A DNA stretch of 64,000 bases. It comes from Acidimicrobiaceae bacterium (GTDB taxonomy: Bacteria > Actinomycetota > Acidimicrobiia > Acidimicrobiales > Aldehydirespiratoraceae). The stretch lies in assembly GCA_009843915.1 (NCBI GenBank), contig VYCM01000098.1:1-64000 (forward strand), in the 5' to 3' direction. The translations under genes were made by a program, and so were the position numbers. The notes beneath the pieces were generated by a model. It saw nothing but the letters and a program-made list of their open reading frames with translations. It ran no database searches and was not told where the DNA came from. This document shows, piece by piece, positions 1 to 64,000 of this stretch; position 1 is the stretch's first letter, and each line of letters starts with the position of its first letter.

Positions 1-733
1 AGATGACGGCGTTGGTCATCATCACGTTGTCGTTCATGTAGGAGCCGTGGGGCTCGGAGCACTCGGCGATGGCCTCCTTGCAGCTGTCGATGCGCCCCTC
101 GAGTGCGGGCGCGGGCTCGAAGTTGAAGGCGATGGCGCCGATGCCCATGCTGCCGGCGGTGGCGAACGTGGCCGGATTGCCGCAGGCCACCCACAGCGGC
201 GGGTGGGTGCCGTCGAGGGGCTTGGGGAGGATGTTGTGGTTGGGCGGCACATGGAAGTGCTCGCCCTCGTAGGAGTAGTCCCGCTGGGCCCACATGCGGG
301 GGATCTCGGCCATCACTTCGTTCCACATGGCCTTGGTCTCGGAGGTGACGGTGCTGTTGAACGTGGCCACCTCGTGGCTGCCCGCGCCCCGGCCCGTGCC
401 GAACTCGAAGCGTCCCTCGCAGAAGTGGTCGAGCATGGCGGCCCGTTCGGCGATGCGAACCGGGTGCTCCTTGGTGGTGGGCAGGCTGGTGATGGCCGTG
501 CCCAGGTGGATGTAGTCGGTCTGTGCCGCGATCCAGCCGATCATCACCTCCGGCGACGACATGTGGCTGTACTCGGTGAGGCAGTGGTGCTCCCCGAACC
601 AGGCGAACTTCCAGTTGTGCTTGTCGGCCAGGATCGGGTATGACGCCTCGCGCATCAGCATGAGGTGCTCGTGCTCGGGGATGTGCGCCGAGGGGCCCGG
701 TATGTAGCCGTTCTGGAATATCCCGAACTCCAT
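1..733 (-). CDS. LLM-class flavin-dependent oxidoreductase (luciferase-like monooxygenase), partial at window edge
   Basis: Open minus-strand frame from CAT at 731-733 to the window start; translation MEFGIFQNGYIPGPSAHIPEHEHLMLMREASYPILADKHNWKFAWFGEHHC... is typical of LLM oxidoreductases. Confidence 0.88.
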   Translation of the reverse strand, partial: MEFGIFQNGYIPGPSAHIPEHEHLMLMREASYPILADKHNWKFAWFGEHHCLTEYSHMSSPEVMIGWIAAQTDYIHLGTAITSLPTTKEHPVRIAERAAMLDHFCEGRFEFGTGRGAGSHEVATFNSTVTSETKAMWNEVMAEIPRMWAQRDYSYEGEHFHVPPNHNILPKPLDGTHPPLWVACGNPATFATAGSMGIGAIAFNFEPAPALEGRIDSCKEAIAECSEPHGSYMNDNVMMTNAVI

Positions 734-831
734 GGACCCTCCCTCGGTGGATGGCAGGCAGTAGGCGGCTGTCGGCAGTGAGGCTAACGGACAGAACCAT
801 TGCCCTGGTCGGCCCAGTTAGGGTCGGCGAG

Positions 832-1434
832 GTGAACCGGTGGTGGGAGATCGGCGGCGCGGCCCACGGCGACGTCTACGACGATCGCTGGCGGCGCATG
901 GAGGCCAGGGGTGAGTGGGTCCACGGCGAGGCCGACCTGGTGAGCTGGTTCGAGCCGGCCTCGGTGCTGGACGCCGGCTGCGGCACGGGCCGGGTCGCCA
1001 TCGAGCTCGACCGCCGGGGCATCGACGTCGTGGGTGTGGACCTGGATACTCGCATGCTGGCGGAAGCCCGCAGCAAGGCCCCGCGCGTGCCGTGGATCCT
1101 GGGCGACCTCACCGATGTGGAGATCACCGCGCCCGGCGCGGCCGAAGCGAGGCGACAGTTCGACCTGATCGTGCTGGCCGGCAACGTGATGGTGTTCGTT
1201 GAGATCGGCACTGAGGCGGCGATCGTGGCCAACATGGCTCGGCACCTGAGCCCGGGCGGGCGGCTGGTGTCCGGCTTCCGCCTGGGGCTCAGCCCGCTGA
1301 CCTTTCACGACTACGACCGGTTCGCCGAGGACGCCGGCCTCACCCTTGAATATCGCTGGACCACCTGGGACCGCGAGCCCTTCGACGGCGGCAGCTACGC
1401 GGTGACGGTCCACCGCCGGCCGCAAGACGTGTGA
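832..1434 (+). CDS. class I SAM-dependent methyltransferase
   Basis: ORF 751..1434, likely GTG start at 832; motif VLDAGCGTGRVAIELDRRGIDVVGVDLD. Confidence 0.85.
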   Translation: MNRWWEIGGAAHGDVYDDRWRRMEARGEWVHGEADLVSWFEPASVLDAGCGTGRVAIELDRRGIDVVGVDLDTRMLAEARSKAPRVPWILGDLTDVEITAPGAAEARRQFDLIVLAGNVMVFVEIGTEAAIVANMARHLSPGGRLVSGFRLGLSPLTFHDYDRFAEDAGLTLEYRWTTWDREPFDGGSYAVTVHRRPQDV

Positions 1435-2174
1435 GCACCGGCGGGGACGATCACGCCCTCGCGACCCGGCTGGCCCACGAGTGCGGCCAGCGGCTGCTCG
1501 ACCTGCTGAGCGATCCCGCCGCGTCGCATGGCTGGGGCCTGGAGGACGCCGGCGACCGGCTGGCCCACGAGTTCCTCACCCACGAGCTGGCCCGCCTGCG
1601 GCCGGGCGACGCGGTGCTTTCCGAGGAGGGCCGCGACGACCGGCGGCGGCTCGACGCCGATCGGGTCTGGATCCTCGACCCGCTCGACGGCTCCTACGAC
1701 TTCGGCGTGACCGGGGCGTGGTCAGTGCATGTGGCGCTGTGCGAGCGGGGCGTTCCGGCCGCGGCCGCGGTGGCCGTGCCCGCCTGGGGGACCACCTTCG
1801 CCACCGATCCGCCGTCGGAGCCCACCATGTGCCGGGTCGGACGCCGCCGGGTGGTGGTGGCCAGGTCGCGGGGCTACAGCGACGGCCGCATGCTGGCCCA
1901 GCGCCTCGATGCCGAGGTGGTGACCATGGGCTCCGCGGGGGTCAAGGCGATGGCCGTGGTACGGGGCGAGATGGACGCCTACGTGCATGCCGGCGGGCTC
2001 TACGAGTGGGACACGTGCGCGCCGGCCGCGGTGGCCCTGGCCGCCGGTCTGCACGCCTCTTGCGCAGACGGCTCGCCTCTGCGGTTCAACAACCCGCGCC
2101 CGCACACCCGCGGTCTGGTCATCTGCCGCCCCGACTTCGCCGACGAGTTGCTGGGCGCCCTAGCTCAAGGTTGA
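1431..2174 (+). CDS. inositol monophosphatase family / 3'(2'),5'-bisphosphate nucleotidase (CysQ-like)
   Basis: LDPLDGSYDF and WDTCAPAAVALAAG motifs of the IMPase fold; 4-bp overlap with the upstream methyltransferase. Confidence 0.8.
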   Translation: MSTGGDDHALATRLAHECGQRLLDLLSDPAASHGWGLEDAGDRLAHEFLTHELARLRPGDAVLSEEGRDDRRRLDADRVWILDPLDGSYDFGVTGAWSVHVALCERGVPAAAAVAVPAWGTTFATDPPSEPTMCRVGRRRVVVARSRGYSDGRMLAQRLDAEVVTMGSAGVKAMAVVRGEMDAYVHAGGLYEWDTCAPAAVALAAGLHASCADGSPLRFNNPRPHTRGLVICRPDFADELLGALAQG

Positions 2175-3053
2175 GGGTGAGGGATCGGCGGCTGCGATCT
2201 GGAGGGCGCCGGGCACGACCTCCAACCTGATGGGCGCGGGGCCGAACTCCTCGCCGTCGCCGACCAGGTCCATCTCGCCCTCGATAGTGACGGTGCGCCC
2301 CCGCATCATGTGAACTTGGCGGTGGCCGACATGGCCGCCCTCGAACACCTTCGGAAGCAGGCGCAGCATGGTGGTCCGGCTGGCCGGGCCCACGGCGCAC
2401 ACGTCGATCAGGCCGTCGGCGGGGTCGGCGTCGGGGCAGATGGCCATGCCGCCCCCGAAGGTCCGCGTGTTGTTCACCGCGAACAGGGCGCTGCGCAACT
2501 CGGTGCGCTGCCCGTCAACGGTGACGGCAAGCTCACGGTGCCGCAGCCCCGGCATGGTCAGCAGAGTGGCCACCGTGTAGCGGCTCGGCCCCTTCGGGAA
2601 GCGCATCCGGTCGGCCCTGACGTTGACATCGACGCTGAAGCCGCCGGTCACGCTGAGAGTCACCCACCTCTGCCGGTCGGTGCGGATGGCGTCAACCGGC
2701 CGGGTGGACCCCAGCGCGATGGCTGCGGCCTCCTCGACGCTCAGGCCGAACAGCCCGAAGGCCCGGGCGAAGTCGTTGCCCGTGCCCGCGGGCACGATGC
2801 CCAGGGCCGTGCCGGTACCGGCCACCCCCTGGGCGGCGAGGTTCAGAGTGCCGTCACCGCCCACCGCGATGAGCCGCTCCGCGCCCGCTGCCACCACGGC
2901 CCGGGCCGCGTCGGCCGACTCCTCCGCGGAGGACCCGCTGATGTCAACCGGCATGTGGCCGGCCTGCTCGATAACCCGGCGAACAACCGGCGCGGCTGCC
3001 GCGGCCCGACCTCGACCCCCCCGGGGGCTAACCAGCATATGAACCTCGCCCAC
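2160..3053 (-). CDS. diacylglycerol/lipid kinase family protein (YegS/BmrU-like)
   Basis: VGGDGTLNLAAQG and GIVPAGTGNDFARA motifs. Confidence 0.88.
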   Translation of the reverse strand: MGEVHMLVSPRGGRGRAAAAAPVVRRVIEQAGHMPVDISGSSAEESADAARAVVAAGAERLIAVGGDGTLNLAAQGVAGTGTALGIVPAGTGNDFARAFGLFGLSVEEAAAIALGSTRPVDAIRTDRQRWVTLSVTGGFSVDVNVRADRMRFPKGPSRYTVATLLTMPGLRHRELAVTVDGQRTELRSALFAVNNTRTFGGGMAICPDADPADGLIDVCAVGPASRTTMLRLLPKVFEGGHVGHRQVHMMRGRTVTIEGEMDLVGDGEEFGPAPIRLEVVPGALQIAAADPSPSTLS

Positions 3054-3103
3054 GGCGCCCGGTCTAGCACCGCTTCGGGGGCACCGCGGCGCGTCGGGGC
3101 TTC

Positions 3104-3916
3104 CTACAGGCCGAGGAAACCTCCGCCGTCGGCGACGATGGTCTGGCCGGTGACGTAGCGGGCGCTGCTGGAGGCCAGAAACACCGCGACCGGGCCGATG
3201 TCGGCCGCCGCGTCGCCCAGGCGGCCCAGCGGGGTGCGGGCGACGAGGCGGGTCTCGAGATCAGGATTGGCGGCTACGGCCGCTTCCATGGCCGGAGTGA
3301 GGGACACCGGGGCGATGGCGTTGACTCGCACGCCGTCCGGGCCCCACTCCCGGGCCAGACTCTTGACGATCCCCCGCTGGGTCGCCTTCACTGTGGCGTA
3401 GATAGGCAGGTTGGCCGACCCCTCCACACCCGCGGGTGACGTCAGCAGGATCAGCGTGCCCGGCCGCCGCCGCAGATGGGCCAGCGACGCCTGGGCGCAC
3501 AGGAAGCTCGCGGTGGTGGCGGTGGCGATCTGGGGCCGGATCATGTCGCTTCGGGTGAACTGCACCCCTCCGGGCCGTCCCGCGTGGGCCACCGCGTTGT
3601 GGACCATGATGTCGAGCCCGCCGAAGCGCTTCACCGCTTCATCCACCGTGGCCTCCACGTCGACCGCCTCGGTGACATCGCAGCGCACGAACACGGCCTC
3701 GTGGCCGGCTGCCCGGATCGACTCGGCGGCGGGCTCGCCGTTGGCCGCCCTCCGGGCCGCGATCACGACCGCGGCCCCCGCCGCGGCCAGTGCGCTGGCG
3801 ATCCCGGCCCCGATGCCCTGTCCGGCCCCGGTGATGATCGCCACCTGGCCTTCGAGCACCCGGCCGCCCGTTCGCGGCTCGGCCTCACCTCTCTCAGCCA
3901 TGCTGTCCCCGGTCAT
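3104..3916 (-). CDS. SDR family oxidoreductase
   Basis: GQVAIITGAGQGIGAGIA Rossmann motif, YATVKATQRGIVKSLA, GQTIVADGGGFLGL C-terminus; start chosen at MTGDSMAER, overlapping the upstream stop. Confidence 0.85.
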   Translation of the reverse strand: MTGDSMAERGEAEPRTGGRVLEGQVAIITGAGQGIGAGIASALAAAGAAVVIAARRAANGEPAAESIRAAGHEAVFVRCDVTEAVDVEATVDEAVKRFGGLDIMVHNAVAHAGRPGGVQFTRSDMIRPQIATATTASFLCAQASLAHLRRRPGTLILLTSPAGVEGSANLPIYATVKATQRGIVKSLAREWGPDGVRVNAIAPVSLTPAMEAAVAANPDLETRLVARTPLGRLGDAAADIGPVAVFLASSSARYVTGQTIVADGGGFLGL

Positions 3917-4581
3917 CCGGCCATCCAGGTGCCGCCGTCCATCACCAGCGAGGCGCCGGTCAGGCCACCGGCCGTTCGGCTGTCGGCCAGGGCTTCGATC
4001 ACGGCGGCGACCTCGGCCGCCGACGGCAGTCGGCCCAACGCGGCGTCGTGCAGAGCGGTGGCGTCGACCGCAGCCGCCGTGTGCTCCGGCGACAGGAACA
4101 TCGACGGGTGCAGGGTCACGGCATGGGCCCGGATCCCGTCGGATCCCCAGCTGCGGGCCAGAGACCGGGCCAGGACCCGCAACCCTTCCGCCAGCGCCGA
4201 CAGGGCCACCAGGTTGGCGGCGCCGGCCGCGCCCACCAGCGGCACGCAGACCACCATCGTGCCGCGCCGGGCGGCCAGATGCCGGTGCGCGCCACGGGCT
4301 ACGCGGATGGCCGCCTCCAGCGGGTCGTCGCAGGCCGCAGCCCAATCGTCGGTGGTCATCTCCCCGATAGGGGTCGGGATCCGGCTCCGGTCGGGATAGA
4401 GGGCGTGAACCACAAGGTCGAGGCCGTCGACCGGGGTGCCGTCGTCGCGAACCAGGCCGTCCACGAAGCCGTCGTCGACCTCAGCCGGCTCCGGCGCCTT
4501 CACCAGCACGTCACCCGACAGCTCGGTGGCCAGAGCAGCCGCAGGGTTGCCCCCGCCCACGACCAGAACGTCGCGGCTCAT
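3913..4581 (-). CDS. SDR family oxidoreductase (divergent)
   Basis: MSRDVLVVGGGNPAAALATE...; C-terminal SLVMDGGTWMAG; ATGA overlap with the downstream SDR. Confidence 0.72.
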   Translation of the reverse strand: MSRDVLVVGGGNPAAALATELSGDVLVKAPEPAEVDDGFVDGLVRDDGTPVDGLDLVVHALYPDRSRIPTPIGEMTTDDWAAACDDPLEAAIRVARGAHRHLAARRGTMVVCVPLVGAAGAANLVALSALAEGLRVLARSLARSWGSDGIRAHAVTLHPSMFLSPEHTAAAVDATALHDAALGRLPSAAEVAAVIEALADSRTAGGLTGASLVMDGGTWMAG

Positions 4582-4624
4582 ATCGACGCCTCGCTCCTGT
4601 GGGTGCGGGCTGGATCGTCGCGGT

Positions 4625-7042
4625 TCATGTCGGCGCCTCTCGCCCGGCGTCGATGCGCTCTCGCAGCTCGACCGCGCCCCACGCACCCACGCCACCGACG
4701 ATGACCGCGGCCACCACACACAGCCACCCGCCCAGCGGCGGCACGTCCAGCTCGAAGAACTCGCGCAGGAACGGCAGGGCCATGGCCGCACCGTAGGAGG
4801 CGGCCATGGCGGCGGCCAGACCCACCTTCCAGGGTCTCAGCGGCCGGCTGATCAGCAGCAGGATCACCAGGCCGATGGCCAGCAGCGTCATCGTGGCCGA
4901 CGTGCGGGCCTCGTCCAGGCTCACGCCGTCGAGGCGGCGCACGACCTCGTACAGCACGAACGTCACCACGCCGGCCACCGCGCCCGCCGGCAGCGAGAAG
5001 CGCAGCACCCGGCGCAGGAAGCCGGGCTTGACCAGGCGGTGGTTGGGCGCCAGGGCCAGGAAGAAGCCGGGCACGCCCACCGAGAACGTGCCGATGAGGG
5101 TCAGATGGCGGGGCAGGAACGGGAACGGCGAGCCGGCCAAGCCGATCAGCAGGGTCAGCAGCACCGCGTAGGCCGCCTTGGTGATGAACAGGTTGGCCAC
5201 CCGCTCGATGTTGTTGATCACCCGGCGGCCCTCGGCCAGCACCCGGGGCAGCGTGGCGAAGCGGTTGTCGAGCAGCACGAGCTGGGCCACGGCCCGGGCC
5301 GCCGAGGATCCGGTGCCCATGGCGATGCCCATGTCGGCGTCTTTGAGGGCGAGCACGTCGTTCACTCCGTCGCCGGTCATGGCCACCGTGCGTCCCCGGG
5401 ACTGGAGGGCGTGGACCATGGCCCGCTTCTGGTGCGGGTCGACTCGCCCGAACACAGTGGTGGACTCCAGCGTGTCGGCCAGCTCGCCGGGCTGGGACGG
5501 AAGTCGGCGGGCGTCGACGGCCGGCGGGTGCAACCGGCCCGGGACCGCGACATCACTGGCGGGATCGCCACGGTCTCCGGCACCGGTGATGCCGGCCCGG
5601 TGAGCAACCGCGGCCACCGTGGCCGGATGGTCACCGGAGATGACCTTGAGATCGACGCCCTGGTCTCGGAAGTAGGCGAAGATCTCCGCCGCGTCGGATC
5701 GCAGCGTGTCGCCGAGACGCACCAGGCACAGCGGCTCGCGGTCGGTGGGCAGGGCCTCGCCGGACGGCTCCGCCGCGCCGGAGCGGGTCATCACCAGCAC
5801 CCGCTCGCCGTCGGCCGACGCGGCCGTGGCCTTGGCCCGAGCGTCGTCGCTGGCGTCGCCGGCTTCCAGCAGCACGTCGGGCGCGCCCAGGTGGAAGGTA
5901 CCCCGGCCCTCGAAGCTGGCCGCGGCCCACTTGCGGGCCGACGAGAACGGCACGCTGCCGGTCAGCCTCCATCCGGGTGGTGGGTCGCCGACCGCGTCGA
6001 CGATGGCGGCCAGGGTGGCGTTGGGTGCGGGGTCGGCCGAGGCCAGCGCGGCCAACGCGCCGGTCGCCTCGGCCTCGCTGGCCGCTCCCAGCAGCTCCAC
6101 CCGCTCGAAGGAGATGTCCCCGGTGGTGATCGTCCCCGTCTTGTCGAGGCACAGGGTGTCGACCCGGGCCAGCAGCTCGACCGACGCCAGCTCCTTGGCC
6201 AGCGCCCGCCGGCGGGCCAGGGCGACCACGCCGGTGAAGAAGGACAGGCTGGTGAGCAGTACCAGGCCGTCGGGCACCATGGCCACCGCGGCGGCGACCG
6301 TGCCCCGCAGCGCCTCCTGCCAGCGGTCCTCGGTGGCCAGCAGCCTCCCCAGAAGCAGCACCGTGGCTAGCGGGATGATCCACGTCAGGCGGCGCAGGAT
6401 CACGTTGACGCCGCCCTTGAGTTCGCTGCCGGCCAGCTTGAACCGGCGGGCCTCCTCCGCCAGGCGGGCAGCATAGGAGTCGGCACCGATGGCGGTGGCC
6501 CGGTACCAGCCCGCGCCGGCGTTCACGAACGACCCCGACATCACGCCGTCGCCGGGGGCCTTGTCGACCGGGTCGCTCTCGCCGGTCAGAAGCGACTCGT
6601 CGATCTCGAGGCCCCGGGCGGCCACCACCTCGCCGTCCACCACCACCTGGTCGCCGGGCTGGAGCTCCAGGATCTCGTCGGCCACCACCTCGCTCGTGCC
6701 GACCTCCAGCGTCCGCCCGTCGCGGACCACCCGGGCCCGGGGGGCCGACATCACCGCCAGCCTGTGGAGCTCGCGCCGGGCCTTGAGCTCCTGGGCGATG
6801 CCGATGGCGCTGTTCGACACCACCACCCCGGCGAAGAGGGCGTCGGCCGGGAAGCCGGCCACCATGATGAGCACGAACATCGAGCCGATGATGGCGTTGA
6901 CCGGTGTGAGCACGTTGTTGCGGACGATCTGGCCCACGGTGCGGACCGGTGCGTCGGGCACATCGTTGGTGCGGCCCTCGCGGCGGCGCTGCTCGACCTC
7001 TTCGGTGGTGAGCCCCCGAGGCGCGGTGGCTGCCTCAGGCAT
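4625..7042 (-). CDS. HAD-IC family P-type cation-transporting ATPase (CtpE-like)
   Basis: CLDKTGTITTGD phosphorylation motif, LLTGESDPV, MTGDGVNDVLALKDADMGIAMG; start chosen at MPEAATAPRG. Confidence 0.92.
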   Translation of the reverse strand: MPEAATAPRGLTTEEVEQRRREGRTNDVPDAPVRTVGQIVRNNVLTPVNAIIGSMFVLIMVAGFPADALFAGVVVSNSAIGIAQELKARRELHRLAVMSAPRARVVRDGRTLEVGTSEVVADEILELQPGDQVVVDGEVVAARGLEIDESLLTGESDPVDKAPGDGVMSGSFVNAGAGWYRATAIGADSYAARLAEEARRFKLAGSELKGGVNVILRRLTWIIPLATVLLLGRLLATEDRWQEALRGTVAAAVAMVPDGLVLLTSLSFFTGVVALARRRALAKELASVELLARVDTLCLDKTGTITTGDISFERVELLGAASEAEATGALAALASADPAPNATLAAIVDAVGDPPPGWRLTGSVPFSSARKWAAASFEGRGTFHLGAPDVLLEAGDASDDARAKATAASADGERVLVMTRSGAAEPSGEALPTDREPLCLVRLGDTLRSDAAEIFAYFRDQGVDLKVISGDHPATVAAVAHRAGITGAGDRGDPASDVAVPGRLHPPAVDARRLPSQPGELADTLESTTVFGRVDPHQKRAMVHALQSRGRTVAMTGDGVNDVLALKDADMGIAMGTGSSAARAVAQLVLLDNRFATLPRVLAEGRRVINNIERVANLFITKAAYAVLLTLLIGLAGSPFPFLPRHLTLIGTFSVGVPGFFLALAPNHRLVKPGFLRRVLRFSLPAGAVAGVVTFVLYEVVRRLDGVSLDEARTSATMTLLAIGLVILLLISRPLRPWKVGLAAAMAASYGAAMALPFLREFFELDVPPLGGWLCVVAAVIVGGVGAWGAVELRERIDAGREAPT

Positions 7043-7050
7043 GTCTGGGG

Positions 7051-7782
7051 TCACACCCGCTCGACGCGCTTGAAGGCTTCGCCGTAGGGCAGGCCGGCTC
7101 TGCGACCGGCTTCGCGGCACTTCTCGACGACGCGGGCCCGGAACGCGGCCATGCCGGTGCCGTCGTCGTCAGGACTGATGCCGTGGGTGCTCACGAACTG
7201 GCTCTCGTGGGCCAGCAGGGCCTGCACCTTGGCCTCGATATGGGCCGGGGCCACCTGCTCGACGTGATCGGGAGTCTCGCACTCGAACAGCAGCAGCTCG
7301 ACGGGCCGGTGGTGGGGAACGCCGTGCTCGGGGAAGAAGTGCGGGTCGCGGGCGGCCACCAGCGCGTCCATGCACAGGAACCCGGCAGCCCGGTGGTCGG
7401 GGTGGAGGCGCCAGCGCTTGAACGGGTCGTGGCCCAGCACCACGTCGGGGCGCAGCTCCCGGATGACCCCGGCCATCCGGCTGCGCAGGGCCATGGTCAC
7501 CTCCAGCTCGCCGTCCACCTCCCCCAGGAAGCGCGGCTCGCCGAGGGCGCCGAGCCGGCGGGCCGCTTCGGACTGCTCCCGCCGGCGGCGGGCCACCAGG
7601 GCAGCGATGTCGGCGCCGGCGTCCCAGGTTCCCTTCGAGCCGTCGGTGCACACCAGCAGGCTGGCCTCGCAGCCGGCCTCGGCCCACTTGGCCAGCGTCG
7701 CCCCACAGCCGAACTCGATGTCGTCGGGGTGGGCTCCGATGGCGAGCGCCCGTGCGGGCACGGCCACGTCGACGGTAGTCAC
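7051..7782 (-). CDS. PIG-L family deacetylase
   Basis: AIGAHPDDIEFGCGATLAKWAE motif; C-terminal KRV. Confidence 0.9.
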   Translation of the reverse strand: MTTVDVAVPARALAIGAHPDDIEFGCGATLAKWAEAGCEASLLVCTDGSKGTWDAGADIAALVARRRREQSEAARRLGALGEPRFLGEVDGELEVTMALRSRMAGVIRELRPDVVLGHDPFKRWRLHPDHRAAGFLCMDALVAARDPHFFPEHGVPHHRPVELLLFECETPDHVEQVAPAHIEAKVQALLAHESQFVSTHGISPDDDGTGMAAFRARVVEKCREAGRRAGLPYGEAFKRVERV

Positions 7783-8390
7783 GGGCTCACCGCCAACGAG
7801 TCGACTCCGAGAGCGAGCCGGTCCCGTGCGGGCAGAGCCAGCAGATCCTCAGGGTGGTCGATGTCGGAGGCCAGGGCATCGTCCTGAACCACTGTCACGG
7901 CCAGCTGGAGCCGCTCGGCCTCGGCCACATGGCGGGCGAACGAGCCCGGCCCGTAGGCGAAGCGGAACCCGCAGCCGGTAGGGACGCACACCACGTTGGA
8001 GCCGTCGCGGCGTCGATCCGGCACGATCACCAGCCCCGGGCCCGCCGCCGGCCGCAGCGTCCGGGCCAGCGCCAAGTCGGCGTGGGCCACCACCGCCCGC
8101 TCCACTCCGGCCGCGGCCAGCCCGTCCACGGCCATCGCGACCGCGATGTTCAGGCCGGGCCGGCCTACCGCCACCACGTCCGCCCCCAGGTCGGCGGCCC
8201 AGGACGCCACCTCGGCGTCGTCGGTGGCCACATGGACCGGCAGGCCACCGGCCGCGGCCACCACCCGGCCCGCCATCCGGCGCATCAGGTCGCGGCAGCC
8301 GGAGCGGCCGAGGACGCGCTCCAGTCGCGACAAGGCGCCCTCGAAGGAGCGGATCGGCACCACCACCGCCGTGGCGGGCTCTTCAGACAC
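7779..8390 (-). CDS. cofC: 2-phospho-L-lactate/phosphoenolpyruvate guanylyltransferase (F420 biosynthesis)
   Basis: VVVPIRSFEGALSRL..., VPDRRRDGSNVVCVPTGCGFRFAYGPGSFARH, SDIDHPEDLLAL are CofC/FbiD hallmarks; GTG start at 8390. Confidence 0.86.
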   Translation of the reverse strand: MSEEPATAVVVPIRSFEGALSRLERVLGRSGCRDLMRRMAGRVVAAAGGLPVHVATDDAEVASWAADLGADVVAVGRPGLNIAVAMAVDGLAAAGVERAVVAHADLALARTLRPAAGPGLVIVPDRRRDGSNVVCVPTGCGFRFAYGPGSFARHVAEAERLQLAVTVVQDDALASDIDHPEDLLALPARDRLALGVDSLAVSP

Positions 8391-8460
8391 TGGCGGCGAT
8401 GCCACTGGGCGCCTCCGGGGCAGTCCGTTCGAGGGCTGGAGCGAGTCTAGGGTTGCGGCT

Positions 8461-9465
8461 GTGAACCTTCGGGTCGGGGTGATCGGCGCAGGCTCGTGGG
8501 GGACCACCGTCGCCCACCTCTGCGCCCACAATGCCTCCACCGTGCTCTACGCCCGCGATCCCACGATCGCAGGAGCGCTCAACTCGACCGGCGAGAACCC
8601 CCGCTACCTGCCCGGCCGGGCGCTGCACCCCGAACTGCGGGCCACCGCGGACATCGGCGAGGCGGCCGGCGGCGCCGACGCGGTCGTGATGGCCGTGCCC
8701 TCCCACGGGTTCCGCGACACCCTGCGGTTGCTGCCCCCGCATGTGGGCGACGGCACGCCAGTTGTGTCGCTCACCAAGGGCCTGGAGGCACGCACCCGCA
8801 GGCGGATGACCGAGGTGGTGGTGGACGAGTTGCCCGGGCGCCCGGCCGGGGTGCTGACCGGGCCGAACCTGGCCAAGGAGATCCTCGCCGGGAGAGCCGC
8901 GGCGGCCGTGCTGGCCATGGCGCCCGCCGACGCCCCGCTGGCCGAGCGGCTGCGGGCCGTGTTCTGCGCCGGCGACTTCCGGGTGTACACCAACACCGAC
9001 GTCGTGGGGGCCGAGATCGCGGGCGCCACCAAGAACGTGATCGCCCTGGCCGCCGGCATATCCGACGGCCTCGGAGCCGGCGACAACACCCGGGCCGCGC
9101 TCATCACCCGGGGCCTGGCCGAGGTGACCCGCCTGGGAGTGGCCCTCGGCGGCGACCCGGCCACGTTCGCGGGCCTGGCTGGGATCGGCGACATCGTGGC
9201 CACCTGCGTCAGCCCGCAGAGCCGCAACCGCCATGTGGGCGAGCGTCTGGGCCGGGGCGAGGCGATCACCGAGATCGTGGCGTCCATGGACCAGGTGGCC
9301 GAGGGCGTGAGGTCCACACCGGTCGTGGCCGCGCTGGCCCGCTCGCGGGGCGTGGACATGCCGATCACCGAGGAGGTGCGGGCCGTGATCGAGGACGGCC
9401 GTCCCGCCGCCGCGGCCTACCGGGCGCTGCTCGACCGGCCCCCCACCAGCGAAACCCGCCGGTAG
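8461..9465 (+). CDS. gpsA: NAD(P)H-dependent glycerol-3-phosphate dehydrogenase
   Basis: VNLRVGVIGAGSWGTTVAHLCA; LTGPNLAKEI; AEIAGATKNVIALAAGISDGLGAGDNTRAALITRGLAE. Confidence 0.95.
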   Translation: MNLRVGVIGAGSWGTTVAHLCAHNASTVLYARDPTIAGALNSTGENPRYLPGRALHPELRATADIGEAAGGADAVVMAVPSHGFRDTLRLLPPHVGDGTPVVSLTKGLEARTRRRMTEVVVDELPGRPAGVLTGPNLAKEILAGRAAAAVLAMAPADAPLAERLRAVFCAGDFRVYTNTDVVGAEIAGATKNVIALAAGISDGLGAGDNTRAALITRGLAEVTRLGVALGGDPATFAGLAGIGDIVATCVSPQSRNRHVGERLGRGEAITEIVASMDQVAEGVRSTPVVAALARSRGVDMPITEEVRAVIEDGRPAAAAYRALLDRPPTSETRR

Positions 9466-9489
9466 AGGCCGAGCGGTGGGTTCACGAAT

Positions 9490-9552
9490 CCGGCCCATAC
9501 GGGCGAGGCCGTGGCCCGAGCGGCCCGTGAGCGCAGCGAACAAGAGCGGGAG
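9490..9552 (+). repeat. dispersed repeat copy A (GGCCCGAGCGGCCCGTGAGCGCAGCGAACAAGAGCGG family)
   Basis: Matches the reverse complement of the 139-bp array sub-motif (29886-29950) over ~60 nt; 40 bp nearly identical to 63291-63330. Confidence 0.9.
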
Positions 9553-9634
9553 TGGCAGGTCCCGGAGACCCGGCTCCGTTCGGAGGGACGCCGGGCAGCG
9601 AGGGGCAGCGCCCGAGCGTCCGGCTGGAGAGCTC

Positions 9635-11059
9635 GTGGGCGACCTCGAAGGACCCGTCGCCGCCGTGGGCGCCGACGGCACTGTCGAACCCTTGGGATCA
9701 CCGTGGCGAGTGGGCTGGGCCGTCGGAGCTGAGGACCGCTGGCACGTTGCGGCCGAGGAGGCCGCCGTCCGCACCCGCCTGGTCGACGACATGCCGGTCG
9801 TGGCCACGGCCATGAAGGTTCCCGGCGGCGATGTGGTGCTGAGAGTCGCCGCGGGGCTCACGGCGGGGGGTCGGGCGGTCGTGCTGGAGTTCACCAACGC
9901 GTCACCGGTTCCCGTGAGCCTGGCCGTAGGTGTGACCGGCTCGATCCATTCCGCCGCCGCCAAGGGATCCTGCCTCCTGGCCGATGGCCGGGTCGCAGTG
10001 GATCTGGGCTGTGCACCCGGAGGGATGGTGGCCGTCGACAACGGCGAGACATGGCCGGCCATTCGGGCTGAGCCGCCCAGGCGCGATTGCGAAGCACGAA
10101 GCCGCGCAGGCCTGGCTTCGGCTGCGGCCGTCGTTCCGTTGGTCCCCGGGGCGCCGCTGCGGGCCACCGTCCCCATTGATGGTGGAGCCGTGGCGGGCAG
10201 CTCGCCGGAGGAGATAGCGGCAGGTTGGCGGGTCGTGGTGGAGCGGGCCGCCTCGCTCGATCTTCCCGATGAGGCCGCGGTCCGGACATGGCGGCGGGGG
10301 ATCGCAGCGTCGGTCTTGGGTGCGGGTAGTGCGGAGCCGCTGGCTGCGGCTCGGGCCGCAGCCGTGCTCGACCGGGTGGGCCTGCCCGACGAGGCCGACC
10401 GGGCCAGGGAGGTGCTGGTCGGAGCGGCCGGCCGGTCGCGCCTGCCGCCGCCGGCGGCAGCGGCCGCGCTGCGGGCTCTGGCGTCCCGCCGGCTGCGAGC
10501 TGGCCGGGTCTCTCCGCTCGCGGACTGGGCGGGTCCACTGGCTGAGGCTGCGGCCGCGGGCGGCTGCCTCGACCCGATCACGCTGGAGCAGGTGGCCGCC
10601 GCCCTGGAGACAGAGGAACCCTCCGCCGCCCGTGACGCTCGCCGCCTGCTGGCCACCACAACATCGACCGCTTCCATGTCACCGGCGGCTTCGAGCGCCG
10701 ACGGCCTCGCCAAGGCGGTGCGGAACAGCCTCGCCTTCGGCGGTGACGGCGTCGCCGGAGTCGAGGCCCTGCTGGACTGCTTGGTCACCGAATCCGCCGA
10801 TCGCCTCGTGGTGCTGCCGGCACCGTCCGAGGCATGGAACCGAGCCCCGGTCGACGCCCGCTCGCTCGTGACCCGTCACGGCGTGCTGTCGTTCTCGGTT
10901 CGCTGGCACGGTCCCCGGCCGGCGCTGCTGTGGGAGCTACCGACCGTCAAGGGTCAGTATTCCTCTGGGACGACGGTGTGCTGCGGGCTCGACCAATCGT
11001 GGCAGTCCGAAGCCACGGCCGGCGAGGCTCTGCTGGAGCCGGGGACAATCGGCGCGTAG
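9635..11059 (+). CDS. hypothetical protein
   Basis: Long ORF 9476..11059; GTG start at 9635 with GGAGAG upstream preferred because the longer frame begins inside dispersed repeat A. Confidence 0.6.
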   Translation: MGDLEGPVAAVGADGTVEPLGSPWRVGWAVGAEDRWHVAAEEAAVRTRLVDDMPVVATAMKVPGGDVVLRVAAGLTAGGRAVVLEFTNASPVPVSLAVGVTGSIHSAAAKGSCLLADGRVAVDLGCAPGGMVAVDNGETWPAIRAEPPRRDCEARSRAGLASAAAVVPLVPGAPLRATVPIDGGAVAGSSPEEIAAGWRVVVERAASLDLPDEAAVRTWRRGIAASVLGAGSAEPLAAARAAAVLDRVGLPDEADRAREVLVGAAGRSRLPPPAAAAALRALASRRLRAGRVSPLADWAGPLAEAAAAGGCLDPITLEQVAAALETEEPSAARDARRLLATTTSTASMSPAASSADGLAKAVRNSLAFGGDGVAGVEALLDCLVTESADRLVVLPAPSEAWNRAPVDARSLVTRHGVLSFSVRWHGPRPALLWELPTVKGQYSSGTTVCCGLDQSWQSEATAGEALLEPGTIGA

Positions 11060-11119
11060 ACGAACTGGCGGGAGGCAGCGGCGTTGGTGGCGGAGAGCGG
11101 CGTGTGTCACACTGCACCC

Positions 11120-11323
11120 ATGGAATCGCACGCCCTGCCCGCAGCCGTACCAGCCCTTCCCGACGTCGATGTTCCGGTGTGGGCCTGGGCGCTCGTCGCG
11201 CTCGCCGTGGTGGTCTCCTACTTCGTCATGCTCGAGAACGGCGTCGTGCTCAGCCAGGTCGCCGAGACCCTCCACGAATTCTTCCACGACGGCCGTCACT
11301 TCGCTGGCGTGCCCTGCCACTGA
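11120..11323 (+). CDS. cbtB: CbtB-type cobalt transporter subunit
   Basis: Single TM helix followed by HEFFHDGRHFAGVPCH, the CbtB metal-binding C-terminus; followed directly by CbtA. Confidence 0.85.
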   Translation: MESHALPAAVPALPDVDVPVWAWALVALAVVVSYFVMLENGVVLSQVAETLHEFFHDGRHFAGVPCH

Positions 11324-11339
11324 GCGCTCCACCGGCCAC

Positions 11340-12044
11340 ATGAAGCGGATCCTGGGGATCGGCTGCCTGGCCGGTCTGGCCGCGGGCGTCGCGGCGGCCC
11401 TGTTCGCGGCGACCGCCGGCCGGGGGCCGATACGCGACGCCATCGCCCTGGAGGACAGCATCAGTCACGCCACCAGCGGCGCCCACCACGAGGACCTCTT
11501 CAGCCGGGGAGTGCAGGAGATCGGCGGCGCGGTAGGGCTGGTCGTCTTGGGGTTGGCTCTGGGCGTCATCTTCTCCGTCGTGCTCGCCGCGGTGGGGCCC
11601 CGGCTGGCCGCGTTCACGCCACTGGCGGCCTCGTTGCGGCTCGGGCTCTTCGGGTTCGTGGCCGTGGTCCTGGTGCCCTTCCTGAAGTATCCCGCCAACC
11701 CGCCGGCCGTCGGCGACCCCGACACCGTCAACGAGCGCACCGTCTTGTACTTCGCCGTGTTGGGCCTCTCGATCCTGCTCACCTGGGCCGTGTGGCGGTT
11801 CCATCTAGGGGTCTCCCTGGCTCCGGTGGCCAAGGCATGGGCGACAGCCGCGCTCTACGGCGCGGGGCTCGCCGTGATCTTCCTGGCCCTGCCCGGGAAC
11901 CCCGATTCCATTGACGCGCCTGCCGACCTCGTGTGGCGGTTCCGCCTGGCCTCGCTGGGAGGCCTGGCCGCGGCCTGGGCGACGCTGGCCCTGGTTACCG
12001 GCACGCTGTTCTCTAGATCAGCCTCCACTCAAGCTTCGGCGTAG
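11340..12044 (+). CDS. cbtA: CbtA family cobalt transporter
   Basis: Multi-TM protein MKRILGIGCLAGLAAGVAAALFAA..., FLKYPANPPAVGDPDTVNERT motif; downstream of cbtB. Confidence 0.85.
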   Translation: MKRILGIGCLAGLAAGVAAALFAATAGRGPIRDAIALEDSISHATSGAHHEDLFSRGVQEIGGAVGLVVLGLALGVIFSVVLAAVGPRLAAFTPLAASLRLGLFGFVAVVLVPFLKYPANPPAVGDPDTVNERTVLYFAVLGLSILLTWAVWRFHLGVSLAPVAKAWATAALYGAGLAVIFLALPGNPDSIDAPADLVWRFRLASLGGLAAAWATLALVTGTLFSRSASTQASA

Positions 12045-13186
12045 ATCTCCATGTGGCGTCGGGCCGTGCTGGTCCACGAGTAGCGGTCCGCCGTGACGGC
12101 TCCAGCCGACCGCAGGCGACGCACCAGTTCCCGGTCGTCTCGCACCCGGGCCATGCCGGCCGCCAGTGAGGCAGGGTCGGCCGCCCCGGTCAACACCGCG
12201 TCGACATCATGGGTCAAGAACTCCCGGAAGACCTCGATGTCGGAGGCGACCACCGGCAGCCCGGCGGCCAGAGCCTCCAGCACGACCAGGCCCCAGCCCT
12301 CGCTGATCGACGGGAACACGAAACTGTCGGCCGCACCGAACCAGCCGGGCAGCTCCGTGTCGGGCACCGTGCCCACCAGCACCACGTCGTCCCCGAGACG
12401 CAAGCCGTGGGAGCCCAGCGACCCCAGCACCTCGTCCCGGTAGGCCTGATAGTCCTGGAAGGAGTGGCCGCCCACCACGGCCAGCATCGGGCGCGGGCCC
12501 TGCATGGCCTTCAGCAGGCCCAGCGCCTCGACCAGGTAGCGCGAGCCCTTGCGGGGCTCGACGCCTCCCACCGTCAGGTACAGGTGGCGTTCGCCGGCGT
12601 CGATCCTCGACCGCAGGGCGTCGCGCTCCTCCGGCGACTGCGCCGCACCCGCGAACCGCTCGACGCGCACGCCGTTGGTGACCACCGCCGCCTTCACGCC
12701 GTAGTCGTCGAGCAGGCGCCTCCGCCACGGCTCGCTCACCACCAGCACCCGGTCCGGCTCGGTGATGGCCGCGTCCTGACACTCGATCAGCGCCGGGGTG
12801 GTGAAGTCGTCTATGTGGTGGACCGTGCGGAACAGCCGGAACCCGGCTCCCCGGTCGCGAACCCGGGCCGCGGCTCGGGCCGAGATGCAGTCCTGGGTGT
12901 GAATGATGTCGAAACGGTCCGCGAGGTCGGCACCAAGGCCCGATTCGAGAGCATCGATGTGGGAGAACACCCGCTCGGTCAGAGTGCCCGCCCGGGTCGG
13001 CGCCTCGACGATGTGCACCGGCACTGAAGTGGGCCGGAAGAACCCCTCAGCCGGGTCGCCCAAGGCGACCAGCATCACGTCAACCCCCTCCGCGGCCAGA
13101 GCCTCGGCCAGCTCCACGCTGTGCACCGCCCCGCCCCGCGGCCTCACCGAGTAGGTGGCAATGGCGACACGCGCCGTCAGGGTCAC
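12029..13186 (-). CDS. MSMEG_0565-type family 4 glycosyltransferase
   Basis: MTLTARVAIATYSVRPRGGAVHSVELAEALAAEG..., HTQDCISARAA, GGVEPRKGSRYLVEAL, SEGWGLVVLEALAAGLPVVASDI. Confidence 0.85.
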   Translation of the reverse strand: MTLTARVAIATYSVRPRGGAVHSVELAEALAAEGVDVMLVALGDPAEGFFRPTSVPVHIVEAPTRAGTLTERVFSHIDALESGLGADLADRFDIIHTQDCISARAAARVRDRGAGFRLFRTVHHIDDFTTPALIECQDAAITEPDRVLVVSEPWRRRLLDDYGVKAAVVTNGVRVERFAGAAQSPEERDALRSRIDAGERHLYLTVGGVEPRKGSRYLVEALGLLKAMQGPRPMLAVVGGHSFQDYQAYRDEVLGSLGSHGLRLGDDVVLVGTVPDTELPGWFGAADSFVFPSISEGWGLVVLEALAAGLPVVASDIEVFREFLTHDVDAVLTGAADPASLAAGMARVRDDRELVRRLRSAGAVTADRYSWTSTARRHMEIYAEA

Positions 13187-14736
13187 GCCGTCAGGCTTGT
13201 CGACAGGTCGTGATGGACGAGCGCCGGGTCGCGGTTCACAAGCGCGGCCGCGGCCAGAGCGGCCCGGGCGTTGGTCTCAGCCACGACGCAGCCCGCTTCC
13301 CGCATGATCGAACGCTGCCGCTCGAAGCCCTGGGGATCCCGGTCGGTACCCAGCACGTAGGCCACGACGGCTGCCCCCGACGCCACTATCTCCGCCGCGG
13401 CCGGAGCGAGCATGGCGGCCGGGTCCGGATGGGCGCCGTCTCCGATGACCACGTCGAGCAGCACCGCCGCCACCGTCGGGTCCGAGACCTGGCCTTGCAG
13501 CCGTTCGAGCCTTGCCTCGGGATCGATCATGGGGTGGGGGCGTCCCACCGTGAACTCCTCCTCGCCCAGATCCAGGCACACGTGGCCGCCGGGTGGGCCG
13601 GGCAGCCCCCATTCAGGGTCGAGCGGCGTGTTGGAGAACACCGGGCCGATGTGGCGGCTGGCGATGGTCATCGCCTCGTAGGCCAGCGTGCCCCCACTGA
13701 ACAGTCCCACCATCCGTCTCCGGCGCTGGTCGAGGGAGGTGGAGAGCCGGGCGGTCGCGGCGTCGATCGTGCCGATCGGGTCGGCGCCGGTGTGACCGAG
13801 GCGATCCAGGGACTCCACCACGCCCTGTTCGAGCGTGTTGCACACCGCTACTCCGGGCGCCACAGCCACGGGCCGGTCCAGACCGATCAGAGCAGCCACG
13901 ATGGGCTTGTTGGTGGCCTTGGTCAGCAGACGCTCGGCCACAGCCGGAGCCGGCGGCTTGGAGACCAGCAGGATCAGCTCCGTTCCGTCGTGACGGTCGA
14001 ACGCCTCCACCGCGGCTTCGGCCATAAGCCCGCCGACGTCTTCAGACAGGTCGCGGCCCCCCACGCCGATTACATGTGAGACACCGGATCCCCAGCGGTC
14101 GAGCAGCGTCATGGCCTCCTGGGCACCCGTGCCCGCGGCCGCGACCACTCCCACCGGCCCGGGCGCCACCCGGTTGGAGAAGCCGAGCCCAACCCCGCCC
14201 AATGCGGCCGTGCCCGCTCCGGGGCCCATGACCAGCCGGCCTAGGGAGCGGGCCCGTCGCTTCAAGTCGATCTCGTCGGCCAGGGGGACGTTGTCACTGA
14301 ACAGCAGCACGTCGAGGCCGCGGGTCAGGGCCTTGTGAGCCTCGAGGGCCGCGTAAGGGCCCGGAACGGAGAGGATGGCGACGTTGGCCTCAGGTGCCGA
14401 GACCAGAGCCTCGTCCAGATCGGCGGGGCGTGTGTCTGCAGGCGGGACGCCGGTGCCGGTTGACCCGCTCTCCTCGAATAGCACCGCCCAGGCTCTCAAC
14501 AGGGCTGCCGGCAAGTGCTCGTCGGTGCCCCTGATCGCAAGAACGAGATCGTTGGCCGCGGCACCGTCGAGCCCTTCGGTCACTCCCTCGTCAAGCAGGA
14601 CCTCCAGGTTGGCCGGCGTGGCCATGAGCGCCCAAGCCCAGTCGACGCCGGGAGCCTCCAGCATGGCGCGAGTCGCCTCGAGCAGTCGCACGCTGTCGAC
14701 GTAGCAGTCTGCGACAACCTTGGCTCTGGCGGTCAT
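13183..14736 (-). CDS. fdrA: FdrA family protein (AllF-like, putative oxamate carbamoyltransferase subunit)
   Basis: VLLFSDNVPLADEIDLKRRARSLGRLVMGPGAGTAALGGVGLGFSN... is the FdrA/succinyl-CoA-synthetase-like signature. Confidence 0.86.
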   Translation of the reverse strand: MTARAKVVADCYVDSVRLLEATRAMLEAPGVDWAWALMATPANLEVLLDEGVTEGLDGAAANDLVLAIRGTDEHLPAALLRAWAVLFEESGSTGTGVPPADTRPADLDEALVSAPEANVAILSVPGPYAALEAHKALTRGLDVLLFSDNVPLADEIDLKRRARSLGRLVMGPGAGTAALGGVGLGFSNRVAPGPVGVVAAAGTGAQEAMTLLDRWGSGVSHVIGVGGRDLSEDVGGLMAEAAVEAFDRHDGTELILLVSKPPAPAVAERLLTKATNKPIVAALIGLDRPVAVAPGVAVCNTLEQGVVESLDRLGHTGADPIGTIDAATARLSTSLDQRRRRMVGLFSGGTLAYEAMTIASRHIGPVFSNTPLDPEWGLPGPPGGHVCLDLGEEEFTVGRPHPMIDPEARLERLQGQVSDPTVAAVLLDVVIGDGAHPDPAAMLAPAAAEIVASGAAVVAYVLGTDRDPQGFERQRSIMREAGCVVAETNARAALAAAALVNRDPALVHHDLSTSLTA

Positions 14737-14748
14737 GGCATGGATCCG

Positions 14749-15729
14749 TCAGGAGATCGGCGCAGGCACGGGGTCGGGCACGATCCGTGTGCCCCGGGGA
14801 CCCTCAATCACGCCGGCGGGCTCATCGAGAGTCGCGTACACGAGCTCGGGCGTGGTTATCGCCGAGATCCGCCCCGCGGCCTCCACGAACTCGATGGCGG
14901 CCTCCACCTTGGGTCCCATGCTGCCGGGAGGGAACTGGCCGTCGACCAGGTGGCGCCGGGCAACCGATGCGGTCATCTCCGTGACCACCTCCTCCTGCGG
15001 GGTACCGAAGTTGAGGCGCACTGAAGCCACACCGGTCACCATAACCAGGGCCTGGGCGCCCACGGAATCGGCGATCCTCTCCGCGGCGAAGTCCTTGTCG
15101 ATGACCGCGTCCACCCCCCGGTAGGCGCCGTCGGCCGAGCGCGACACCGGGATCCCGCCGCCCCCGCCGGCCACGACTATGTATCCGAGGTCGACCAGCG
15201 TCGATATGGCCGGAGCCTCGATGGGGGCCATCGGCCGCGGCGACGGGACCACCCGCCGGTAGCCCCGGCCCGAATCCTCGACCATGGTCCACCCCCGCAC
15301 CGATGTCAGCGCGTCCGCCTCGGTCCGGTCGAAGAATGGGCCGATGGGCTTGGTGGGGCGCGACAGGGCAGGATCGCCGGGGTCGACCTCGACATGCGTG
15401 ATGACGGACACCGCGCCGGTGATCTCGCGCCTGCACACTTCATTGAGCGCCAGGCAGATCAGGCTCCCCAACTGCCCTTGCGTCATGGCGCCCAGAGTGA
15501 ACAACGGCAGCGCGGGCACGAGGTCGGTCGAGCCCTCGTGCTGGATGGCCAGGTTGCCGACCTGGGGGCCATTGCCGTGGACGATCACCACGTTCCATCC
15601 CTTACGGATCAGCGACCGCACCGAGTGGGCCATGGCCAGGGCGTTGGTGTACTGCTCCTCGAGGGTGCCGCGCTGGTCCTCGCGAATGAGTGCATTGCCT
15701 CCGAGAGCGAGAATTGCGGTCTCGGCCAA
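14749..15729 (-). CDS. arcC: carbamate kinase
   Basis: ILALGGNALIREDQRGT..., VIVHGNGPQVGNL, VVAGGGGGIPV, DAVIDKDFAAERIADSVGAQALVMVTGV. Confidence 0.95.
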   Translation of the reverse strand: MAETAILALGGNALIREDQRGTLEEQYTNALAMAHSVRSLIRKGWNVVIVHGNGPQVGNLAIQHEGSTDLVPALPLFTLGAMTQGQLGSLICLALNEVCRREITGAVSVITHVEVDPGDPALSRPTKPIGPFFDRTEADALTSVRGWTMVEDSGRGYRRVVPSPRPMAPIEAPAISTLVDLGYIVVAGGGGGIPVSRSADGAYRGVDAVIDKDFAAERIADSVGAQALVMVTGVASVRLNFGTPQEEVVTEMTASVARRHLVDGQFPPGSMGPKVEAAIEFVEAAGRISAITTPELVYATLDEPAGVIEGPRGTRIVPDPVPAPIS

Positions 15730-15814
15730 GGCTCACTCCTCTCGCCAGACCCCGCCGGGTCCGTCGGATCCGAAACGGAGCCCTCAAGTCTGCCGATAGC
15801 AGAACCGACTTTCT

Positions 15815-15820
15815 TATAGT
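15815..15820 (+). promoter_or_regulatory. candidate -10 element TATAGT in the divergent carbamate kinase / 15896 intergenic region
   Basis: TTCTTATAGTAGATGAG resembles the TCTTATAGTTGAC elements at 22961 and 31084. Confidence 0.35.
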
Positions 15821-15895
15821 AGATGAGAGGCGAGGGGCCATGCCAAGCCTCGGGTCCACCGGGGCGGGCGCCGCACACGACAAGGAGCGACGACG

Positions 15896-16552
15896 ATGCC
15901 GAGCGGTGCGAGTGACACAGACCCCACCGCCGTGCTGGCCGCCCACTGGAACGAGAGCGAGCGTCGCCTCTATCCGACGGCCACCACGAACCCCGACGCC
16001 TACCAGTCGGCCGTGAAGCTGGTTCGTGCCGTGGCCGACGCCCTAGTTGATGTTTCCGATCTCGAGGAGTTGGTCCAGAGGTGGGAGTATCGCTCCGCCG
16101 TCCTGGACGCAGCGGTCAGCGCCACAGGCGAAACGATCGCCTACGGCCTCACAGAGGCGACCGCTGGCTGCGGGTTCGCCATCCGCCGCCGCGAGCTGCT
16201 GAACGAGCGGGCCGAGCGTCAGCGCCGCGAGAGCATCAACGCGGCACGCCAGGGGGGCCAGGTGTGGGCGGTTATCCACGAGCAGGGCGACCTGGCGTCC
16301 GGCCTCGCCGATCCCTACCAGTGCATGGAGATGCACTTGCCGACCGGGCTGGCCGTCGTGAGCATGGTCGAGCCCGACCCGTCGACCATGACCCCCGTTT
16401 ACGTGGTGACGGTGACGGATACGGGGGAGCCCGGCGGGGGCGCGCCCGGCATCGACGCGGGGTCCTTCGAGGATCTGGAGACAGCCGATCTGGAGCTGTT
16501 CGAGGAGAACCGGCGGGCCATGAGAAGTCGCGTCGAGGCCGCGGGAGCTTGA
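15896..16552 (+). CDS. hypothetical protein
   Basis: Uninterrupted ORF divergent from carbamate kinase; MPSGASDTDPTAVLAAHWNESERRLYPTATTNPDAYQ...; no family recognised. Confidence 0.7.
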   Translation: MPSGASDTDPTAVLAAHWNESERRLYPTATTNPDAYQSAVKLVRAVADALVDVSDLEELVQRWEYRSAVLDAAVSATGETIAYGLTEATAGCGFAIRRRELLNERAERQRRESINAARQGGQVWAVIHEQGDLASGLADPYQCMEMHLPTGLAVVSMVEPDPSTMTPVYVVTVTDTGEPGGGAPGIDAGSFEDLETADLELFEENRRAMRSRVEAAGA

Positions 16553-16565
16553 GTTGGCCCTGCCT

Positions 16566-17540
16566 CTAGCTCCACAGTCCGGTGATGGGCTCGCTCTTGA
16601 GGTCGAACACCTCGCGGCTCTCGCCGCCCGCTCGCAGAGTCAGCACGCCGCTGCCGTTGACGGAACCGGCCACCGCGGCGGCCAGTCCTGCCGAGCGGAA
16701 CAGGTCCACGCACGGGCCGGGCCGGTCGGTGGTGAGCCAGAACGCATAGGTCGGGAAGCAGACGAGCCAGCGGTCCAGGCTCACTCCGGCCGGTGCCGGC
16801 AACCCGTCCAGGTCGATCTCCGCCCCGAGCCTTCCGGGTTCGAGGAGCATGGCCAGCGAGCCGATGGACCCGGCCATGCTGACGTCCTTGGCTGCCTGCG
16901 CCAGGTCCATGCGAGCGGCCTCGGCCAGCAGGCGCACGTCTCGGGCCAGGTGTGGGCCCTGATGTCCGAGTGTGGTGAAGAAGGGGAAGTCGGTCCTCAT
17001 GCGGCCTTCGAGGCAGCAGGCGAACACGAGATGCTGTCCCGGACGGGCCCGGCTCACCGACAGCACCCGGTCGGCGTCACCGACAGCGAAGGCCGACAGC
17101 GCCGGCTCGCCCTCGTGCTCGCTGATGTGCCCGCCCACGATCGCCACGTCGTAGAGGGCGGCCGCCTCGGCCATGCCCTTGAGCGCCTCGGCCCCGACCG
17201 AGGCCGGCGCCACTACCGTGTTGACGATGGCCCTGGGCGCCGCGCCCATGGCCGCCAGGTCGTTGACGTTGGCGAGCACGGCCGCCACCCCGGCCGCCCG
17301 GGGATCGGCCGCCACGAATGCGGGATGCATGGCCTCGCCGCAAACGATCATGGAGCCGAGGCCGGCCATCTCGACGACGGCGCCGTCGTCGCCCGGTCCG
17401 GTCAGCGGATCGGAGGGGCCGACCACCCGGCGGACGGCTCCGATGGCCTGCTTGGCACGCAGGCCCGCATGGTCCCTGACCGCGGCGACCAAGTCGTCCA
17501 GCGATGGAGGCTCAGGTGAGGCTGGCTCCCGAGACGGCAC
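16566..17540 (-). CDS. AIR synthase-related protein, sll0787-like family
   Basis: PGDDGAVVEM, AAVLANVNDLAAMGA PurM-like motifs, IVGGHISEHEG; start MPSREPASPEPP assumed. Confidence 0.84.
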   Translation of the reverse strand: MPSREPASPEPPSLDDLVAAVRDHAGLRAKQAIGAVRRVVGPSDPLTGPGDDGAVVEMAGLGSMIVCGEAMHPAFVAADPRAAGVAAVLANVNDLAAMGAAPRAIVNTVVAPASVGAEALKGMAEAAALYDVAIVGGHISEHEGEPALSAFAVGDADRVLSVSRARPGQHLVFACCLEGRMRTDFPFFTTLGHQGPHLARDVRLLAEAARMDLAQAAKDVSMAGSIGSLAMLLEPGRLGAEIDLDGLPAPAGVSLDRWLVCFPTYAFWLTTDRPGPCVDLFRSAGLAAAVAGSVNGSGVLTLRAGGESREVFDLKSEPITGLWS

Positions 17541-18361
17541 GGCCGCACGGTACAGCAGCGGCCGGCCCGCTCTCCGCGGTCTCGGTCGGCCAGGCCGTGC
17601 TCGAGGCCGCGTCGGAGGACTTCGCCGGCCGGGTTGCGGGGGTGTTCCGCGACGGGTTCTACGTCTCGGGACCCTCCGAGACGTTGTTCGCGGTGCTCGG
17701 TCCCGGCGCTTGGCCAGGGCCACTGCATCTTGTCGTCGTTGAGCTACCCGATCTCCCGGGCCGGCACGACCGGGTGAGCGTCGGCGGAGGAGTCCTTACC
17801 GCGGGCCGGCTGACGGTCCGCCTCGACGGGTGCGAGCTCTGGGCGCCGAGCCTGCCCGAGCACCTCGGTGCCGACTCACGGGCATGGCAGGACCTGGCTG
17901 CGTGTCCCGCTCCCGAACTGGCCACCGTCTGGGAAGCGGTGACCGGCGATGTCGGCCGCGGCGACCTGACGGCTGCAACCTGCCGGCTCCAGGGTCGCGG
18001 AACCGGGCTGACCCCCAGTGGCGACGACGTGCTGGCCGGCATCCTGCTAGTCGGTGCTATCGACCCGAGCCGCCAACCTGACCTCGCCCACCTGGCCCTC
18101 GAGGCCCGCACCACCCGGCTGAGTCGCGCCTTCCTGCGCTGGGCCGCGGCCGGCCACAGCATCCAGCCCGCGCACGCCCTGCTGGACGCCTCCGCCTCCG
18201 GCGATCACGCCGGGATGCGCGAGGCCGCGGCGTCGCTGGCTGGCGTGGGCACCACGTCAGGCCGGGCGCTCGTGGCCGGCATCGCGCTGGCCGCCACCGG
18301 ACTCGCTCTCACGAGCGCACGTACAATGACCCCCCGGCCCGCTGACGTGCGACGCCGGTGA
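17504..18361 (+). CDS. DUF2877 domain protein (AllH-like, putative oxamate carbamoyltransferase subunit)
   Basis: GRGTGLTPSGDDVLAGIL signature and GTTSGRALVAGIALA; exact start uncertain (17504 or 17516) because it overlaps the divergent AIR-synthase-like gene. Confidence 0.82.
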   Translation: MEAQVRLAPETARPHGTAAAGPLSAVSVGQAVLEAASEDFAGRVAGVFRDGFYVSGPSETLFAVLGPGAWPGPLHLVVVELPDLPGRHDRVSVGGGVLTAGRLTVRLDGCELWAPSLPEHLGADSRAWQDLAACPAPELATVWEAVTGDVGRGDLTAATCRLQGRGTGLTPSGDDVLAGILLVGAIDPSRQPDLAHLALEARTTRLSRAFLRWAAAGHSIQPAHALLDASASGDHAGMREAAASLAGVGTTSGRALVAGIALAATGLALTSARTMTPRPADVRRR

Positions 18362-18374
18362 GGAGATCGCCTAG

Positions 18375-19163
18375 ATGCCCATCTCTGAGTCTCCCCGGTT
18401 CCTTCGAACGGCCGCCCGGACGATCAAGCCGCGCCGGCGCGGCATCACCCATGTCATCGACACTGGCACGCCGCTGGCGGGTATCGAAGCACTAGTGGAG
18501 GCCTACGGCGCGTTCGTGGATGTCTGGAAGTTCGGTTTCGGCACCGCCTACCTCGACGCCGCGATCGCATCCAAGATCGAGTTGCTCCAGGCCCACGACA
18601 TCAAGGCCTGCCCCGGGGGCACGCTGCTGGAGGCCGCTTGGTGGCAGGGCCGCAGCGAGGAGTTCTTCGGTTGGGCCCGGTCCCTGGGCTTCGATTGCGT
18701 GGAGGTCTCGAGGGGCGCGACCGGGATGCCCCCGAGCGCCAAGCTGGCACTGATCGCCGCGGCCCGCGACCACACCTTCGAGGTGTTCGCCGAGGTGGGG
18801 AGCAAGGATCCCGGTGAGCCGGCCCGACCGGAGCAGTGGCTCGAGGAGGCACGCCGCGACATCGACAGCGGTGCCCGCTGGCTGGTGGCCGAGGGTCGGG
18901 AGAGCGGGACCGTGGGCCTCTACACCGCCGATGGGCTGGTAAGGGCGGATCTCGTGGACGCCCTCGAGGGCGCCGGAACGGATGCGCCGGTGGTGTACGA
19001 GGCCCCCCGACGCGAACAGCAGGCGTGGCTTGTGAACCACTTGGGGGCGAACGTCAACCTGGCGAACATCCCGCGCGACGAGATTCTCGCAGTGGAGGCC
19101 CTCCGGCGCGGGTTGCGATCCGACACCCTCCGAACCCGTCTTGCTGCTGCATGTTCGACCTAG
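18375..19163 (+). CDS. comA: phosphosulfolactate synthase (ComA family)
   Basis: GITHVIDTGTPLAGIEALVEAYGAFVDVWKFGFGTAYLD..., KACPGGTLLEAA, GFDCVEVSRGATGMP, EVGSKDPGEPARPEQWLEEARRDIDSGARWLVAEGRESG. Confidence 0.9.
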   Translation: MPISESPRFLRTAARTIKPRRRGITHVIDTGTPLAGIEALVEAYGAFVDVWKFGFGTAYLDAAIASKIELLQAHDIKACPGGTLLEAAWWQGRSEEFFGWARSLGFDCVEVSRGATGMPPSAKLALIAAARDHTFEVFAEVGSKDPGEPARPEQWLEEARRDIDSGARWLVAEGRESGTVGLYTADGLVRADLVDALEGAGTDAPVVYEAPRREQQAWLVNHLGANVNLANIPRDEILAVEALRRGLRSDTLRTRLAAACST

Positions 19164-20068
19164 ACCCCGCCTCACCCAACATCATGCCGTCGCGGTACCA
19201 CCAGGTGTCGGTGGCCGCGGTCCCGAGCCTGGCGCCGGATGATCTGGTCGCCCGGTTCACCGGTCGGGAGGCCTACTTCCGGACCAGGTTCGTGGTGGCC
19301 CGCCTCGACGGCGATCCCGGCCGCTGCGCGCTGGTGGAGCTAGCCCGCGACGGCAGCGACGAGCTGTTCTCGCCGGCGGCGGCCGCCCGGGTGCTGGCCT
19401 CCGCCGAGGATTGCGCCTACATGAAGGACGACGACGCCGACCTGGGCATCGCTTCCCACCTGGCCCGGCTCGCCCGTCGATGCCCCGACCGGCGCTGCGT
19501 CGTGGTGGAGGGCCGGTACCGCCATGTCAGCTTCCTCCTGAATGCCGCGCCGGTTCAGATCACCGTGGTGGACGTGGTGCCGCCCGAGCCCTCGAAGCTC
19601 GCCGACCAGGTGGCCAGGGTCTTGGACTTCGCCGAGAATCTGCCCCCCATTGCGGTGCAGGAGCGGATCGTCGACAGCCGGGCGCTGGTGACCGAGCCGG
19701 TACCCGAAGGGCTGATCGTCCCGTGCCGGGGCGGCGGGGTCGACATCGAGGGTGTAACGGTGTCGCACCTCGACGAGCGCCCGTCGTTCGCCGGATCGAC
19801 CCTGCTCGGCTGCGAGCGCTCCCAGCAGATCCACCGCTGGTTCTACGGCACCGAGCCGGCCCGGACCATCGACTGGTGCCCGCGCCGCCTGATCGGCGCC
19901 GACGAGTCCGTCGACGGGCTCGTGCTGAGCCGCTGCTGCATGCTGGATGAGGGCCTCGAGCAAGAGGCACGCACGGTGATGGTGCCTTGGGGGGCCACCC
20001 TCATCGAGGTGCATGAGGGCCTCCGCACACTGGCCGGTTCCGGAGACGGCACGTGGACGCGCACCTGA
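19151..20068 (+). CDS. conserved-looking protein of unknown function in the comA/lyase module
   Basis: Intact 305-aa ORF MFDLDPASPNIMPSRYHQVSVAAVPSLAPDDLVARFTGREAYFRTRFVVARL..., overlapping the comA stop and the next gene start. Confidence 0.75.
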   Translation: MFDLDPASPNIMPSRYHQVSVAAVPSLAPDDLVARFTGREAYFRTRFVVARLDGDPGRCALVELARDGSDELFSPAAAARVLASAEDCAYMKDDDADLGIASHLARLARRCPDRRCVVVEGRYRHVSFLLNAAPVQITVVDVVPPEPSKLADQVARVLDFAENLPPIAVQERIVDSRALVTEPVPEGLIVPCRGGGVDIEGVTVSHLDERPSFAGSTLLGCERSQQIHRWFYGTEPARTIDWCPRRLIGADESVDGLVLSRCCMLDEGLEQEARTVMVPWGATLIEVHEGLRTLAGSGDGTWTRT

Positions 20069-21402
20069 TCGATTCAGCCATCTACGGGCACGGCTGGTCG
20101 ACCGCGGAATCGGTGGCCATCTTCAGCGAGCGGGCCCGCCTGGAGAGATGGGTGCACGTGCTGAAGGCCCTCGCAGCCGCCCAGGCCGACCTGGAGATCA
20201 TTCCGGAGGCGTCGGCCCGGGCCATCGACGGCCTCGACGCCCGGAGCCTCGACCCGGCTGCACTGGGCGCCGAGACCAGGCGGACCTCGCACTCCACCAT
20301 CGGGCTGGTGCGCGAGCTCCGGTCCCGCCTGCCTGAGCACGCCCGCGAGCACGTCTACTACGGCGCCACCGTGCAGGACGTGTCCGACACCGCCGCCGCG
20401 TTGGAGATGCGAGACGTCGGGGGGATCGTGTGGCGCGACCTGAGGGCTGTGGAGGGCTCGCTGCTCGATCTGGCCGTGCGCCATCGCGACACGCCCATGC
20501 TGGGCCGCACTCACGGCCAGCCCGGGGCCCCGGTGACCTTCGGCCTAAAGGCCGCGTCGTGGGCCGACGAGACGGCCCGGCACCTGGAGAGGTGGCGCCA
20601 GAGCCGTCCCCGCCTGGTGGTGGGACAGCTGGCCGGCGCGGTCGGGGCCTTGGGCTTCTACGGCGAATTCGGCCTCGGATTGCGCAGACGGTTCTGTGAG
20701 CGCCTCGGTCTCGGCGAGCCGACCATCTCGTGGCTCACCGCCCGGGATCGGATCGCCGACTTCGCCAGCAACGCGGCTCTGGTGTCGGCCACGATGGCCC
20801 GCATGGCCAACGAGGTGTACAACCTCCAGCGGCGCGAGATCGGCGAGGTGGCCGAGGCCGCGTCCGAGGCCACGATGGGCAGCATCACCATGCCCCACAA
20901 GCGCAACCCTGAGCGCAGCGAGCAGATGGTCACGCTGAGCAGGCTGGTGCGATCAGCGGCGGGGGTGCTGACCGAGACCATGGTCGGCGACCACGAGCGC
21001 GACGGCCGCACCTGGAAGACCGAGTGGGTGCTGCTGCCGGAGATTGGCCACTACTTGCTGGCCCAACTGGGCCTGGCCCGCGGCCTCGCGGCGAGCATCG
21101 AGGTGGATGCCGAGGCGATGGCGGCCAACCTGGAGACCATGGGCGACTTCGGGTCCCAGGAACTGCTGAGGCGCCTGTCGGCCCGCCTGGGCAAGCACCG
21201 GGCCAATGACGAGCTCCAGCAGGCCTACCGGACCGCCCGGCTCAGCGGCCGCCCGCTGACGGAGGTCCTGGAGCATGTCGCGTCGCCGGCCGACCTGGAG
21301 GGTCTGGACCGGCCCGAGACCGGCGCAGCCTCGGCGATGGTCGACGCGGTCGTAGCCGCCGCCTCCGGCCGCCGATCCGCCGAGACCGATGAGTGGGCCT
21401 AA
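20053..21402 (+). CDS. aspartase/fumarase-superfamily lyase (adenylosuccinate lyase-like)
   Basis: GRTHGQPGAPVTFGLKAASW and GSITMPHKRNPERSEQ superfamily signatures. Confidence 0.9.
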   Translation: MDAHLIDSAIYGHGWSTAESVAIFSERARLERWVHVLKALAAAQADLEIIPEASARAIDGLDARSLDPAALGAETRRTSHSTIGLVRELRSRLPEHAREHVYYGATVQDVSDTAAALEMRDVGGIVWRDLRAVEGSLLDLAVRHRDTPMLGRTHGQPGAPVTFGLKAASWADETARHLERWRQSRPRLVVGQLAGAVGALGFYGEFGLGLRRRFCERLGLGEPTISWLTARDRIADFASNAALVSATMARMANEVYNLQRREIGEVAEAASEATMGSITMPHKRNPERSEQMVTLSRLVRSAAGVLTETMVGDHERDGRTWKTEWVLLPEIGHYLLAQLGLARGLAASIEVDAEAMAANLETMGDFGSQELLRRLSARLGKHRANDELQQAYRTARLSGRPLTEVLEHVASPADLEGLDRPETGAASAMVDAVVAAASGRRSAETDEWA

Positions 21403-21405
21403 CCG

Positions 21406-22926
21406 GTGAGTGTGGACCCGAAGGGATCAAACCCGGTGCCGCGGCTCGCCGGGCCGTCGTCGGAGGCGCCGGCCCGGGAACTGGTCGACGCCGGGTTCGC
21501 CTGGGAGATCGCCGACGCACCGCTGCTGCACCACGGTCTGAACCTGGCCGACCTGGGTCACGTGCTCGACCTACGGGCCCGGAGCCTCATTCCCGAGCCG
21601 GCCGCGGCCGCGCTGCTGGGCGTGCTGCTGGAAGCCCACCGCACCGACCCCGCCGACTTCCCGTACGACGCCGCCACCGGGGAGGTCTACAACTCGCGGG
21701 AGCGCCACTTCGCGCAACGCATCGGCGACTCCGCCGGGTGGCTCCATGCTGGTCGTCCCCGGCGGGAGGCGGCCCGGGTAGCGCTGAGGCTGCTGCTGCG
21801 GTCCCAGACGGCACACCTCATCGAGGTGGGGGCCGACTTCGCGTCGGCGGCCTCTGCGGTCGCCGCCGACCACGCTGAGACCTTCATGGGCGACCAGACC
21901 TACCTCCAGCAGGCCCAGCCGTCGACATTCGGGCACTACCTCCTCGCGTTCGTTCCACCCGCGCTGCGTGACGGTGAGCGGTTCTCGGCCGCCCTCGACC
22001 AGGTGAACACCAGCCCCGGCGGCGCGGGCTGCGTCAACGGCAGCCGGCTGCTCGACGACAGGGGCGCCATCGCCGACGCGCTCGGGTTCGACGGCGTGAT
22101 CGCCCACACCCGCGACGCCATGTGGCAGACCGACGTCTTCATCGACCTGCTGGCCACTTCGGCCAGCATGATCGCCAACCAGGCCAAGCTGGCCGAGGAC
22201 CTCGAGATCTGGTCCAGCCAGGAGTTCGACTACGTCGACCTGGCCGGACCGTTCACCCGGGCCTCGGTGCTGATGCCCCAGAAGCGCAACCCCTACGCAC
22301 TGTCGATCATCCGGGGAGCCAGCGGGGTGCTGATCGGCCGGATGAGCGGCTTCCTGGCCGTGGTCAAGAGCCCGTCGGCTCGCAGCGACAACCTGATCTT
22401 CGCCTACGGCGAGATCCCCAGGGCCCTCGACTTCACCATTCGGGTGAGCGCCCTCACCACCGGAGTGGTGAGAACCCTGAGCGTCAACGCCGAGCGCATG
22501 TGGTCTGAACTGGAGCGCGGCTTCGCCCAGGCCACCGACCTCGCCGAGTACGTGATGGTGGCCGGCGGCGTCGACTACCGCACGGCCTACAACGTGGTGG
22601 GAAGGACGGTGCGAGCAGCCAGCCGCCAGGGGCTCACCGGCCTCGACATCACACCGCAGATGCTGGACGACGCGGCCTCCGAGGTCTGCGGTCGGCGGCT
22701 CGGGCTCGACCCGGCCGCCCTGGCCGACGCCCTGGACCCGCGCCGTATCGTGGCCACCCGCAGGGCGACTGGCGGAGCGTCCCCCGGCGAGGTCAAGTCG
22801 ATGGCCGAGGAGTTCACCGCCCGGGCCGCCCAGCTGCGGGCCCGGGCCGTCGAGGAGCAGGAGCGCTACGCCCACGCCGAGGAGGCGCTGCTGGCGCAGG
22901 CCCGAACTCTCGCCGGATTGGTGTAA
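21406..22926 (+). CDS. aspartase/fumarase-superfamily lyase (argininosuccinate lyase-like)
   Basis: EVYNSRERHFAQRIG, TYLQQAQPSTFGHYLLAF, ASVLMPQKRNPYALSIIRG. Confidence 0.88.
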   Translation: MSVDPKGSNPVPRLAGPSSEAPARELVDAGFAWEIADAPLLHHGLNLADLGHVLDLRARSLIPEPAAAALLGVLLEAHRTDPADFPYDAATGEVYNSRERHFAQRIGDSAGWLHAGRPRREAARVALRLLLRSQTAHLIEVGADFASAASAVAADHAETFMGDQTYLQQAQPSTFGHYLLAFVPPALRDGERFSAALDQVNTSPGGAGCVNGSRLLDDRGAIADALGFDGVIAHTRDAMWQTDVFIDLLATSASMIANQAKLAEDLEIWSSQEFDYVDLAGPFTRASVLMPQKRNPYALSIIRGASGVLIGRMSGFLAVVKSPSARSDNLIFAYGEIPRALDFTIRVSALTTGVVRTLSVNAERMWSELERGFAQATDLAEYVMVAGGVDYRTAYNVVGRTVRAASRQGLTGLDITPQMLDDAASEVCGRRLGLDPAALADALDPRRIVATRRATGGASPGEVKSMAEEFTARAAQLRARAVEEQERYAHAEEALLAQARTLAGLV

Positions 22927-22943
22927 GGGGCGCTCGCGTTTCT

Positions 22944-22974
22944 CTTGCGACGAGTCGCTGTCTTATAGTTGACA
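22944..22974 (+). promoter_or_regulatory. putative promoter/operator of the nitrile hydratase genes
   Basis: CTTGCGA-N13-TATAGTTGAC, 49 nt upstream of the NHase beta start; near-duplicate of 31066-31096. Confidence 0.55.
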
Positions 22975-23017
22975 CGCCGGGTCAGCGACCGAGGAATCCA
23001 GCAAACGGGAGGCTCCG

Positions 23018-23677
23018 ATGGACGGCATCCACGACATGGGCGGAATGCAGGGCTGGGGCACGGTGGCCATCGACCCCGACGAGCCGGTCTTCCGGGAGCC
23101 CTGGCACGGCCGGGCTTTCGCCATGGGGGCCATGTCGATGGGTCTGTCGGGCACCAACCTCGACGCCTTCCGCCACGGCCTGGAACGCCTGCATCCCTAC
23201 GACTACCTGGTCGACGGCTACTACGGGCGCTGGCTGGCCTGCGCCGAGACGCTGCTGGTCGACAGCGGCGTGCTCGCGCCCGGAGCGGTGGAGGCCAGGG
23301 CCCGGAACCTGACGGGGGAGACGGTCGACGAGCCCGCCGACGTCGAGGAGAACAAGCCCGTCTACGAGCGAGGCGGCGCCGGCTCGCTGCGCGAGATCGA
23401 CGAAGTGCCCGCCTTCTCGCCCGGTGACCGCGTGCGGGCCAAGGACATGCGAACCGGCGGCCACACCCGGATGCCCGGATACATCCGTGGTCGCACCGGC
23501 ACCGTCCGCGCCCTGCGCCCCGCCGCGCTGCTGCCCGACACCAACGCCCACTTCTTGGGCGAGAATCCCCAGCACGTGTACACGGTGGAGTTCGACTCCA
23601 CCGAGCTGTGGGGCCCGGACGCGGAGGCGGCCGCGCTGCGCATTGACCTGTTCGAGAGCTACCTGGAGGCGACCTAG
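23018..23677 (+). CDS. nthB: nitrile hydratase subunit beta
   Basis: MDGIHDMGGMQGWG N-terminus, FSPGDRVRAKDMRTGGHTRMPGYIRGRTGTV, QHVYTVEFDSTELWG. Confidence 0.96.
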   Translation: MDGIHDMGGMQGWGTVAIDPDEPVFREPWHGRAFAMGAMSMGLSGTNLDAFRHGLERLHPYDYLVDGYYGRWLACAETLLVDSGVLAPGAVEARARNLTGETVDEPADVEENKPVYERGGAGSLREIDEVPAFSPGDRVRAKDMRTGGHTRMPGYIRGRTGTVRALRPAALLPDTNAHFLGENPQHVYTVEFDSTELWGPDAEAAALRIDLFESYLEAT

Positions 23678-24274
23678 ATGGCTGACACCAACACCACCGA
23701 CCGGCTCCCGCCCGCGGTGCGGACCGAGGCGCTGGAGTCCCTGCTGACCGAGCGCGGCCTGGTCAAGTCCGAGGTGCTCGACGGCTTCATCAACCGTTTC
23801 GTCAACGACGTCGGCCCCATGAACGGCGCCAAGGTGGTGGCCAAGGCGTGGACCGACCCCGACTACCGCCAGCACCTGCTGGCCGACGGCACCGGCGCCA
23901 TCAAGGAGCTGGGCTTCGCCGGACCCCAGGGCGAGCACATCGTGGTGGTCGAGAACTCCGACGACGTGCACAACGTGGTGGTGTGCACGCTGTGCTCGTG
24001 CTACCCGTGGCCGGTACTGGGCCTGCCGCCGGAGTGGTACAAGGACCCCGCCTACCGCAGTCGCATGGTGCGCGAGCCCCGCACGCTGCTGAGCGAGATG
24101 GGCCTGGACCTCGACGACGATGTGGAGGTCCGGGTGTGGGACTCCAGCGCCGAGAACCGCTACCTGGTCCTTCCCCAGCGCCCCGAGGGCACCGACGATC
24201 TCTCCGAGGAGGAGTTGGCCGCCCTGGTCACCCGGGACGCGATGGTCGGGGTGGCCAAGGTCGGCGCCACCTAG
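23678..24274 (+). CDS. nthA: nitrile hydratase subunit alpha, cobalt type
   Basis: [22 protein letters not shown] metal-binding motif (Thr in VCTLCSC = Co type). Confidence 0.96.
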
Positions 24275-24284
24275 CCGGACGCTC

Positions 24285-24650
24285 GTGTCTCTGACGCTCG
24301 ACATCGAGGGGCCGGCCGCCCCTCCCCGGCTCAACGGCGAGTTGGTGTTCGACGAGCCCTGGGAGGGCCGCAGCTTCGCCATGGCCGCGGCTTTGGCCGA
24401 GGGGGGCCACTTCAGCTGGGACGAGTTCCGTGACCACTTGATCGCGGCCATCGCCCGCTGGGAAGCGGACCCCTCCGGCGAGTACCGGTACTACGAGCGC
24501 TGGCAGGAGGCCCTCGAGTCGATCGTCGCCGAACGCGAGATCGTGGCGGGACCCGAGATGGACGAGCTGGCCGCGGCCTACGCAGCCCGCCCGCCCGGCC
24601 ACGATCACGGCGAGAACGACCATCACCACCACGACCACGACCACAGTTGA
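24285..24650 (+). CDS. nitrile hydratase accessory/activator protein with His-rich C-terminus
   Basis: NHase beta N-terminal-like sequence ELVFDEPWEGRSFAMAAALAEGGHFSWDEFRDHL... ending GHDHGENDHHHHDHDHS. Confidence 0.88.
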   Translation: MSLTLDIEGPAAPPRLNGELVFDEPWEGRSFAMAAALAEGGHFSWDEFRDHLIAAIARWEADPSGEYRYYERWQEALESIVAEREIVAGPEMDELAAAYAARPPGHDHGENDHHHHDHDHS

Positions 24651-24658
24651 GGGCGGAT

Positions 24659-24725
24659 TTGACTGACCCTGGTTGAGGGGTTTAGGTTATGAAATAAGTA
24701 TGTCTCATCCGAAATGTCGGGTGAG
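24659..24725 (+). promoter_or_regulatory. promoter (TTGACT-N18-TAGGTT) plus 9-bp inverted repeat operator/hairpin upstream of the AmiS/UreI gene
   Basis: TTGACT 24659-24664, TAGGTT 24683-24688, inverted repeat CTCATCCGA-AATG-TCGGGTGAG 24704-24725 (1 mismatch); same architecture at 31551-31617. Confidence 0.65.
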
Positions 24726-24743
24726 GCCAGCGAAAGGCTTGTC

Positions 24744-25271
24744 ATGCCTCCCATAACCATCGTGTTCATTGCCACCGGCTTGATCGTGTGGCTGAATGCC
24801 CTCTTCTTCCTCGGCGTAGGAGCCGACCAGAAGGAAGGGGGTTCGAATCCGCTCGTCAGCATCGGCAATGCGACCCTGGTCGTGGGCCTGCTGAACCTGG
24901 TCCAGGCCGTCTACATCATGTGGGCCCGTCCCCTGGACGACGCGTCGGTCGTCCTCGCCGGGCTCGTCACGTTCTACGGCCTCTTCTTCGTGGTCCTCGG
25001 CAAGAGCGAGGTCAACGGATGGGACCTGCGGGTAGTGGGGAACCTCGCCGTGCCGACCGCCATCCTCCCGCTGTTCTGGTGGGACTTCTTCTCGGGAAGC
25101 TGGATGTTCCAGTCGATCCTGATCGTCTGGCTGGTCGCCTTCGGATCGGTGGCCCTCACCACCTACGGCAAGCTCGAGGCCAGGCTCCTCGGCCTGGTGC
25201 TCGCCGGAACCGCCATCTACACCTTCTGGGTCCCGGCCCTGATCCTGGCCACGGGCAACGAGATCCCCTAG
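24744..25271 (+). CDS. AmiS/UreI family acid-activated amide/urea channel
   Basis: FFLGVGADQKEGGSNPLVSIGNATLVVGLLNLVQAVYIM, multi-TM; directly downstream of NHase. Confidence 0.85.
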   Translation: MPPITIVFIATGLIVWLNALFFLGVGADQKEGGSNPLVSIGNATLVVGLLNLVQAVYIMWARPLDDASVVLAGLVTFYGLFFVVLGKSEVNGWDLRVVGNLAVPTAILPLFWWDFFSGSWMFQSILIVWLVAFGSVALTTYGKLEARLLGLVLAGTAIYTFWVPALILATGNEIP

Positions 25272-25381
25272 CCGCGCCGGTTGAGCCGAGTCGCCCCGGG
25301 CCCGACCCGGCGGCGGCTCGGTGACCCGCGGCCGGTCAGCCGCCTTCGTGGAACGACCTCCGTCGTGGTAGGAATGGCGCA

Positions 25382-26500
25382 GTGTCGCTGGCCGAGCTCA
25401 TAATCGACCTGCAGTTCAAGGGTCTGAGGATCAACGCTCCCTTCGAGCGCCGGCCCGGCGGGGCCGGCCCCTCGGACGCGGGGATGGTCTGGATCGAGGG
25501 AACCGCGGTGACGGTTCCGGTGGACGCCTCCTTCGTGGCCGACTCCCCCTACACGCTGGAGCCCGAGGACGTCGGCTTCGGCATATACGCCGACGGGATC
25601 CGCCTCGCCGGCGCCGCTCCGGCCGACCGGCCCCGCTTCTACGGCCTGACCACCGACGACGGCGTCCCGTACTGGCACCTTGCCCTGATGCACCTCGACT
25701 CGCTGGCCAGCACCGTCCTGCAGACCTGCGCCTACTGGGGCAACGAGGACCAGTGCCGCTTCTGCGGCATTGGCGTGTCGCTGGCCTCAGGCAGCACTGT
25801 GCTGGTGAAGCGGCCGGCGCAGCTGGCCGAGGTGGCGGTGGCGGCCAAGGAACTGGACGGCGCCGTGGACGTCACGCTGACCACCGGCTCCACTTACGGC
25901 CGCGACAAGGGAGCCCTCTATGTGGCCAGGTGCGGGGAGGCCATGAAGGAGTCCTCGGGCCTCCCGGTCGAGGTGCAGTTCGAGCCGCCCGACGACCTGA
26001 GCGTGATCGACCAGGTCGCCGACCGGGGCATCGACTCGGTGGGGATCCACATCGAGACCTTCGACCCGGCCGTGCTGGAGTGGGTCGCGCCCCCGAAGTA
26101 CCGCACCGGCGTCGAGCGGTACTTCGAGACCTGGGAGTACGCCGTCGAGCGCTTCGGCGAGGGCCAGGTCTCCACTTATGTGATCCTGGGCATGGGCGAG
26201 GACCCGGACCTGATCGTGGAGGGCTGCCGGCGGGCTGCCGACATCGGCGTGTACCCCTTCATCGTGCCGTTGCGGCCCGTGCCCGGCTCCCTCATGGGCG
26301 ACTGGCTGCCCCCGTCCTCCGACTACATGGAGAACGTCGCTCGCAAGGTCGCCCCGTACCTGGTGGAGCGGGGCTTGACCGCGGATCTGGTCGCGGCGGG
26401 CTGCGCACGTTGCCAGGCCTGCTCGCCGGTGGGGGCGATGGAGCGAGAGCTGCAGGCCAACGGCGACCGCAAGCTCATACCGGTGCGAGCGACAGGCTGA
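25382..26500 (+). CDS. MSMEG_0568-type radical SAM protein (NitD-like)
   Basis: ALMHLDSLASTVLQTCAYWGNEDQCRFCGIGVSLASGSTVLVKRPAQLAEV; followed by MSMEG_0567-type GNAT. Confidence 0.85.
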   Translation: MSLAELIIDLQFKGLRINAPFERRPGGAGPSDAGMVWIEGTAVTVPVDASFVADSPYTLEPEDVGFGIYADGIRLAGAAPADRPRFYGLTTDDGVPYWHLALMHLDSLASTVLQTCAYWGNEDQCRFCGIGVSLASGSTVLVKRPAQLAEVAVAAKELDGAVDVTLTTGSTYGRDKGALYVARCGEAMKESSGLPVEVQFEPPDDLSVIDQVADRGIDSVGIHIETFDPAVLEWVAPPKYRTGVERYFETWEYAVERFGEGQVSTYVILGMGEDPDLIVEGCRRAADIGVYPFIVPLRPVPGSLMGDWLPPSSDYMENVARKVAPYLVERGLTADLVAAGCARCQACSPVGAMERELQANGDRKLIPVRATG

Positions 26501-26505
26501 CGCAG

Positions 26506-27060
26506 GTGAGGCCGTCCGAGCGGATCGTGTGCTGGCGGGCTGTCGACCCGTCCGCGAAGAGCTGGCATATGCGTATCCGTCACCGCATCTTCGTCGAGGA
26601 GCAGCGGGTCATTCCCTTCACCGACGTCGACGACTGGGATCGCGATCCCGGCACCGTCCACGTTCTAGCGGGACGGGGATCGGTGGCGATCGGGACTGTG
26701 CGGCTGTACCGCACCGACACGGCCGGCCGCTGGAAGGGTGACCGGCTGGCCGTGCTGCCCGGGCACCGGGCCGGCATCGTGGGCATGCGGCTCGTGCGGT
26801 TCGCGGTCTCCACCGCAGCCGCCGCGGGGGGCGACGTGATGGACGCCTTTGTTCAACTCCAGAACGTCAACTTCTTCGAGCGTCTGGGATGGGAGCACAA
26901 CGGCCCGCCCGTGGCCTACTACGGGCTGCCCCATCAGCCGATGACATTCGAACTTTCCCGCGCCGGCAACCTGGCCGAGAGCGAGATTCCCGACGACGCC
27001 TGCCTGCGCCTGCCCGCGGCCCGCGACGCGCCCAGCGCGCTGCTGGTCACGATGTCCTAG
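26506..27060 (+). CDS. MSMEG_0567/sll0786-type GNAT N-acetyltransferase
   Basis: RHRIFVEEQRVIPFTDVDDWDRD..., GIVGMRLVRFAVSTAAAAGGDVMDAFVQLQNVNFFERLGW. Confidence 0.82.
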   Translation: MRPSERIVCWRAVDPSAKSWHMRIRHRIFVEEQRVIPFTDVDDWDRDPGTVHVLAGRGSVAIGTVRLYRTDTAGRWKGDRLAVLPGHRAGIVGMRLVRFAVSTAAAAGGDVMDAFVQLQNVNFFERLGWEHNGPPVAYYGLPHQPMTFELSRAGNLAESEIPDDACLRLPAARDAPSALLVTMS

Positions 27061-27073
27061 AAAGCCGCAGCGG

Positions 27074-28483
27074 ATGGGCGTCATGGAACTGCCCGAACGG
27101 GTCGCGGTCGTCAACATCGGGCTTGAGCGGTTCGAGACGGCCGTACGCGACCAGGGCGCGCCGGCGGTAGGGGTTGACTGGCGCATCCCGGCCGGCGGTG
27201 ATGCGGAGGCAGTGGCCGTGCTGGGCAAACTGCTGGGCCCCGTCGCCGACCGGATAGACGCGGCCAACGCTGAGGTGATCGACCGCCTCGATCGCGGCGT
27301 TCCAATGCTCGTGGGCATCGAGACCGCGGCCGCAGTGATCGAGGGCCTCGAGTCGGGCACGATCCTTCACTGCGGTCCCCCCATCGGCTGGTCCGAGATG
27401 TGCGACCCGCTCAGGCGCTCGGTCCGCGCCGCGGTCGTGGCCGAGGAGTGGGCCCCGGACCGCGACGCCGCCGACCACATGTTGAAGGCCGGCGAGATCC
27501 GGCTCGGGGCGGCCAACGAGCATGCCACGGTGGTGCCCATGGCCAGCGCCATCGGGCCCAGCGCCCCGGTGTACGTGGTGTCCGTCGACGCCGGAGGCAC
27601 CACGGCCTACGCCAGCCTCAACCAGGGCTCGGGAGCAGTCCCGTGGTTCGGGGTGGACTCCGAAGCGGCCATCGAACGTCTCAGGTTCCTGCGCGACGCG
27701 CTGGCCCCGACCCTGGCCCGGGCCCTCGACCGGGTCGGTCCTATCGACGTCTTCTCGCTGGCCGCCCAGGGCATCACCATGGGCGACGACGTACACATGC
27801 GGGTCCAGGCCACTACCAACCTCCTGCTGCGCGACCTGCTGCCGCATCTGGTCCGCGCCGGCACTGACAGGATCGGCGAGGTGGCCGACTTCCTGAGCAC
27901 CAACCACCTGATGTTCCTCAACATCGCCATGGCGGGCGCTCGCGCCCTCACCGAGTGGGCCGGTCAGGTACCGGACTCGAGCATCGTCACCACCATGTCC
28001 CGCAACGGAACCACCTACGGCATCCGTCTGGCCGGCGACTCCGAGACATGGCACATCGCGGCGTCGCCCCCGGTGCAGGACGCCCTGTACTACCCCGGTC
28101 ACGGACCGGACACGAGCGCCCCCGACATCGGCGACAGTGCCGTGCTGGAGTTGGTGGGCCTCGGTGGAGCGGCCGCGGCCAACTCGCCCGCGGTGGCCGG
28201 CTTCCTCGGGGGCAGGATGGCCGACGCGGCCGCGGTCACCGCAGCCATGAGCCGTATCTGTGCCGGGACCAGCACCCGGCTCCGGCTGCCCGTTCTCGAC
28301 AACGCCGGCACCCCGCTGGGGGTCGACGTCCGGCGGGTGGTCGAGAGCTCGACAACCCCTGCGGTGAACACCGGGATCGTCCACGTCTCCGACGGCTCCG
28401 GCCAGGTCGGCGCCGGGGTGGCTCACGCCCCCATCGAGTGCTTCCGCCAGGCCCTCCTCGACCTGGACCGCCGCCTCGCCTGA
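27074..28483 (+). CDS. DUF1116 family protein (AllG/YlbE-like, putative oxamate carbamoyltransferase subunit)
   Basis: GTILHCGPPIGWSEMCDPLRRSVRAAVVAEEW..., AAQGITMGDDVHMRVQATTNLLLRDLLPHL, MSRNGTTYGIRL. Confidence 0.87.
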   Translation: MGVMELPERVAVVNIGLERFETAVRDQGAPAVGVDWRIPAGGDAEAVAVLGKLLGPVADRIDAANAEVIDRLDRGVPMLVGIETAAAVIEGLESGTILHCGPPIGWSEMCDPLRRSVRAAVVAEEWAPDRDAADHMLKAGEIRLGAANEHATVVPMASAIGPSAPVYVVSVDAGGTTAYASLNQGSGAVPWFGVDSEAAIERLRFLRDALAPTLARALDRVGPIDVFSLAAQGITMGDDVHMRVQATTNLLLRDLLPHLVRAGTDRIGEVADFLSTNHLMFLNIAMAGARALTEWAGQVPDSSIVTTMSRNGTTYGIRLAGDSETWHIAASPPVQDALYYPGHGPDTSAPDIGDSAVLELVGLGGAAAANSPAVAGFLGGRMADAAAVTAAMSRICAGTSTRLRLPVLDNAGTPLGVDVRRVVESSTTPAVNTGIVHVSDGSGQVGAGVAHAPIECFRQALLDLDRRLA

Positions 28484-28510
28484 AGCTCGGGCTGGCCCGT
28501 GGCCGAACTG

Positions 28511-29635
28511 TCAGGGGGTCCGGTCGGGGGATCGCAGCCAGGCGCGGGTGGCTTGATGGGCGAACTCGACGCGGCCGTGGCCGGTGCTGCGGATGAAGCC
28601 GGCGCGGATGAGCCGCGACCGGTAGGTGCTGATATAGCTTGAACTGCGACCGAGGCGCTTTGAGAGATCAGCGGTCGAGGTCTCGCCGTCGTCTTGGGCC
28701 ATGGCTAGGGCGAACCGGCGGTCCACTCCCGACATCGATCGCCACATGGGCGCCAGCACGAGGTGGGGGAGCCGGCGCTCAGCCTCGGCTATGCCCGACG
28801 ACACGTCTGCGATCTGCAGGTTCGGCGGGTCGGAGGATGCGGCCCGCCAGGAGTGAAAGCCGATGAGCTGCACCATGAAGGGGTATCCATTGCTGGTTTC
28901 AACGGCGTGGCGCAGCGCGTCGTCGCTGATGCGTCCCCCATGCGCGGCTATCGGCTCAGCGAAGGCCGTCGCAGTGGCCGCGTCGGACAACTCAGCGATC
29001 TCATGGCGGGAGCAGCGCTGCAGGAACGTGATCGCTGAATCCCGGAGCACGGTGTCGTCGATGCTGGGAAGGCCCGCGCCCACGAACGCGATCGGCAGCG
29101 ACTCACGCCGTGTGACGTGCTGCAGTGTTGTGGCAAACTCGCGCAACTCCGGCGGTTCGCCGCCCTGTAGTTCGTCGAGCGTGATGAGCAGCCCTATACG
29201 CTCGGACGTGAGGAGCGAGCCCAGGTCCGTCAGAACGGACCGCAGCCGGACTTCGGTCGCCCCGATGTCCACCGGGCTGGCTCGGGTGAACTCGACGCCC
29301 ACGCCGAGTGCACTGATTCCCGCCAACCGCGGCCGCCCGCCCCGATCGTGGCCACCACCCGACAGCTCCAAGACCGCCGCGACCAGTCTGTTGCACAGAT
29401 CCCCGTGGGCGGTCTCCGCGATCACCAGCCAACCGCGGTTTCGCGCATACTCCTGCACGGCGTTGAGCGTCGCCGTCTTGCCCGCTCCGCGCACTCCGAC
29501 GAGCAGCGAAGTGAAATCGGGGTGGCCCGTACCGCTGTCCAAGGCCTCCCCGAGTGCATCTAGGACTCCCGTGCGCCCTGCGAGCACAGGTGGCGAGGCC
29601 CCGAAGGACGGCTTGAACGGATTGCCGTTCGCCAT
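28511..29635 (-). CDS. AAA family ATPase with C-terminal winged-helix-like region
   Basis: SLLVGVRGAGKTATLNAV Walker A; LLITLDELQ Walker B; C-terminal STADLSKRLGRSSSYISTYRSRLIRAGFI. Confidence 0.83.
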   Translation of the reverse strand: MANGNPFKPSFGASPPVLAGRTGVLDALGEALDSGTGHPDFTSLLVGVRGAGKTATLNAVQEYARNRGWLVIAETAHGDLCNRLVAAVLELSGGGHDRGGRPRLAGISALGVGVEFTRASPVDIGATEVRLRSVLTDLGSLLTSERIGLLITLDELQGGEPPELREFATTLQHVTRRESLPIAFVGAGLPSIDDTVLRDSAITFLQRCSRHEIAELSDAATATAFAEPIAAHGGRISDDALRHAVETSNGYPFMVQLIGFHSWRAASSDPPNLQIADVSSGIAEAERRLPHLVLAPMWRSMSGVDRRFALAMAQDDGETSTADLSKRLGRSSSYISTYRSRLIRAGFIRSTGHGRVEFAHQATRAWLRSPDRTP

Positions 29636-29753
29636 GCGCTACGCCCGCTGAGCCTGGGCCGTCGCCATGAAGTGGCGCTTACGGCCTGAGGGATTTGCTA
29701 GTCGTGTTGTCACCCGTATCCCGACCTTGCTCGCGGGGTAACCCAGCATACCC

Positions 29754-29808
29754 TTTTGCGAGCTTTAGATCTTTTGCGAGCTTAGGATTTTTTGCGAGCT
29801 TTGGATTT
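29754..29808. repeat. 3 x 18-bp tandem repeat TTTTGCGAGCTTTAGATC-like
   Basis: Copies at 29754, 29772 and 29790 with exact 18-bp period. Confidence 0.9.
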
Positions 29809-29831
29809 AGGTGGGCCGGCGACGGGAGACC

Positions 29832-30248
29832 CTTAGAGCGAGCGCGGATTGATCGGCGGCCGATCGCGGCGCGGGGTGGTCATTTCCGCTCTTGTTCGCT
29901 TCGCTCACGGGCCGCTCGGGCCACGGCCCCGCCCCGTATGGGCCGGGTCGCCCGCCTATCCGCGGGGCCTCTTAGAGCGAGCGCGGATTGATCGGCGGCC
30001 AATCGCGTCGCAGGGTGGTCATACCCGCTCTTGTTCGCTTCGCTCACGGGCCGCTCGGGCCACGGCCCCGACCCGTATGGGCCGGGTCGCCCGCCAATCC
30101 GCGGGGCCTCAAAGAGCGAGCGCGGATTGATCGGCGGCCAATCGCGTCGCAGGGTGGTCATTTCCGCTCTTGTTCGCTTCGCTCACGGGCCGCTCGGGCT
30201 ACGGCCCCGCCCCGTATGGGCCGGGTCGCCCGCCTATCCGCGGGGCCT
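29832..30248. repeat. 3 x 139-bp direct tandem repeat carrying the dispersed repeat motif
   Basis: Units start at 29832, 29971 and 30110 (c..agagcgagcgcggattgatcggcggcc...); exact 139-bp period, high identity. Confidence 0.95.
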
Positions 30249-30391
30249 CTTAGGCGTATAATCGACCGCAATCCAATTCCCCCGGTGTCGCCAATGCCCC
30301 TGTGGCATGCGCCCGGGGTATTGCATTTGTAGGGCTGGTGCTGGAGCGTTGCTTGCTGATCTCAACCCGGTTCGGTCGCGGGCCCGTGGAT

Positions 30392-31024
30392 TCAGGAGGG
30401 CCTGAGCGCCGTCCACACGGCGCGGGCCGGGTGCTTGGTGGGGTTGCGCCAGCGGTGCTCGTGGTCGGTCCGGAAGTGGATCGAGTCGCCCTTGCGCAGC
30501 TGGAAGGTCTGACCGGAGACGTCCACGTCGAGCCGCCCCGACAGCATGTGGATCAGCTCCTCGCCCGCGTGGTGGAGCGGGGACTGGCCGCTGCCGGCGC
30601 CTGGCGCCACCTCGGCGATGGCGGTGGCCACGAAGTACTGGCCGTAGGGACCGGAGATTCCCTCCAGGGTGAGGCCCTCATGGGGGGTGTAGATCGATCG
30701 GCGCTCGGACGCAGGGGTGAAGACCACGTAGGGCGGCGACTCCAGCTCCTCGTCCACGAAGTACGCCACCGGCTGCTCGAGGGCCGCGGCCAGCTTCAGC
30801 AGGGTTGTGATGGTGGGCACCATGGTGCCCTGCTCCACCTTGTGAATGGCCGCGGTCGACACGTCGGAGCGGTCGGCGAGCTGCTGCAGCGACAGGCTCC
30901 ACTGCTTGCGCAGGTGGCGGATCTTGGGTCCGATCGAGTTCACGACCGCGCTCAGCGTCTCGCCGCTCACCTGGTTGGGCCGCCCGTCCGCGCCCCCAGC
31001 GCTGGTCGCCGCCTGGCCGGTCAT
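30392..31024 (-). CDS. XRE-family transcriptional regulator with C-terminal cupin domain
   Basis: GPKIRHLRKQWSLSLQQLADRSDVSTAAIHKVEQGTMVPTITTLLKLAAAL HTH; cupin HHAGEELIHMLSGRLDVDVSGQTFQLRKGDSIHFRTDHEHRWRN. Confidence 0.93.
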   Translation of the reverse strand: MTGQAATSAGGADGRPNQVSGETLSAVVNSIGPKIRHLRKQWSLSLQQLADRSDVSTAAIHKVEQGTMVPTITTLLKLAAALEQPVAYFVDEELESPPYVVFTPASERRSIYTPHEGLTLEGISGPYGQYFVATAIAEVAPGAGSGQSPLHHAGEELIHMLSGRLDVDVSGQTFQLRKGDSIHFRTDHEHRWRNPTKHPARAVWTALRPS

Positions 31025-31065
31025 GCCTCCATCACGGGCGTGCATCCTAGACCACGGCCTTTTCG

Positions 31066-31096
31066 CTTGTGATCTAGCGGTGTCGTATAGTTGACG
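31066..31096 (+). promoter_or_regulatory. putative promoter/operator upstream of the OsmC-like gene
   Basis: CTTGTGA-N13-TATAGTTGAC, near-duplicate of the NHase upstream element; located between divergent XRE-cupin and OsmC genes. Confidence 0.55.
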
Positions 31097-31129
31097 GTTC
31101 GCTGTCAGCAGCTTGAAGGACGACCCGCC

Positions 31130-31525
31130 GTGAGTTCCCCGACTCTTACCGTCTCGGCCCGGTGGCTGGGCGCCTACCGCTGCGACGTGTCCTCGGGCGA
31201 TTTCACCATCCCGGTGGACGAGCCCGAGAGGTATGGAGGGACTAACCAGGGTCCCCAGCCCACCGAGCTCCTGCTGGCCGCGCTGTCGTCGTGCTTCACC
31301 CTCGCCGTGGCCCACGCGGCCGGCAAGCGGGGCATCGAGCTGTCCCATCTGGGGGTGGAGGTGACCGGCACCTACGACGGCCCCAGTTTCTCGGCTCTCG
31401 AGATCCGGGTCGATGTCGGCTGCGACGACGCCGTCAAGGACCGGCTGCTGGAGGCGGCGGCCCGCGTCTGCTACGTGTCCAACACCATCCGCAACACTCC
31501 GGAGATGTCGGTACGGGCCGTCTGA
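31130..31525 (+). CDS. OsmC family protein
   Basis: GPQPTELLLAALSSCFTLAVAHAAGKRGIEL motif; GTG start. Confidence 0.87.
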   Translation: MSSPTLTVSARWLGAYRCDVSSGDFTIPVDEPERYGGTNQGPQPTELLLAALSSCFTLAVAHAAGKRGIELSHLGVEVTGTYDGPSFSALEIRVDVGCDDAVKDRLLEAAARVCYVSNTIRNTPEMSVRAV

Positions 31526-31550
31526 GGGTCGCGCGCCGAGCAGGCGCGGC

Positions 31551-31617
31551 TTGACACTGGCGCGGGGACGGCTTTAGGTTCCGATACGCAGTTCTCTCAT
31601 CCGACACGACGGGTTAA
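31551..31617 (+). promoter_or_regulatory. promoter (TTGACA-N18-TAGGTT) plus CTCATCCGA element upstream of the FAD oxidoreductase
   Basis: TTGACA 31551-31556, TAGGTT 31575-31580, CTCATCCGA 31596-31604 at the same offset as in the AmiS promoter. Confidence 0.62.
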
Positions 31618-31646
31618 TCAGGAGGTCCGGTGACGAAAGGGTCACG

Positions 31647-32969
31647 ATGCGGATAGCGGTAATCGGCGGGGGCGCCGCAGGCATCGGTGCTGCCGGCGCG
31701 GCCAAGGGGGTCGATCCGGACGCCGATGTCGTGGTCTACACCGCGGACACCGATGTGGCCTACAGCCCATGCGGCATCCCCTACGTCCACGGCAAGGAGA
31801 TCGACTCGTTCGACCGGCTCTTCCTGGCCACCAAGGAGCAGTACGTAGCCACCGGCATCGACGTCCACTACGAGACCACCGTGGAGTCCATCAACCCGAA
31901 GTCGCGCACCCTCGTTGTCGCGGGCGAGGGCGAGGCGACCTACGACCGCCTGGTGATCGCATCCGGATGGAACTACGCCGCAGTCGACGTCCCCGGAGCC
32001 GATCTCGACGGCATCTACGAGGTCAAGTACATCCGGGAGGCCATGGAGTGGGACAAGCGCCTCGACTCCTGCCAATCGGCCGTGGTCGTCGACGCCGGTC
32101 TCGTGGCCATGGAGATGGTCGCGGCCCTGTGCCACCGGGGGATCAAGTGCACCGTCGTCGATCCCGCGCCCTGGCCCATGGCCGACGTGCTCGACCCCGA
32201 CATCTCCGAGCCGGTGCGCCAAGCCTGGGAGGACGCCGGCGTCGACATGCAGTGGGGCAACCGAGTCACCGCGTTCAAGGGCGACGGAACGGTGAGCCGC
32301 GTCGAGACACAGCAGGGCGACATCGAGGCCGACATCGTTATCGTCGGCACTCACAAGGTGCCCAACAACCCGCTGGCCGCCGCGGCCGGCCTCGAGCTGG
32401 GCTCGACCGGCGGCCTGATCGTCGACTCGAGGATGCAGACGTCTGACCCGAACATCTACGCCGCGGGGGACTGCACCGAGATCCCCCACGGGGTCTCCGA
32501 CATCCCGATCCAGGGTCTGACCGGCTCCCACGCCTACGCGCAGGGCAAGACGGCGGGAACCAATGCCGCCGGCGGGACCCGCCACTACCGGCCGGTCTTA
32601 GTGCCGTGGGGGCTGCTGGCCGGCGAGTGGATGATCGGCGGGGTGTCCTTCGGGGAGACGCTGGCCACCGCGCTGGGCATACAGCATGTCGTGGGCAAGG
32701 CCCAGGGCATCACCCGGGCCCGCTACTACCCGGGCGTCAGGCCCATCACCGTCAAGCTGCTGGCCGAGCCCGGATCGCTGCGGCTCATCGGGGCCCAGAT
32801 GATCGGCGGCGAGGGGATCAAGGAGCGGGCCGACTTCCTGGCCATGGCTGTCCGGGTCGGCCTCACCGTCGAGGAGCTGGCCACCATGGAGAACGTCTAC
32901 TCGCCTGCCATCGGCGCTCTCAACGAGCCGATCTCGGTGGCCGCCCAGAACCTGCTGGCCGGGCTGTAG
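31647..32969 (+). CDS. FAD/NAD(P)-dependent pyridine nucleotide-disulfide oxidoreductase (CoA-disulfide reductase/NADH oxidase-like)
   Basis: MRIAVIGGGAAGIGAA, AYSPCGIPYVHG, NIYAAGDCTEI motifs. Confidence 0.88.
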   Translation: MRIAVIGGGAAGIGAAGAAKGVDPDADVVVYTADTDVAYSPCGIPYVHGKEIDSFDRLFLATKEQYVATGIDVHYETTVESINPKSRTLVVAGEGEATYDRLVIASGWNYAAVDVPGADLDGIYEVKYIREAMEWDKRLDSCQSAVVVDAGLVAMEMVAALCHRGIKCTVVDPAPWPMADVLDPDISEPVRQAWEDAGVDMQWGNRVTAFKGDGTVSRVETQQGDIEADIVIVGTHKVPNNPLAAAAGLELGSTGGLIVDSRMQTSDPNIYAAGDCTEIPHGVSDIPIQGLTGSHAYAQGKTAGTNAAGGTRHYRPVLVPWGLLAGEWMIGGVSFGETLATALGIQHVVGKAQGITRARYYPGVRPITVKLLAEPGSLRLIGAQMIGGEGIKERADFLAMAVRVGLTVEELATMENVYSPAIGALNEPISVAAQNLLAGL

Positions 32970-32982
32970 GGGCGGCGCCGTC

Positions 32983-33243
32983 ATGGGGTTCGCTCAGTGG
33001 CTCCGCTCCAACTCGGAGCACTACCTGGCCATCGACGCCCAGCGGCGTGTCGGCTCCCGCTACGGCGCACCGATGCCGGAGAAGGCCAGCGGTCTGCGTG
33101 AGCACTTCTGGATGCATGTGTTCACACCGGCCTACCGCCTGCTGCCCTGGGGCTTGCGGCGGCGCGTCATTCAGGCGCTGCCGGGATCCCATCGAAGGGC
33201 CTGGCCCATCCGCTCCGGCCGGCCCCAGGGACCGGCGATCTGA
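32983..33243 (+). CDS. small hypothetical protein
   Basis: 86-aa ORF MGFAQWLRSNSEHYLAIDAQRRVGSRYGAPMPEKASGL... fitting tightly between neighbours. Confidence 0.5.
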   Translation: MGFAQWLRSNSEHYLAIDAQRRVGSRYGAPMPEKASGLREHFWMHVFTPAYRLLPWGLRRRVIQALPGSHRRAWPIRSGRPQGPAI

Positions 33244-33285
33244 GATCCGACAAGCAACTACCCACACAACAACAAGGAGGCAACC

Positions 33286-33774
33286 ATGCCCAAGACAGTG
33301 ACCATCCCGCCGCCCCAGGAAGGCGACGTGATGCACAACATCGAGGAGAAGGTCTTCCCCGACTACAAGGCCGAGGAGGGCGACCAGGCGTACGTGTTCA
33401 TGCACACGGTGCCCTTCGAGGGCTCGGTCGGCCTGGTGAACATGCTCACCGCCACCCGCCTGCAGCGCAAGGGCTTCAAGCTCACGTTCGTGCTGTACGG
33501 CCCGGCCGTGCTCATGGCCAACGCTGCCCGGGGCTACCCGGCGGTGGGCCAGGAGGGCTTCCCCGGCAACCTCGGGTACAACCGCCAGCTCCAGACCCTC
33601 ATCAACGAGGGCGCCACCGTCTACTGCTGCCGCTTCGCCATGGGCGCGCTGTACGGCATGCGCGAGGACGACGTCATGGAGGGCGTGACCCCGTTCAACC
33701 CGCTCGACGTCCTGGACGCCAACATCCAGGCCTGGCGCGACAGGGCGCTGGTCCTCTCCACCTGGACGCTTTAG
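33286..33774 (+). CDS. MSMEG_0572/Sll0783-type nitrogen starvation response protein (NitB-like)
   Basis: EEKVFPDYKAEEGDQAYVFMHTVPFEGSVGLVNMLTATRLQRKGFKLTFVLYGPAVLMANAARGYPAVGQEGFPGNLGYNRQLQTLINEGATVYCCRFAMGALYG. Confidence 0.9.
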   Translation: MPKTVTIPPPQEGDVMHNIEEKVFPDYKAEEGDQAYVFMHTVPFEGSVGLVNMLTATRLQRKGFKLTFVLYGPAVLMANAARGYPAVGQEGFPGNLGYNRQLQTLINEGATVYCCRFAMGALYGMREDDVMEGVTPFNPLDVLDANIQAWRDRALVLSTWTL

Positions 33775-33805
33775 GCCACTTACCGGCGCGGCTACGGTCG
33801 CGCCG

Positions 33806-34603
33806 ATGGCTTCCACCGCTCCGACCGCGGCGCCTCTCCGGCGCGCCCTGCGGGGACGGGCGCCCGGACTGCGGGCGGAGCGGGCCCTGTGGGACTCCGG
33901 CGCCGGGGTGGTGGCCGGCGTCGACGAGGTGGGTCGAGGTTCCTGGGCCGGGCCGCTCACGGTGGCGGCCGTGGTCGCCGATCCCGATCGGCGCATCTAC
34001 AAGGTGCGCGACTCCAAGATGCTCACCGCGGCTGAGCGAGAGACGCTGCACGACCGCATACGGGCTTGGGCCCAGGCGGTCTCGGTTGGCCATGCCACCG
34101 TCACCGAGTGCACCGAGCTGGGCATGGCCGACGCCCAGCGTCTTGCCGCCTGGCGGGCCATCGACGGGTTGGGGCTCGAGGTGGACCACGTGCTGGTCGA
34201 CGGGAAGTGGGACTTCCTGGCCTCACCCGGAGACTCCGACGAGGATGACACTGAGCGTGACGGTCGGCCGGGGGTCACCACCATCGTGCGGGGCGACGCG
34301 TCCAGCCTGTCGATCGCGTCCGCCTCGGTGGTGGCCAAGGTGACCCGCGACCGCCTCATGGTCGCCGCGGCGGAGCGCTATCCGGCCTACTGGTTCGCGT
34401 CCAACAAGGGCTACCCCTGTCCCCGCCACATCGCCGCGCTGGCCGCGTGGGGTCCGTGCGCCATCCACCGCCGCCGCTGGGTGTTCATGGACGATCTGCG
34501 CTGGAGCGGCGTTCCCCGTGTCCTTCCGGAGCCGCAAGACGCTCATCCGCAACTGTTCGACACCACTCCGGTACACGCCGCCGCGACGGGCGGGCGACGG
34601 TAG
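33806..34603 (+). CDS. rnhB: ribonuclease HII
   Basis: VAGVDEVGRGSWAGPLTVAAVV, DSKMLTAAERE, ASVVAKVTRDRLM, SNKGYPCPRHIAAL. Confidence 0.95.
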   Translation: MASTAPTAAPLRRALRGRAPGLRAERALWDSGAGVVAGVDEVGRGSWAGPLTVAAVVADPDRRIYKVRDSKMLTAAERETLHDRIRAWAQAVSVGHATVTECTELGMADAQRLAAWRAIDGLGLEVDHVLVDGKWDFLASPGDSDEDDTERDGRPGVTTIVRGDASSLSIASASVVAKVTRDRLMVAAAERYPAYWFASNKGYPCPRHIAALAAWGPCAIHRRRWVFMDDLRWSGVPRVLPEPQDAHPQLFDTTPVHAAATGGRR

Positions 34604-34615
34604 CCTGCAGTCGCC

Positions 34616-34948
34616 ATGGGCCAGCCCGTCACCTTCCTGCGCACCTCGTCGCCCCGATCCGGCCTCGTGCGCTTCGAGCTGAACCGGACCATCACCGGCA
34701 TGGGCCACGAGCGTTACCGGGCCGGCGAGGAGATCCTCGGAGACCGTCCTTCCGACGAACTGGCCCGCCGGATGCTGGCCACCGGCAGGCTGTCGTCGCT
34801 GCACATCCACGGCTCGGTGATAACCGCCGAGCTGACCGGCGCAGACGACTCCGGCCTGGGCGACGTGATCGCCAGCCTCTACACCTACTACGTGCCCGGC
34901 GTGGAGATCCCCAGCGACGAGGAACTCATCGCCATGGTCGAAAGCTGA
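34616..34948 (+). CDS. hypothetical protein (possibly NifU N-terminal-like)
   Basis: ORF FELNRTITGMGHERYRAGEEILGDRPSDELARRMLATGRLSSLHIHGSVITAEL; Nfu N-domain resemblance is tentative. Confidence 0.6.
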   Translation: MGQPVTFLRTSSPRSGLVRFELNRTITGMGHERYRAGEEILGDRPSDELARRMLATGRLSSLHIHGSVITAELTGADDSGLGDVIASLYTYYVPGVEIPSDEELIAMVES

Positions 34949-34977
34949 TCAGAAACACACAGAAAGGACGCTGACCC

Positions 34978-35436
34978 ATGGTCAACCCCATTCCCGACGA
35001 CTACCCGCGAATCTCGACCTACCTCTGCGTGGACGGCGCAGCCGAGGCCATCGACTTCTACACGAGCGTTCTCGGTTTCACCGAGAGTCGCCGTATGGAC
35101 TTCGGCGGCCGGATCGGCCACAGCGAGCTGCGTCTCGGCGACTCGCTGATCATGCTGTCCGACGAGTGGCCCGAGGAGGGCGTCGTGGGGCCCAACACGC
35201 TGGGCGGGACGCCGGTGTCCATGACCGTGAACGTCGAGGACTGCGACGCGACCTTCGCGGCCGCGCTGGCGGCCGGGGCTACGGAGCTGAGGCCCCCCGA
35301 GGACCAGTTCTACGGTGACCGCGCCGGTCAGTTCCTCGACCCGTGGGGCCACAAGTGGAGTGTTCACACCCACATCGAGGACGTCGACGACGAAGAGCTG
35401 GACCGGCGCGCCGCCGCGATGATGGGCGGAGGCTGA
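34978..35436 (+). CDS. VOC family protein (glyoxalase/bleomycin-resistance-like)
   Basis: PRISTYLCVDGAAEAIDFYTSVLGFTESRRMDFGGRIGHSELRLGDSLIMLSDE. Confidence 0.9.
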   Translation: MVNPIPDDYPRISTYLCVDGAAEAIDFYTSVLGFTESRRMDFGGRIGHSELRLGDSLIMLSDEWPEEGVVGPNTLGGTPVSMTVNVEDCDATFAAALAAGATELRPPEDQFYGDRAGQFLDPWGHKWSVHTHIEDVDDEELDRRAAAMMGGG

Positions 35437-35442
35437 GCGCGA

Positions 35443-36063
35443 GTGCCCTCCCCTCCGCAGTCTCTGGTCGTGCTCGATGTGGAGGGCGTGCTCACCCCAG
35501 AGGTGTGGATCGCGGTAGCCGAGCGCACCGGCATCGACTTCCTGCGCCGCACCACCCGCGACGAGCCCGACTACGACGTGCTCATGAAGGGCAGGATCGC
35601 GGCGCTCGACGCGGCCGGCATCACCATGACCACCATCATGGAGGTCGTCGAGGGGCTAATGCCGCTGCCCGGCGCCCGCCGGTTCCTCGAGGAGCTCCAG
35701 TCCCGCGTCCCCGTCGTGCTGCTGTCGGACACCTTCGAGCAGTTCGGCCGCCCCCTCATGGCGGAACTGGGCTGGCCCCTGCTGCTGTGCCACACGCTGG
35801 TGGTGGAGGGCGACCGTCTGGCCGACTACCGGCTGCGGGTCAACGATCAGAAGGCGAGGTCCGTGGAGGCCTTCCGCGCCCTCAACTACCGGGTGGTCGC
35901 GGTGGGGGACTCCTACAACGACATGACCATGCTGGCCGCGGCCGACTCCGGGATCCTGTTCCGGGCACCGGACAACGTGATTGCCGAGCACCCGCAGTAC
36001 CCCTGCTGCACGGCCTATGAGGACCTCCTGGACCTGATCGACGGCTGCATTCTGAATTTTTAA
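35443..36063 (+). CDS. thrH: bifunctional phosphoserine phosphatase/homoserine phosphotransferase ThrH-like
   Basis: LDVEGVLTPEVWIAVAERTGIDFLRRTTRDEPDYDVLMKGR..., LLSDTFEQFGRPLMAELG, GDSYNDMTMLAAADSGILFRAPDNVI. Confidence 0.9.
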   Translation: MPSPPQSLVVLDVEGVLTPEVWIAVAERTGIDFLRRTTRDEPDYDVLMKGRIAALDAAGITMTTIMEVVEGLMPLPGARRFLEELQSRVPVVLLSDTFEQFGRPLMAELGWPLLLCHTLVVEGDRLADYRLRVNDQKARSVEAFRALNYRVVAVGDSYNDMTMLAAADSGILFRAPDNVIAEHPQYPCCTAYEDLLDLIDGCILNF

Positions 36064-36071
36064 TAAAGTAT

Positions 36072-36188
36072 TTGCAGTCCCCTCAAGGGTGCGCTACGGT
36101 CCGCGCCGAACGCTCTCAGGCGCCCCGCCCTGAATTCGTTCGCTACCGAACGGTTGGTGTGCTACGGTCCGCCGCCATCGCTCTCAGG
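36072..36188 (+). promoter_or_regulatory. upstream region with duplicated 32-bp element, -35/-10 pair and hairpin
   Basis: TTGCAG-N17-TACGGT (36072-36100); 32-bp direct repeats 36089-36120 and 36157-36188; inverted repeat CGTTCG-CTAC-CGAACG 36137-36152. Confidence 0.6.
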
Positions 36189-36201
36189 AGGAGGTAACCC
36201 C

Positions 36202-37800
36202 ATGAAGTTCAAGTCAGTGATCGCGCTTGTAGCGGTCTTGGCCCTGTTCGCCGCCAGTTGCGGCGAGGACGACGAACCAGCAGCCCCCGATACCAGCGCA
36301 GCAGAGGCCGCGGCCGCCGAGGCGGCTGCCGCGGCTGCTGAGGCTGAGGCGGCGGCTGCGGCTGCTGAGGCCGAGGCCGCAGCTACTGCCGCGGCTGCTG
36401 AGGCTGAGGCTGCTGAGGCTGAGGCGGCGGCTCAGGAAGCGGCTGCTGAGGCTGAGGCTGCTGCGGCAAGGGCCGCGGAGGCCGAGGCTGCGCTGCAGGC
36501 CGCCATGGAAGAGGCTGAGGGAGCCATCGACCCCGACGTCGTGGCCGAGCTCGAGGCTCAGTTGGAAGCGGCTGAGGCTGAGGCGGCCGCTGCGGCTGAG
36601 GCGGCCGCGGCTGCTGAGGCTGAGGCTGAGGCGCAGGCTGCCGCTGCTGAGGCGGCTATGGCGGGCCCCGAGCCCATGGTCCAGGCCGTCGACATCCGGG
36701 CCGCGCTCAACGCCGACCTCGACAACTGCGGGCCTGCGCCGTCCGGCGAGCCGATCAGGGTCGGCATGGCCATGGACTTCAGCGACGTGGTCGGCTTCGT
36801 CGACATCCCCGGCTCCAAGCTGGTTCCCCACTTCGCCAACCTGATCAACTGCATCGGCGGGGTCAACGGGTCACCGGTCGAGGTGAGGGTCGAGGACGTA
36901 GGCGGCGATGCCACCACCGCTGGCGTGGCCGCCGAGCAGCTGCTCGACTGGGGAGCGCACTTCCTCATCGGCCCGCCCTTCGCCGACTTCACCCTGCCGA
37001 TCCTGCAGGCCACCGGCGGCCAGGTGCCGGTCTTCGTGGCCGCCTCGACCGAGCCCACACTCTCTGACATCGAGAACAACTCGTTCCTGGTGTCCTTCGA
37101 CGACTACGGCCAGTCCTCGGCGGCGGCCGAGTGGGCCCTCGACCAGGGCATCACCCGGGCCTTCGTGTTCACCCAGCCCGGCCCGTACACCGGATACAAC
37201 CCCGACGTCTTCAAGGAGGTCTTCGAGGCCGGCGGCGGCGAGATCGTGGCCGAGCACACCTACGTGTGGTTCGAAGACACGGACTTCTCGGCCCAGGTGG
37301 CCGAACTGTCGGAGGTCCTCCAGGACAACGAGGCCTTCTTCTCGGCCGCGCTCGGCTACCAGGTCACCGCGCTGAGGGGCCAGCTCGAGGGAGCCGGGTT
37401 CGACAACATCACCTACATCGGCACCGACGCACTCGACGCCACGGGCATCGCCATCGAGGAGAACAACGAGGGCATCGTCCACACCCCCCACATCAACGTC
37501 GAGCCGGGCGGCCTCAACGACCGCCTGCTCCAGGGGTACTCCGCCGCCAACGACGGCGAGGTGCTGGAGAGCCAGGGCTTCATGGGCCTCTACGTCGACT
37601 CGCTGCTGCTGGGCATCCAGGGCATCGTCAACTGCGGCTGCACCGACTCAGCCCAGATCGGCGACGCCGTGGCCCAGATCGAGGGCTTCGAGGGCTTCAG
37701 CGGCACGATCACCTACGTCGGCACCACCGGCACACCGCCGAAGTCGGTCCCGATCAAGCGGATCGTCAACGGCCAGGACGTCCTCGTCGAGATGAGGTGA
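36202..37800 (+). CDS. branched-chain amino acid/urea-type ABC transporter substrate-binding lipoprotein with long Ala/Glu-rich spacer
   Basis: Signal peptide with lipobox LFAASC; ~130-residue A/E-rich segment; periplasmic-binding fold IRVGMAMDFSDVVGFVDIPGSKLVPHFANLINCIGGVNGSPVEVRVEDVGGD. Confidence 0.88.
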   Translation: MKFKSVIALVAVLALFAASCGEDDEPAAPDTSAAEAAAAEAAAAAAEAEAAAAAAEAEAAATAAAAEAEAAEAEAAAQEAAAEAEAAAARAAEAEAALQAAMEEAEGAIDPDVVAELEAQLEAAEAEAAAAAEAAAAAEAEAEAQAAAAEAAMAGPEPMVQAVDIRAALNADLDNCGPAPSGEPIRVGMAMDFSDVVGFVDIPGSKLVPHFANLINCIGGVNGSPVEVRVEDVGGDATTAGVAAEQLLDWGAHFLIGPPFADFTLPILQATGGQVPVFVAASTEPTLSDIENNSFLVSFDDYGQSSAAAEWALDQGITRAFVFTQPGPYTGYNPDVFKEVFEAGGGEIVAEHTYVWFEDTDFSAQVAELSEVLQDNEAFFSAALGYQVTALRGQLEGAGFDNITYIGTDALDATGIAIEENNEGIVHTPHINVEPGGLNDRLLQGYSAANDGEVLESQGFMGLYVDSLLLGIQGIVNCGCTDSAQIGDAVAQIEGFEGFSGTITYVGTTGTPPKSVPIKRIVNGQDVLVEMR

Positions 37801-37854
37801 TTGCAGACCGGACAACCATTCCGACCGGAAGCGGCCGTCGATAGAGACAGACCC

Positions 37855-38568
37855 ATGCTGCTCGAAGTGTCCGGGTTGACCACCCGGTACGGGTCGATCT
37901 CGGCATTGCGCGACGTGAGCCTGTCCGTTGGGGCCGGTGAGGTGGTCGGCCTCATCGGCCCCAACGGGGCAGGCAAGACGACGCTGCTCAACACCGTCGC
38001 GGGGCTGCTGCCGCCCGCCGCGGGGACCGTGGTCTTCGACGGCACCGACGTCACCGGGGCCGCACCCGAGCAGATGCTGAAGTCCGGGCTGGCCCTGGTC
38101 CCGGAGCACCGCCGCATCTTCGCCGACTTCACCGTGGCCGAGAACCTGCGGATCGGCGGGATCACCCTGGCGGCGGCCGAGCGGGCCGAGATGCTCGAGG
38201 AGGTCGTCGAGGTCTTCCCGTTCCTCCGCAGCCGGTGGGACGCGATGGCCGGCTACCTGTCGGGCGGCGAGGCCCAGCAACTCGCCATCGCCCGAGCGCT
38301 GATGTGCAGGCCTCGGCTGCTGCTCATGGACGAACCCTCCCTCGGGCTGGCCCCGGTCCTCGTGGACGCCGTCTTCGAACTGATCGCGGAGCTGCGGGAC
38401 CGCGGCCGGACCCTGCTCGTCGTGGAGCAGAACGCGGCCCGGATGCTGGACGTCGCCGACCGCGCCTACGTGCTGCGCAGCGGTGCAGTGGTGGGCCACG
38501 GCGCGGGCTCGGGACTCCTCGCCGAGACCGACTTGTTCGATACCTTCGTGCGGGGGAGCGCGGCATGA
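37855..38568 (+). CDS. livF: ABC transporter ATP-binding protein (LivF-like)
   Basis: GLIGPNGAGKTTLLNTVAG Walker A, YLSGGEAQQLAIARALM signature, LLLMDEPSLGLAP. Confidence 0.92.
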   Translation: MLLEVSGLTTRYGSISALRDVSLSVGAGEVVGLIGPNGAGKTTLLNTVAGLLPPAAGTVVFDGTDVTGAAPEQMLKSGLALVPEHRRIFADFTVAENLRIGGITLAAAERAEMLEEVVEVFPFLRSRWDAMAGYLSGGEAQQLAIARALMCRPRLLLMDEPSLGLAPVLVDAVFELIAELRDRGRTLLVVEQNAARMLDVADRAYVLRSGAVVGHGAGSGLLAETDLFDTFVRGSAA

Positions 38569-39452
38569 CCGAACTGGTCCAGAACCTGATCGACGGGCTG
38601 GGGCGAGGCAGCATCTACGCGCTGCTGGCGCTGGGCGTGGCCGTGGTCTTCGGCGTGATGCACCTGCTGAACTTCGCCCACGGCGAGCTCATCACCGTGA
38701 GCGGCTACGCGGCCTACGCCGCGTTCAGCAACGGCTGGTCGTGGTACTTGGTGGCTCCCCTGATCGTGGTCGTGTCGGTGGTCACCAACCTGCTCATCGA
38801 GCGGATCGCCTTCAGCCGGGTGCGGGGCTCGTCGGAGTTCACCCAGCTGTTGACCTCCTTCGGCATCCATTTCCTGGTGGCGGCCATCTTCCTGATGTAC
38901 GTCGGCGCGCGGGTACAGACGTTCGCGGAGCCGGGCTGGATCGCCGACACCTACTCGGTCGGACCGGTACGGGTGGAGGTGTTCGACACCGTCGTCATCA
39001 TCGTGGCGATCGTGACGCTGGTCCTAACGGCCGCCGTCCTCCAGCGCACCATGTTCGGGCTCTCAATCAGGGCCGCGGCGGCCGACTTCGACGCGGCCCG
39101 CCTGATGGGCGTCAACTCCGACCGTGTCATCCGGGGCGCCTTCGCCCTCTCCGGCGCGCTGGCCGGCATCGCCGGGATCTTCTGGCTGATGCGGGCCGGC
39201 CACACCTCTCCCACCTCCGGCATCAACCCGATGCTCAGCGGCGTGCTGGCCGCCCTCATCGGGGGGCTCGGCAGCCTCAAGGGCGCGGTGATCGGCGGTC
39301 TCGCCCTGGGGCTCGCCGAAGTGATGCTGCGAACCTGGCTGCCCGGAGGGGCGGCCGCCCTCACCCAGGGTGTGGTGTTCAGCCTGATCGCGCTGCTGTT
39401 CATCTTCAGGCCCGGCGGCCTGGTCAACGTGGCCCACGCGGAGCGGGTGTGA
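38565..39452 (+). CDS. livH: branched-chain amino acid ABC transporter permease (LivH-like)
   Basis: IYALLALGVAVVFGVMHLLNFAHGELITVSGYAAY; ATGA overlap with livF-like. Confidence 0.92.
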   Translation: MTELVQNLIDGLGRGSIYALLALGVAVVFGVMHLLNFAHGELITVSGYAAYAAFSNGWSWYLVAPLIVVVSVVTNLLIERIAFSRVRGSSEFTQLLTSFGIHFLVAAIFLMYVGARVQTFAEPGWIADTYSVGPVRVEVFDTVVIIVAIVTLVLTAAVLQRTMFGLSIRAAAADFDAARLMGVNSDRVIRGAFALSGALAGIAGIFWLMRAGHTSPTSGINPMLSGVLAALIGGLGSLKGAVIGGLALGLAEVMLRTWLPGGAAALTQGVVFSLIALLFIFRPGGLVNVAHAERV

Positions 39453-41377
39453 TGGCGACCCGATCGCTCGTGGCCGCATGGACCGGGAACCGCCGGCGCG
39501 AGGCCGGACTGCTGTTCCCCAGCCTCCGGCGCGATGTCGCCTTCCCGCTGGCCGGCGCGGTCGTGCTGTTCGCGGCCTTCGTGGGGGCGGGACTGCTGTA
39601 CACGCTGATGGTCGAGGGCGCATCGGCCGAGAAGCTGATCACCGCGATGTTCATCGACGCCATCATGGTGATCGGCATCCAGATCTACGTGGGCAACACC
39701 GGAGTGTTCTCCTTCGGCCACATCGGCTTCGGCGCAGTGGCCGGGTACGCCTTCGCCATCTTCGCCATCGCACCCGAAGACAAGTACACCCGCATACCGA
39801 ATGCCCCCTGGGGACTGGCCGACGTGGAGATGGGACCCCTGCCCGCGACCGGGGTGGCTCTGGTGATCACGCTCATTGTGGCCGTGATCGTCGGGATCGG
39901 CCTGGGACGGTCCGGGGCCCGGTCGGGCTCGGTGGCGGCCACCGTCATCACCCTGGCCCTGCTCTTCTTCACCCACGAGGTAGCCGCCAGCTGGAACGAG
40001 CTGACTGGCGGGGAGCGAGCCGGGCTGACCTTCGGGATCGGCGACACGCTCCAGACCCGTACACCGATCTATCTCGCGCTGTTCGCGGCCATCGTGCTGG
40101 CCCTGCTGTTCGCCCGAAGCAGCATCGGACGGCTGAACCAGGCGGCCCGCGAGGACAATCTCGCGGCCCGGGCCATGGGCATCAATCCCGTCGTCCAGCA
40201 GACGATCGCTCTCCTGCTGTCGGTGGCGGTGGTGGCGGTGGCCGCCTCGCTGCGGGTGTACGAGATCGGGAGCCTTCTCCCCGAGTTCTTCTTCTTCCAG
40301 TACACGCTGCTCACGCTGGTCATGCTCGTGGTGGGCGGTCGCAACGGCGTGACCGGTGCACTCCTCGGGGTGGCGGTCATCACCGCGGTGCGCGAGAGCG
40401 CTCGCCGCATGGGATCGGACGGCTATGAGATATTCGGTCTCGGACTCGACGGGAACCTCGACTGGGTGTTCCGGGAAGGGCTGCCGACTGTGTTGCTCGG
40501 TCTGGCCATGGTCGTCTTCATGATCTGGCGCCCCAACGGCGTGCTCGACGACTGGGAGGTCGACGCATGGCTGTGGCGCCGCTTCATCCGCCAGAAGCCC
40601 CCCGCTGCCGCGGTCGCGGCCCCAGAACCCGACGCCCTCGATCTCTCCGCCAGCGGGGTGACAGTGGAATTCGGCGGCTTCCGGGCACTCGACGGCGCCT
40701 CGATCGAAGTCTCCAACCGAGAGATAGTGGGTTTGATCGGCCCCAACGGGGCGGGCAAGACGACGCTCGTGAACGTGATGACCGGCATGGTGGACCCCAC
40801 CTCCGGGGAGGTGCAGCTCGGCGAGATGGGGCTGACGTCGGAGCCCTCCCATTCCATCGCCCGCGCCGGCCTGGTCCGGACATTCCAGAACCTCAGGCTG
40901 TTCTCGTCGCTCACCGTGCGGGAGAACGTGGAGGTGGCCGCGCTCATGGCCTCGGTCCATCGCAACGGCGGCTCCCGGACCGACATCGACGCCATCGTCG
41001 CCGGAGCGGGCCTGTGGGAGCAGCGCAACCGCCGGGCCGGCCAGCTCGACTACGGGAACTCCCGGCGCCTGGAGCTGGCTCGGGCGGCGGCGGCCGCTCC
41101 CGCCTTCCTGCTGCTAGACGAGCCGACCAGCGGCATGAGCGGCACCGAGTCGCTGGCCATGGTGGAGAGTGTCCGGAGCATGGCGGCCGCCGTGGGCGCG
41201 GGCGTGCTGGTGATCGACCACGACCTCAACTTCATCACCGGGATCTGCGACCGGGTCTACTGCCTGGACCAGGGCCGGATGATCGCCATCGGCACGCCGG
41301 ACGAGGTGCAGGCCGACGCGGCGGTAAAGGCTGCGTACCTGGGCGAGGCCGCGCAGCCCGGCGAGGACCGGACGTGA
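39452..41377 (+). CDS. LivM-LivG fusion: ABC permease fused to ATP-binding domain
   Basis: N-terminal permease (GNTGVFSFGHIGFGAVAGYAFA), C-terminal ATPase (GLIGPNGAGKTTLVNVMTGMVDPTSGE, LLLDEPTSGMSGTE) in one ORF. Confidence 0.92.
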   Translation: MATRSLVAAWTGNRRREAGLLFPSLRRDVAFPLAGAVVLFAAFVGAGLLYTLMVEGASAEKLITAMFIDAIMVIGIQIYVGNTGVFSFGHIGFGAVAGYAFAIFAIAPEDKYTRIPNAPWGLADVEMGPLPATGVALVITLIVAVIVGIGLGRSGARSGSVAATVITLALLFFTHEVAASWNELTGGERAGLTFGIGDTLQTRTPIYLALFAAIVLALLFARSSIGRLNQAAREDNLAARAMGINPVVQQTIALLLSVAVVAVAASLRVYEIGSLLPEFFFFQYTLLTLVMLVVGGRNGVTGALLGVAVITAVRESARRMGSDGYEIFGLGLDGNLDWVFREGLPTVLLGLAMVVFMIWRPNGVLDDWEVDAWLWRRFIRQKPPAAAVAAPEPDALDLSASGVTVEFGGFRALDGASIEVSNREIVGLIGPNGAGKTTLVNVMTGMVDPTSGEVQLGEMGLTSEPSHSIARAGLVRTFQNLRLFSSLTVRENVEVAALMASVHRNGGSRTDIDAIVAGAGLWEQRNRRAGQLDYGNSRRLELARAAAAAPAFLLLDEPTSGMSGTESLAMVESVRSMAAAVGAGVLVIDHDLNFITGICDRVYCLDQGRMIAIGTPDEVQADAAVKAAYLGEAAQPGEDRT

Positions 41378-41394
41378 GCGAGGACCGGACGTGA
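41361..41394. repeat. 17-bp perfect tandem duplication GCGAGGACCGGACGTGA
   Basis: Copies 41361-41377 and 41378-41394 spanning the LivMG stop and GntR start. Confidence 0.95.
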
Positions 41395-42077
41395 ACGTCG
41401 AGTACCCGCCCGTCGATCCGGGCCGCCGCCGGCGCGGCAGCCTCGCGGATGAGGTCGTGACCTACGTCCGCGACCTCATCCTGGCCGGCGCGCTCAAGCC
41501 GGGCGCCAAGATCGACCAGGCCGCCATCGGCGAGGTGCTCGACGTGAGCCGCAGCCCGGTGCGCGAGGCCTTGGTGATACTGGGACGCGAGGGCCTGGTG
41601 GAGGTCACCCCACGCCGGGGCGCGTCGGTGGCGCATCTCACGCCCGACGACATCATCGACCACTACGAACTGTTCGGGGTAGTGGCCGGAAGAGCCGCGG
41701 CCATGGCCGCCGAGTCGCTCAAGGACGACGAGATCGCCGAACTCACCGCCATCCACGAGCGCTTCGAGCACGACAGCGGCGAGGATCTGTCGGCCTTGAA
41801 CAACGCCTTCCATCGGGTGATCAACTCGGCCGCACCCCGCCGGACCCGTTGGCTGCTGCGACACCTGGTCAGCTCGGTGCCGTCGCGCTACTACGAGTTC
41901 ATCGAGGGCTGGGACTCGCAGGCCGTCCAGCACCACGCTGCCATCCTCGAGGCGATCAGCGCGCGCGATGCCGACGGCGCCCGCCGAGCTATGGAGGAGC
42001 ATCTGCACCGGAGCGGCCTCGCCGCGGCCGAGTTGCTCCAGCGCCACGGCTACTGGGACGAGGAGGCGGAGCAGTGA
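41391..42077 (+). CDS. GntR family transcriptional regulator (FCD domain)
   Basis: SLADEVVTYVRDLILAGALKPGAKIDQAAIGEVLDVSRSPVREALVILGREGLVEVTPRRGASV. Confidence 0.93.
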   Translation: MNVEYPPVDPGRRRRGSLADEVVTYVRDLILAGALKPGAKIDQAAIGEVLDVSRSPVREALVILGREGLVEVTPRRGASVAHLTPDDIIDHYELFGVVAGRAAAMAAESLKDDEIAELTAIHERFEHDSGEDLSALNNAFHRVINSAAPRRTRWLLRHLVSSVPSRYYEFIEGWDSQAVQHHAAILEAISARDADGARRAMEEHLHRSGLAAAELLQRHGYWDEEAEQ

Positions 42078-43276
42078 CCGTCTCCGCCGTCGCGCCGCCA
42101 CCGCCCCACACCGTCGCCGCGGCCGAGGACTTCGAGATGATCCGCACCGAGGTGCGGCGCCTGTGCGACAAGTACGGCAACGCCTACTGGCGCGAGCTCG
42201 AGCCTGATCGCTACCCCGAGGAGTTCGTGGCCGAGCTGACCGAGCAGGGCTGGCTCGGCGCGCTGATCCCCGAGGAGTACGGGGGCGGCGGGCTCAGCCT
42301 GGCAGGGGCGTCGGTCATCCTGGAGGAGATCTCGGCCGGCGGCGGCAACCCCAGTGCCTGCCACGCCCAGATGTATGTGATGGGAACCCTGCTGCGCCAC
42401 GGATCGGCGGCCCAGAAGCAGCGCTACCTGCCCCGGATAGCCGACGGGCGGCTGCGCCTCCAAGCGTTCGGTGTGACCGAGCCAGCGGCGGGATCCGAGA
42501 CCACCGCCATCCGCACCCGCGCCGAGCGGGAAGGCGACACGTGGCGCATCAACGGCCAGAAGATCTGGACCTCGCGGGCGCTGCACTCGGACCTGATGAT
42601 CCTGCTGGCTCGCACCTCCCCGCCCGGCCAGTCTGAGGACCGCACGTCGGGACTGTCGGTGTTCATATTCGAGTTGCGGGGCCCCGATGGCGAGCTGCTG
42701 CCCGGGCTGACCATCAACCCGATCCCCACGATGATGAACCACAACACCACCGAGGTCTTCTTCGACGACGTGGTGATCGACGGGGAGGCTCTGGTCGGCA
42801 CCGAGGGGATGGGGTTCTCCCACATCCTCGACGGGATGAACGCCGAGCGGATCCTGATCGCGGCCGAGTGCATCGGCGACGGCCGGTTCTTCCTCGACCG
42901 GGCCAGCGAGTACGCCCGCCAGCGCGAGGTGTTCGGACGCCCCATCGGGAAGAACCAGGGAGTGCAGTTCCCGCTGGCCAAGGCGTACGCCAACCTCCAG
43001 GCCGCCGACCTGATGCGCTGGAAGGCGGCCGACCTCTTCGACCGGGGCGAGCCGTGCGGCGCCGAGGCCAACATGGCGAAGATGCTGGCCTCGGAAGCTT
43101 CGTGGGAGGCGGGCAACGCCGCGCTGAACACTCACGGCGGGTTCGGGTTCGCGGTCGAGTACGACATCGAGCGCAAGCTGCGCGAGACCCGCCTGTATCA
43201 GGTGGCTCCGGTCAACAACAATCTGGTGCTGGCCTTCATCGCCCAGAAGTGCCTTGGCCTGCCCAAGAGCTACTAG
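42074..43276 (+). CDS. acyl-CoA dehydrogenase
   Basis: FGVTEPAAGSETTAIRTRA, REVFGRPIGKNQGVQFPLA, NTHGGFGFAVEYDIERKLRETR. Confidence 0.92.
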   Translation: MTVSAVAPPPPHTVAAAEDFEMIRTEVRRLCDKYGNAYWRELEPDRYPEEFVAELTEQGWLGALIPEEYGGGGLSLAGASVILEEISAGGGNPSACHAQMYVMGTLLRHGSAAQKQRYLPRIADGRLRLQAFGVTEPAAGSETTAIRTRAEREGDTWRINGQKIWTSRALHSDLMILLARTSPPGQSEDRTSGLSVFIFELRGPDGELLPGLTINPIPTMMNHNTTEVFFDDVVIDGEALVGTEGMGFSHILDGMNAERILIAAECIGDGRFFLDRASEYARQREVFGRPIGKNQGVQFPLAKAYANLQAADLMRWKAADLFDRGEPCGAEANMAKMLASEASWEAGNAALNTHGGFGFAVEYDIERKLRETRLYQVAPVNNNLVLAFIAQKCLGLPKSY

Positions 43277-43290
43277 GCCGGAGCGGTGAG

Positions 43291-44253
43291 ATGAGAGCGG
43301 TCGTTCTCGAGGTGTTCAACACGGAGCTCCGCTTCGTCGGCGACCACCCTGAGCCCGATGCGGCCGCCGAGATCATCGACGTGACCGCGTGCGGCGTCTG
43401 CCACTCCGACCTGCACGTGGTGGAAGGAGTGATCCCCAGCCCTCTGCCGCTGGTCCTCGGCCACGAGGTGACCGGTGTGCACCCGCGGCTGGGCCCGGTC
43501 ATGGTCTACGCGCCGTGGGGATGCCGGTCCTGCGAGCTCTGCGCCGAGGGCGTGGAGATGATCTGCGTCGACGCCCGGGAGGCGGGCATCTTCTCCGACG
43601 GCGGGTACGCCGAGAAGATGCGGGTTCCCGACACCGCCTACCTGGCGTCTCTCGGCGAACTCGATCCGGTTGTGAGCGCTCCCCTGGCCTGCGGTGGTCT
43701 CACCGCCTACCGGGCCGTGACTCAGGGTCTCGAGACGCTGCGCCGCCCGGGCCGCCGGCGCCGGGCGCTGGTGATCGGAGCGGGAGGCCTCGGCCAGTAC
43801 GCCCTCCGGTACCTGCGGCTGCTCAGCGACGCAGAGGTCGGGGCCCTGGACCTCTCCGAGGCGAAGCGGGCCACCGCGCTTGAGCGCGGCGCCCACAGCG
43901 CCTACGCCCCCGGCGACGAGTTGCCCCCGTTCGACTTCATTGTCGACTTCATCGGCAGCGAGGCCACGCTGGCGGCCGCCGCGGGCTCAGTGGCCCGTCT
44001 CGGGCTGGTGGCGGTGGTCGGGCTCTATGGCGGCCGGATCCCCTTCGGCTTCGGGGCGGTGCCCCACGAGGCCCGCTTCATGACCAGCGTCTGGGGCAGC
44101 CGCGCCCAGCTCGACGAGCTGCTCGGTCTGGCCGGGCGGGAGCCCTCGGTGCTCAACCCGGTGGAGACGCTGCCCCTCGAAGACGCGCAGACTGCCCACG
44201 ACCGGCTGCGAGCCGGCCAGGTCGAGTCGCGCATCGTGCTGGCCGTCTCCTGA
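43291..44253 (+). CDS. zinc-dependent alcohol dehydrogenase family protein
   Basis: ACGVCHSDLHVVEG, LVLGHEVTGV, CRSCELCAEGVEMIC. Confidence 0.9.
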   Translation: MRAVVLEVFNTELRFVGDHPEPDAAAEIIDVTACGVCHSDLHVVEGVIPSPLPLVLGHEVTGVHPRLGPVMVYAPWGCRSCELCAEGVEMICVDAREAGIFSDGGYAEKMRVPDTAYLASLGELDPVVSAPLACGGLTAYRAVTQGLETLRRPGRRRRALVIGAGGLGQYALRYLRLLSDAEVGALDLSEAKRATALERGAHSAYAPGDELPPFDFIVDFIGSEATLAAAAGSVARLGLVAVVGLYGGRIPFGFGAVPHEARFMTSVWGSRAQLDELLGLAGREPSVLNPVETLPLEDAQTAHDRLRAGQVESRIVLAVS

Positions 44254-44293
44254 TACTCGTCCATCCGAACGTCAATACCCACTAGGAGCATCG

Positions 44294-45637
44294 ATGACCG
44301 ACACCGAGGCAGCAGCCAGATTCCAGGAGGAGTGCACGGAAGCTGAAGTGCACACCGTGGAGGTCGCCATCCCTGACACCCAGGGGCACCTGCGGGGCAA
44401 GCGGGTGCCGGTCGAGCGCTTCTTCAGCACCGTGGCCGAGGACGGGGTGGCCATCGCCGACGCCATCTTCATCATGGACGCCCAGGACGACCTGACCGAC
44501 AACCCGTTCATCAACATGGACACCGGCTATCTCGACTGCAAGCTGATGCCCGACCTGTCCACCGGGCGCGTCTTCACCCACCAGCCCGGTTACGCCATCG
44601 TCTTCACCGATGTGTTCGATGAGCACGGCCGGCCGCACGAGCTGTCCCCCCGGCGGGTGCTGGCCCAGCAGATCGAGCGGTGCCGCCGCCTCGGATTCGA
44701 GCCCATAGCGGCCACCGAGCTCGAGTTCTACCTGTGCGATGAGGACTGGACGCGGGTCCAGGAGCACATCAAGTACTCGTCGCTCACCGACGCGGTGGCC
44801 CTCGAGGACTGCATCGCGGACATGCGGGACGGACTGCTCGGCGCGGGGCTGGAGGTGGAGTCCTCCAACGCCGAGTACGGGCCGGGGCTGATAGAGGTCA
44901 ACATCTCCTACGCCGACGCCATGACCGCCGCCGACGCGACGGTGCTCTTCAAGAGCATCGTCAAGCAGGTGGCCGTGCGCCACGGGATGAGGGCCACCTT
45001 CATGCCCAAGCCGTGGGCCGACCAGTCGGGCTCGGGGATGCACGTCCACACCAGCCTCAACGTCGACGGGGCCAACGCCTTCGCCGACTCCGACGGCGCC
45101 CCCAACGAGCTGATGTCGAAGTGGCTCGGAGGCCTGCTGGAGCATGCCCGATCCATGAGCCTGCTCGGAGCGCCCACCGACAACGGGGCCAAGCGGGTGA
45201 GGCCCTACACCTTCGCCCCCACCCACGTGCACTGGGGCGGGGACAACCGCACCGTGATGGCCCGCTGCATCACCGAGGCCGGCTCGTCGGGCAACCGGGT
45301 GGAGTTCCGGTCCGCCGGCGCCGACGCCGCCGCCCACCTGATGATCGCCGGGGTGCTGGCCGCCGGCTGCGACGGGCTCGAGCGGGGCCTACCGGTCCCG
45401 CCGATGAGCGAGGGCGATATGTACACCAATCCCGGCGACTGCGCCCCTCTGCCCGCGACGCTGGCCGACGCCATCGCGGCCTACCGCGGCTCCGCGCTGG
45501 CGGAGATGCTCGGAACAGACTTCTCGACGAACTACCTGTGCACCGCCGAGCACGAGCTCGCCCTGGCTGTCGAGAACTCTCCCGACCCGGAAGTCGTCAA
45601 CGACTGGGAGCGGGACCGCTTCCTAGCGCACTGCTAG
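44294..45637 (+). CDS. glutamine synthetase family protein (gamma-glutamyl-amine ligase-like)
   Basis: TELEFYL, FMPKPWADQSGSGMHVHTSL, NRTVMARCITEAGSSGNRVEFRSAGADA. Confidence 0.9.
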   Translation: MTDTEAAARFQEECTEAEVHTVEVAIPDTQGHLRGKRVPVERFFSTVAEDGVAIADAIFIMDAQDDLTDNPFINMDTGYLDCKLMPDLSTGRVFTHQPGYAIVFTDVFDEHGRPHELSPRRVLAQQIERCRRLGFEPIAATELEFYLCDEDWTRVQEHIKYSSLTDAVALEDCIADMRDGLLGAGLEVESSNAEYGPGLIEVNISYADAMTAADATVLFKSIVKQVAVRHGMRATFMPKPWADQSGSGMHVHTSLNVDGANAFADSDGAPNELMSKWLGGLLEHARSMSLLGAPTDNGAKRVRPYTFAPTHVHWGGDNRTVMARCITEAGSSGNRVEFRSAGADAAAHLMIAGVLAAGCDGLERGLPVPPMSEGDMYTNPGDCAPLPATLADAIAAYRGSALAEMLGTDFSTNYLCTAEHELALAVENSPDPEVVNDWERDRFLAHC

Positions 45638-45651
45638 CCCGTCCTGCCGTC

Positions 45652-46914
45652 ATGAGCCCTCCAGCCGCCTCCACGCCGACCCTGGCCCCCGAGATCGCCG
45701 ACCCGCGGCTCTACCTCGACAGCATCCCCCACGAGCGGTTCGCCCAGATCCGGGCCATGCCGGGGCTGGCCTGGCATCCCTACGGCGACAGGGGGTTTTG
45801 GGCGGTGACCCGCCACGCCGACGTCAGGGCGGTGTCGCGCAACCCGAGGGTGTTCTCGTCGGCCATCGGCCACACCAACCTGTGGGACCTGGAGGCCGAC
45901 GCCCTGGAGGCCCGCCGCTCGTTGATCGACACCGACGCCCCCGACCACACCCGCTTGCGGCGCATGGTGGCTGGGGCGTTCACCCCCAAGAACATCCGCC
46001 GCTGGGAGGATGCGGTGCGGGAGATCACCGTCGAGTTGCTCGACGAGTTCCTGGCCCAGGGGGGCGGCGACTGGGTCGAGATGGTGGCCGCCCCGCTGCC
46101 CATCCGGGTGATCCTGTCGATGCTGGGCGTGCCCGTCGCCGACGGCGGCTACCTCGTCGAGCTGTCGAACTACCTGGTGGAGGGCACCAGCGACACCCAG
46201 TCGCTGCCGCCCGACGCCTTCGGCAACACCACCGAGCTGCGCCTGCTGCCGTTCAACAGCCCGGCCAGCCACGCCCTGTTCGAGTACGGCGACGAGATGC
46301 GCTCCAAACGGCGGGCCGAGCCCTGCGACGACCTCGTCACCCACCTGGTCAAGGCCGAAGCCGAAGGCGGGCGAATCTCCCGCCACGAGTACCGCCACCT
46401 GTTCCACCTGCTGGTCTTCGCCGGCAACGAGACCACCCGCACAGCCATCAGCCATGGCGCCATGGCCCTGGCCGCCCACCCCGACCAGTGGCAGCGGGTG
46501 GTGGACGACCCCGGACTGGTCGAGCCGGCCACCGAGGAGATCATCCGGTGGGCCACCCCGGTGCTGCACATGCGCAGAACGGCGGCCGTCGACTGCGAGT
46601 TGGCCGGCACCCCGATCGCGGCCGGCGACAAGGTGGTCATGTGGTACGCCTCGGCCAACCGCGACGAGGCCGCCTACACCGATCCCTTCCGCTTCGACGT
46701 AGGCCGCGGCGACAACGAGCACTTCGCCTTCGGTGGCGGCGGGCCTCACCTGTGCCTCGGCGCGTTCCTGGCCCGGCTCGAAGTGTCGGTGCTGCTTCAG
46801 GAGATGGCCGCGAGGCGGATGTTCCTGGAGCAGCGCGGCGAGCCCGTGAGGATGGCATCGAACTTCGTCCACGGCGTGCTGTCCGTGGATATGGCCCCGG
46901 GAGGTGCGCCATGA
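45652..46914 (+). CDS. cytochrome P450
   Basis: FAGNETTRTAISHG I-helix, FAFGGGGPHLCLGAFLARLE heme-binding motif. Confidence 0.95.
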   Translation: MSPPAASTPTLAPEIADPRLYLDSIPHERFAQIRAMPGLAWHPYGDRGFWAVTRHADVRAVSRNPRVFSSAIGHTNLWDLEADALEARRSLIDTDAPDHTRLRRMVAGAFTPKNIRRWEDAVREITVELLDEFLAQGGGDWVEMVAAPLPIRVILSMLGVPVADGGYLVELSNYLVEGTSDTQSLPPDAFGNTTELRLLPFNSPASHALFEYGDEMRSKRRAEPCDDLVTHLVKAEAEGGRISRHEYRHLFHLLVFAGNETTRTAISHGAMALAAHPDQWQRVVDDPGLVEPATEEIIRWATPVLHMRRTAAVDCELAGTPIAAGDKVVMWYASANRDEAAYTDPFRFDVGRGDNEHFAFGGGGPHLCLGAFLARLEVSVLLQEMAARRMFLEQRGEPVRMASNFVHGVLSVDMAPGGAP

Positions 46915-48197
46915 ACTCATTGCCCAACACCGAGCGTCTGGCGGCCGAGCGGGCCCGCTGGGTGGCCGCCGGGACCGCGGGCCGGCCCTTCTTCGTGGCC
47001 AGCGCCTCGGGGGCCCGCATCACCGACGTGGACGGCCGCGAGTTCATCGACTTCGTGTCGGGTATCGGCACCGTCAACCACGGCCATCGCGACCCCGAGA
47101 TCGTGGCCGCTATCCATGCCCAGGTCGACGCCTACCTGCACCAGTGCTTCTCGCTGTCGGCCTACGAGCCCTACGTAGACGTGTGCCGGCTGCTGTGCGA
47201 GTGCCATCCCGGCGACTTCGCCAAGAAGGCCCTGCTGCTGAACTCGGGCGCCGAGGCAGTGGAGAACGCGGTGAAGATCGCCCGTTACCACACCGGCCGT
47301 CCGGGCATCGTGAGTCTGGACAACGGCTTCCACGGCCGCACCCTTCTGGCCATGTCGCTGACGTCGAAGGTGCGGCCCTACAAGCTGGGCTTCGGCCCGT
47401 TCGCGCCGGAGGTGTACCGGGCGCCCGGCCCCTACCCGTACCGGGGGGTGACCTCCGACGACGCCGTCGCCGGGCTCGAGCGGCTGTTGAAGAACCAGAC
47501 CGACCCGTCGAACGTGGCCGCCATCATCTTCGAGCCGGTGCAGGGCGAGGGCGGGTTCATCCCCATGCCCGAGGACTACCCGGGCAGGGTCGCGGAGATC
47601 GCGGCCGAACACGGGATCCTGGTGATCGCCGACGAGGTCCAGTCGGGCATGGGCCGAACCGGGGTCCCTGCGGCCATCGCCCACTACGGCGTCGAGCCGG
47701 ACCTGTGCACGTGGGGCAAGTCGATGGGAGGCGGCCTCCCCATCTCGGGCGTGACCGGGCGGGCCGAGATCATGGACTCGGTCCATGGCGGCGGGATCGG
47801 CGGCACCTACGGCGGCAACCCGTTGTCGTGCGCGGCCGCGGCCGTGGCCATCGGCCGGGTGTTCGACCCGGACTTCCAGCAGGCGGCCGAATCTCTGGGC
47901 CGCCGCCTGCGATGCGCCCTCGACGAGCTGGCCGCTTCCACGCCCGCCATCGGCGAGGTGCGGGGCTTGGGCGCCATGCTGGCCCTCGAGTTCGTCAAGG
48001 ACCCGGCCACCCGCGAGCCCGCCCCCGAGACGGCCGCCGCCGTCATGGACGCCGCCTTCGAGCGGGGTCTGCTGCTCATGGGGGCCGGGGTCTACTCCAA
48101 CTGCATCCGGGTGCTGGTGCCCCTGGTGGCCACCGACACCGATGTCGACGAGGGCCTGAGCATTCTGACCCAGTCGCTGGCCGAGGCGGCATTGTGA
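46911..48197 (+). CDS. class III aminotransferase (4-aminobutyrate-like)
   Basis: LLLNSGAEAVENAVKIARYHTGRPGIVSLDNGFHGRT, VIADEVQSGMGRTG, TWGKSMGGGLPISGVTGRAE. Confidence 0.92.
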   Translation: MNSLPNTERLAAERARWVAAGTAGRPFFVASASGARITDVDGREFIDFVSGIGTVNHGHRDPEIVAAIHAQVDAYLHQCFSLSAYEPYVDVCRLLCECHPGDFAKKALLLNSGAEAVENAVKIARYHTGRPGIVSLDNGFHGRTLLAMSLTSKVRPYKLGFGPFAPEVYRAPGPYPYRGVTSDDAVAGLERLLKNQTDPSNVAAIIFEPVQGEGGFIPMPEDYPGRVAEIAAEHGILVIADEVQSGMGRTGVPAAIAHYGVEPDLCTWGKSMGGGLPISGVTGRAEIMDSVHGGGIGGTYGGNPLSCAAAAVAIGRVFDPDFQQAAESLGRRLRCALDELAASTPAIGEVRGLGAMLALEFVKDPATREPAPETAAAVMDAAFERGLLLMGAGVYSNCIRVLVPLVATDTDVDEGLSILTQSLAEAAL

Positions 48198-48415
48198 GCG
48201 CTGACCTGGTGCGGGTGGCCGTCGACTCCGAGCGGTGCATCGGCGGGGGACAGTGCGAGATGCTGGAGCCCGAGGTCTTCCTGGTCGACGACGACGAGGC
48301 GATCTCGTCCGTCATCGGGTCCGGTGAGCTGCCCCGCGACCGGGCCGATGTGGTCGTGCACCGGTGCCCGGGCGCGGCCATCTCCATCGTCGAACCCCAG
48401 AGGCCGAGCGAGTAG
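48194..48415 (+). CDS. [3Fe-4S]-type ferredoxin (P450 partner)
   Basis: VDSERCIGGGQCEMLEPEVFLVDDD...VVHRCPGAAISI. Confidence 0.88.
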   Translation: MSADLVRVAVDSERCIGGGQCEMLEPEVFLVDDDEAISSVIGSGELPRDRADVVVHRCPGAAISIVEPQRPSE

Positions 48416-48424
48416 GAGGCCCGC

Positions 48425-49888
48425 ATGCAGACCTACGACAACTGGATCGACGGGGGCTTCGCCGCACCCGCCGGCGGGCGCCGCATGACCACGGCCAACC
48501 CCTTCACAGGAGAGGTCTGGGCGGAGGTGGCCGACGATCCCGACGCCGTCGACGCGGCGGTGGCCGCGGCCCGCCGGGCCGTCAGTGACGGGCCGTGGGC
48601 GCAGATGGCGGCGGCCGAGCGGGCCCGGCTCATGCGTCGCCTGGGCGAGATCCTCACCCGGGACGCCGACGAGTTGGCCGCCATCGAGACCCGCGACAAC
48701 GGCAAGATCATCCGCGAGACCTCGGCGCAGGCCAAGAGCCTCCAGAGCTACTACGACTACTTCGCCGGCCTGGCCGACAAGACCTGTGGCGAGCAGATCC
48801 CCAGCCCCACGCCCAACTTCCTCGTCTACACCGAGAAGGTGCCCGTCGGCGTGGTGGGCGCCATCATCCCGTGGAACTCGCCCCTGTTGCTGCTGACCTG
48901 GAAACTGGCGCCGCTGCTGGCCGCAGGCTGCACCGCAGTGGTGAAGCCGTCCGAGCTCACTCCGGTCACCGCGCTGCTGCTGGCCGAGCGGGCCGCCGAA
49001 GCCGGCTTCCCGCCGGGTGTCATCAACGTGGTCACGGGAGGCCCGTCGGTGGGGGCCGCACTGACCGCCCATCCCGGCATCGACAAGATCACCTTCACCG
49101 GCGGCGGCGACACCGCCCGTCATGTGGCCAGGGCCGCCGCCGCCAACCTGGTTCCGACAGTGCTGGAGCTGGGCGGCAAGTCGCCTCAGATCATCTTCGA
49201 CGACGCCGACCCTGAAGCCGCCACCAACGGCTTGCTGGCCGGGATCTTCGCGGCCAGCGGCCAGACCTGCATTGCCGGGTCGCGCGCCTATGTACAGCGG
49301 GGCGTCGCCGACGACATCGTGGCCAGGATCACGGCCCGGGCCTCCGAGCTGGTGCTGGGGGACCCCTCGGACTTCGCCACCGAGATGGGCCCGGCCGCGT
49401 CGGACGCGCAACGCGACCGCATCCTGGCCATGATCGAGCAGGCCCGGACCGAGGGAGCCACCATCGCAGCCGGGGGGACGGTCGACCCCGTCCTGGGAGG
49501 CCGGTTCGTGCGGCCCACCGTGATCACCGGTGCCACCAACGACACCACCATCGTGCGCAAGGAAGTCTTTGGCCCGGTGCTGGCCATGATGACCTTCGAC
49601 GACGAGGATGAGGCGGTCAAGCTGGCCAACGACACCGACTACGGGCTGGCCGCCGGCGTGTGGACCCTCGACGTGCGCCGGGCCCTGCGGATGTCGCGGG
49701 CGCTGCACGCCGGCACCGTCTGGGTCAACACCTACCGCACGGCCAGCTACACCGCGCCCTTCGGCGGGTTCAAGCAGTCCGGCTACGGCAAGGACAACGG
49801 CCGCGAGGCCCTCGACGGCTACCTGTTGACCAAGACGGTGTGGGTGGAGCTGACCGGCGCCACCCGCGACCCCTTCGTGCTGGGTTGA
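48425..49888 (+). CDS. aldehyde dehydrogenase family protein
   Basis: IIPWNSPLLLLTWKLAPLLAAGC, VLELGGKSPQIIFDDAD, GQTCIAGSR. Confidence 0.95.
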   Translation: MQTYDNWIDGGFAAPAGGRRMTTANPFTGEVWAEVADDPDAVDAAVAAARRAVSDGPWAQMAAAERARLMRRLGEILTRDADELAAIETRDNGKIIRETSAQAKSLQSYYDYFAGLADKTCGEQIPSPTPNFLVYTEKVPVGVVGAIIPWNSPLLLLTWKLAPLLAAGCTAVVKPSELTPVTALLLAERAAEAGFPPGVINVVTGGPSVGAALTAHPGIDKITFTGGGDTARHVARAAAANLVPTVLELGGKSPQIIFDDADPEAATNGLLAGIFAASGQTCIAGSRAYVQRGVADDIVARITARASELVLGDPSDFATEMGPAASDAQRDRILAMIEQARTEGATIAAGGTVDPVLGGRFVRPTVITGATNDTTIVRKEVFGPVLAMMTFDDEDEAVKLANDTDYGLAAGVWTLDVRRALRMSRALHAGTVWVNTYRTASYTAPFGGFKQSGYGKDNGREALDGYLLTKTVWVELTGATRDPFVLG

Positions 49889-51144
49889 TGACCCTCACGA
49901 AGCAAGTTCTGGCGCCTGCGGACCTTCAGGATCCGGCCACATTCTCGGCAGGCATCCCGCATGGGGCCTTCGCCGAGATGCGGGCCCGCCCGACGCTGAG
50001 TTGGACACCGCCAAGCGGCGGCGACCGCACCGGCTTCTGGTCGGTCACCCGCCATGCGCCGGTGTCGGAGGTCTCCCGCGACACCGACCTGTACTCGTCG
50101 GCCGTCGGGCACATACAGATCTACGACATCGACGAGGACGCCCTGTCAGCCCGGGCGTCCATGATCGACCTCGACCCTCCGGTGCACACCCGCCTGCGGC
50201 GGCTCGTCAGCTCGGCGTTCACACCCCGCCACGTGCAGTCCTACGAGACCGCGGTGCGAGCCAGGATCGCCGAGCGCCTCGACGCGCTGATGCAGGCCGG
50301 CGGCGGCAACTGGGTGGAGGCGGTGGCCGCGCCCATTCCCATCGGGGTGATCTGCGACATCATGGGCGTGCCCGAGTCGGACCACGACTACATGATCGAG
50401 CTGACCGACCATCTCGTGGCCGGCACCTCCAGCAAGCCGCTGGAGGCCGGCGCCTACGGCAACACCACCGACCTGCGGCTGCTGCCGTTCAACAGCCCGG
50501 CCGCCCACGGCATCAACGAGTACGCCCGCGCCCTCGGCGAACGGCGCCGGGCCGAGCCCGCCGACGACCTGATCACCAAGCTCATCGAGGCCGAGGTCGA
50601 CGGCGAGCGGCTCACCGACGCCGAGTTCACCAACTTCTTCCGGCTGATGGTCTTCGCCGGCAACGAGACCACCAGGGCGTCGATGGCTCACCTGGCTCTG
50701 CACCTCGTCGACTTCGCCGACCAGTTCGAACGGCTGCGCTCCGATCCCTCGCTGATGGACCAGGCCGTCGAGGAGGTGATCCGGTACTCGTCGCCGATCC
50801 TGTACTTCCGCCGCACCCTGACCCGCGACACCGTGCTGCAGGACACCCCGCTGCGCGCCGGTGACAAGGTGGTGATGTGGTACGCGGCGGCCAACTTCGA
50901 CGAGGAGGTGTTCGACGAGCCCCTGCGCTTCGACGTCACCAGGCCGCTGCGACCGCCCAACGTCGCCTTCGGCGGCGGCGGCGCCCACTTCTGCCTGGGA
51001 GCGCCGCTGGCCCGCCTCGAACTGGCCGTGCTCATCGAGGCGATCCTGTCCCGCGGCATCGATCTGCGGCTGGCCGGCGATCCTGTCTATGTGGACTCGA
51101 ACTTCGTCAACGGCATAGAGCATCTGGAGGTTGAGGTCGGGTGA
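49888..51144 (+). CDS. cytochrome P450
   Basis: FAGNETTRASMAHLA, VAFGGGGAHFCLGAPLARLE. Confidence 0.95.
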   Translation: MTLTKQVLAPADLQDPATFSAGIPHGAFAEMRARPTLSWTPPSGGDRTGFWSVTRHAPVSEVSRDTDLYSSAVGHIQIYDIDEDALSARASMIDLDPPVHTRLRRLVSSAFTPRHVQSYETAVRARIAERLDALMQAGGGNWVEAVAAPIPIGVICDIMGVPESDHDYMIELTDHLVAGTSSKPLEAGAYGNTTDLRLLPFNSPAAHGINEYARALGERRRAEPADDLITKLIEAEVDGERLTDAEFTNFFRLMVFAGNETTRASMAHLALHLVDFADQFERLRSDPSLMDQAVEEVIRYSSPILYFRRTLTRDTVLQDTPLRAGDKVVMWYAAANFDEEVFDEPLRFDVTRPLRPPNVAFGGGGAHFCLGAPLARLELAVLIEAILSRGIDLRLAGDPVYVDSNFVNGIEHLEVEVG

Positions 51145-52352
51145 GCGTGGTGGGCCTGCCTGAGCTGGGCCCCGTACAGGGCGAGCCGGCCAGCGTCGAC
51201 GCCTGGGAGCGCGGCTGGGAACAGTACCTGCACTACCGGGGCGACCCGGTGGCCGTGATGTCGGAGGCAGGCGCCGACGACGAGGCCTTCGTTCTGGGAC
51301 CGGTGTTCGCGGCGGTCTACCGGGTGCTGGCCGGCACTCCCCTCAGTTCGCCCGCGCTCGCCGCGGACACGGCCCGGGTGCGGTCGCGCGCCGCCGCGTC
51401 CGGTGATCGTGAACGGGCCCATGTGCGGGCGCTCCAGCTGCTTGTCGCGGGGGAGTTCACCGCTGCGGCCCGGGCTTGGGACGAGGTCGCCAACGGCGAG
51501 CGCGACTTCGCGGCGGTGCGCTTCGCTCATGACGTCTACCTGCATGTCGGCGACGACGGCGGCCGGCTGGCATCCAGCGCTCGGGCCGCCGAGGCTTGGC
51601 AGGGCGAGCCGGGATGGGGGTTCGTGGCCGGTCAGCACGCCTTCGCCCTGGAGGAGCTCGGGCACTACGACGAGGCCGAGGAGCTGGGTCGGGCCGCCCT
51701 GGACCTCGACCCCGAAGACCTGTGGTCCCGACATGCGCTCGCCCACGTGTACGAGTCCACCGACGACACTGTGGCCGCGCTCGAGCTGCTGGAGGGATCG
51801 GTCGAGCGGTGGAGCAGCCAGGAACTCCTCGCCACCCACATCTGGTGGCATCTGGCCCTGCGCCTGCTGGCCTCCGGTGATGAGTCGAGCGCGCTGGCCG
51901 TCTTCGACGAGCGCATGCCCAATGCCAAGACCGCCTTCCAGCTCTGCGACCAGACATCGCTGCTGTGGCGGCTCGAGCTGGCCGGGTGCGACGCCGGCGA
52001 CCGCTGGGACGCGCTGGCAGAGCGCTGGGACGGCGTGGCCGAGCGCCACACCTGCGCCTTTCTGGACGTGCACGCCGCCTTGACATTCACGCGCCGGCCC
52101 GACCATCCCGGGGCGGGACGCTGGTTCGAGGGACTTGGCGAGCGCCCATCGGGGACCAGCGAGAACGACAGGACGTTCAGCCGCGTGGTCGAGCCGCTGG
52201 TGGAGGCCTTCGGCAGCTACGCCCACGGCGACTATGACCACTGCGTGCAGATCGTGGACGCACTGGGTGCGACTACCCGGTACATCGGCGGGAGCATCGC
52301 CCAGCGAGACCTGATAACGCTGACCGCGCAGGCGGCGGTCGTGGCGGCATGA
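51141..52352 (+). CDS. tetratricopeptide-repeat protein (TTC38-like)
   Basis: Helical TPR-like repeats, e.g. HAFALEELGHYDEAEELGRAALDLDPEDLWSRHALAHVYE. Confidence 0.72.
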   Translation: MSVVGLPELGPVQGEPASVDAWERGWEQYLHYRGDPVAVMSEAGADDEAFVLGPVFAAVYRVLAGTPLSSPALAADTARVRSRAAASGDRERAHVRALQLLVAGEFTAAARAWDEVANGERDFAAVRFAHDVYLHVGDDGGRLASSARAAEAWQGEPGWGFVAGQHAFALEELGHYDEAEELGRAALDLDPEDLWSRHALAHVYESTDDTVAALELLEGSVERWSSQELLATHIWWHLALRLLASGDESSALAVFDERMPNAKTAFQLCDQTSLLWRLELAGCDAGDRWDALAERWDGVAERHTCAFLDVHAALTFTRRPDHPGAGRWFEGLGERPSGTSENDRTFSRVVEPLVEAFGSYAHGDYDHCVQIVDALGATTRYIGGSIAQRDLITLTAQAAVVAA

Positions 52353-53560
52353 GCTGGGAGCTCACGCCGGAGCAGAGGGCCCGCCAGGCCGAGGCCCGGA
52401 CCCTGGCTCGCGAGGTGATCGCGCCGCGGGCCGCCGAGGTGGACCGCAGCGAGCAGTATCCCTGGGACAACGTCGCCGCCCTCCAGCAGGCCGGCTTCAC
52501 CGGTATGACCGTGCCCGCCGCCCTCGGCGGTCCTGGCCGGCCGCTGCTTGACGCCGTGCTGGTGGTGGAGGAGATGGCCAAGGTGTGCGGGGTCACGGGC
52601 CGCATCGCGGTGGAGTGCAACATGGGGGCGCTCTCCGCGGTCATGGCCTACGGCACCGACGCCCAGCGGGCCAGGGTCGCGGAGCTGGTGCTGGCGGGGG
52701 ACAAGCCGGCCATCTGCATCACCGAGCCCGACGCCGGGAGCGCGGCGTCGGAGATGACCACCCGAGCCGACCGGAGCGGCGACGGCTACGTGCTCAACGG
52801 CACCAAGCACTGGATCACCGGCGGTGGCGTCTCGAGGACGCACCTCGTGTTCGCCCGGGTCTTCGATGAGAAGGGAGACGAGGAGGGCATCGGCGCGTTC
52901 CTGGCCTTCAGGGACGAGACGCCGGGACTCGAGATCGGGCCCCGCGAGCCGGCCATGGGACTGAGGGGCATCCCCGAGACGGTGGTCAGCTTCAACGACA
53001 TGGAGGTCACTGCCGACATGGCGGTTCAGCCGCCGTCGGGGCTGAGACGGGGCTTCGCCGACTTGATGAACGCCTACAACACCCAGCGGGTGGGGGCGGG
53101 CACGGTGGCGCTCGGTCTGGCTTCGGGCGCCTACGAACTGGCGCTGGAGTTCGTGAAGAAGCGAGAGCAGTTCGGGCGCCCCATTGCCGAGTTCCAGGGG
53201 TTGCAGTGGATGCTGGCCGACATGTCGGTGAAGCTGGAGGCGGCCCGCAGCCTCACCTACCGAGCGGCAGCCTCGCGGGGGCCCGGCGGCAGCCCGTTCC
53301 CCGATCCCGCCCTCGCCGCCCAGGCCAAGATCTTCACCTCCGAGACGGCCATCGCCGTGGTGAGCGACGCGCTGCAGGCCCACGGCGCGGCCGGCTACAG
53401 CCGCAACAATCCCCTGGAGCGCATGTACCGCGACGTGCGGATGTTCACCATCGGCGGCGGCACGGCCCAGATCCTGCGCACAGTCGTGGCGTCGCGGATC
53501 CTGGACATGAAGCTGCCCCAGACTCGCGGCGGCTACCTGCCCAGGGACGCCTCCCCATGA
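52349..53560 (+). CDS. acyl-CoA dehydrogenase
   Basis: ICITEPDAGSAASEMTTRA, REQFGRPIAEFQGLQWMLADM, LERMYRDVRMFTIGGGTAQI. Confidence 0.93.
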   Translation: MSWELTPEQRARQAEARTLAREVIAPRAAEVDRSEQYPWDNVAALQQAGFTGMTVPAALGGPGRPLLDAVLVVEEMAKVCGVTGRIAVECNMGALSAVMAYGTDAQRARVAELVLAGDKPAICITEPDAGSAASEMTTRADRSGDGYVLNGTKHWITGGGVSRTHLVFARVFDEKGDEEGIGAFLAFRDETPGLEIGPREPAMGLRGIPETVVSFNDMEVTADMAVQPPSGLRRGFADLMNAYNTQRVGAGTVALGLASGAYELALEFVKKREQFGRPIAEFQGLQWMLADMSVKLEAARSLTYRAAASRGPGGSPFPDPALAAQAKIFTSETAIAVVSDALQAHGAAGYSRNNPLERMYRDVRMFTIGGGTAQILRTVVASRILDMKLPQTRGGYLPRDASP

Positions 53561-53585
53561 GGGAGGGCGTGGGGGCACAGACGCG

Positions 53586-54755
53586 ATGAGCGCACCGCTG
53601 GAGGGCGTGATCGTGGTCGCATTGGAGGCGGCTGTCGCCGCGCCGTTCGCCACCCGCCAGTTGGCCGACCTGGGCGCCCGCGTCCTCAAGGTGGAACGAC
53701 CCGGTGAGGGCGACTTCGCCCGCCACTACGACTCGGCCATGGACGGCACCTCCGCGTTCTTCGTCTGGGCCAACCGCGGCAAGCAGAGCATCGAGTTGGA
53801 CCTGAAGGACCCCGACGACCGTGCCCGCTTCGACCGGCTAGTGGCCGGCGCCGACGTCTTCGTGCAGAACCTGTCACCAGCCGCGGCCCGCCGGGCCGGG
53901 ATCCTCGCCGACCAGTTGCGGGCGGACCTGCCCGGCCTGATCGCCTGCGACATCTCCGGCTACGGACTGGGCGGCCCTCGCACCGACGACAAGGCTTACG
54001 ACCTGGCCGTCCAGGCCGAGGGGGGCGCGGTGGCGCTGACCGGCACGCCGGCGCAGGCGTGCAAGGTCGGCTTCTCGATCGCGGACATCGCCGCGGCCAT
54101 GTACGCCTTCTCGTCGATCCTGGCCGCGCTGTACCGCCGGCAGGCCACCGGCGAGGGCGCGTCCATCGAGGTGTCGATGCTGGAGAGCATCGCCGAGTGG
54201 ACCGCCGCGCCGACCTACGCGGCCGTGGGAAGCGGCTCGGTGCCGCCGAGGGCCGGCCACCGCCACACCATCATCGCCCCGTACGGCATGTACCCGATGA
54301 GCGACGGAGAGCTGGTGATGATCGGCGTGCAGAGCAACCGGGACTGGACCGACTTCGCCGAGCACGTCCTGTGCGACCCGGCGCTGTCCGACGATCCCCG
54401 GTTCGCCGACAACTCCGATCGCATCGCCAACATCGACGATCTGGAGGCCTTGATCACGTCGGTGTTCACGTCGGTCAGCCCGGAGGAGCTGATGCAGCGC
54501 CTGCGGGCCGGACGGGTGGCCCACAGCTTCGTGCGGGACCCGATGGCGCTGTGGCAGCACGATCAGCTCAGGGCCCGCGATCGCTTCATGCAGGTGACCA
54601 CGCCGACGGGGTCGACCGAGGTCTACAAGCCCCCCTTCAACCTCAGCGACGCCGGCGACCCGGACACCACCGTCCCCGCGCTGGGCGAGCATGCCCTCGA
54701 CTTGATCACCGAACTGGAGTCCCGCGCCGAACGGCGTCAGCGGTCGGGGTTGTAG
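53586..54755 (+). CDS. CaiB/BaiF family CoA transferase
   Basis: PLEGVIVVALEAAVAAPFATRQLADLGARVLKVERPGEGDFAR, NRGKQSIELDLKDPDDR. Confidence 0.93.
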   Translation: MSAPLEGVIVVALEAAVAAPFATRQLADLGARVLKVERPGEGDFARHYDSAMDGTSAFFVWANRGKQSIELDLKDPDDRARFDRLVAGADVFVQNLSPAAARRAGILADQLRADLPGLIACDISGYGLGGPRTDDKAYDLAVQAEGGAVALTGTPAQACKVGFSIADIAAAMYAFSSILAALYRRQATGEGASIEVSMLESIAEWTAAPTYAAVGSGSVPPRAGHRHTIIAPYGMYPMSDGELVMIGVQSNRDWTDFAEHVLCDPALSDDPRFADNSDRIANIDDLEALITSVFTSVSPEELMQRLRAGRVAHSFVRDPMALWQHDQLRARDRFMQVTTPTGSTEVYKPPFNLSDAGDPDTTVPALGEHALDLITELESRAERRQRSGL

Positions 54756-55369
54756 TCGGGGTTCTCCCAGACGATCAGCGAGGCCCAGCTGTCCACCGCC
54801 GGGTCGGTGATGTAGTCGGCGATTACGCCGCGGGCCTCGAAGCCGTTGGCGATCTGCATGGTGAGGGTGGCGTCGTACAGCTCGCCGGCCGAGACCTTGG
54901 CCACGTAGTCGGCGGCCGACATCTCGTCCTTGTGGTCGGCGTAGCCGGGGATCACCCCGCCGGCCACGATGCCGGCCAGGTTGAGGTCGCGGCAGATCTG
55001 CTTGCGCATGTCGTAGAGCCGCTTGCCGATGCCCCGGCGGCGGTAGTCGGGCAGCACCGCGATGCTGGTGCCGTAGTACCAGGGGCCGTCGGGGGCGTGG
55101 CCCGTGCCGCCGTCGACCCCCACCAGGTCGCGGATCGAGTGCTGCGTGTGGCTGAAATCGAAGTCGATTCGGATGCCCAGTCCCATGGCCACCGGGGTGT
55201 CGCCGTCGAGCACCACCACGCCGCCCTCACCGAACTCGAGGGCCAGGGCCCGCAGCTCGTCGGCCCAGTAGAGGTCTTCGGTGTCTGCGGTCGGGAACGC
55301 GGTGTGTTCGATGTGCTGGAGCGCCTCCGCCCACTCGGCCCTGATGCTGGTATAGGTCAGTTCGCCCAT
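54737..55369 (-). CDS. GNAT family N-acetyltransferase
   Basis: WYYGTSIAVLPDYRRRGIGKRLYDMRKQICRDLNLAGIVAGGVIPGY. Confidence 0.85.
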   Translation of the reverse strand: MGELTYTSIRAEWAEALQHIEHTAFPTADTEDLYWADELRALALEFGEGGVVVLDGDTPVAMGLGIRIDFDFSHTQHSIRDLVGVDGGTGHAPDGPWYYGTSIAVLPDYRRRGIGKRLYDMRKQICRDLNLAGIVAGGVIPGYADHKDEMSAADYVAKVSAGELYDATLTMQIANGFEARGVIADYITDPAVDSWASLIVWENPDYNPDR

Positions 55370-55385
55370 GGCGGTCGTGGCCCGC

Positions 55386-56501
55386 TCAACTGCGTTGGGC
55401 CGCGGCGGGTGTCAGCGAGAAGTGCTCGTAGTCGTTCTCGGCGGGCTGGCCCCAGCAGGCCCAGAAGTCGCCGGTGCGGGGACGCATGATCACCGCGCCG
55501 CTGGACTCCACGCGGTACTTGGCGTCGGGCCGGCGGCAGATGGCGGTCGGCTCCCTGGTGACCTCCATGAGTCGCTCGGGATCGACGGGACGGCTGTCGC
55601 CCGCGAGCATGGCCTTGGCCATCTCCAGGCGGCGGCGCGAGTTGGCCATCAGCTCGCTGAAACGCTCGCCCTCGAAGGGAAAGGCCGCGGGTTGGGTCAC
55701 ATGGTTGGTGTGGACAGTCGGTTCGGCGGCCAGGGTCTGAACTGGCCGAGCCGACGGCATGGCTTCGACGTTGAACCCCCGGCCGTCGGCGTCGAGGATC
55801 AGGTAGTTGTGGGCGCCGGCGAGATCGGCTCGCCGCAGCACGTCGAGCGCTTCGGGCGCAGTCTCCTGAGCGAGCATCTCGCGGATGACGGTGGGCCACA
55901 TCACCCCGAAGCGGCCGTCGTTGCCGGTGAGGTTGTTGATGCCCACGCAGACTCCGGCAGAGTTCATGCCGATCTGGCCCAGGCACCCGACGGTGGTGAA
56001 CACCAGCACGTCGGGCCCGGTGTCGGGGCGCAGGCGGGCCAGCACCACATGGTCGGTGGCGGTGTCATGCATGTCCCAGGTCTGCCCGATCATCCCGGCG
56101 CCGTCGGCCCGGGCGTCGGGCACCAAGAAGGCGGTGCAGTCGTCCTCGGTCACCGACACCGGATGAGGTCCGGCTGTGACCGCTCGAACCGTGTCCACGA
56201 AGTCGGTGAAGCCGCCCACCACCACTGCTTCGGCCGGGGTGATGCCGGCCGCGCCAGCCATGGCCAGCATCTCCGCGTGCAGCCGGGGCGAGAACGCCTC
56301 GTGGGCCGGAAGGCAGGCCCCGGCCAACTCCAGCACCGCGCCCCGCTCCAGCGGTCCACCGCTCCAAAGCCCCTCGGCGACCAGCTCCACCCGGTCGTGG
56401 GCGTATTGCCGGATCTCGGCTGCGTGGGCCTGTCCGTGGGCGTCGCCCATGGCCTCGGGTGATCCGGCAAGGTCGAGTCGCCTGATCGACGGCCGTCGCA
56501 T
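55386..56501 (-). CDS. C45 family autoproteolytic acyltransferase/hydrolase
   Basis: EDDCTAFLVPD predicted nucleophile Cys; GMIGQTWDMHDTATDH; GQIGMNSAGVCVGINNL. Confidence 0.82.
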   Translation of the reverse strand: MRRPSIRRLDLAGSPEAMGDAHGQAHAAEIRQYAHDRVELVAEGLWSGGPLERGAVLELAGACLPAHEAFSPRLHAEMLAMAGAAGITPAEAVVVGGFTDFVDTVRAVTAGPHPVSVTEDDCTAFLVPDARADGAGMIGQTWDMHDTATDHVVLARLRPDTGPDVLVFTTVGCLGQIGMNSAGVCVGINNLTGNDGRFGVMWPTVIREMLAQETAPEALDVLRRADLAGAHNYLILDADGRGFNVEAMPSARPVQTLAAEPTVHTNHVTQPAAFPFEGERFSELMANSRRRLEMAKAMLAGDSRPVDPERLMEVTREPTAICRRPDAKYRVESSGAVIMRPRTGDFWACWGQPAENDYEHFSLTPAAAQRS

Positions 56502-56604
56502 ACCCGCAGGCTAGCGCTGGCACCATGGTGCCGAAGCCATCGGCAGGCTGCTCGGTACGCGGTTCGAGCGGCGCCACCGCTTCCCAGACATGCCAGTCGA
56601 GTGG

Positions 56605-56617
56605 TATTATCCAGGCA
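56605..56617 (+). promoter_or_regulatory. candidate -10 (TATTAT) for a leaderless vapB transcript
   Basis: TATTAT 56605-56610, 6 nt before the ATG at 56617. Confidence 0.4.
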
Positions 56618-56877
56618 TGAGTGGGACACATATAGTCGCAATGGGAGACCGGGGCCGGATCGTGGTGCCGGCCGCAGTCCGGGAGCGCGCCGGACTGGTT
56701 GCCGGATCGCCGATGGTGCTCGTGGAGTCATCGGACGGCCTGGTCCTGCTGACCCGTGAGCAGCTTCGGGATCGGGTTCGCAACGATCTGAAGGGGCTGG
56801 ACCTGGTGGAGCAGCTCCTATCCGACCGGCGCAGGGCGGCCGCGGTCGAGGACGCCGAGAGCGGGGATGCCGGGTGA
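56617..56877 (+). CDS. vapB: AbrB/MazE/SpoVT-fold antitoxin (VapB-like)
   Basis: MGDRGRIVVPAAVRERAGLVAGSPMVLVESSDGLVLLTREQLRD; overlaps PIN-domain gene. Confidence 0.85.
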   Translation: MSGTHIVAMGDRGRIVVPAAVRERAGLVAGSPMVLVESSDGLVLLTREQLRDRVRNDLKGLDLVEQLLSDRRRAAAVEDAESGDAG

Positions 56878-57242
56878 CCTCGGTGCTCGACGCCTCGGCG
56901 ATCCTGGCGTTCCTGCTGGGTGAGGACGGGGCCGACGCGGTCGAGGGCGCGCTAACCAACGACGCCAAGTGTGGCGCGGCGAACTGGTCGGAGGTCGCCC
57001 AGCGCTTGCTGGCTGCGGGCCGCGACTGGGATCAGGCCCGAGCCCTGCTGGAGAGCTACGGCGTGCAGGTTGAGCCGGTGACTAGGGACGACGCCGAGTG
57101 GGCCGCTCGCCGATGGCGTCGAGGCGAGGGTCTCTCGCTCGCCGACCGACTCTGCCTGGCGCTGGGCGAGCGCCTCGATGCCGAGGTCCAGACCGCCGAC
57201 AAGTCCTGGGGCCGCTCGGGCCGGATCGTCCAGATTCGCTGA
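56874..57242 (+). CDS. vapC: PIN-domain toxin (VapC-like)
   Basis: SVLDASAILAFLLGEDGAD..., SLADRLCLALGERLDAEVQTADKSW. Confidence 0.88.
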   Translation: MTSVLDASAILAFLLGEDGADAVEGALTNDAKCGAANWSEVAQRLLAAGRDWDQARALLESYGVQVEPVTRDDAEWAARRWRRGEGLSLADRLCLALGERLDAEVQTADKSWGRSGRIVQIR

Positions 57243-57326
57243 CACGTCTCCGGCCTCCGGAGAATTGGCAGCGTCTTGCACGGACGGCGTACGTCTTGCT
57301 GCTAGTTCTGGGCATACAGTACCGGC

Positions 57327-58727
57327 GTGCTCCCCGGCCCGACCTCGGACGCGCGGTACCGCGAGCGGTCGATGTGGCTGGACACGTATCCCAGCTCACT
57401 TGAGTCCAGGCCCGCGCTCGAAGGTGACATTGACACTGACGTAGCCATTGTCGGCGGCGGGTTCACCGGATTGTGGACCGCCTACTACCTGCGACAGCTC
57501 GATCCGACGCTGCGGGTGACGGTGATCGAGCGTGACATCTGCGGCTTCGGGGCCTCCGGCCGCAACGGCGGCTGGGTGGTGGGCGAGCTGGCCGCGGGCA
57601 TTGAGGCGTACGCGGCCATCGCCGACCTGCCTGCCTCGCTGCGTCTCGCCCGGGCCGTGTTCGACAGCGTCGACGAGATCGGTCGGGTGGCCGCGGCCGA
57701 GAGCATCGACTGCGGCTATCACAAGGGCGGGGTGATCCGCTTCGCTCGCAACCGTCCTCAAGCGGAGCGCCAGGCCGCCGAGATAGCGCATCACCACGAA
57801 CTCGGTCTAACCACCGACGAGGTCCGGTTGCTGACCGCGGATGAAGCACGGGCTCACGCCAGCGCCACCGACGTGCTCGGCGGCATCTTCTACGCACCCT
57901 GTGCGGCGGTCGACCCGGCCCGGCTGGTGCGGGGACTGGCCGACGTGGTGGAGCGGCGAGGCGCGACCATCGTCGAGCAGACGGCTGCGCTCGCTATCGA
58001 GCCCGGCCGGGTACTGACCGACCAGGGCACGGTGCGGGCCGAGGTGGTGGTGCGGGCCACCGAGGCCTACACCCGGGACCTGCGGGGCCGCCGGCGCCAG
58101 CTGCTGCCGATCTACTCGCTGATGATCGGCACCGAGCCGCTGCCGCAATCGGTGTTCGACGAGATCGGCCTGGCTGACCGGCCGACGTTCGCCGACGACC
58201 GCTACATGGTGATCTACGGCCAGCGCACCGCTGATGACCGCATCGCCTTCGGTGGCCGGGGAGTGCCCTACCTGTACGGCTCGAGGATCAGCCCGTCGAT
58301 CGAGCGCCACCACCGATCACACGAGCGCATCCACCGCACGCTGGTGGATCTGTTCCCAGCGCTGTCGAGTGCCCGGATCACCCACCGATGGGGCGGCGTG
58401 CTTGCCGTGCCCCGCAACTGGACCCCGTTCGTGCACTTCGACCGGGCCGCGGGCACCGCCGGCGCGGGCGGGTACGTGGGGGAGGGGGTGGCCCCGTCGA
58501 ACCTGGCCGGCCGCACCCTGGCTGACCTGATCACCGGCACCGACTCCGAGCGGATCGACCTGCCGTGGGTGGGCGTCCACCACCGCCGCTGGGAGCCCGA
58601 GCCCCTGCGCTGGCTCGGCGTGCGGGGCAGCCGCTGGATCCTGGCCGGCGCCGACATCTACGAATACCGAACCAATCGACAGGCGAGGGCCGCGGTAGCC
58701 CTAGCCCGCAAGATCCGCAATGACTGA
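57327..58727 (+). CDS. FAD-dependent amine/amino-acid oxidoreductase (DadA/PuuB-like)
   Basis: DVAIVGGGFTGLWTAYYLRQLDPTLRVTVIERDICGFGASGRNGGW. Confidence 0.9.
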   Translation: MLPGPTSDARYRERSMWLDTYPSSLESRPALEGDIDTDVAIVGGGFTGLWTAYYLRQLDPTLRVTVIERDICGFGASGRNGGWVVGELAAGIEAYAAIADLPASLRLARAVFDSVDEIGRVAAAESIDCGYHKGGVIRFARNRPQAERQAAEIAHHHELGLTTDEVRLLTADEARAHASATDVLGGIFYAPCAAVDPARLVRGLADVVERRGATIVEQTAALAIEPGRVLTDQGTVRAEVVVRATEAYTRDLRGRRRQLLPIYSLMIGTEPLPQSVFDEIGLADRPTFADDRYMVIYGQRTADDRIAFGGRGVPYLYGSRISPSIERHHRSHERIHRTLVDLFPALSSARITHRWGGVLAVPRNWTPFVHFDRAAGTAGAGGYVGEGVAPSNLAGRTLADLITGTDSERIDLPWVGVHHRRWEPEPLRWLGVRGSRWILAGADIYEYRTNRQARAAVALARKIRND

Positions 58728-58777
58728 CCGCTTGGAGGCGGCGCTGCGCCGGGACCGGCGAAGGCATAATCTGGCGC

Positions 58778-60070
58778 ATGACCACAAACGCTGAACTGGC
58801 CGAGCGGTACGGGGCGGCGCTGCCCAGCTTCCTGCACCTGCTCCACGACGAGCCGGTGTCGATCGACAGGGGCGAGGGCAGCTACGTCTGGGACGTCGAG
58901 GGCCGTCGCTACCTCGACTTCTTCGGCGGGGTGCTCACCACCATGATCGGCCACGCCGAGCCCAGCGTGGTGGCCGCGGTTCAGGAGCAGGCGGCCAAGG
59001 TGATGCACACCTCCACGCTGTACCTGAGCGAGCCGATGATCGCCTTCGCCGAGGACGTGGCCCGGGTGTCGGGAATCGACGACGCCCGGGTGTTCTTCAC
59101 GCCCTCGGGCAGCGAGGCCAACGACGCCGCCCTGCTCATGGCGACCGTGCACCGCGGCTCCAACCAGATCCTGGCCATGCGCAACAGCTACCACGGGCGC
59201 ACCTTCTCGGCTCAGGCCATCACCGCCCACCGCAGCTGGTCGTCGACCAGCCTCACCGGGCTCAACGTCACCTTTGTCCAGGGCGGCTACCGGCTGCGAA
59301 GCCCGTTCCGCCACCTCGACGACGACGCATACACCACAGCGTGCGTCGACGACCTCGTGCAGCTCATCGACATGACCACCTCGGGGGACGTGGCCGCCAT
59401 GATCGCCGAGCCCATCCAGGGCGTGGGCGGGTTCGCGGTTCCCCCCGACGGCTTCTTCGGGGCCATGGGAAAGGTGCTGTCGTCCCACGGCATCCTGTTC
59501 ATCTCCGACGAGGTGCAGACCGGCTGGGGCCGCACCGGCGAGCACTTCTGGGGCTACGAGGCCCACGGGATCGTGCCCGACATGCTCACCTTCGCCAAAG
59601 GGGTCGGCAACGGCATCACCCTGGCCGGCGTGGTGGGACGGGCCGAGATCTTCGACTCCATCGGCGCGCTCCAGTTCTCAACCTTCGGCGGCAACCCGCT
59701 GTCGGCCGCCGCCGGTCGGGCCACGCTGCGGCGGGTGCTGGAGGACGACCTCCAGGCCAACGCGCTGGCCATGGGCCGGCGGCTGGTGGACGCGTTGACT
59801 CCGGCGGTGGAGCGGGCCGACTTCGTCGCCGAGCTGCGGGGCCGCGGGCTGATGCAGGCCATGGAGTTCGTGCATCCCGGCTCCATCGAGCCCGACGCGG
59901 CCCGCGCCGGAGCGGTGCTCGAGGCCTGCCGGGACCGGGGCCTGCTGGTCGGCAAGGGAGGCCTCTACGGCAACGTGATCCGGGTCACCCCCATGCTCAA
60001 CGTCACCGCGGCCGAGATCGACGAAGGCGCCGCCGCGCTGGTGGGAGCGCTAGACGCCGCCGACGCTTGA
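58778..60070 (+). CDS. class III aminotransferase
   Basis: VFFTPSGSEANDAALLMATVHRG, LFISDEVQTGWGRTGEHFWGYEAHGIVPDMLTFAKGVGNGITLAGVVGRAE. Confidence 0.92.
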   Translation: MTTNAELAERYGAALPSFLHLLHDEPVSIDRGEGSYVWDVEGRRYLDFFGGVLTTMIGHAEPSVVAAVQEQAAKVMHTSTLYLSEPMIAFAEDVARVSGIDDARVFFTPSGSEANDAALLMATVHRGSNQILAMRNSYHGRTFSAQAITAHRSWSSTSLTGLNVTFVQGGYRLRSPFRHLDDDAYTTACVDDLVQLIDMTTSGDVAAMIAEPIQGVGGFAVPPDGFFGAMGKVLSSHGILFISDEVQTGWGRTGEHFWGYEAHGIVPDMLTFAKGVGNGITLAGVVGRAEIFDSIGALQFSTFGGNPLSAAAGRATLRRVLEDDLQANALAMGRRLVDALTPAVERADFVAELRGRGLMQAMEFVHPGSIEPDAARAGAVLEACRDRGLLVGKGGLYGNVIRVTPMLNVTAAEIDEGAAALVGALDAADA

Positions 60071-60118
60071 GCCTGTCGACGGTCCGCTCGCCGGTTGCGC
60101 ACTGAACGGCCCGGACAG

Positions 60119-60949
60119 ATGCTCGCCGTCACCCTGCTAGGAACCGGTGGTCCCATACCCGACCCGCAGCGAGCGGGTCCCTCCACACTCGTCTCTGGAG
60201 GATCCGAGCAGTACCTGGTGGACGCCGGCCGGGGCGTGCTCATGCGCCTGGCCGCCGCGGGAGTCGGTCCCGCGCAGTTGAACGCCGTACTGCTCACCCA
60301 CCTTCACAGCGACCACATCACCGATCTCAATGACGTGATCACCACCCGATGGATCACCACCTTCGAGCCGAGCCCGCTCACCATCGTCGGCCCGGCCGGG
60401 ACGCGGCGGGTAGTAGCCGGCATCGGGGAGTCGCTCGGCCCCGACATCGGCTACCGCATCGCACACCATGACGACCTCGACTACCCGCCGCCGGTGGAGG
60501 TGATCGAGGCCACCGAGGGCGAGATCTACCTGGGCGGAGACGTGCGCATCTCCTGCGCTCCGACCGACCACAGACCGGTCGAGCCCACGGTGGCCTTCCG
60601 CTTCGACTACGGGGGCGCATCGGTCGTGGCGGCGGGCGACACCGTGCCCTGTGACGGGCTCGACCGGCTGTGCGAGGGCGCGCAGGCGCTGGTTCATACC
60701 GTCATCCGCAAGGAAGTCGTCTCGGCGATACCCATCCCGCGGGTGCTCGACACCCTCGACTACCACTCGTCACCGGCCGAGGCCGCCCAAACCGCGGCGC
60801 GGGCCGGCATGGACACGCTCGTGCTGACTCACTACTTCCCGCCCCCGGCCGCCGGAGACGAAGACGCCTACCGGGCTCTGGCCGCCGAGCACTTCGACGG
60901 CACGATCGAGGTCGGTGACGACCTGCACCGGGTAGAGGTCCGACCTTGA
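60119..60949 (+). CDS. MBL-fold metallo-hydrolase (RNase Z/arylsulfatase-like)
   Basis: [48 protein letters not shown]. Confidence 0.9.
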
Positions 60950-61007
60950 CGTCCACGAGCACCGGCGCGAGAACATGCACAAGAACCTGCACCGAGAGGG
61001 GAGCCCC

Positions 61008-63281
61008 ATGACCAGAGGGCCCGTTCCCATCCCGACCTTCGAGGGCCGCATCGGTCGAACCCGGGCCGAGTCCGAGCCCTGCTTCAGCGAGCCGCCGCAC
61101 CCAGGCGAGGACTCGCCCAACGTTGTGATCATCCTGCTCGACGACACCGGCTTCGCCCAGTTCGGCTGCTACGGCTCCGACATCGACACCCCGAACGTCG
61201 ACCGGCTGGCCGAGGGCGGGCTCCAGTTCACCAACTTCCACGTCACCCCGCTGTGCTCGCCCACCCGGGCCGCGCTGCTCACCGGACGCTCCCAGCACGC
61301 GGTGGGCATGCGCACGCTGGCCAACTTCAGGAGCGGCTTCCCGAACCAGCTCGGCCATGTCTCCAACCATGCGGCCACCGTCGCCGAGGTCCTGAGCGCC
61401 ATCGGCTACGCCACCTTCTGCGCGGGCAAGTGGCATCTGGGCCACACCCAGGACAGCTCGGCCGCCGGCCCCTTCGACCAGTGGCCGCTGGGCCGCGGCT
61501 TCGACCGGTTCTACGGGTTTCTCGAGGGCGAGACCGACCAGTTCAACCCGGAACTGATAATCGACAATCACCGCGCCGACCCTCCGGCCGCACCCGAGGA
61601 CGGCTACCACCTCAGCGAGGACCTCGTCGACCAGCTGCTGCTGATGATCGGCGACAGCAAGGGAGTCCGCCCCGACCGGCCCTTCTTCGCCTACCTGCCC
61701 TTCGGCGCCACCCACGCCCCCCACCAGTCGCCGGCCGGCTACCTGGCCAAGTACCGGGGACGCTACGACGACGGATGGGACATCGTGCGGGAGCGCTGGT
61801 ACCGGCGCCAGCTAGATCTCGGCGTGATCCCCGAGGGAACCCGGCTGGCGCCCCGCAACCCGGGAGTGGATCCCTGGGACACGCTGCCCGAGACCCACCA
61901 GCGGTTCGCCGCCCGCCTCCAGGAGGCCTTCGCGGCCTTCCTCGACCACACCGACGACCAGATCGGGCGGCTGGTCGGTGGCCTCGACCGGCTGGGCCAA
62001 CTCGACAACACGATCCTGGTGGTGCTCTCAGACAACGGGGCGTCGCAGGAGGGCGGCCCGTTCGGGGTGATGCACGAGATGAAGTGGTTCAACGGCATAC
62101 CGGAGATACCGGAGGAGGCGGTCGCCCGGCTCGACGAGATCGGCGGGCCCCGCAGCTACGTCAACTACCCGTGGGGCTGGGCCCAGTGCGGCAACAGCCC
62201 GTTCAAGTGGTACAAGCAGAACACCCACGAGGGTGGGGTTCATGTGCCCCTGATCGTCCACTGGCCCGAGGGAATAGGCGCCTCCGAGCGGGGAACGATG
62301 CGGCACCAGTTCACCAACGTCTCCGATGTCGTGCCCACGATCTACGAACTGCTGGGCATCACCCCGCCCGAAGTGCTCAACGGATTCGAGCAGATGCCGG
62401 TCACGGGCCACTCGTTCGCGCCGGTGATGGCCGACGCCGGCCATCCGGCCACCAACACCCTCCAGTACTTCGAGATGGCCGGCTCGCGGGCGCTGGTGGC
62501 CGGCCATTGGAAGGCGGTGTGCCGACACATCCACGGCACCGACTTCGACGCCGATCAGTGGGAGCTGTATGACCTGTCGGCGGACGCCTCGGAATGCGAC
62601 GACCTCGCGACGCGGCAGCCCGACAAGCTCGCCGAGCTGATCGAGCTGTGGTGGAGCGAGGCCGAGCGCAACGGCGTGCTGCCCCTCGACGACAGCTTCG
62701 TCGGCATGTTCAGGCCCCGCCTGAACGACCGCTCGCCTCATCCCACCAGCCGCCGCTACCGGTACCGGCCCCCGATGTCGCCCATCGCGGTGCAGGCCGC
62801 TCCCGGCCCGGGTGGGCGGAGGTTCAGCCTCGACGCTCGGGTGACCCGAGCGGTGGGCGACGAGGGCGTGATCTGGGCGACCGGCACGGCCAGCGCCGGG
62901 GTCTCGATGTTCGTGCAGGACGACCGGCTCGTCGTGGATTACAACGCGTTCGGTGACCACACCGTGCTGGAGTCCGACACGGAGGTGCCCACAGGGGACG
63001 CCACCGTGTCGATGTGCCTCGAGCGCACCAGCCGCACTGCGGGCACGCTGGAGATCGCCATCGACGGCGTCGAGTGCGGGCGCTGCGACCTGCCGGTGTT
63101 CATGGGGATCATCTCCGCGGTCGGCACCAGCATCGGCCGCGACCACGGCTCAGCGGTGTCTGATCGCTACGCGGCGCCCTTCCCATTCTCGGGCACGCTG
63201 CACGAGGTCGAGATCCAGCTGGCGCCGCGAACCCGCCGCGACGACGTCAATACAGCCCGCGCCGAGATGGCCCGGCAGTGA
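61008..63281 (+). CDS. arylsulfatase family protein
   Basis: NVVIILLDDTGFAQFGCYGSDIDTPNVDRLA; LCSPTRAALLTGR sulfatase active-site signature; CAGKWHLG. Confidence 0.95.
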   Translation: MTRGPVPIPTFEGRIGRTRAESEPCFSEPPHPGEDSPNVVIILLDDTGFAQFGCYGSDIDTPNVDRLAEGGLQFTNFHVTPLCSPTRAALLTGRSQHAVGMRTLANFRSGFPNQLGHVSNHAATVAEVLSAIGYATFCAGKWHLGHTQDSSAAGPFDQWPLGRGFDRFYGFLEGETDQFNPELIIDNHRADPPAAPEDGYHLSEDLVDQLLLMIGDSKGVRPDRPFFAYLPFGATHAPHQSPAGYLAKYRGRYDDGWDIVRERWYRRQLDLGVIPEGTRLAPRNPGVDPWDTLPETHQRFAARLQEAFAAFLDHTDDQIGRLVGGLDRLGQLDNTILVVLSDNGASQEGGPFGVMHEMKWFNGIPEIPEEAVARLDEIGGPRSYVNYPWGWAQCGNSPFKWYKQNTHEGGVHVPLIVHWPEGIGASERGTMRHQFTNVSDVVPTIYELLGITPPEVLNGFEQMPVTGHSFAPVMADAGHPATNTLQYFEMAGSRALVAGHWKAVCRHIHGTDFDADQWELYDLSADASECDDLATRQPDKLAELIELWWSEAERNGVLPLDDSFVGMFRPRLNDRSPHPTSRRYRYRPPMSPIAVQAAPGPGGRRFSLDARVTRAVGDEGVIWATGTASAGVSMFVQDDRLVVDYNAFGDHTVLESDTEVPTGDATVSMCLERTSRTAGTLEIAIDGVECGRCDLPVFMGIISAVGTSIGRDHGSAVSDRYAAPFPFSGTLHEVEIQLAPRTRRDDVNTARAEMARQ

Positions 63282-63290
63282 CTCGCCCGC

Positions 63291-63330
63291 GGCCCGAGCG
63301 GCCCGTGAGCGCAGCGAACAAGATCGGGAG
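63291..63330 (+). repeat. dispersed repeat copy (same family as 9490-9552)
   Basis: GGCCCGAGCGGCCCGTGAGCGCAGCGAACAAGATCGGGAG; 39/40 identity to 9513-9552. Confidence 0.9.
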
Positions 63331-63345
63331 AAATTGCGGCCGGCC

Positions 63346-64000
63346 TCAGGACGGCGTGAGGTGGGCGGTGGCTCCCTGCCCCAGCACTCGCAGGAAGGCT
63401 CCGGCCCGGGGCTTGGGGTAGAAGAAGCTTGACTTGGGCGGCATCTTGCTGCCCTCGTCGGCCACGGCCAGCAGCTCGTCCACCGACAGTGGGTACATCA
63501 CGAAGCCGACCCGGCTGCCTGCGTCGCAGCGGCGCACCAGTTCGTCCAGCCCGGCGGTGTCGGGCACGTAGTCGGCCGTGCCGGTGGCCGCCAGCTCATC
63601 GGCGCCCAGAACGGGGTCGATCACCAGTCGCCGCAGCCGGTCGACGTCTAGAGAATCGAGGGCGCCCGCTTCGGAGTCCGGCGGGGGCAGCGTCAGCCGG
63701 TGCCAGCTGCCCGCGGCGTACACGCCTACCTCGCCCCGCCATCTGGGCCGAGCGTCCTCTGCGCCTTCCACGCGCTCCAGTTCTCCGCCCATGTAGCTGG
63801 TCCTGGAGCGGAGCGCCCACAGGAGGTCGTCGCGATTGTCGTGGCGCTGGTCGGCCACTACGCGGTGGTAGGCCTCCACGTGCAACTGGCTGTGGGGAAA
63901 CACCGCGGCCAGCGTCCGGGTGAGCACCGGGTTTCCGGGGTCGCACCGAAGCGCCCGCTGCGCGGCGGCTGAGCGGTGGTGCCCATCGGTCACGTAGAGG
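63346..64000 (-). CDS. DUF1015 family protein, partial at window edge
   Basis: LYVTDGHHRSAAAQRAL DUF1015 signature; frame open to window end. Confidence 0.82.
   Translation of the reverse strand, partial: LYVTDGHHRSAAAQRALRCDPGNPVLTRTLAAVFPHSQLHVEAYHRVVADQRHDNRDDLLWALRSRTSYMGGELERVEGAEDARPRWRGEVGVYAAGSWHRLTLPPPDSEAGALDSLDVDRLRRLVIDPVLGADELAATGTADYVPDTAGLDELVRRCDAGSRVGFVMYPLSVDELLAVADEGSKMPPKSSFFYPKPRAGAFLRVLGQGATAHLTPS

Follow-up and report, generated by a model that had tools for sequence, protein, structure and literature searches.

Four adjoining open reading frames (ORFs) at positions 18375-22926 of the 64,000-nucleotide stretch of Acidimicrobiaceae DNA analysed here (the window) are, by sequence, orthologues of xcbB, xcbA, xcbD and xcbC, which belong to the bacterial pathway for coenzyme M (CoM). 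They form the centre of a ~22-kb cluster (supercluster) that also carries genes for a nitrile hydratase, Nit1C-like proteins, AllF-, AllG- and AllH-like subunits, carbamate kinase, a flavoenzyme and an OsmC-family protein. The presence of Xcb genes inside a cluster for nitrile or cyanide and carbamoyl nitrogen, rather than for alkene degradation, suggests that a CoM-like molecule has a function not recognised so far. We assign a probability of roughly 0.5 to the reading that a CoM-type thiol (CoM or a close analogue) serves nitrile/cyanide nitrogen salvage rather than epoxide metabolism.

The Xcb module and its four proteins

A first-pass annotation of this DNA had placed four ORFs between these coordinates, and they were verified there, all on one strand and spaced by overlaps or by ~4 nt, apart from small gaps. 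Its proposal that they encode a ComA homologue and two lyases of the aspartase/fumarase superfamily (AFS), related to XcbB, XcbC and XcbD, is borne out by families, clades and catalytic loops. The features of the module are as follows.

18375..19163, + strand: xcbB/comA, phosphosulfolactate synthase homologue (PF02679, 248 bits; TIGR03849, 239 bits, cut-off 280)
19151..20068, + strand: xcbA (DUF7714), 305 aa (NF052538, 297 bits, cut-off 150; PF24830 (DUF7714), 270 bits)
20053..21402, + strand: xcbD-like AFS lyase, GSITMPHKRNP (best NCBIfam model NF052536, 506 bits, cut-off 600)
21403..21405, no strand: closed slot in which relatives carry xcbE (a gene of ~0.9-1.3 kb in most of them)
21406..22926, + strand: xcbC-like AFS lyase, ASVLMPQKRNP (best NCBIfam model NF052535, 436 bits, cut-off 575)

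The same gene order is found again in dozens of genomes, and the arrangement is therefore not a product of chance. In addition, the order B-A-D-(E)-C matches that of characterised or known CoM clusters. The XcbB/ComA homologue, present as a single copy in the genome, was examined for its catalytic residues, and the active-site motifs EVGxK, EGRESG, EAP and VNLANI are kept in an alignment to solved ComA structures.

The 305-aa protein had been described as an unknown that fills the niche of XcbE, and this description does not hold. As judged from its sequence, it is a member of XcbA, an established family whose genes travel with those for CoM in bacteria. XcbA adjoins XcbB even in clusters that bear XcbE (its location is identical in Nocardioides JS614 and Mycolicibacterium chubuense NBB4), and the true XcbE slot lies between xcbD and xcbC; thus, synteny and family membership rule out a role as an XcbE substitute. 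A sequence search gave no match that would indicate the function of XcbA. Its AlphaFold model has a pLDDT of 94, a fold search of the PDB returned no match (best E 0.013, TM 0.17), and the modelled fold is apparently new.

In a phylogenetic tree, the two lyases group with XcbC and XcbD of Xanthobacter autotrophicus Py2, JS614 and NBB4 (supports 95/96 and 93/87), and the supercluster XcbD sequences form a clade of their own. Their catalytic loops carry GSI in the XcbD-like and ASV in the XcbC-like protein, with R-x-S-[VIK] among the loops shared with the CoM enzymes. Both lack the catalytic (second) serine of the superfamily, as do the Xanthobacter enzymes, whereas the host's own argininosuccinate lyase (ASL) retains the GSS signature loop. 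We reject as highly improbable the idea, suggested by overall AFS similarity, that these proteins are ordinary housekeeping ASLs or adenylosuccinate lyases (ADSLs), given their tree placement and their loops; the genome also encodes, at other sites, a canonical ASL (547 bits) and a pair of ADSLs. Both lyases do score below their NCBIfam cut-offs, as do XcbE homologues, and the exact substrates of the XcbC, XcbD and XcbE homologues are therefore not assured.

The absence of XcbE from the island, as originally described, was confirmed. Here xcbD and xcbC are ~4 nt apart, which closes the slot, and the best genome-wide match to the XcbE model (NF052537) reaches 32.6 bits on another contig; because the MAG is 88% complete, a distant XcbE may have escaped this search.

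The nitrile and carbamoyl neighbourhood

The nitrile/carbamoyl surroundings of the module, which were absent from the first-pass annotation, are the strongest functional clue. The genes that flank the module on its two sides are listed below.

11169..12044, + strand: CbtA cobalt transporter subunit (PF09490, 174 bits)
12029..13186, - strand: MSMEG_0565 family glycosyltransferase (TIGR04047, 376 bits, above cut-off)
13183..14736, - strand: AllF/FdrA-like subunit, CoA-ligase fold (PRK06091, 392 bits, cut-off 433; PF00549)
14749..15729, - strand: carbamate kinase (NF009007, 316 bits, cut-off 266; TIGR00746, 322)
15896..16552, + strand: conserved hypothetical of the cluster (no family; same-place homologues in 16/54 long loci)
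16566..17495, - strand: AIR-synthase-like protein, sll0787/NitF-like (TIGR04049, 241 bits, cut-off 321; approximate start, based on the extent of the match)
17504..18361, + strand: AllH-like subunit (PF11392, 70 bits)
23018..23677, + strand: nitrile hydratase beta subunit (TIGR03888, 212 bits, above cut-off)
23678..24274, + strand: nitrile hydratase alpha subunit, cobalt-type CTLCSC (TIGR01323, 306 bits, above cut-off)
24228..24650, + strand: nitrile hydratase accessory protein, start uncertain (TIGR03889, 73 bits, above cut-off; PF21006)
24714..25271, + strand: AmiS/UreI-like amide or urea channel (PF02293, 26 bits, at cut-off)
25382..26500, + strand: MSMEG_0568 family radical SAM protein, NitD-like (TIGR04043, 364 bits, cut-off 304)
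26560..27060, + strand: MSMEG_0567 GNAT, NitE-like (TIGR04045, 88 bits, above cut-off)
27074..28483, + strand: AllG-like (DUF1116) subunit (PF06545, 222 bits)
30392..31348, - strand: XRE-cupin regulator (PF01381 and PF07883; coding part begins within the ORF)
31148..31519, + strand: OsmC-family protein (PF02566, 73 bits; present in 47/54 long cluster loci)
31647..32969, + strand: CoA-disulfide-reductase (CoADR)-family flavoenzyme (best model TIGR03385, 265 bits, cut-off 579)
33286..33771, + strand: MSMEG_0572/Sll0783 family protein, NitB-like (TIGR04044, 201 bits, cut-off 110)

The cobalt-type nitrile hydratase set is complete, with alpha subunit, beta subunit and accessory protein, and the CTLCSC motif is present in 25/25 alpha homologues checked. 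The cobalt transporter subunit CbtA may serve this enzyme, and its gene stays adjacent to the cluster in loci L027, L028, L030, L016 and L018. Homologues of NitB, NitD, NitE and NitF occur together, all above cut-off except NitF (TIGR04049); the Nit1C nitrilase NitC is missing from the cluster, where the nitrile hydratase stands instead, and no Nit6803 match was found within the window. The window-type radical SAM proteins form their own clade, separate from canonical Nit1C. The AllF, AllG and AllH families are all represented together with carbamate kinase, AllF falling under its cut-off. The flavoenzyme retains the CGxPY cysteine in an alignment to solved structures, which makes it a candidate thiol-disulfide reductase. 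This CoADR-type enzyme and OsmC are among the most constant partners of the cluster, and their presence fits a low-molecular-weight thiol.

Beyond this family, the cluster is found elsewhere in the order and in a range of other Actinomycetota; Ruegeria, Paraburkholderia and Methylocystis carry variants of it. Alkene clusters account for 3/80 loci, a ratio biased by the choice of loci (the best 80 of 150 relatives, ranked by similarity to the window XcbA), and a separate phylum sample was taken to offset this bias. In a set of 199 genomes from the order, the same seven carry XcbA and the window AllG subfamily, to the exclusion of the rest, and the radical-SAM gene is found in 7/7 XcbA genomes (P = 3.6e-10). 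AllFGH and canonical Nit1C are each found without Xcb too, so the link of Xcb to the cluster is genomic rather than biochemical. Among the papers searched, none was found that joins the Xcb, nitrile hydratase or nitrilase, Nit1C and transcarbamylase parts.

Possible roles of the thiol

The reactions, the product and the physiological link in the preferred reading are all predictions, with reaction details drawn from NCBIfam names, secondary papers and general knowledge. XcbB would join sulfite to PEP, XcbC would eliminate phosphate to give sulfoacrylate, and XcbD would add a donor of the cysteine type to the double bond of sulfoacrylate. A carbon-sulfur lyase would then release the thiol, a step predicted for XcbE in most relatives; in a host that lacks XcbE, another PLP lyase would have to take this last step, unless the product differs. 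The thiol would be made for the surrounding nitrogen-salvage cluster, in which the cobalt nitrile hydratase could convert a cyano group to a carbamoyl (amide) group, the AllFGH-type transcarbamylase could free this group as carbamoyl phosphate, and carbamate kinase could convert the latter to ATP, NH3 and CO2. The CoADR-type flavoenzyme and OsmC would manage the redox state of the thiol.

A bolder version, which we consider unlikely, makes the thiol a covalent carrier of the cyano or carbamoyl group in cyanide/nitrile assimilation, with XcbE optional. Here R-SH would trap cyanide as the thiocyanate R-S-CN, aided by the flavoenzyme and OsmC, and the cobalt nitrile hydratase would hydrate this compound to the S-carbamoyl thioester R-S-CONH2. 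AllF, with its CoA-ligase fold, would phosphorolyse the thioester to carbamoyl phosphate and free thiol, and carbamate kinase would end the route with ATP, NH3 and CO2. If true, this model would give CoM a carrier role outside hydrocarbon metabolism.

It is also possible, if on the unlikely side, that modules lacking XcbE yield no free CoM, but another sulfonate (the XcbD thioether or an amine adduct of sulfoacrylate) that is an end product or a substrate of a neighbouring enzyme. XcbE is missing in at least four lineages, as judged by eye from the tree, in which B, A, D and C persist (one group count set XcbE-less entries against alkene entries only), and this pattern speaks for such a product, as do the below-cut-off score of XcbD and the distinct clade of the supercluster XcbD sequences. 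However, 45/54 long cluster loci keep XcbE, and OsmC and the CoADR-type enzyme, the thiol-redox partners, are retained in XcbE-less loci as well. Furthermore, the Ruegeria operon carries a cystathionine-beta-lyase-like gene; no Cys/Met PLP lyase adjoins the window cluster on its contig (C40), but such lyases are encoded elsewhere in the genome.

The constancy of OsmC and the CoADR-family flavoenzyme could also be explained if CoM were only a redox or detoxification thiol, a mycothiol-like buffer that shields the cell during cyanide/nitrile metabolism and stays outside the nitrogen chemistry. We regard this as quite improbable, because the strict co-occurrence of the AllG and radical-SAM subfamilies with XcbA goes beyond the need of a general thiol. 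Alkene/epoxide metabolism is the best-known bacterial use of CoM (PMC8727900). A genome search for epoxyalkane:CoM transferase, named as a check in the first-pass annotation, was negative. That the thiol serves epoxide metabolism elsewhere in the genome, with its present neighbours there by chance, is strongly disfavoured, since the genome has no such transferase (matches in cluster genomes reach at most 115 bits, against 324 and 486 bits for the positive controls) and the neighbours are conserved across families and phyla.

Most of the sampled relatives of the CoM biosynthesis genes reside in a different conserved cluster, which spans phyla and combines Nit1C-type genes and a transcarbamylase with either a nitrile hydratase or a nitrilase. 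Should this cluster yield CoM or an analogue, CoM would have a second physiological role, and there would be a context for the orphan fold of XcbA and for those accessory genes of Nit1C that lack an explanation. Pseudonocardia, Kribbella and Nocardioides are among the cultured actinomycetes in which the nitrogen-salvage reading is open to tests.

Comparison with known systems

The CoM cluster of X. autotrophicus Py2 has the order xcbA-B-C-D-E, whereas those of Nocardioides JS614 and M. chubuense NBB4 have the order xcbB-A-D-E-C, and the XcbB, XcbA, XcbD and XcbC homologues of the window follow this actinobacterial order. Lyase loops and clades are shared with all three systems, from which the window differs in lacking XcbE, epoxyalkane:CoM transferase and epoxide/ketopropyl-CoM genes, in the separate clade formed by its lyases, and in the location of its module inside a nitrile/carbamoyl cluster.

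The oxamic transcarbamylase system AllFGH-AllK shares its three subunit families and carbamate kinase with the window. However, the window AllF falls below its NCBIfam cut-off, its AllG belongs to an Xcb-restricted subfamily, and no allantoin genes were seen adjoining. Nit1C (nitBCDEFGH; Pseudomonas, cyanobacteria) has in common with the window the NitB-, NitD-, NitE- and NitF-like genes, a flavin oxidoreductase and the MSMEG_0565 glycosyltransferase. In contrast to Nit1C, the window has a cobalt-type nitrile hydratase in place of the nitrilase NitC and a radical SAM protein of a different clade, and it further contains AllFGH, carbamate kinase, OsmC and Xcb.

On the Methylocystis iwaonis plasmid pSS37A-Re-1, an Xcb B-A-D-E-C cluster adjoins Nit1C-type, AllG-like and AllF-like genes, and it also shares OsmC, a cupin and a CoADR-type enzyme with the window. 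This arrangement differs in that a Nit6803-type nitrilase replaces the nitrile hydratase, the radical SAM protein is of the canonical type, and XcbE is present.

Four Xcb genes

Four open reading frames lie head to tail, overlapping or separated by about 4 nt, at the positions predicted by the first-pass annotation:

18375-19163, +: xcbB, named ComA by Pfam and NCBIfam
19151-20068, +: xcbA, 305 aa, DUF7714 or 'XcbA family protein' (NCBIfam, 297 bits; cut-off 150)
20053-21402, +: aspartase/fumarase-superfamily (AFS) lyase, top NCBIfam model XcbD (506 bits, below the cut-off of 600)
21406-22926, +: AFS lyase, top NCBIfam model XcbC (436 bits, below the cut-off of 575)

The genome is a MAG of 88% completeness, and a search of it returned a single ComA. 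Alignment to solved ComA structures revealed that the EGRESG, EAP and VNLANI motifs are kept, as is the EVGxK lysine, which we take to be catalytic; the loss of catalytic residues considered at first pass is thus not seen.

XcbE loss and the identity of XcbA

XcbE, the PLP enzyme of the bacterial coenzyme M (CoM) pathway, is usually encoded between xcbD and xcbC. Five genomes from the window's order have a PLP gene there, and those scored (from four of the five) have XcbE as top NCBIfam model at 199-235 bits, below the cut-off of 450. The corresponding slot of the window is closed and contains no gene. Across loci, slot length falls into two clear classes: at least about 0.9 kb where XcbE is present, less than 200 nt where it is absent. 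The best XcbE match is at least 230 bits in XcbE-bearing genomes, and genome searches of XcbE-less ones (the window MAG being 88% complete) gave none above 47 bits. On the XcbC tree, read by eye, XcbE-less loci occupy at least four separate positions, namely the window clade, one relative's locus (L041), Ruegeria, and a deep actinobacterial group representing one or two losses. The Ruegeria operon carries a cystathionine-beta-lyase-like gene overlapping allH (TIGR01324, 349 bits, below the cut-off of 366), which suggests a replacement carbon-sulfur lyase for XcbE. Such genes of the window genome were found only on other contigs, none on that of the cluster. Two XcbE-less clusters (L123 and L127) likewise have no xcbB beside xcbA, and another part of those genomes may supply the sulfonate precursor.

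Over the cluster, the window mostly shares about 74-89% DNA identity with the Acidimicrobiaceae MAG SB0675_bin_25 (L030). Two stretches are 100% identical: 20971-23403 (2433 bp; from the end of xcbD through xcbC into the nitrile hydratase beta gene) and 23645-24186 (542 bp). These could reflect recent interspecies recombination or a chimeric MAG contig. The XcbE-less arrangement itself recurs in three other genomes (L028, L029 and L032).

The gene order is xcbB-xcbA-xcbD-xcbE-xcbC in Nocardioides JS614 and Mycolicibacterium NBB4, and xcbA-B-C-D-E in Xanthobacter Py2. In mycobacterial vinyl chloride clusters, the name xcbF1 was given to a 308-aa protein adjoining xcbB1 (PMC8727900). The 305-aa window protein, proposed at first pass to occupy the XcbE niche, aligns with the NBB4 and JS614 proteins adjoining xcbB; it is therefore XcbA and no XcbE substitute, because XcbA accompanies xcbB in clusters that also have xcbE. 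Its AlphaFold model is confident (pLDDT 94, pTM 0.90), searches of the PDB by fold and by sequence found no counterpart, and the predicted structure, with its conserved cysteines and a histidine, is apparently a novel fold. The XcbA family model also matches, below cut-off, in the control genome of Methanosarcina acetivorans, an archaeon with a different route to CoM; a distant XcbA relative there may hint at the protein's function.

The surrounding cluster and its possible role

The cluster spans 11 to 34 kb, with NitB/D/E/F names after PMC11049912 and AllFGH being the E. coli oxamic transcarbamylase (PMC11326118):

Upstream side of the Xcb genes: CbtA, MSMEG_0565 glycosyltransferase, AllF, carbamate kinase, AIR-synthase-like (NitF-like), AllH
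After the Xcb genes: cobalt-type nitrile hydratase (CTLCSC) and accessory protein, AmiS/UreI channel
Then: MSMEG_0568 radical SAM (NitD-like), GNAT (NitE-like), AllG, XRE-cupin regulator
Then: OsmC, CoA-disulfide-reductase (CoADR)-family flavoenzyme, MSMEG_0572 (NitB-like)
28511-29635, -: AAA-ATPase with winged-helix domain (PF13191, PF13412), between allG and the cupin regulator; not found among genes common to cluster loci
29754-29808: 18-bp repeat, 3 copies, adjoining the next
29832-30253: 139-bp unit, three tandem copies (94% matches), between the AAA-ATPase and XRE-cupin regulator genes; homologue in L028 and L030
36154-41377, just downstream: branched-chain-amino-acid-type ABC transporter (substrate-binding protein, ATPases, permeases; from ORF translations only), which might import a cluster substrate

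Among 80 XcbA loci from GTDB genomes (the best 80 of 150 relatives, picked by similarity to the window), the cluster is clearly present in 57 and alkene genes in 3; the other 20 are short or incomplete, and OsmC, the AIR-synthase-like gene or AllG persists in many of them. To offset this selection, the search was extended to 398 genomes sampled across the phylum. Eight further XcbA loci there were long enough to judge: each contains All and OsmC genes, and alkene genes are absent from all of them. Within the order, XcbA occurs in 7/199 genomes. The radical-SAM gene scores over cut-off in every one of them (12 carriers among 199; P = 3.6e-10), and an AllG subfamily at ≥61% identity is found in exactly these seven (next best 42%). 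The radical-SAM proteins encoded in actinobacterial Xcb clusters group in a separate clade, and in Methylocystis Xcb adjoins a nitrilase-type Nit1C with a radical SAM of the canonical lineage; Xcb thus occurs with two nitrile-enzyme/radical-SAM combinations. For the order's canonical Nit1C loci (L117-L121), the stretches taken gave no match to Xcb, AllFGH or OsmC. Epoxyalkane:CoM transferase was not found in the window genome (88% complete), and reached at most 115 bits in cluster genomes tested versus 324 and 486 bits in control genomes with alkene clusters.

In the established family chemistry, PEP and sulfite yield phosphosulfolactate, then sulfoacrylate, a cysteine adduct and finally a thiol; NCBIfam names and PMC8727900 are among the sources of this route. 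A thiol product fits the frequent presence of OsmC and the CoADR-type flavoenzyme in the cluster. Nitrile hydratase, transcarbamylase and carbamate kinase make sense as a single pathway only with N, O or S carrying the cyano group, because a carbon-linked amide cannot yield carbamoyl phosphate; given the thiol-making genes, sulfur is a natural carrier. R-S-CN would be hydrated to R-S-CONH2, for which thiocyanate hydrolase, a relative of nitrile hydratase, is a precedent. R-S-CONH2 would then be converted to carbamoyl phosphate, with AllF as candidate; its fold is that of succinyl-CoA synthetase, which handles thioester plus phosphate. We infer this sulfur-carrier route from gene content and consider it unlikely. 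That a CoM-type thiol serves the nitrogen-salvage cluster is a more modest claim, to which we give a probability of roughly 0.5.

The two lyases

The first-pass alternative, that the lyases are the genome's only, canonical argininosuccinate and adenylosuccinate lyases (ASL, ADSL), is ruled out: they join XcbC and XcbD of Py2, JS614 and NBB4 (support 95/96 and 93/87), rather than the ASL and ADSL, in a tree whose outgroup placement is approximate owing to long branches, and the genome has an ASL of canonical type (547 bits) plus two ADSLs at other loci. The second serine of the AFS signature loop is catalytic, as in E. coli ADSL (Ser295). The loop reads GSI or SSI in all XcbD, both Py2 copies included, and R-[A/S/P/T]-S-[V/I/K] in XcbC. 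Both window lyases therefore lack the second serine, as do the experimentally studied members of the Xcb family.
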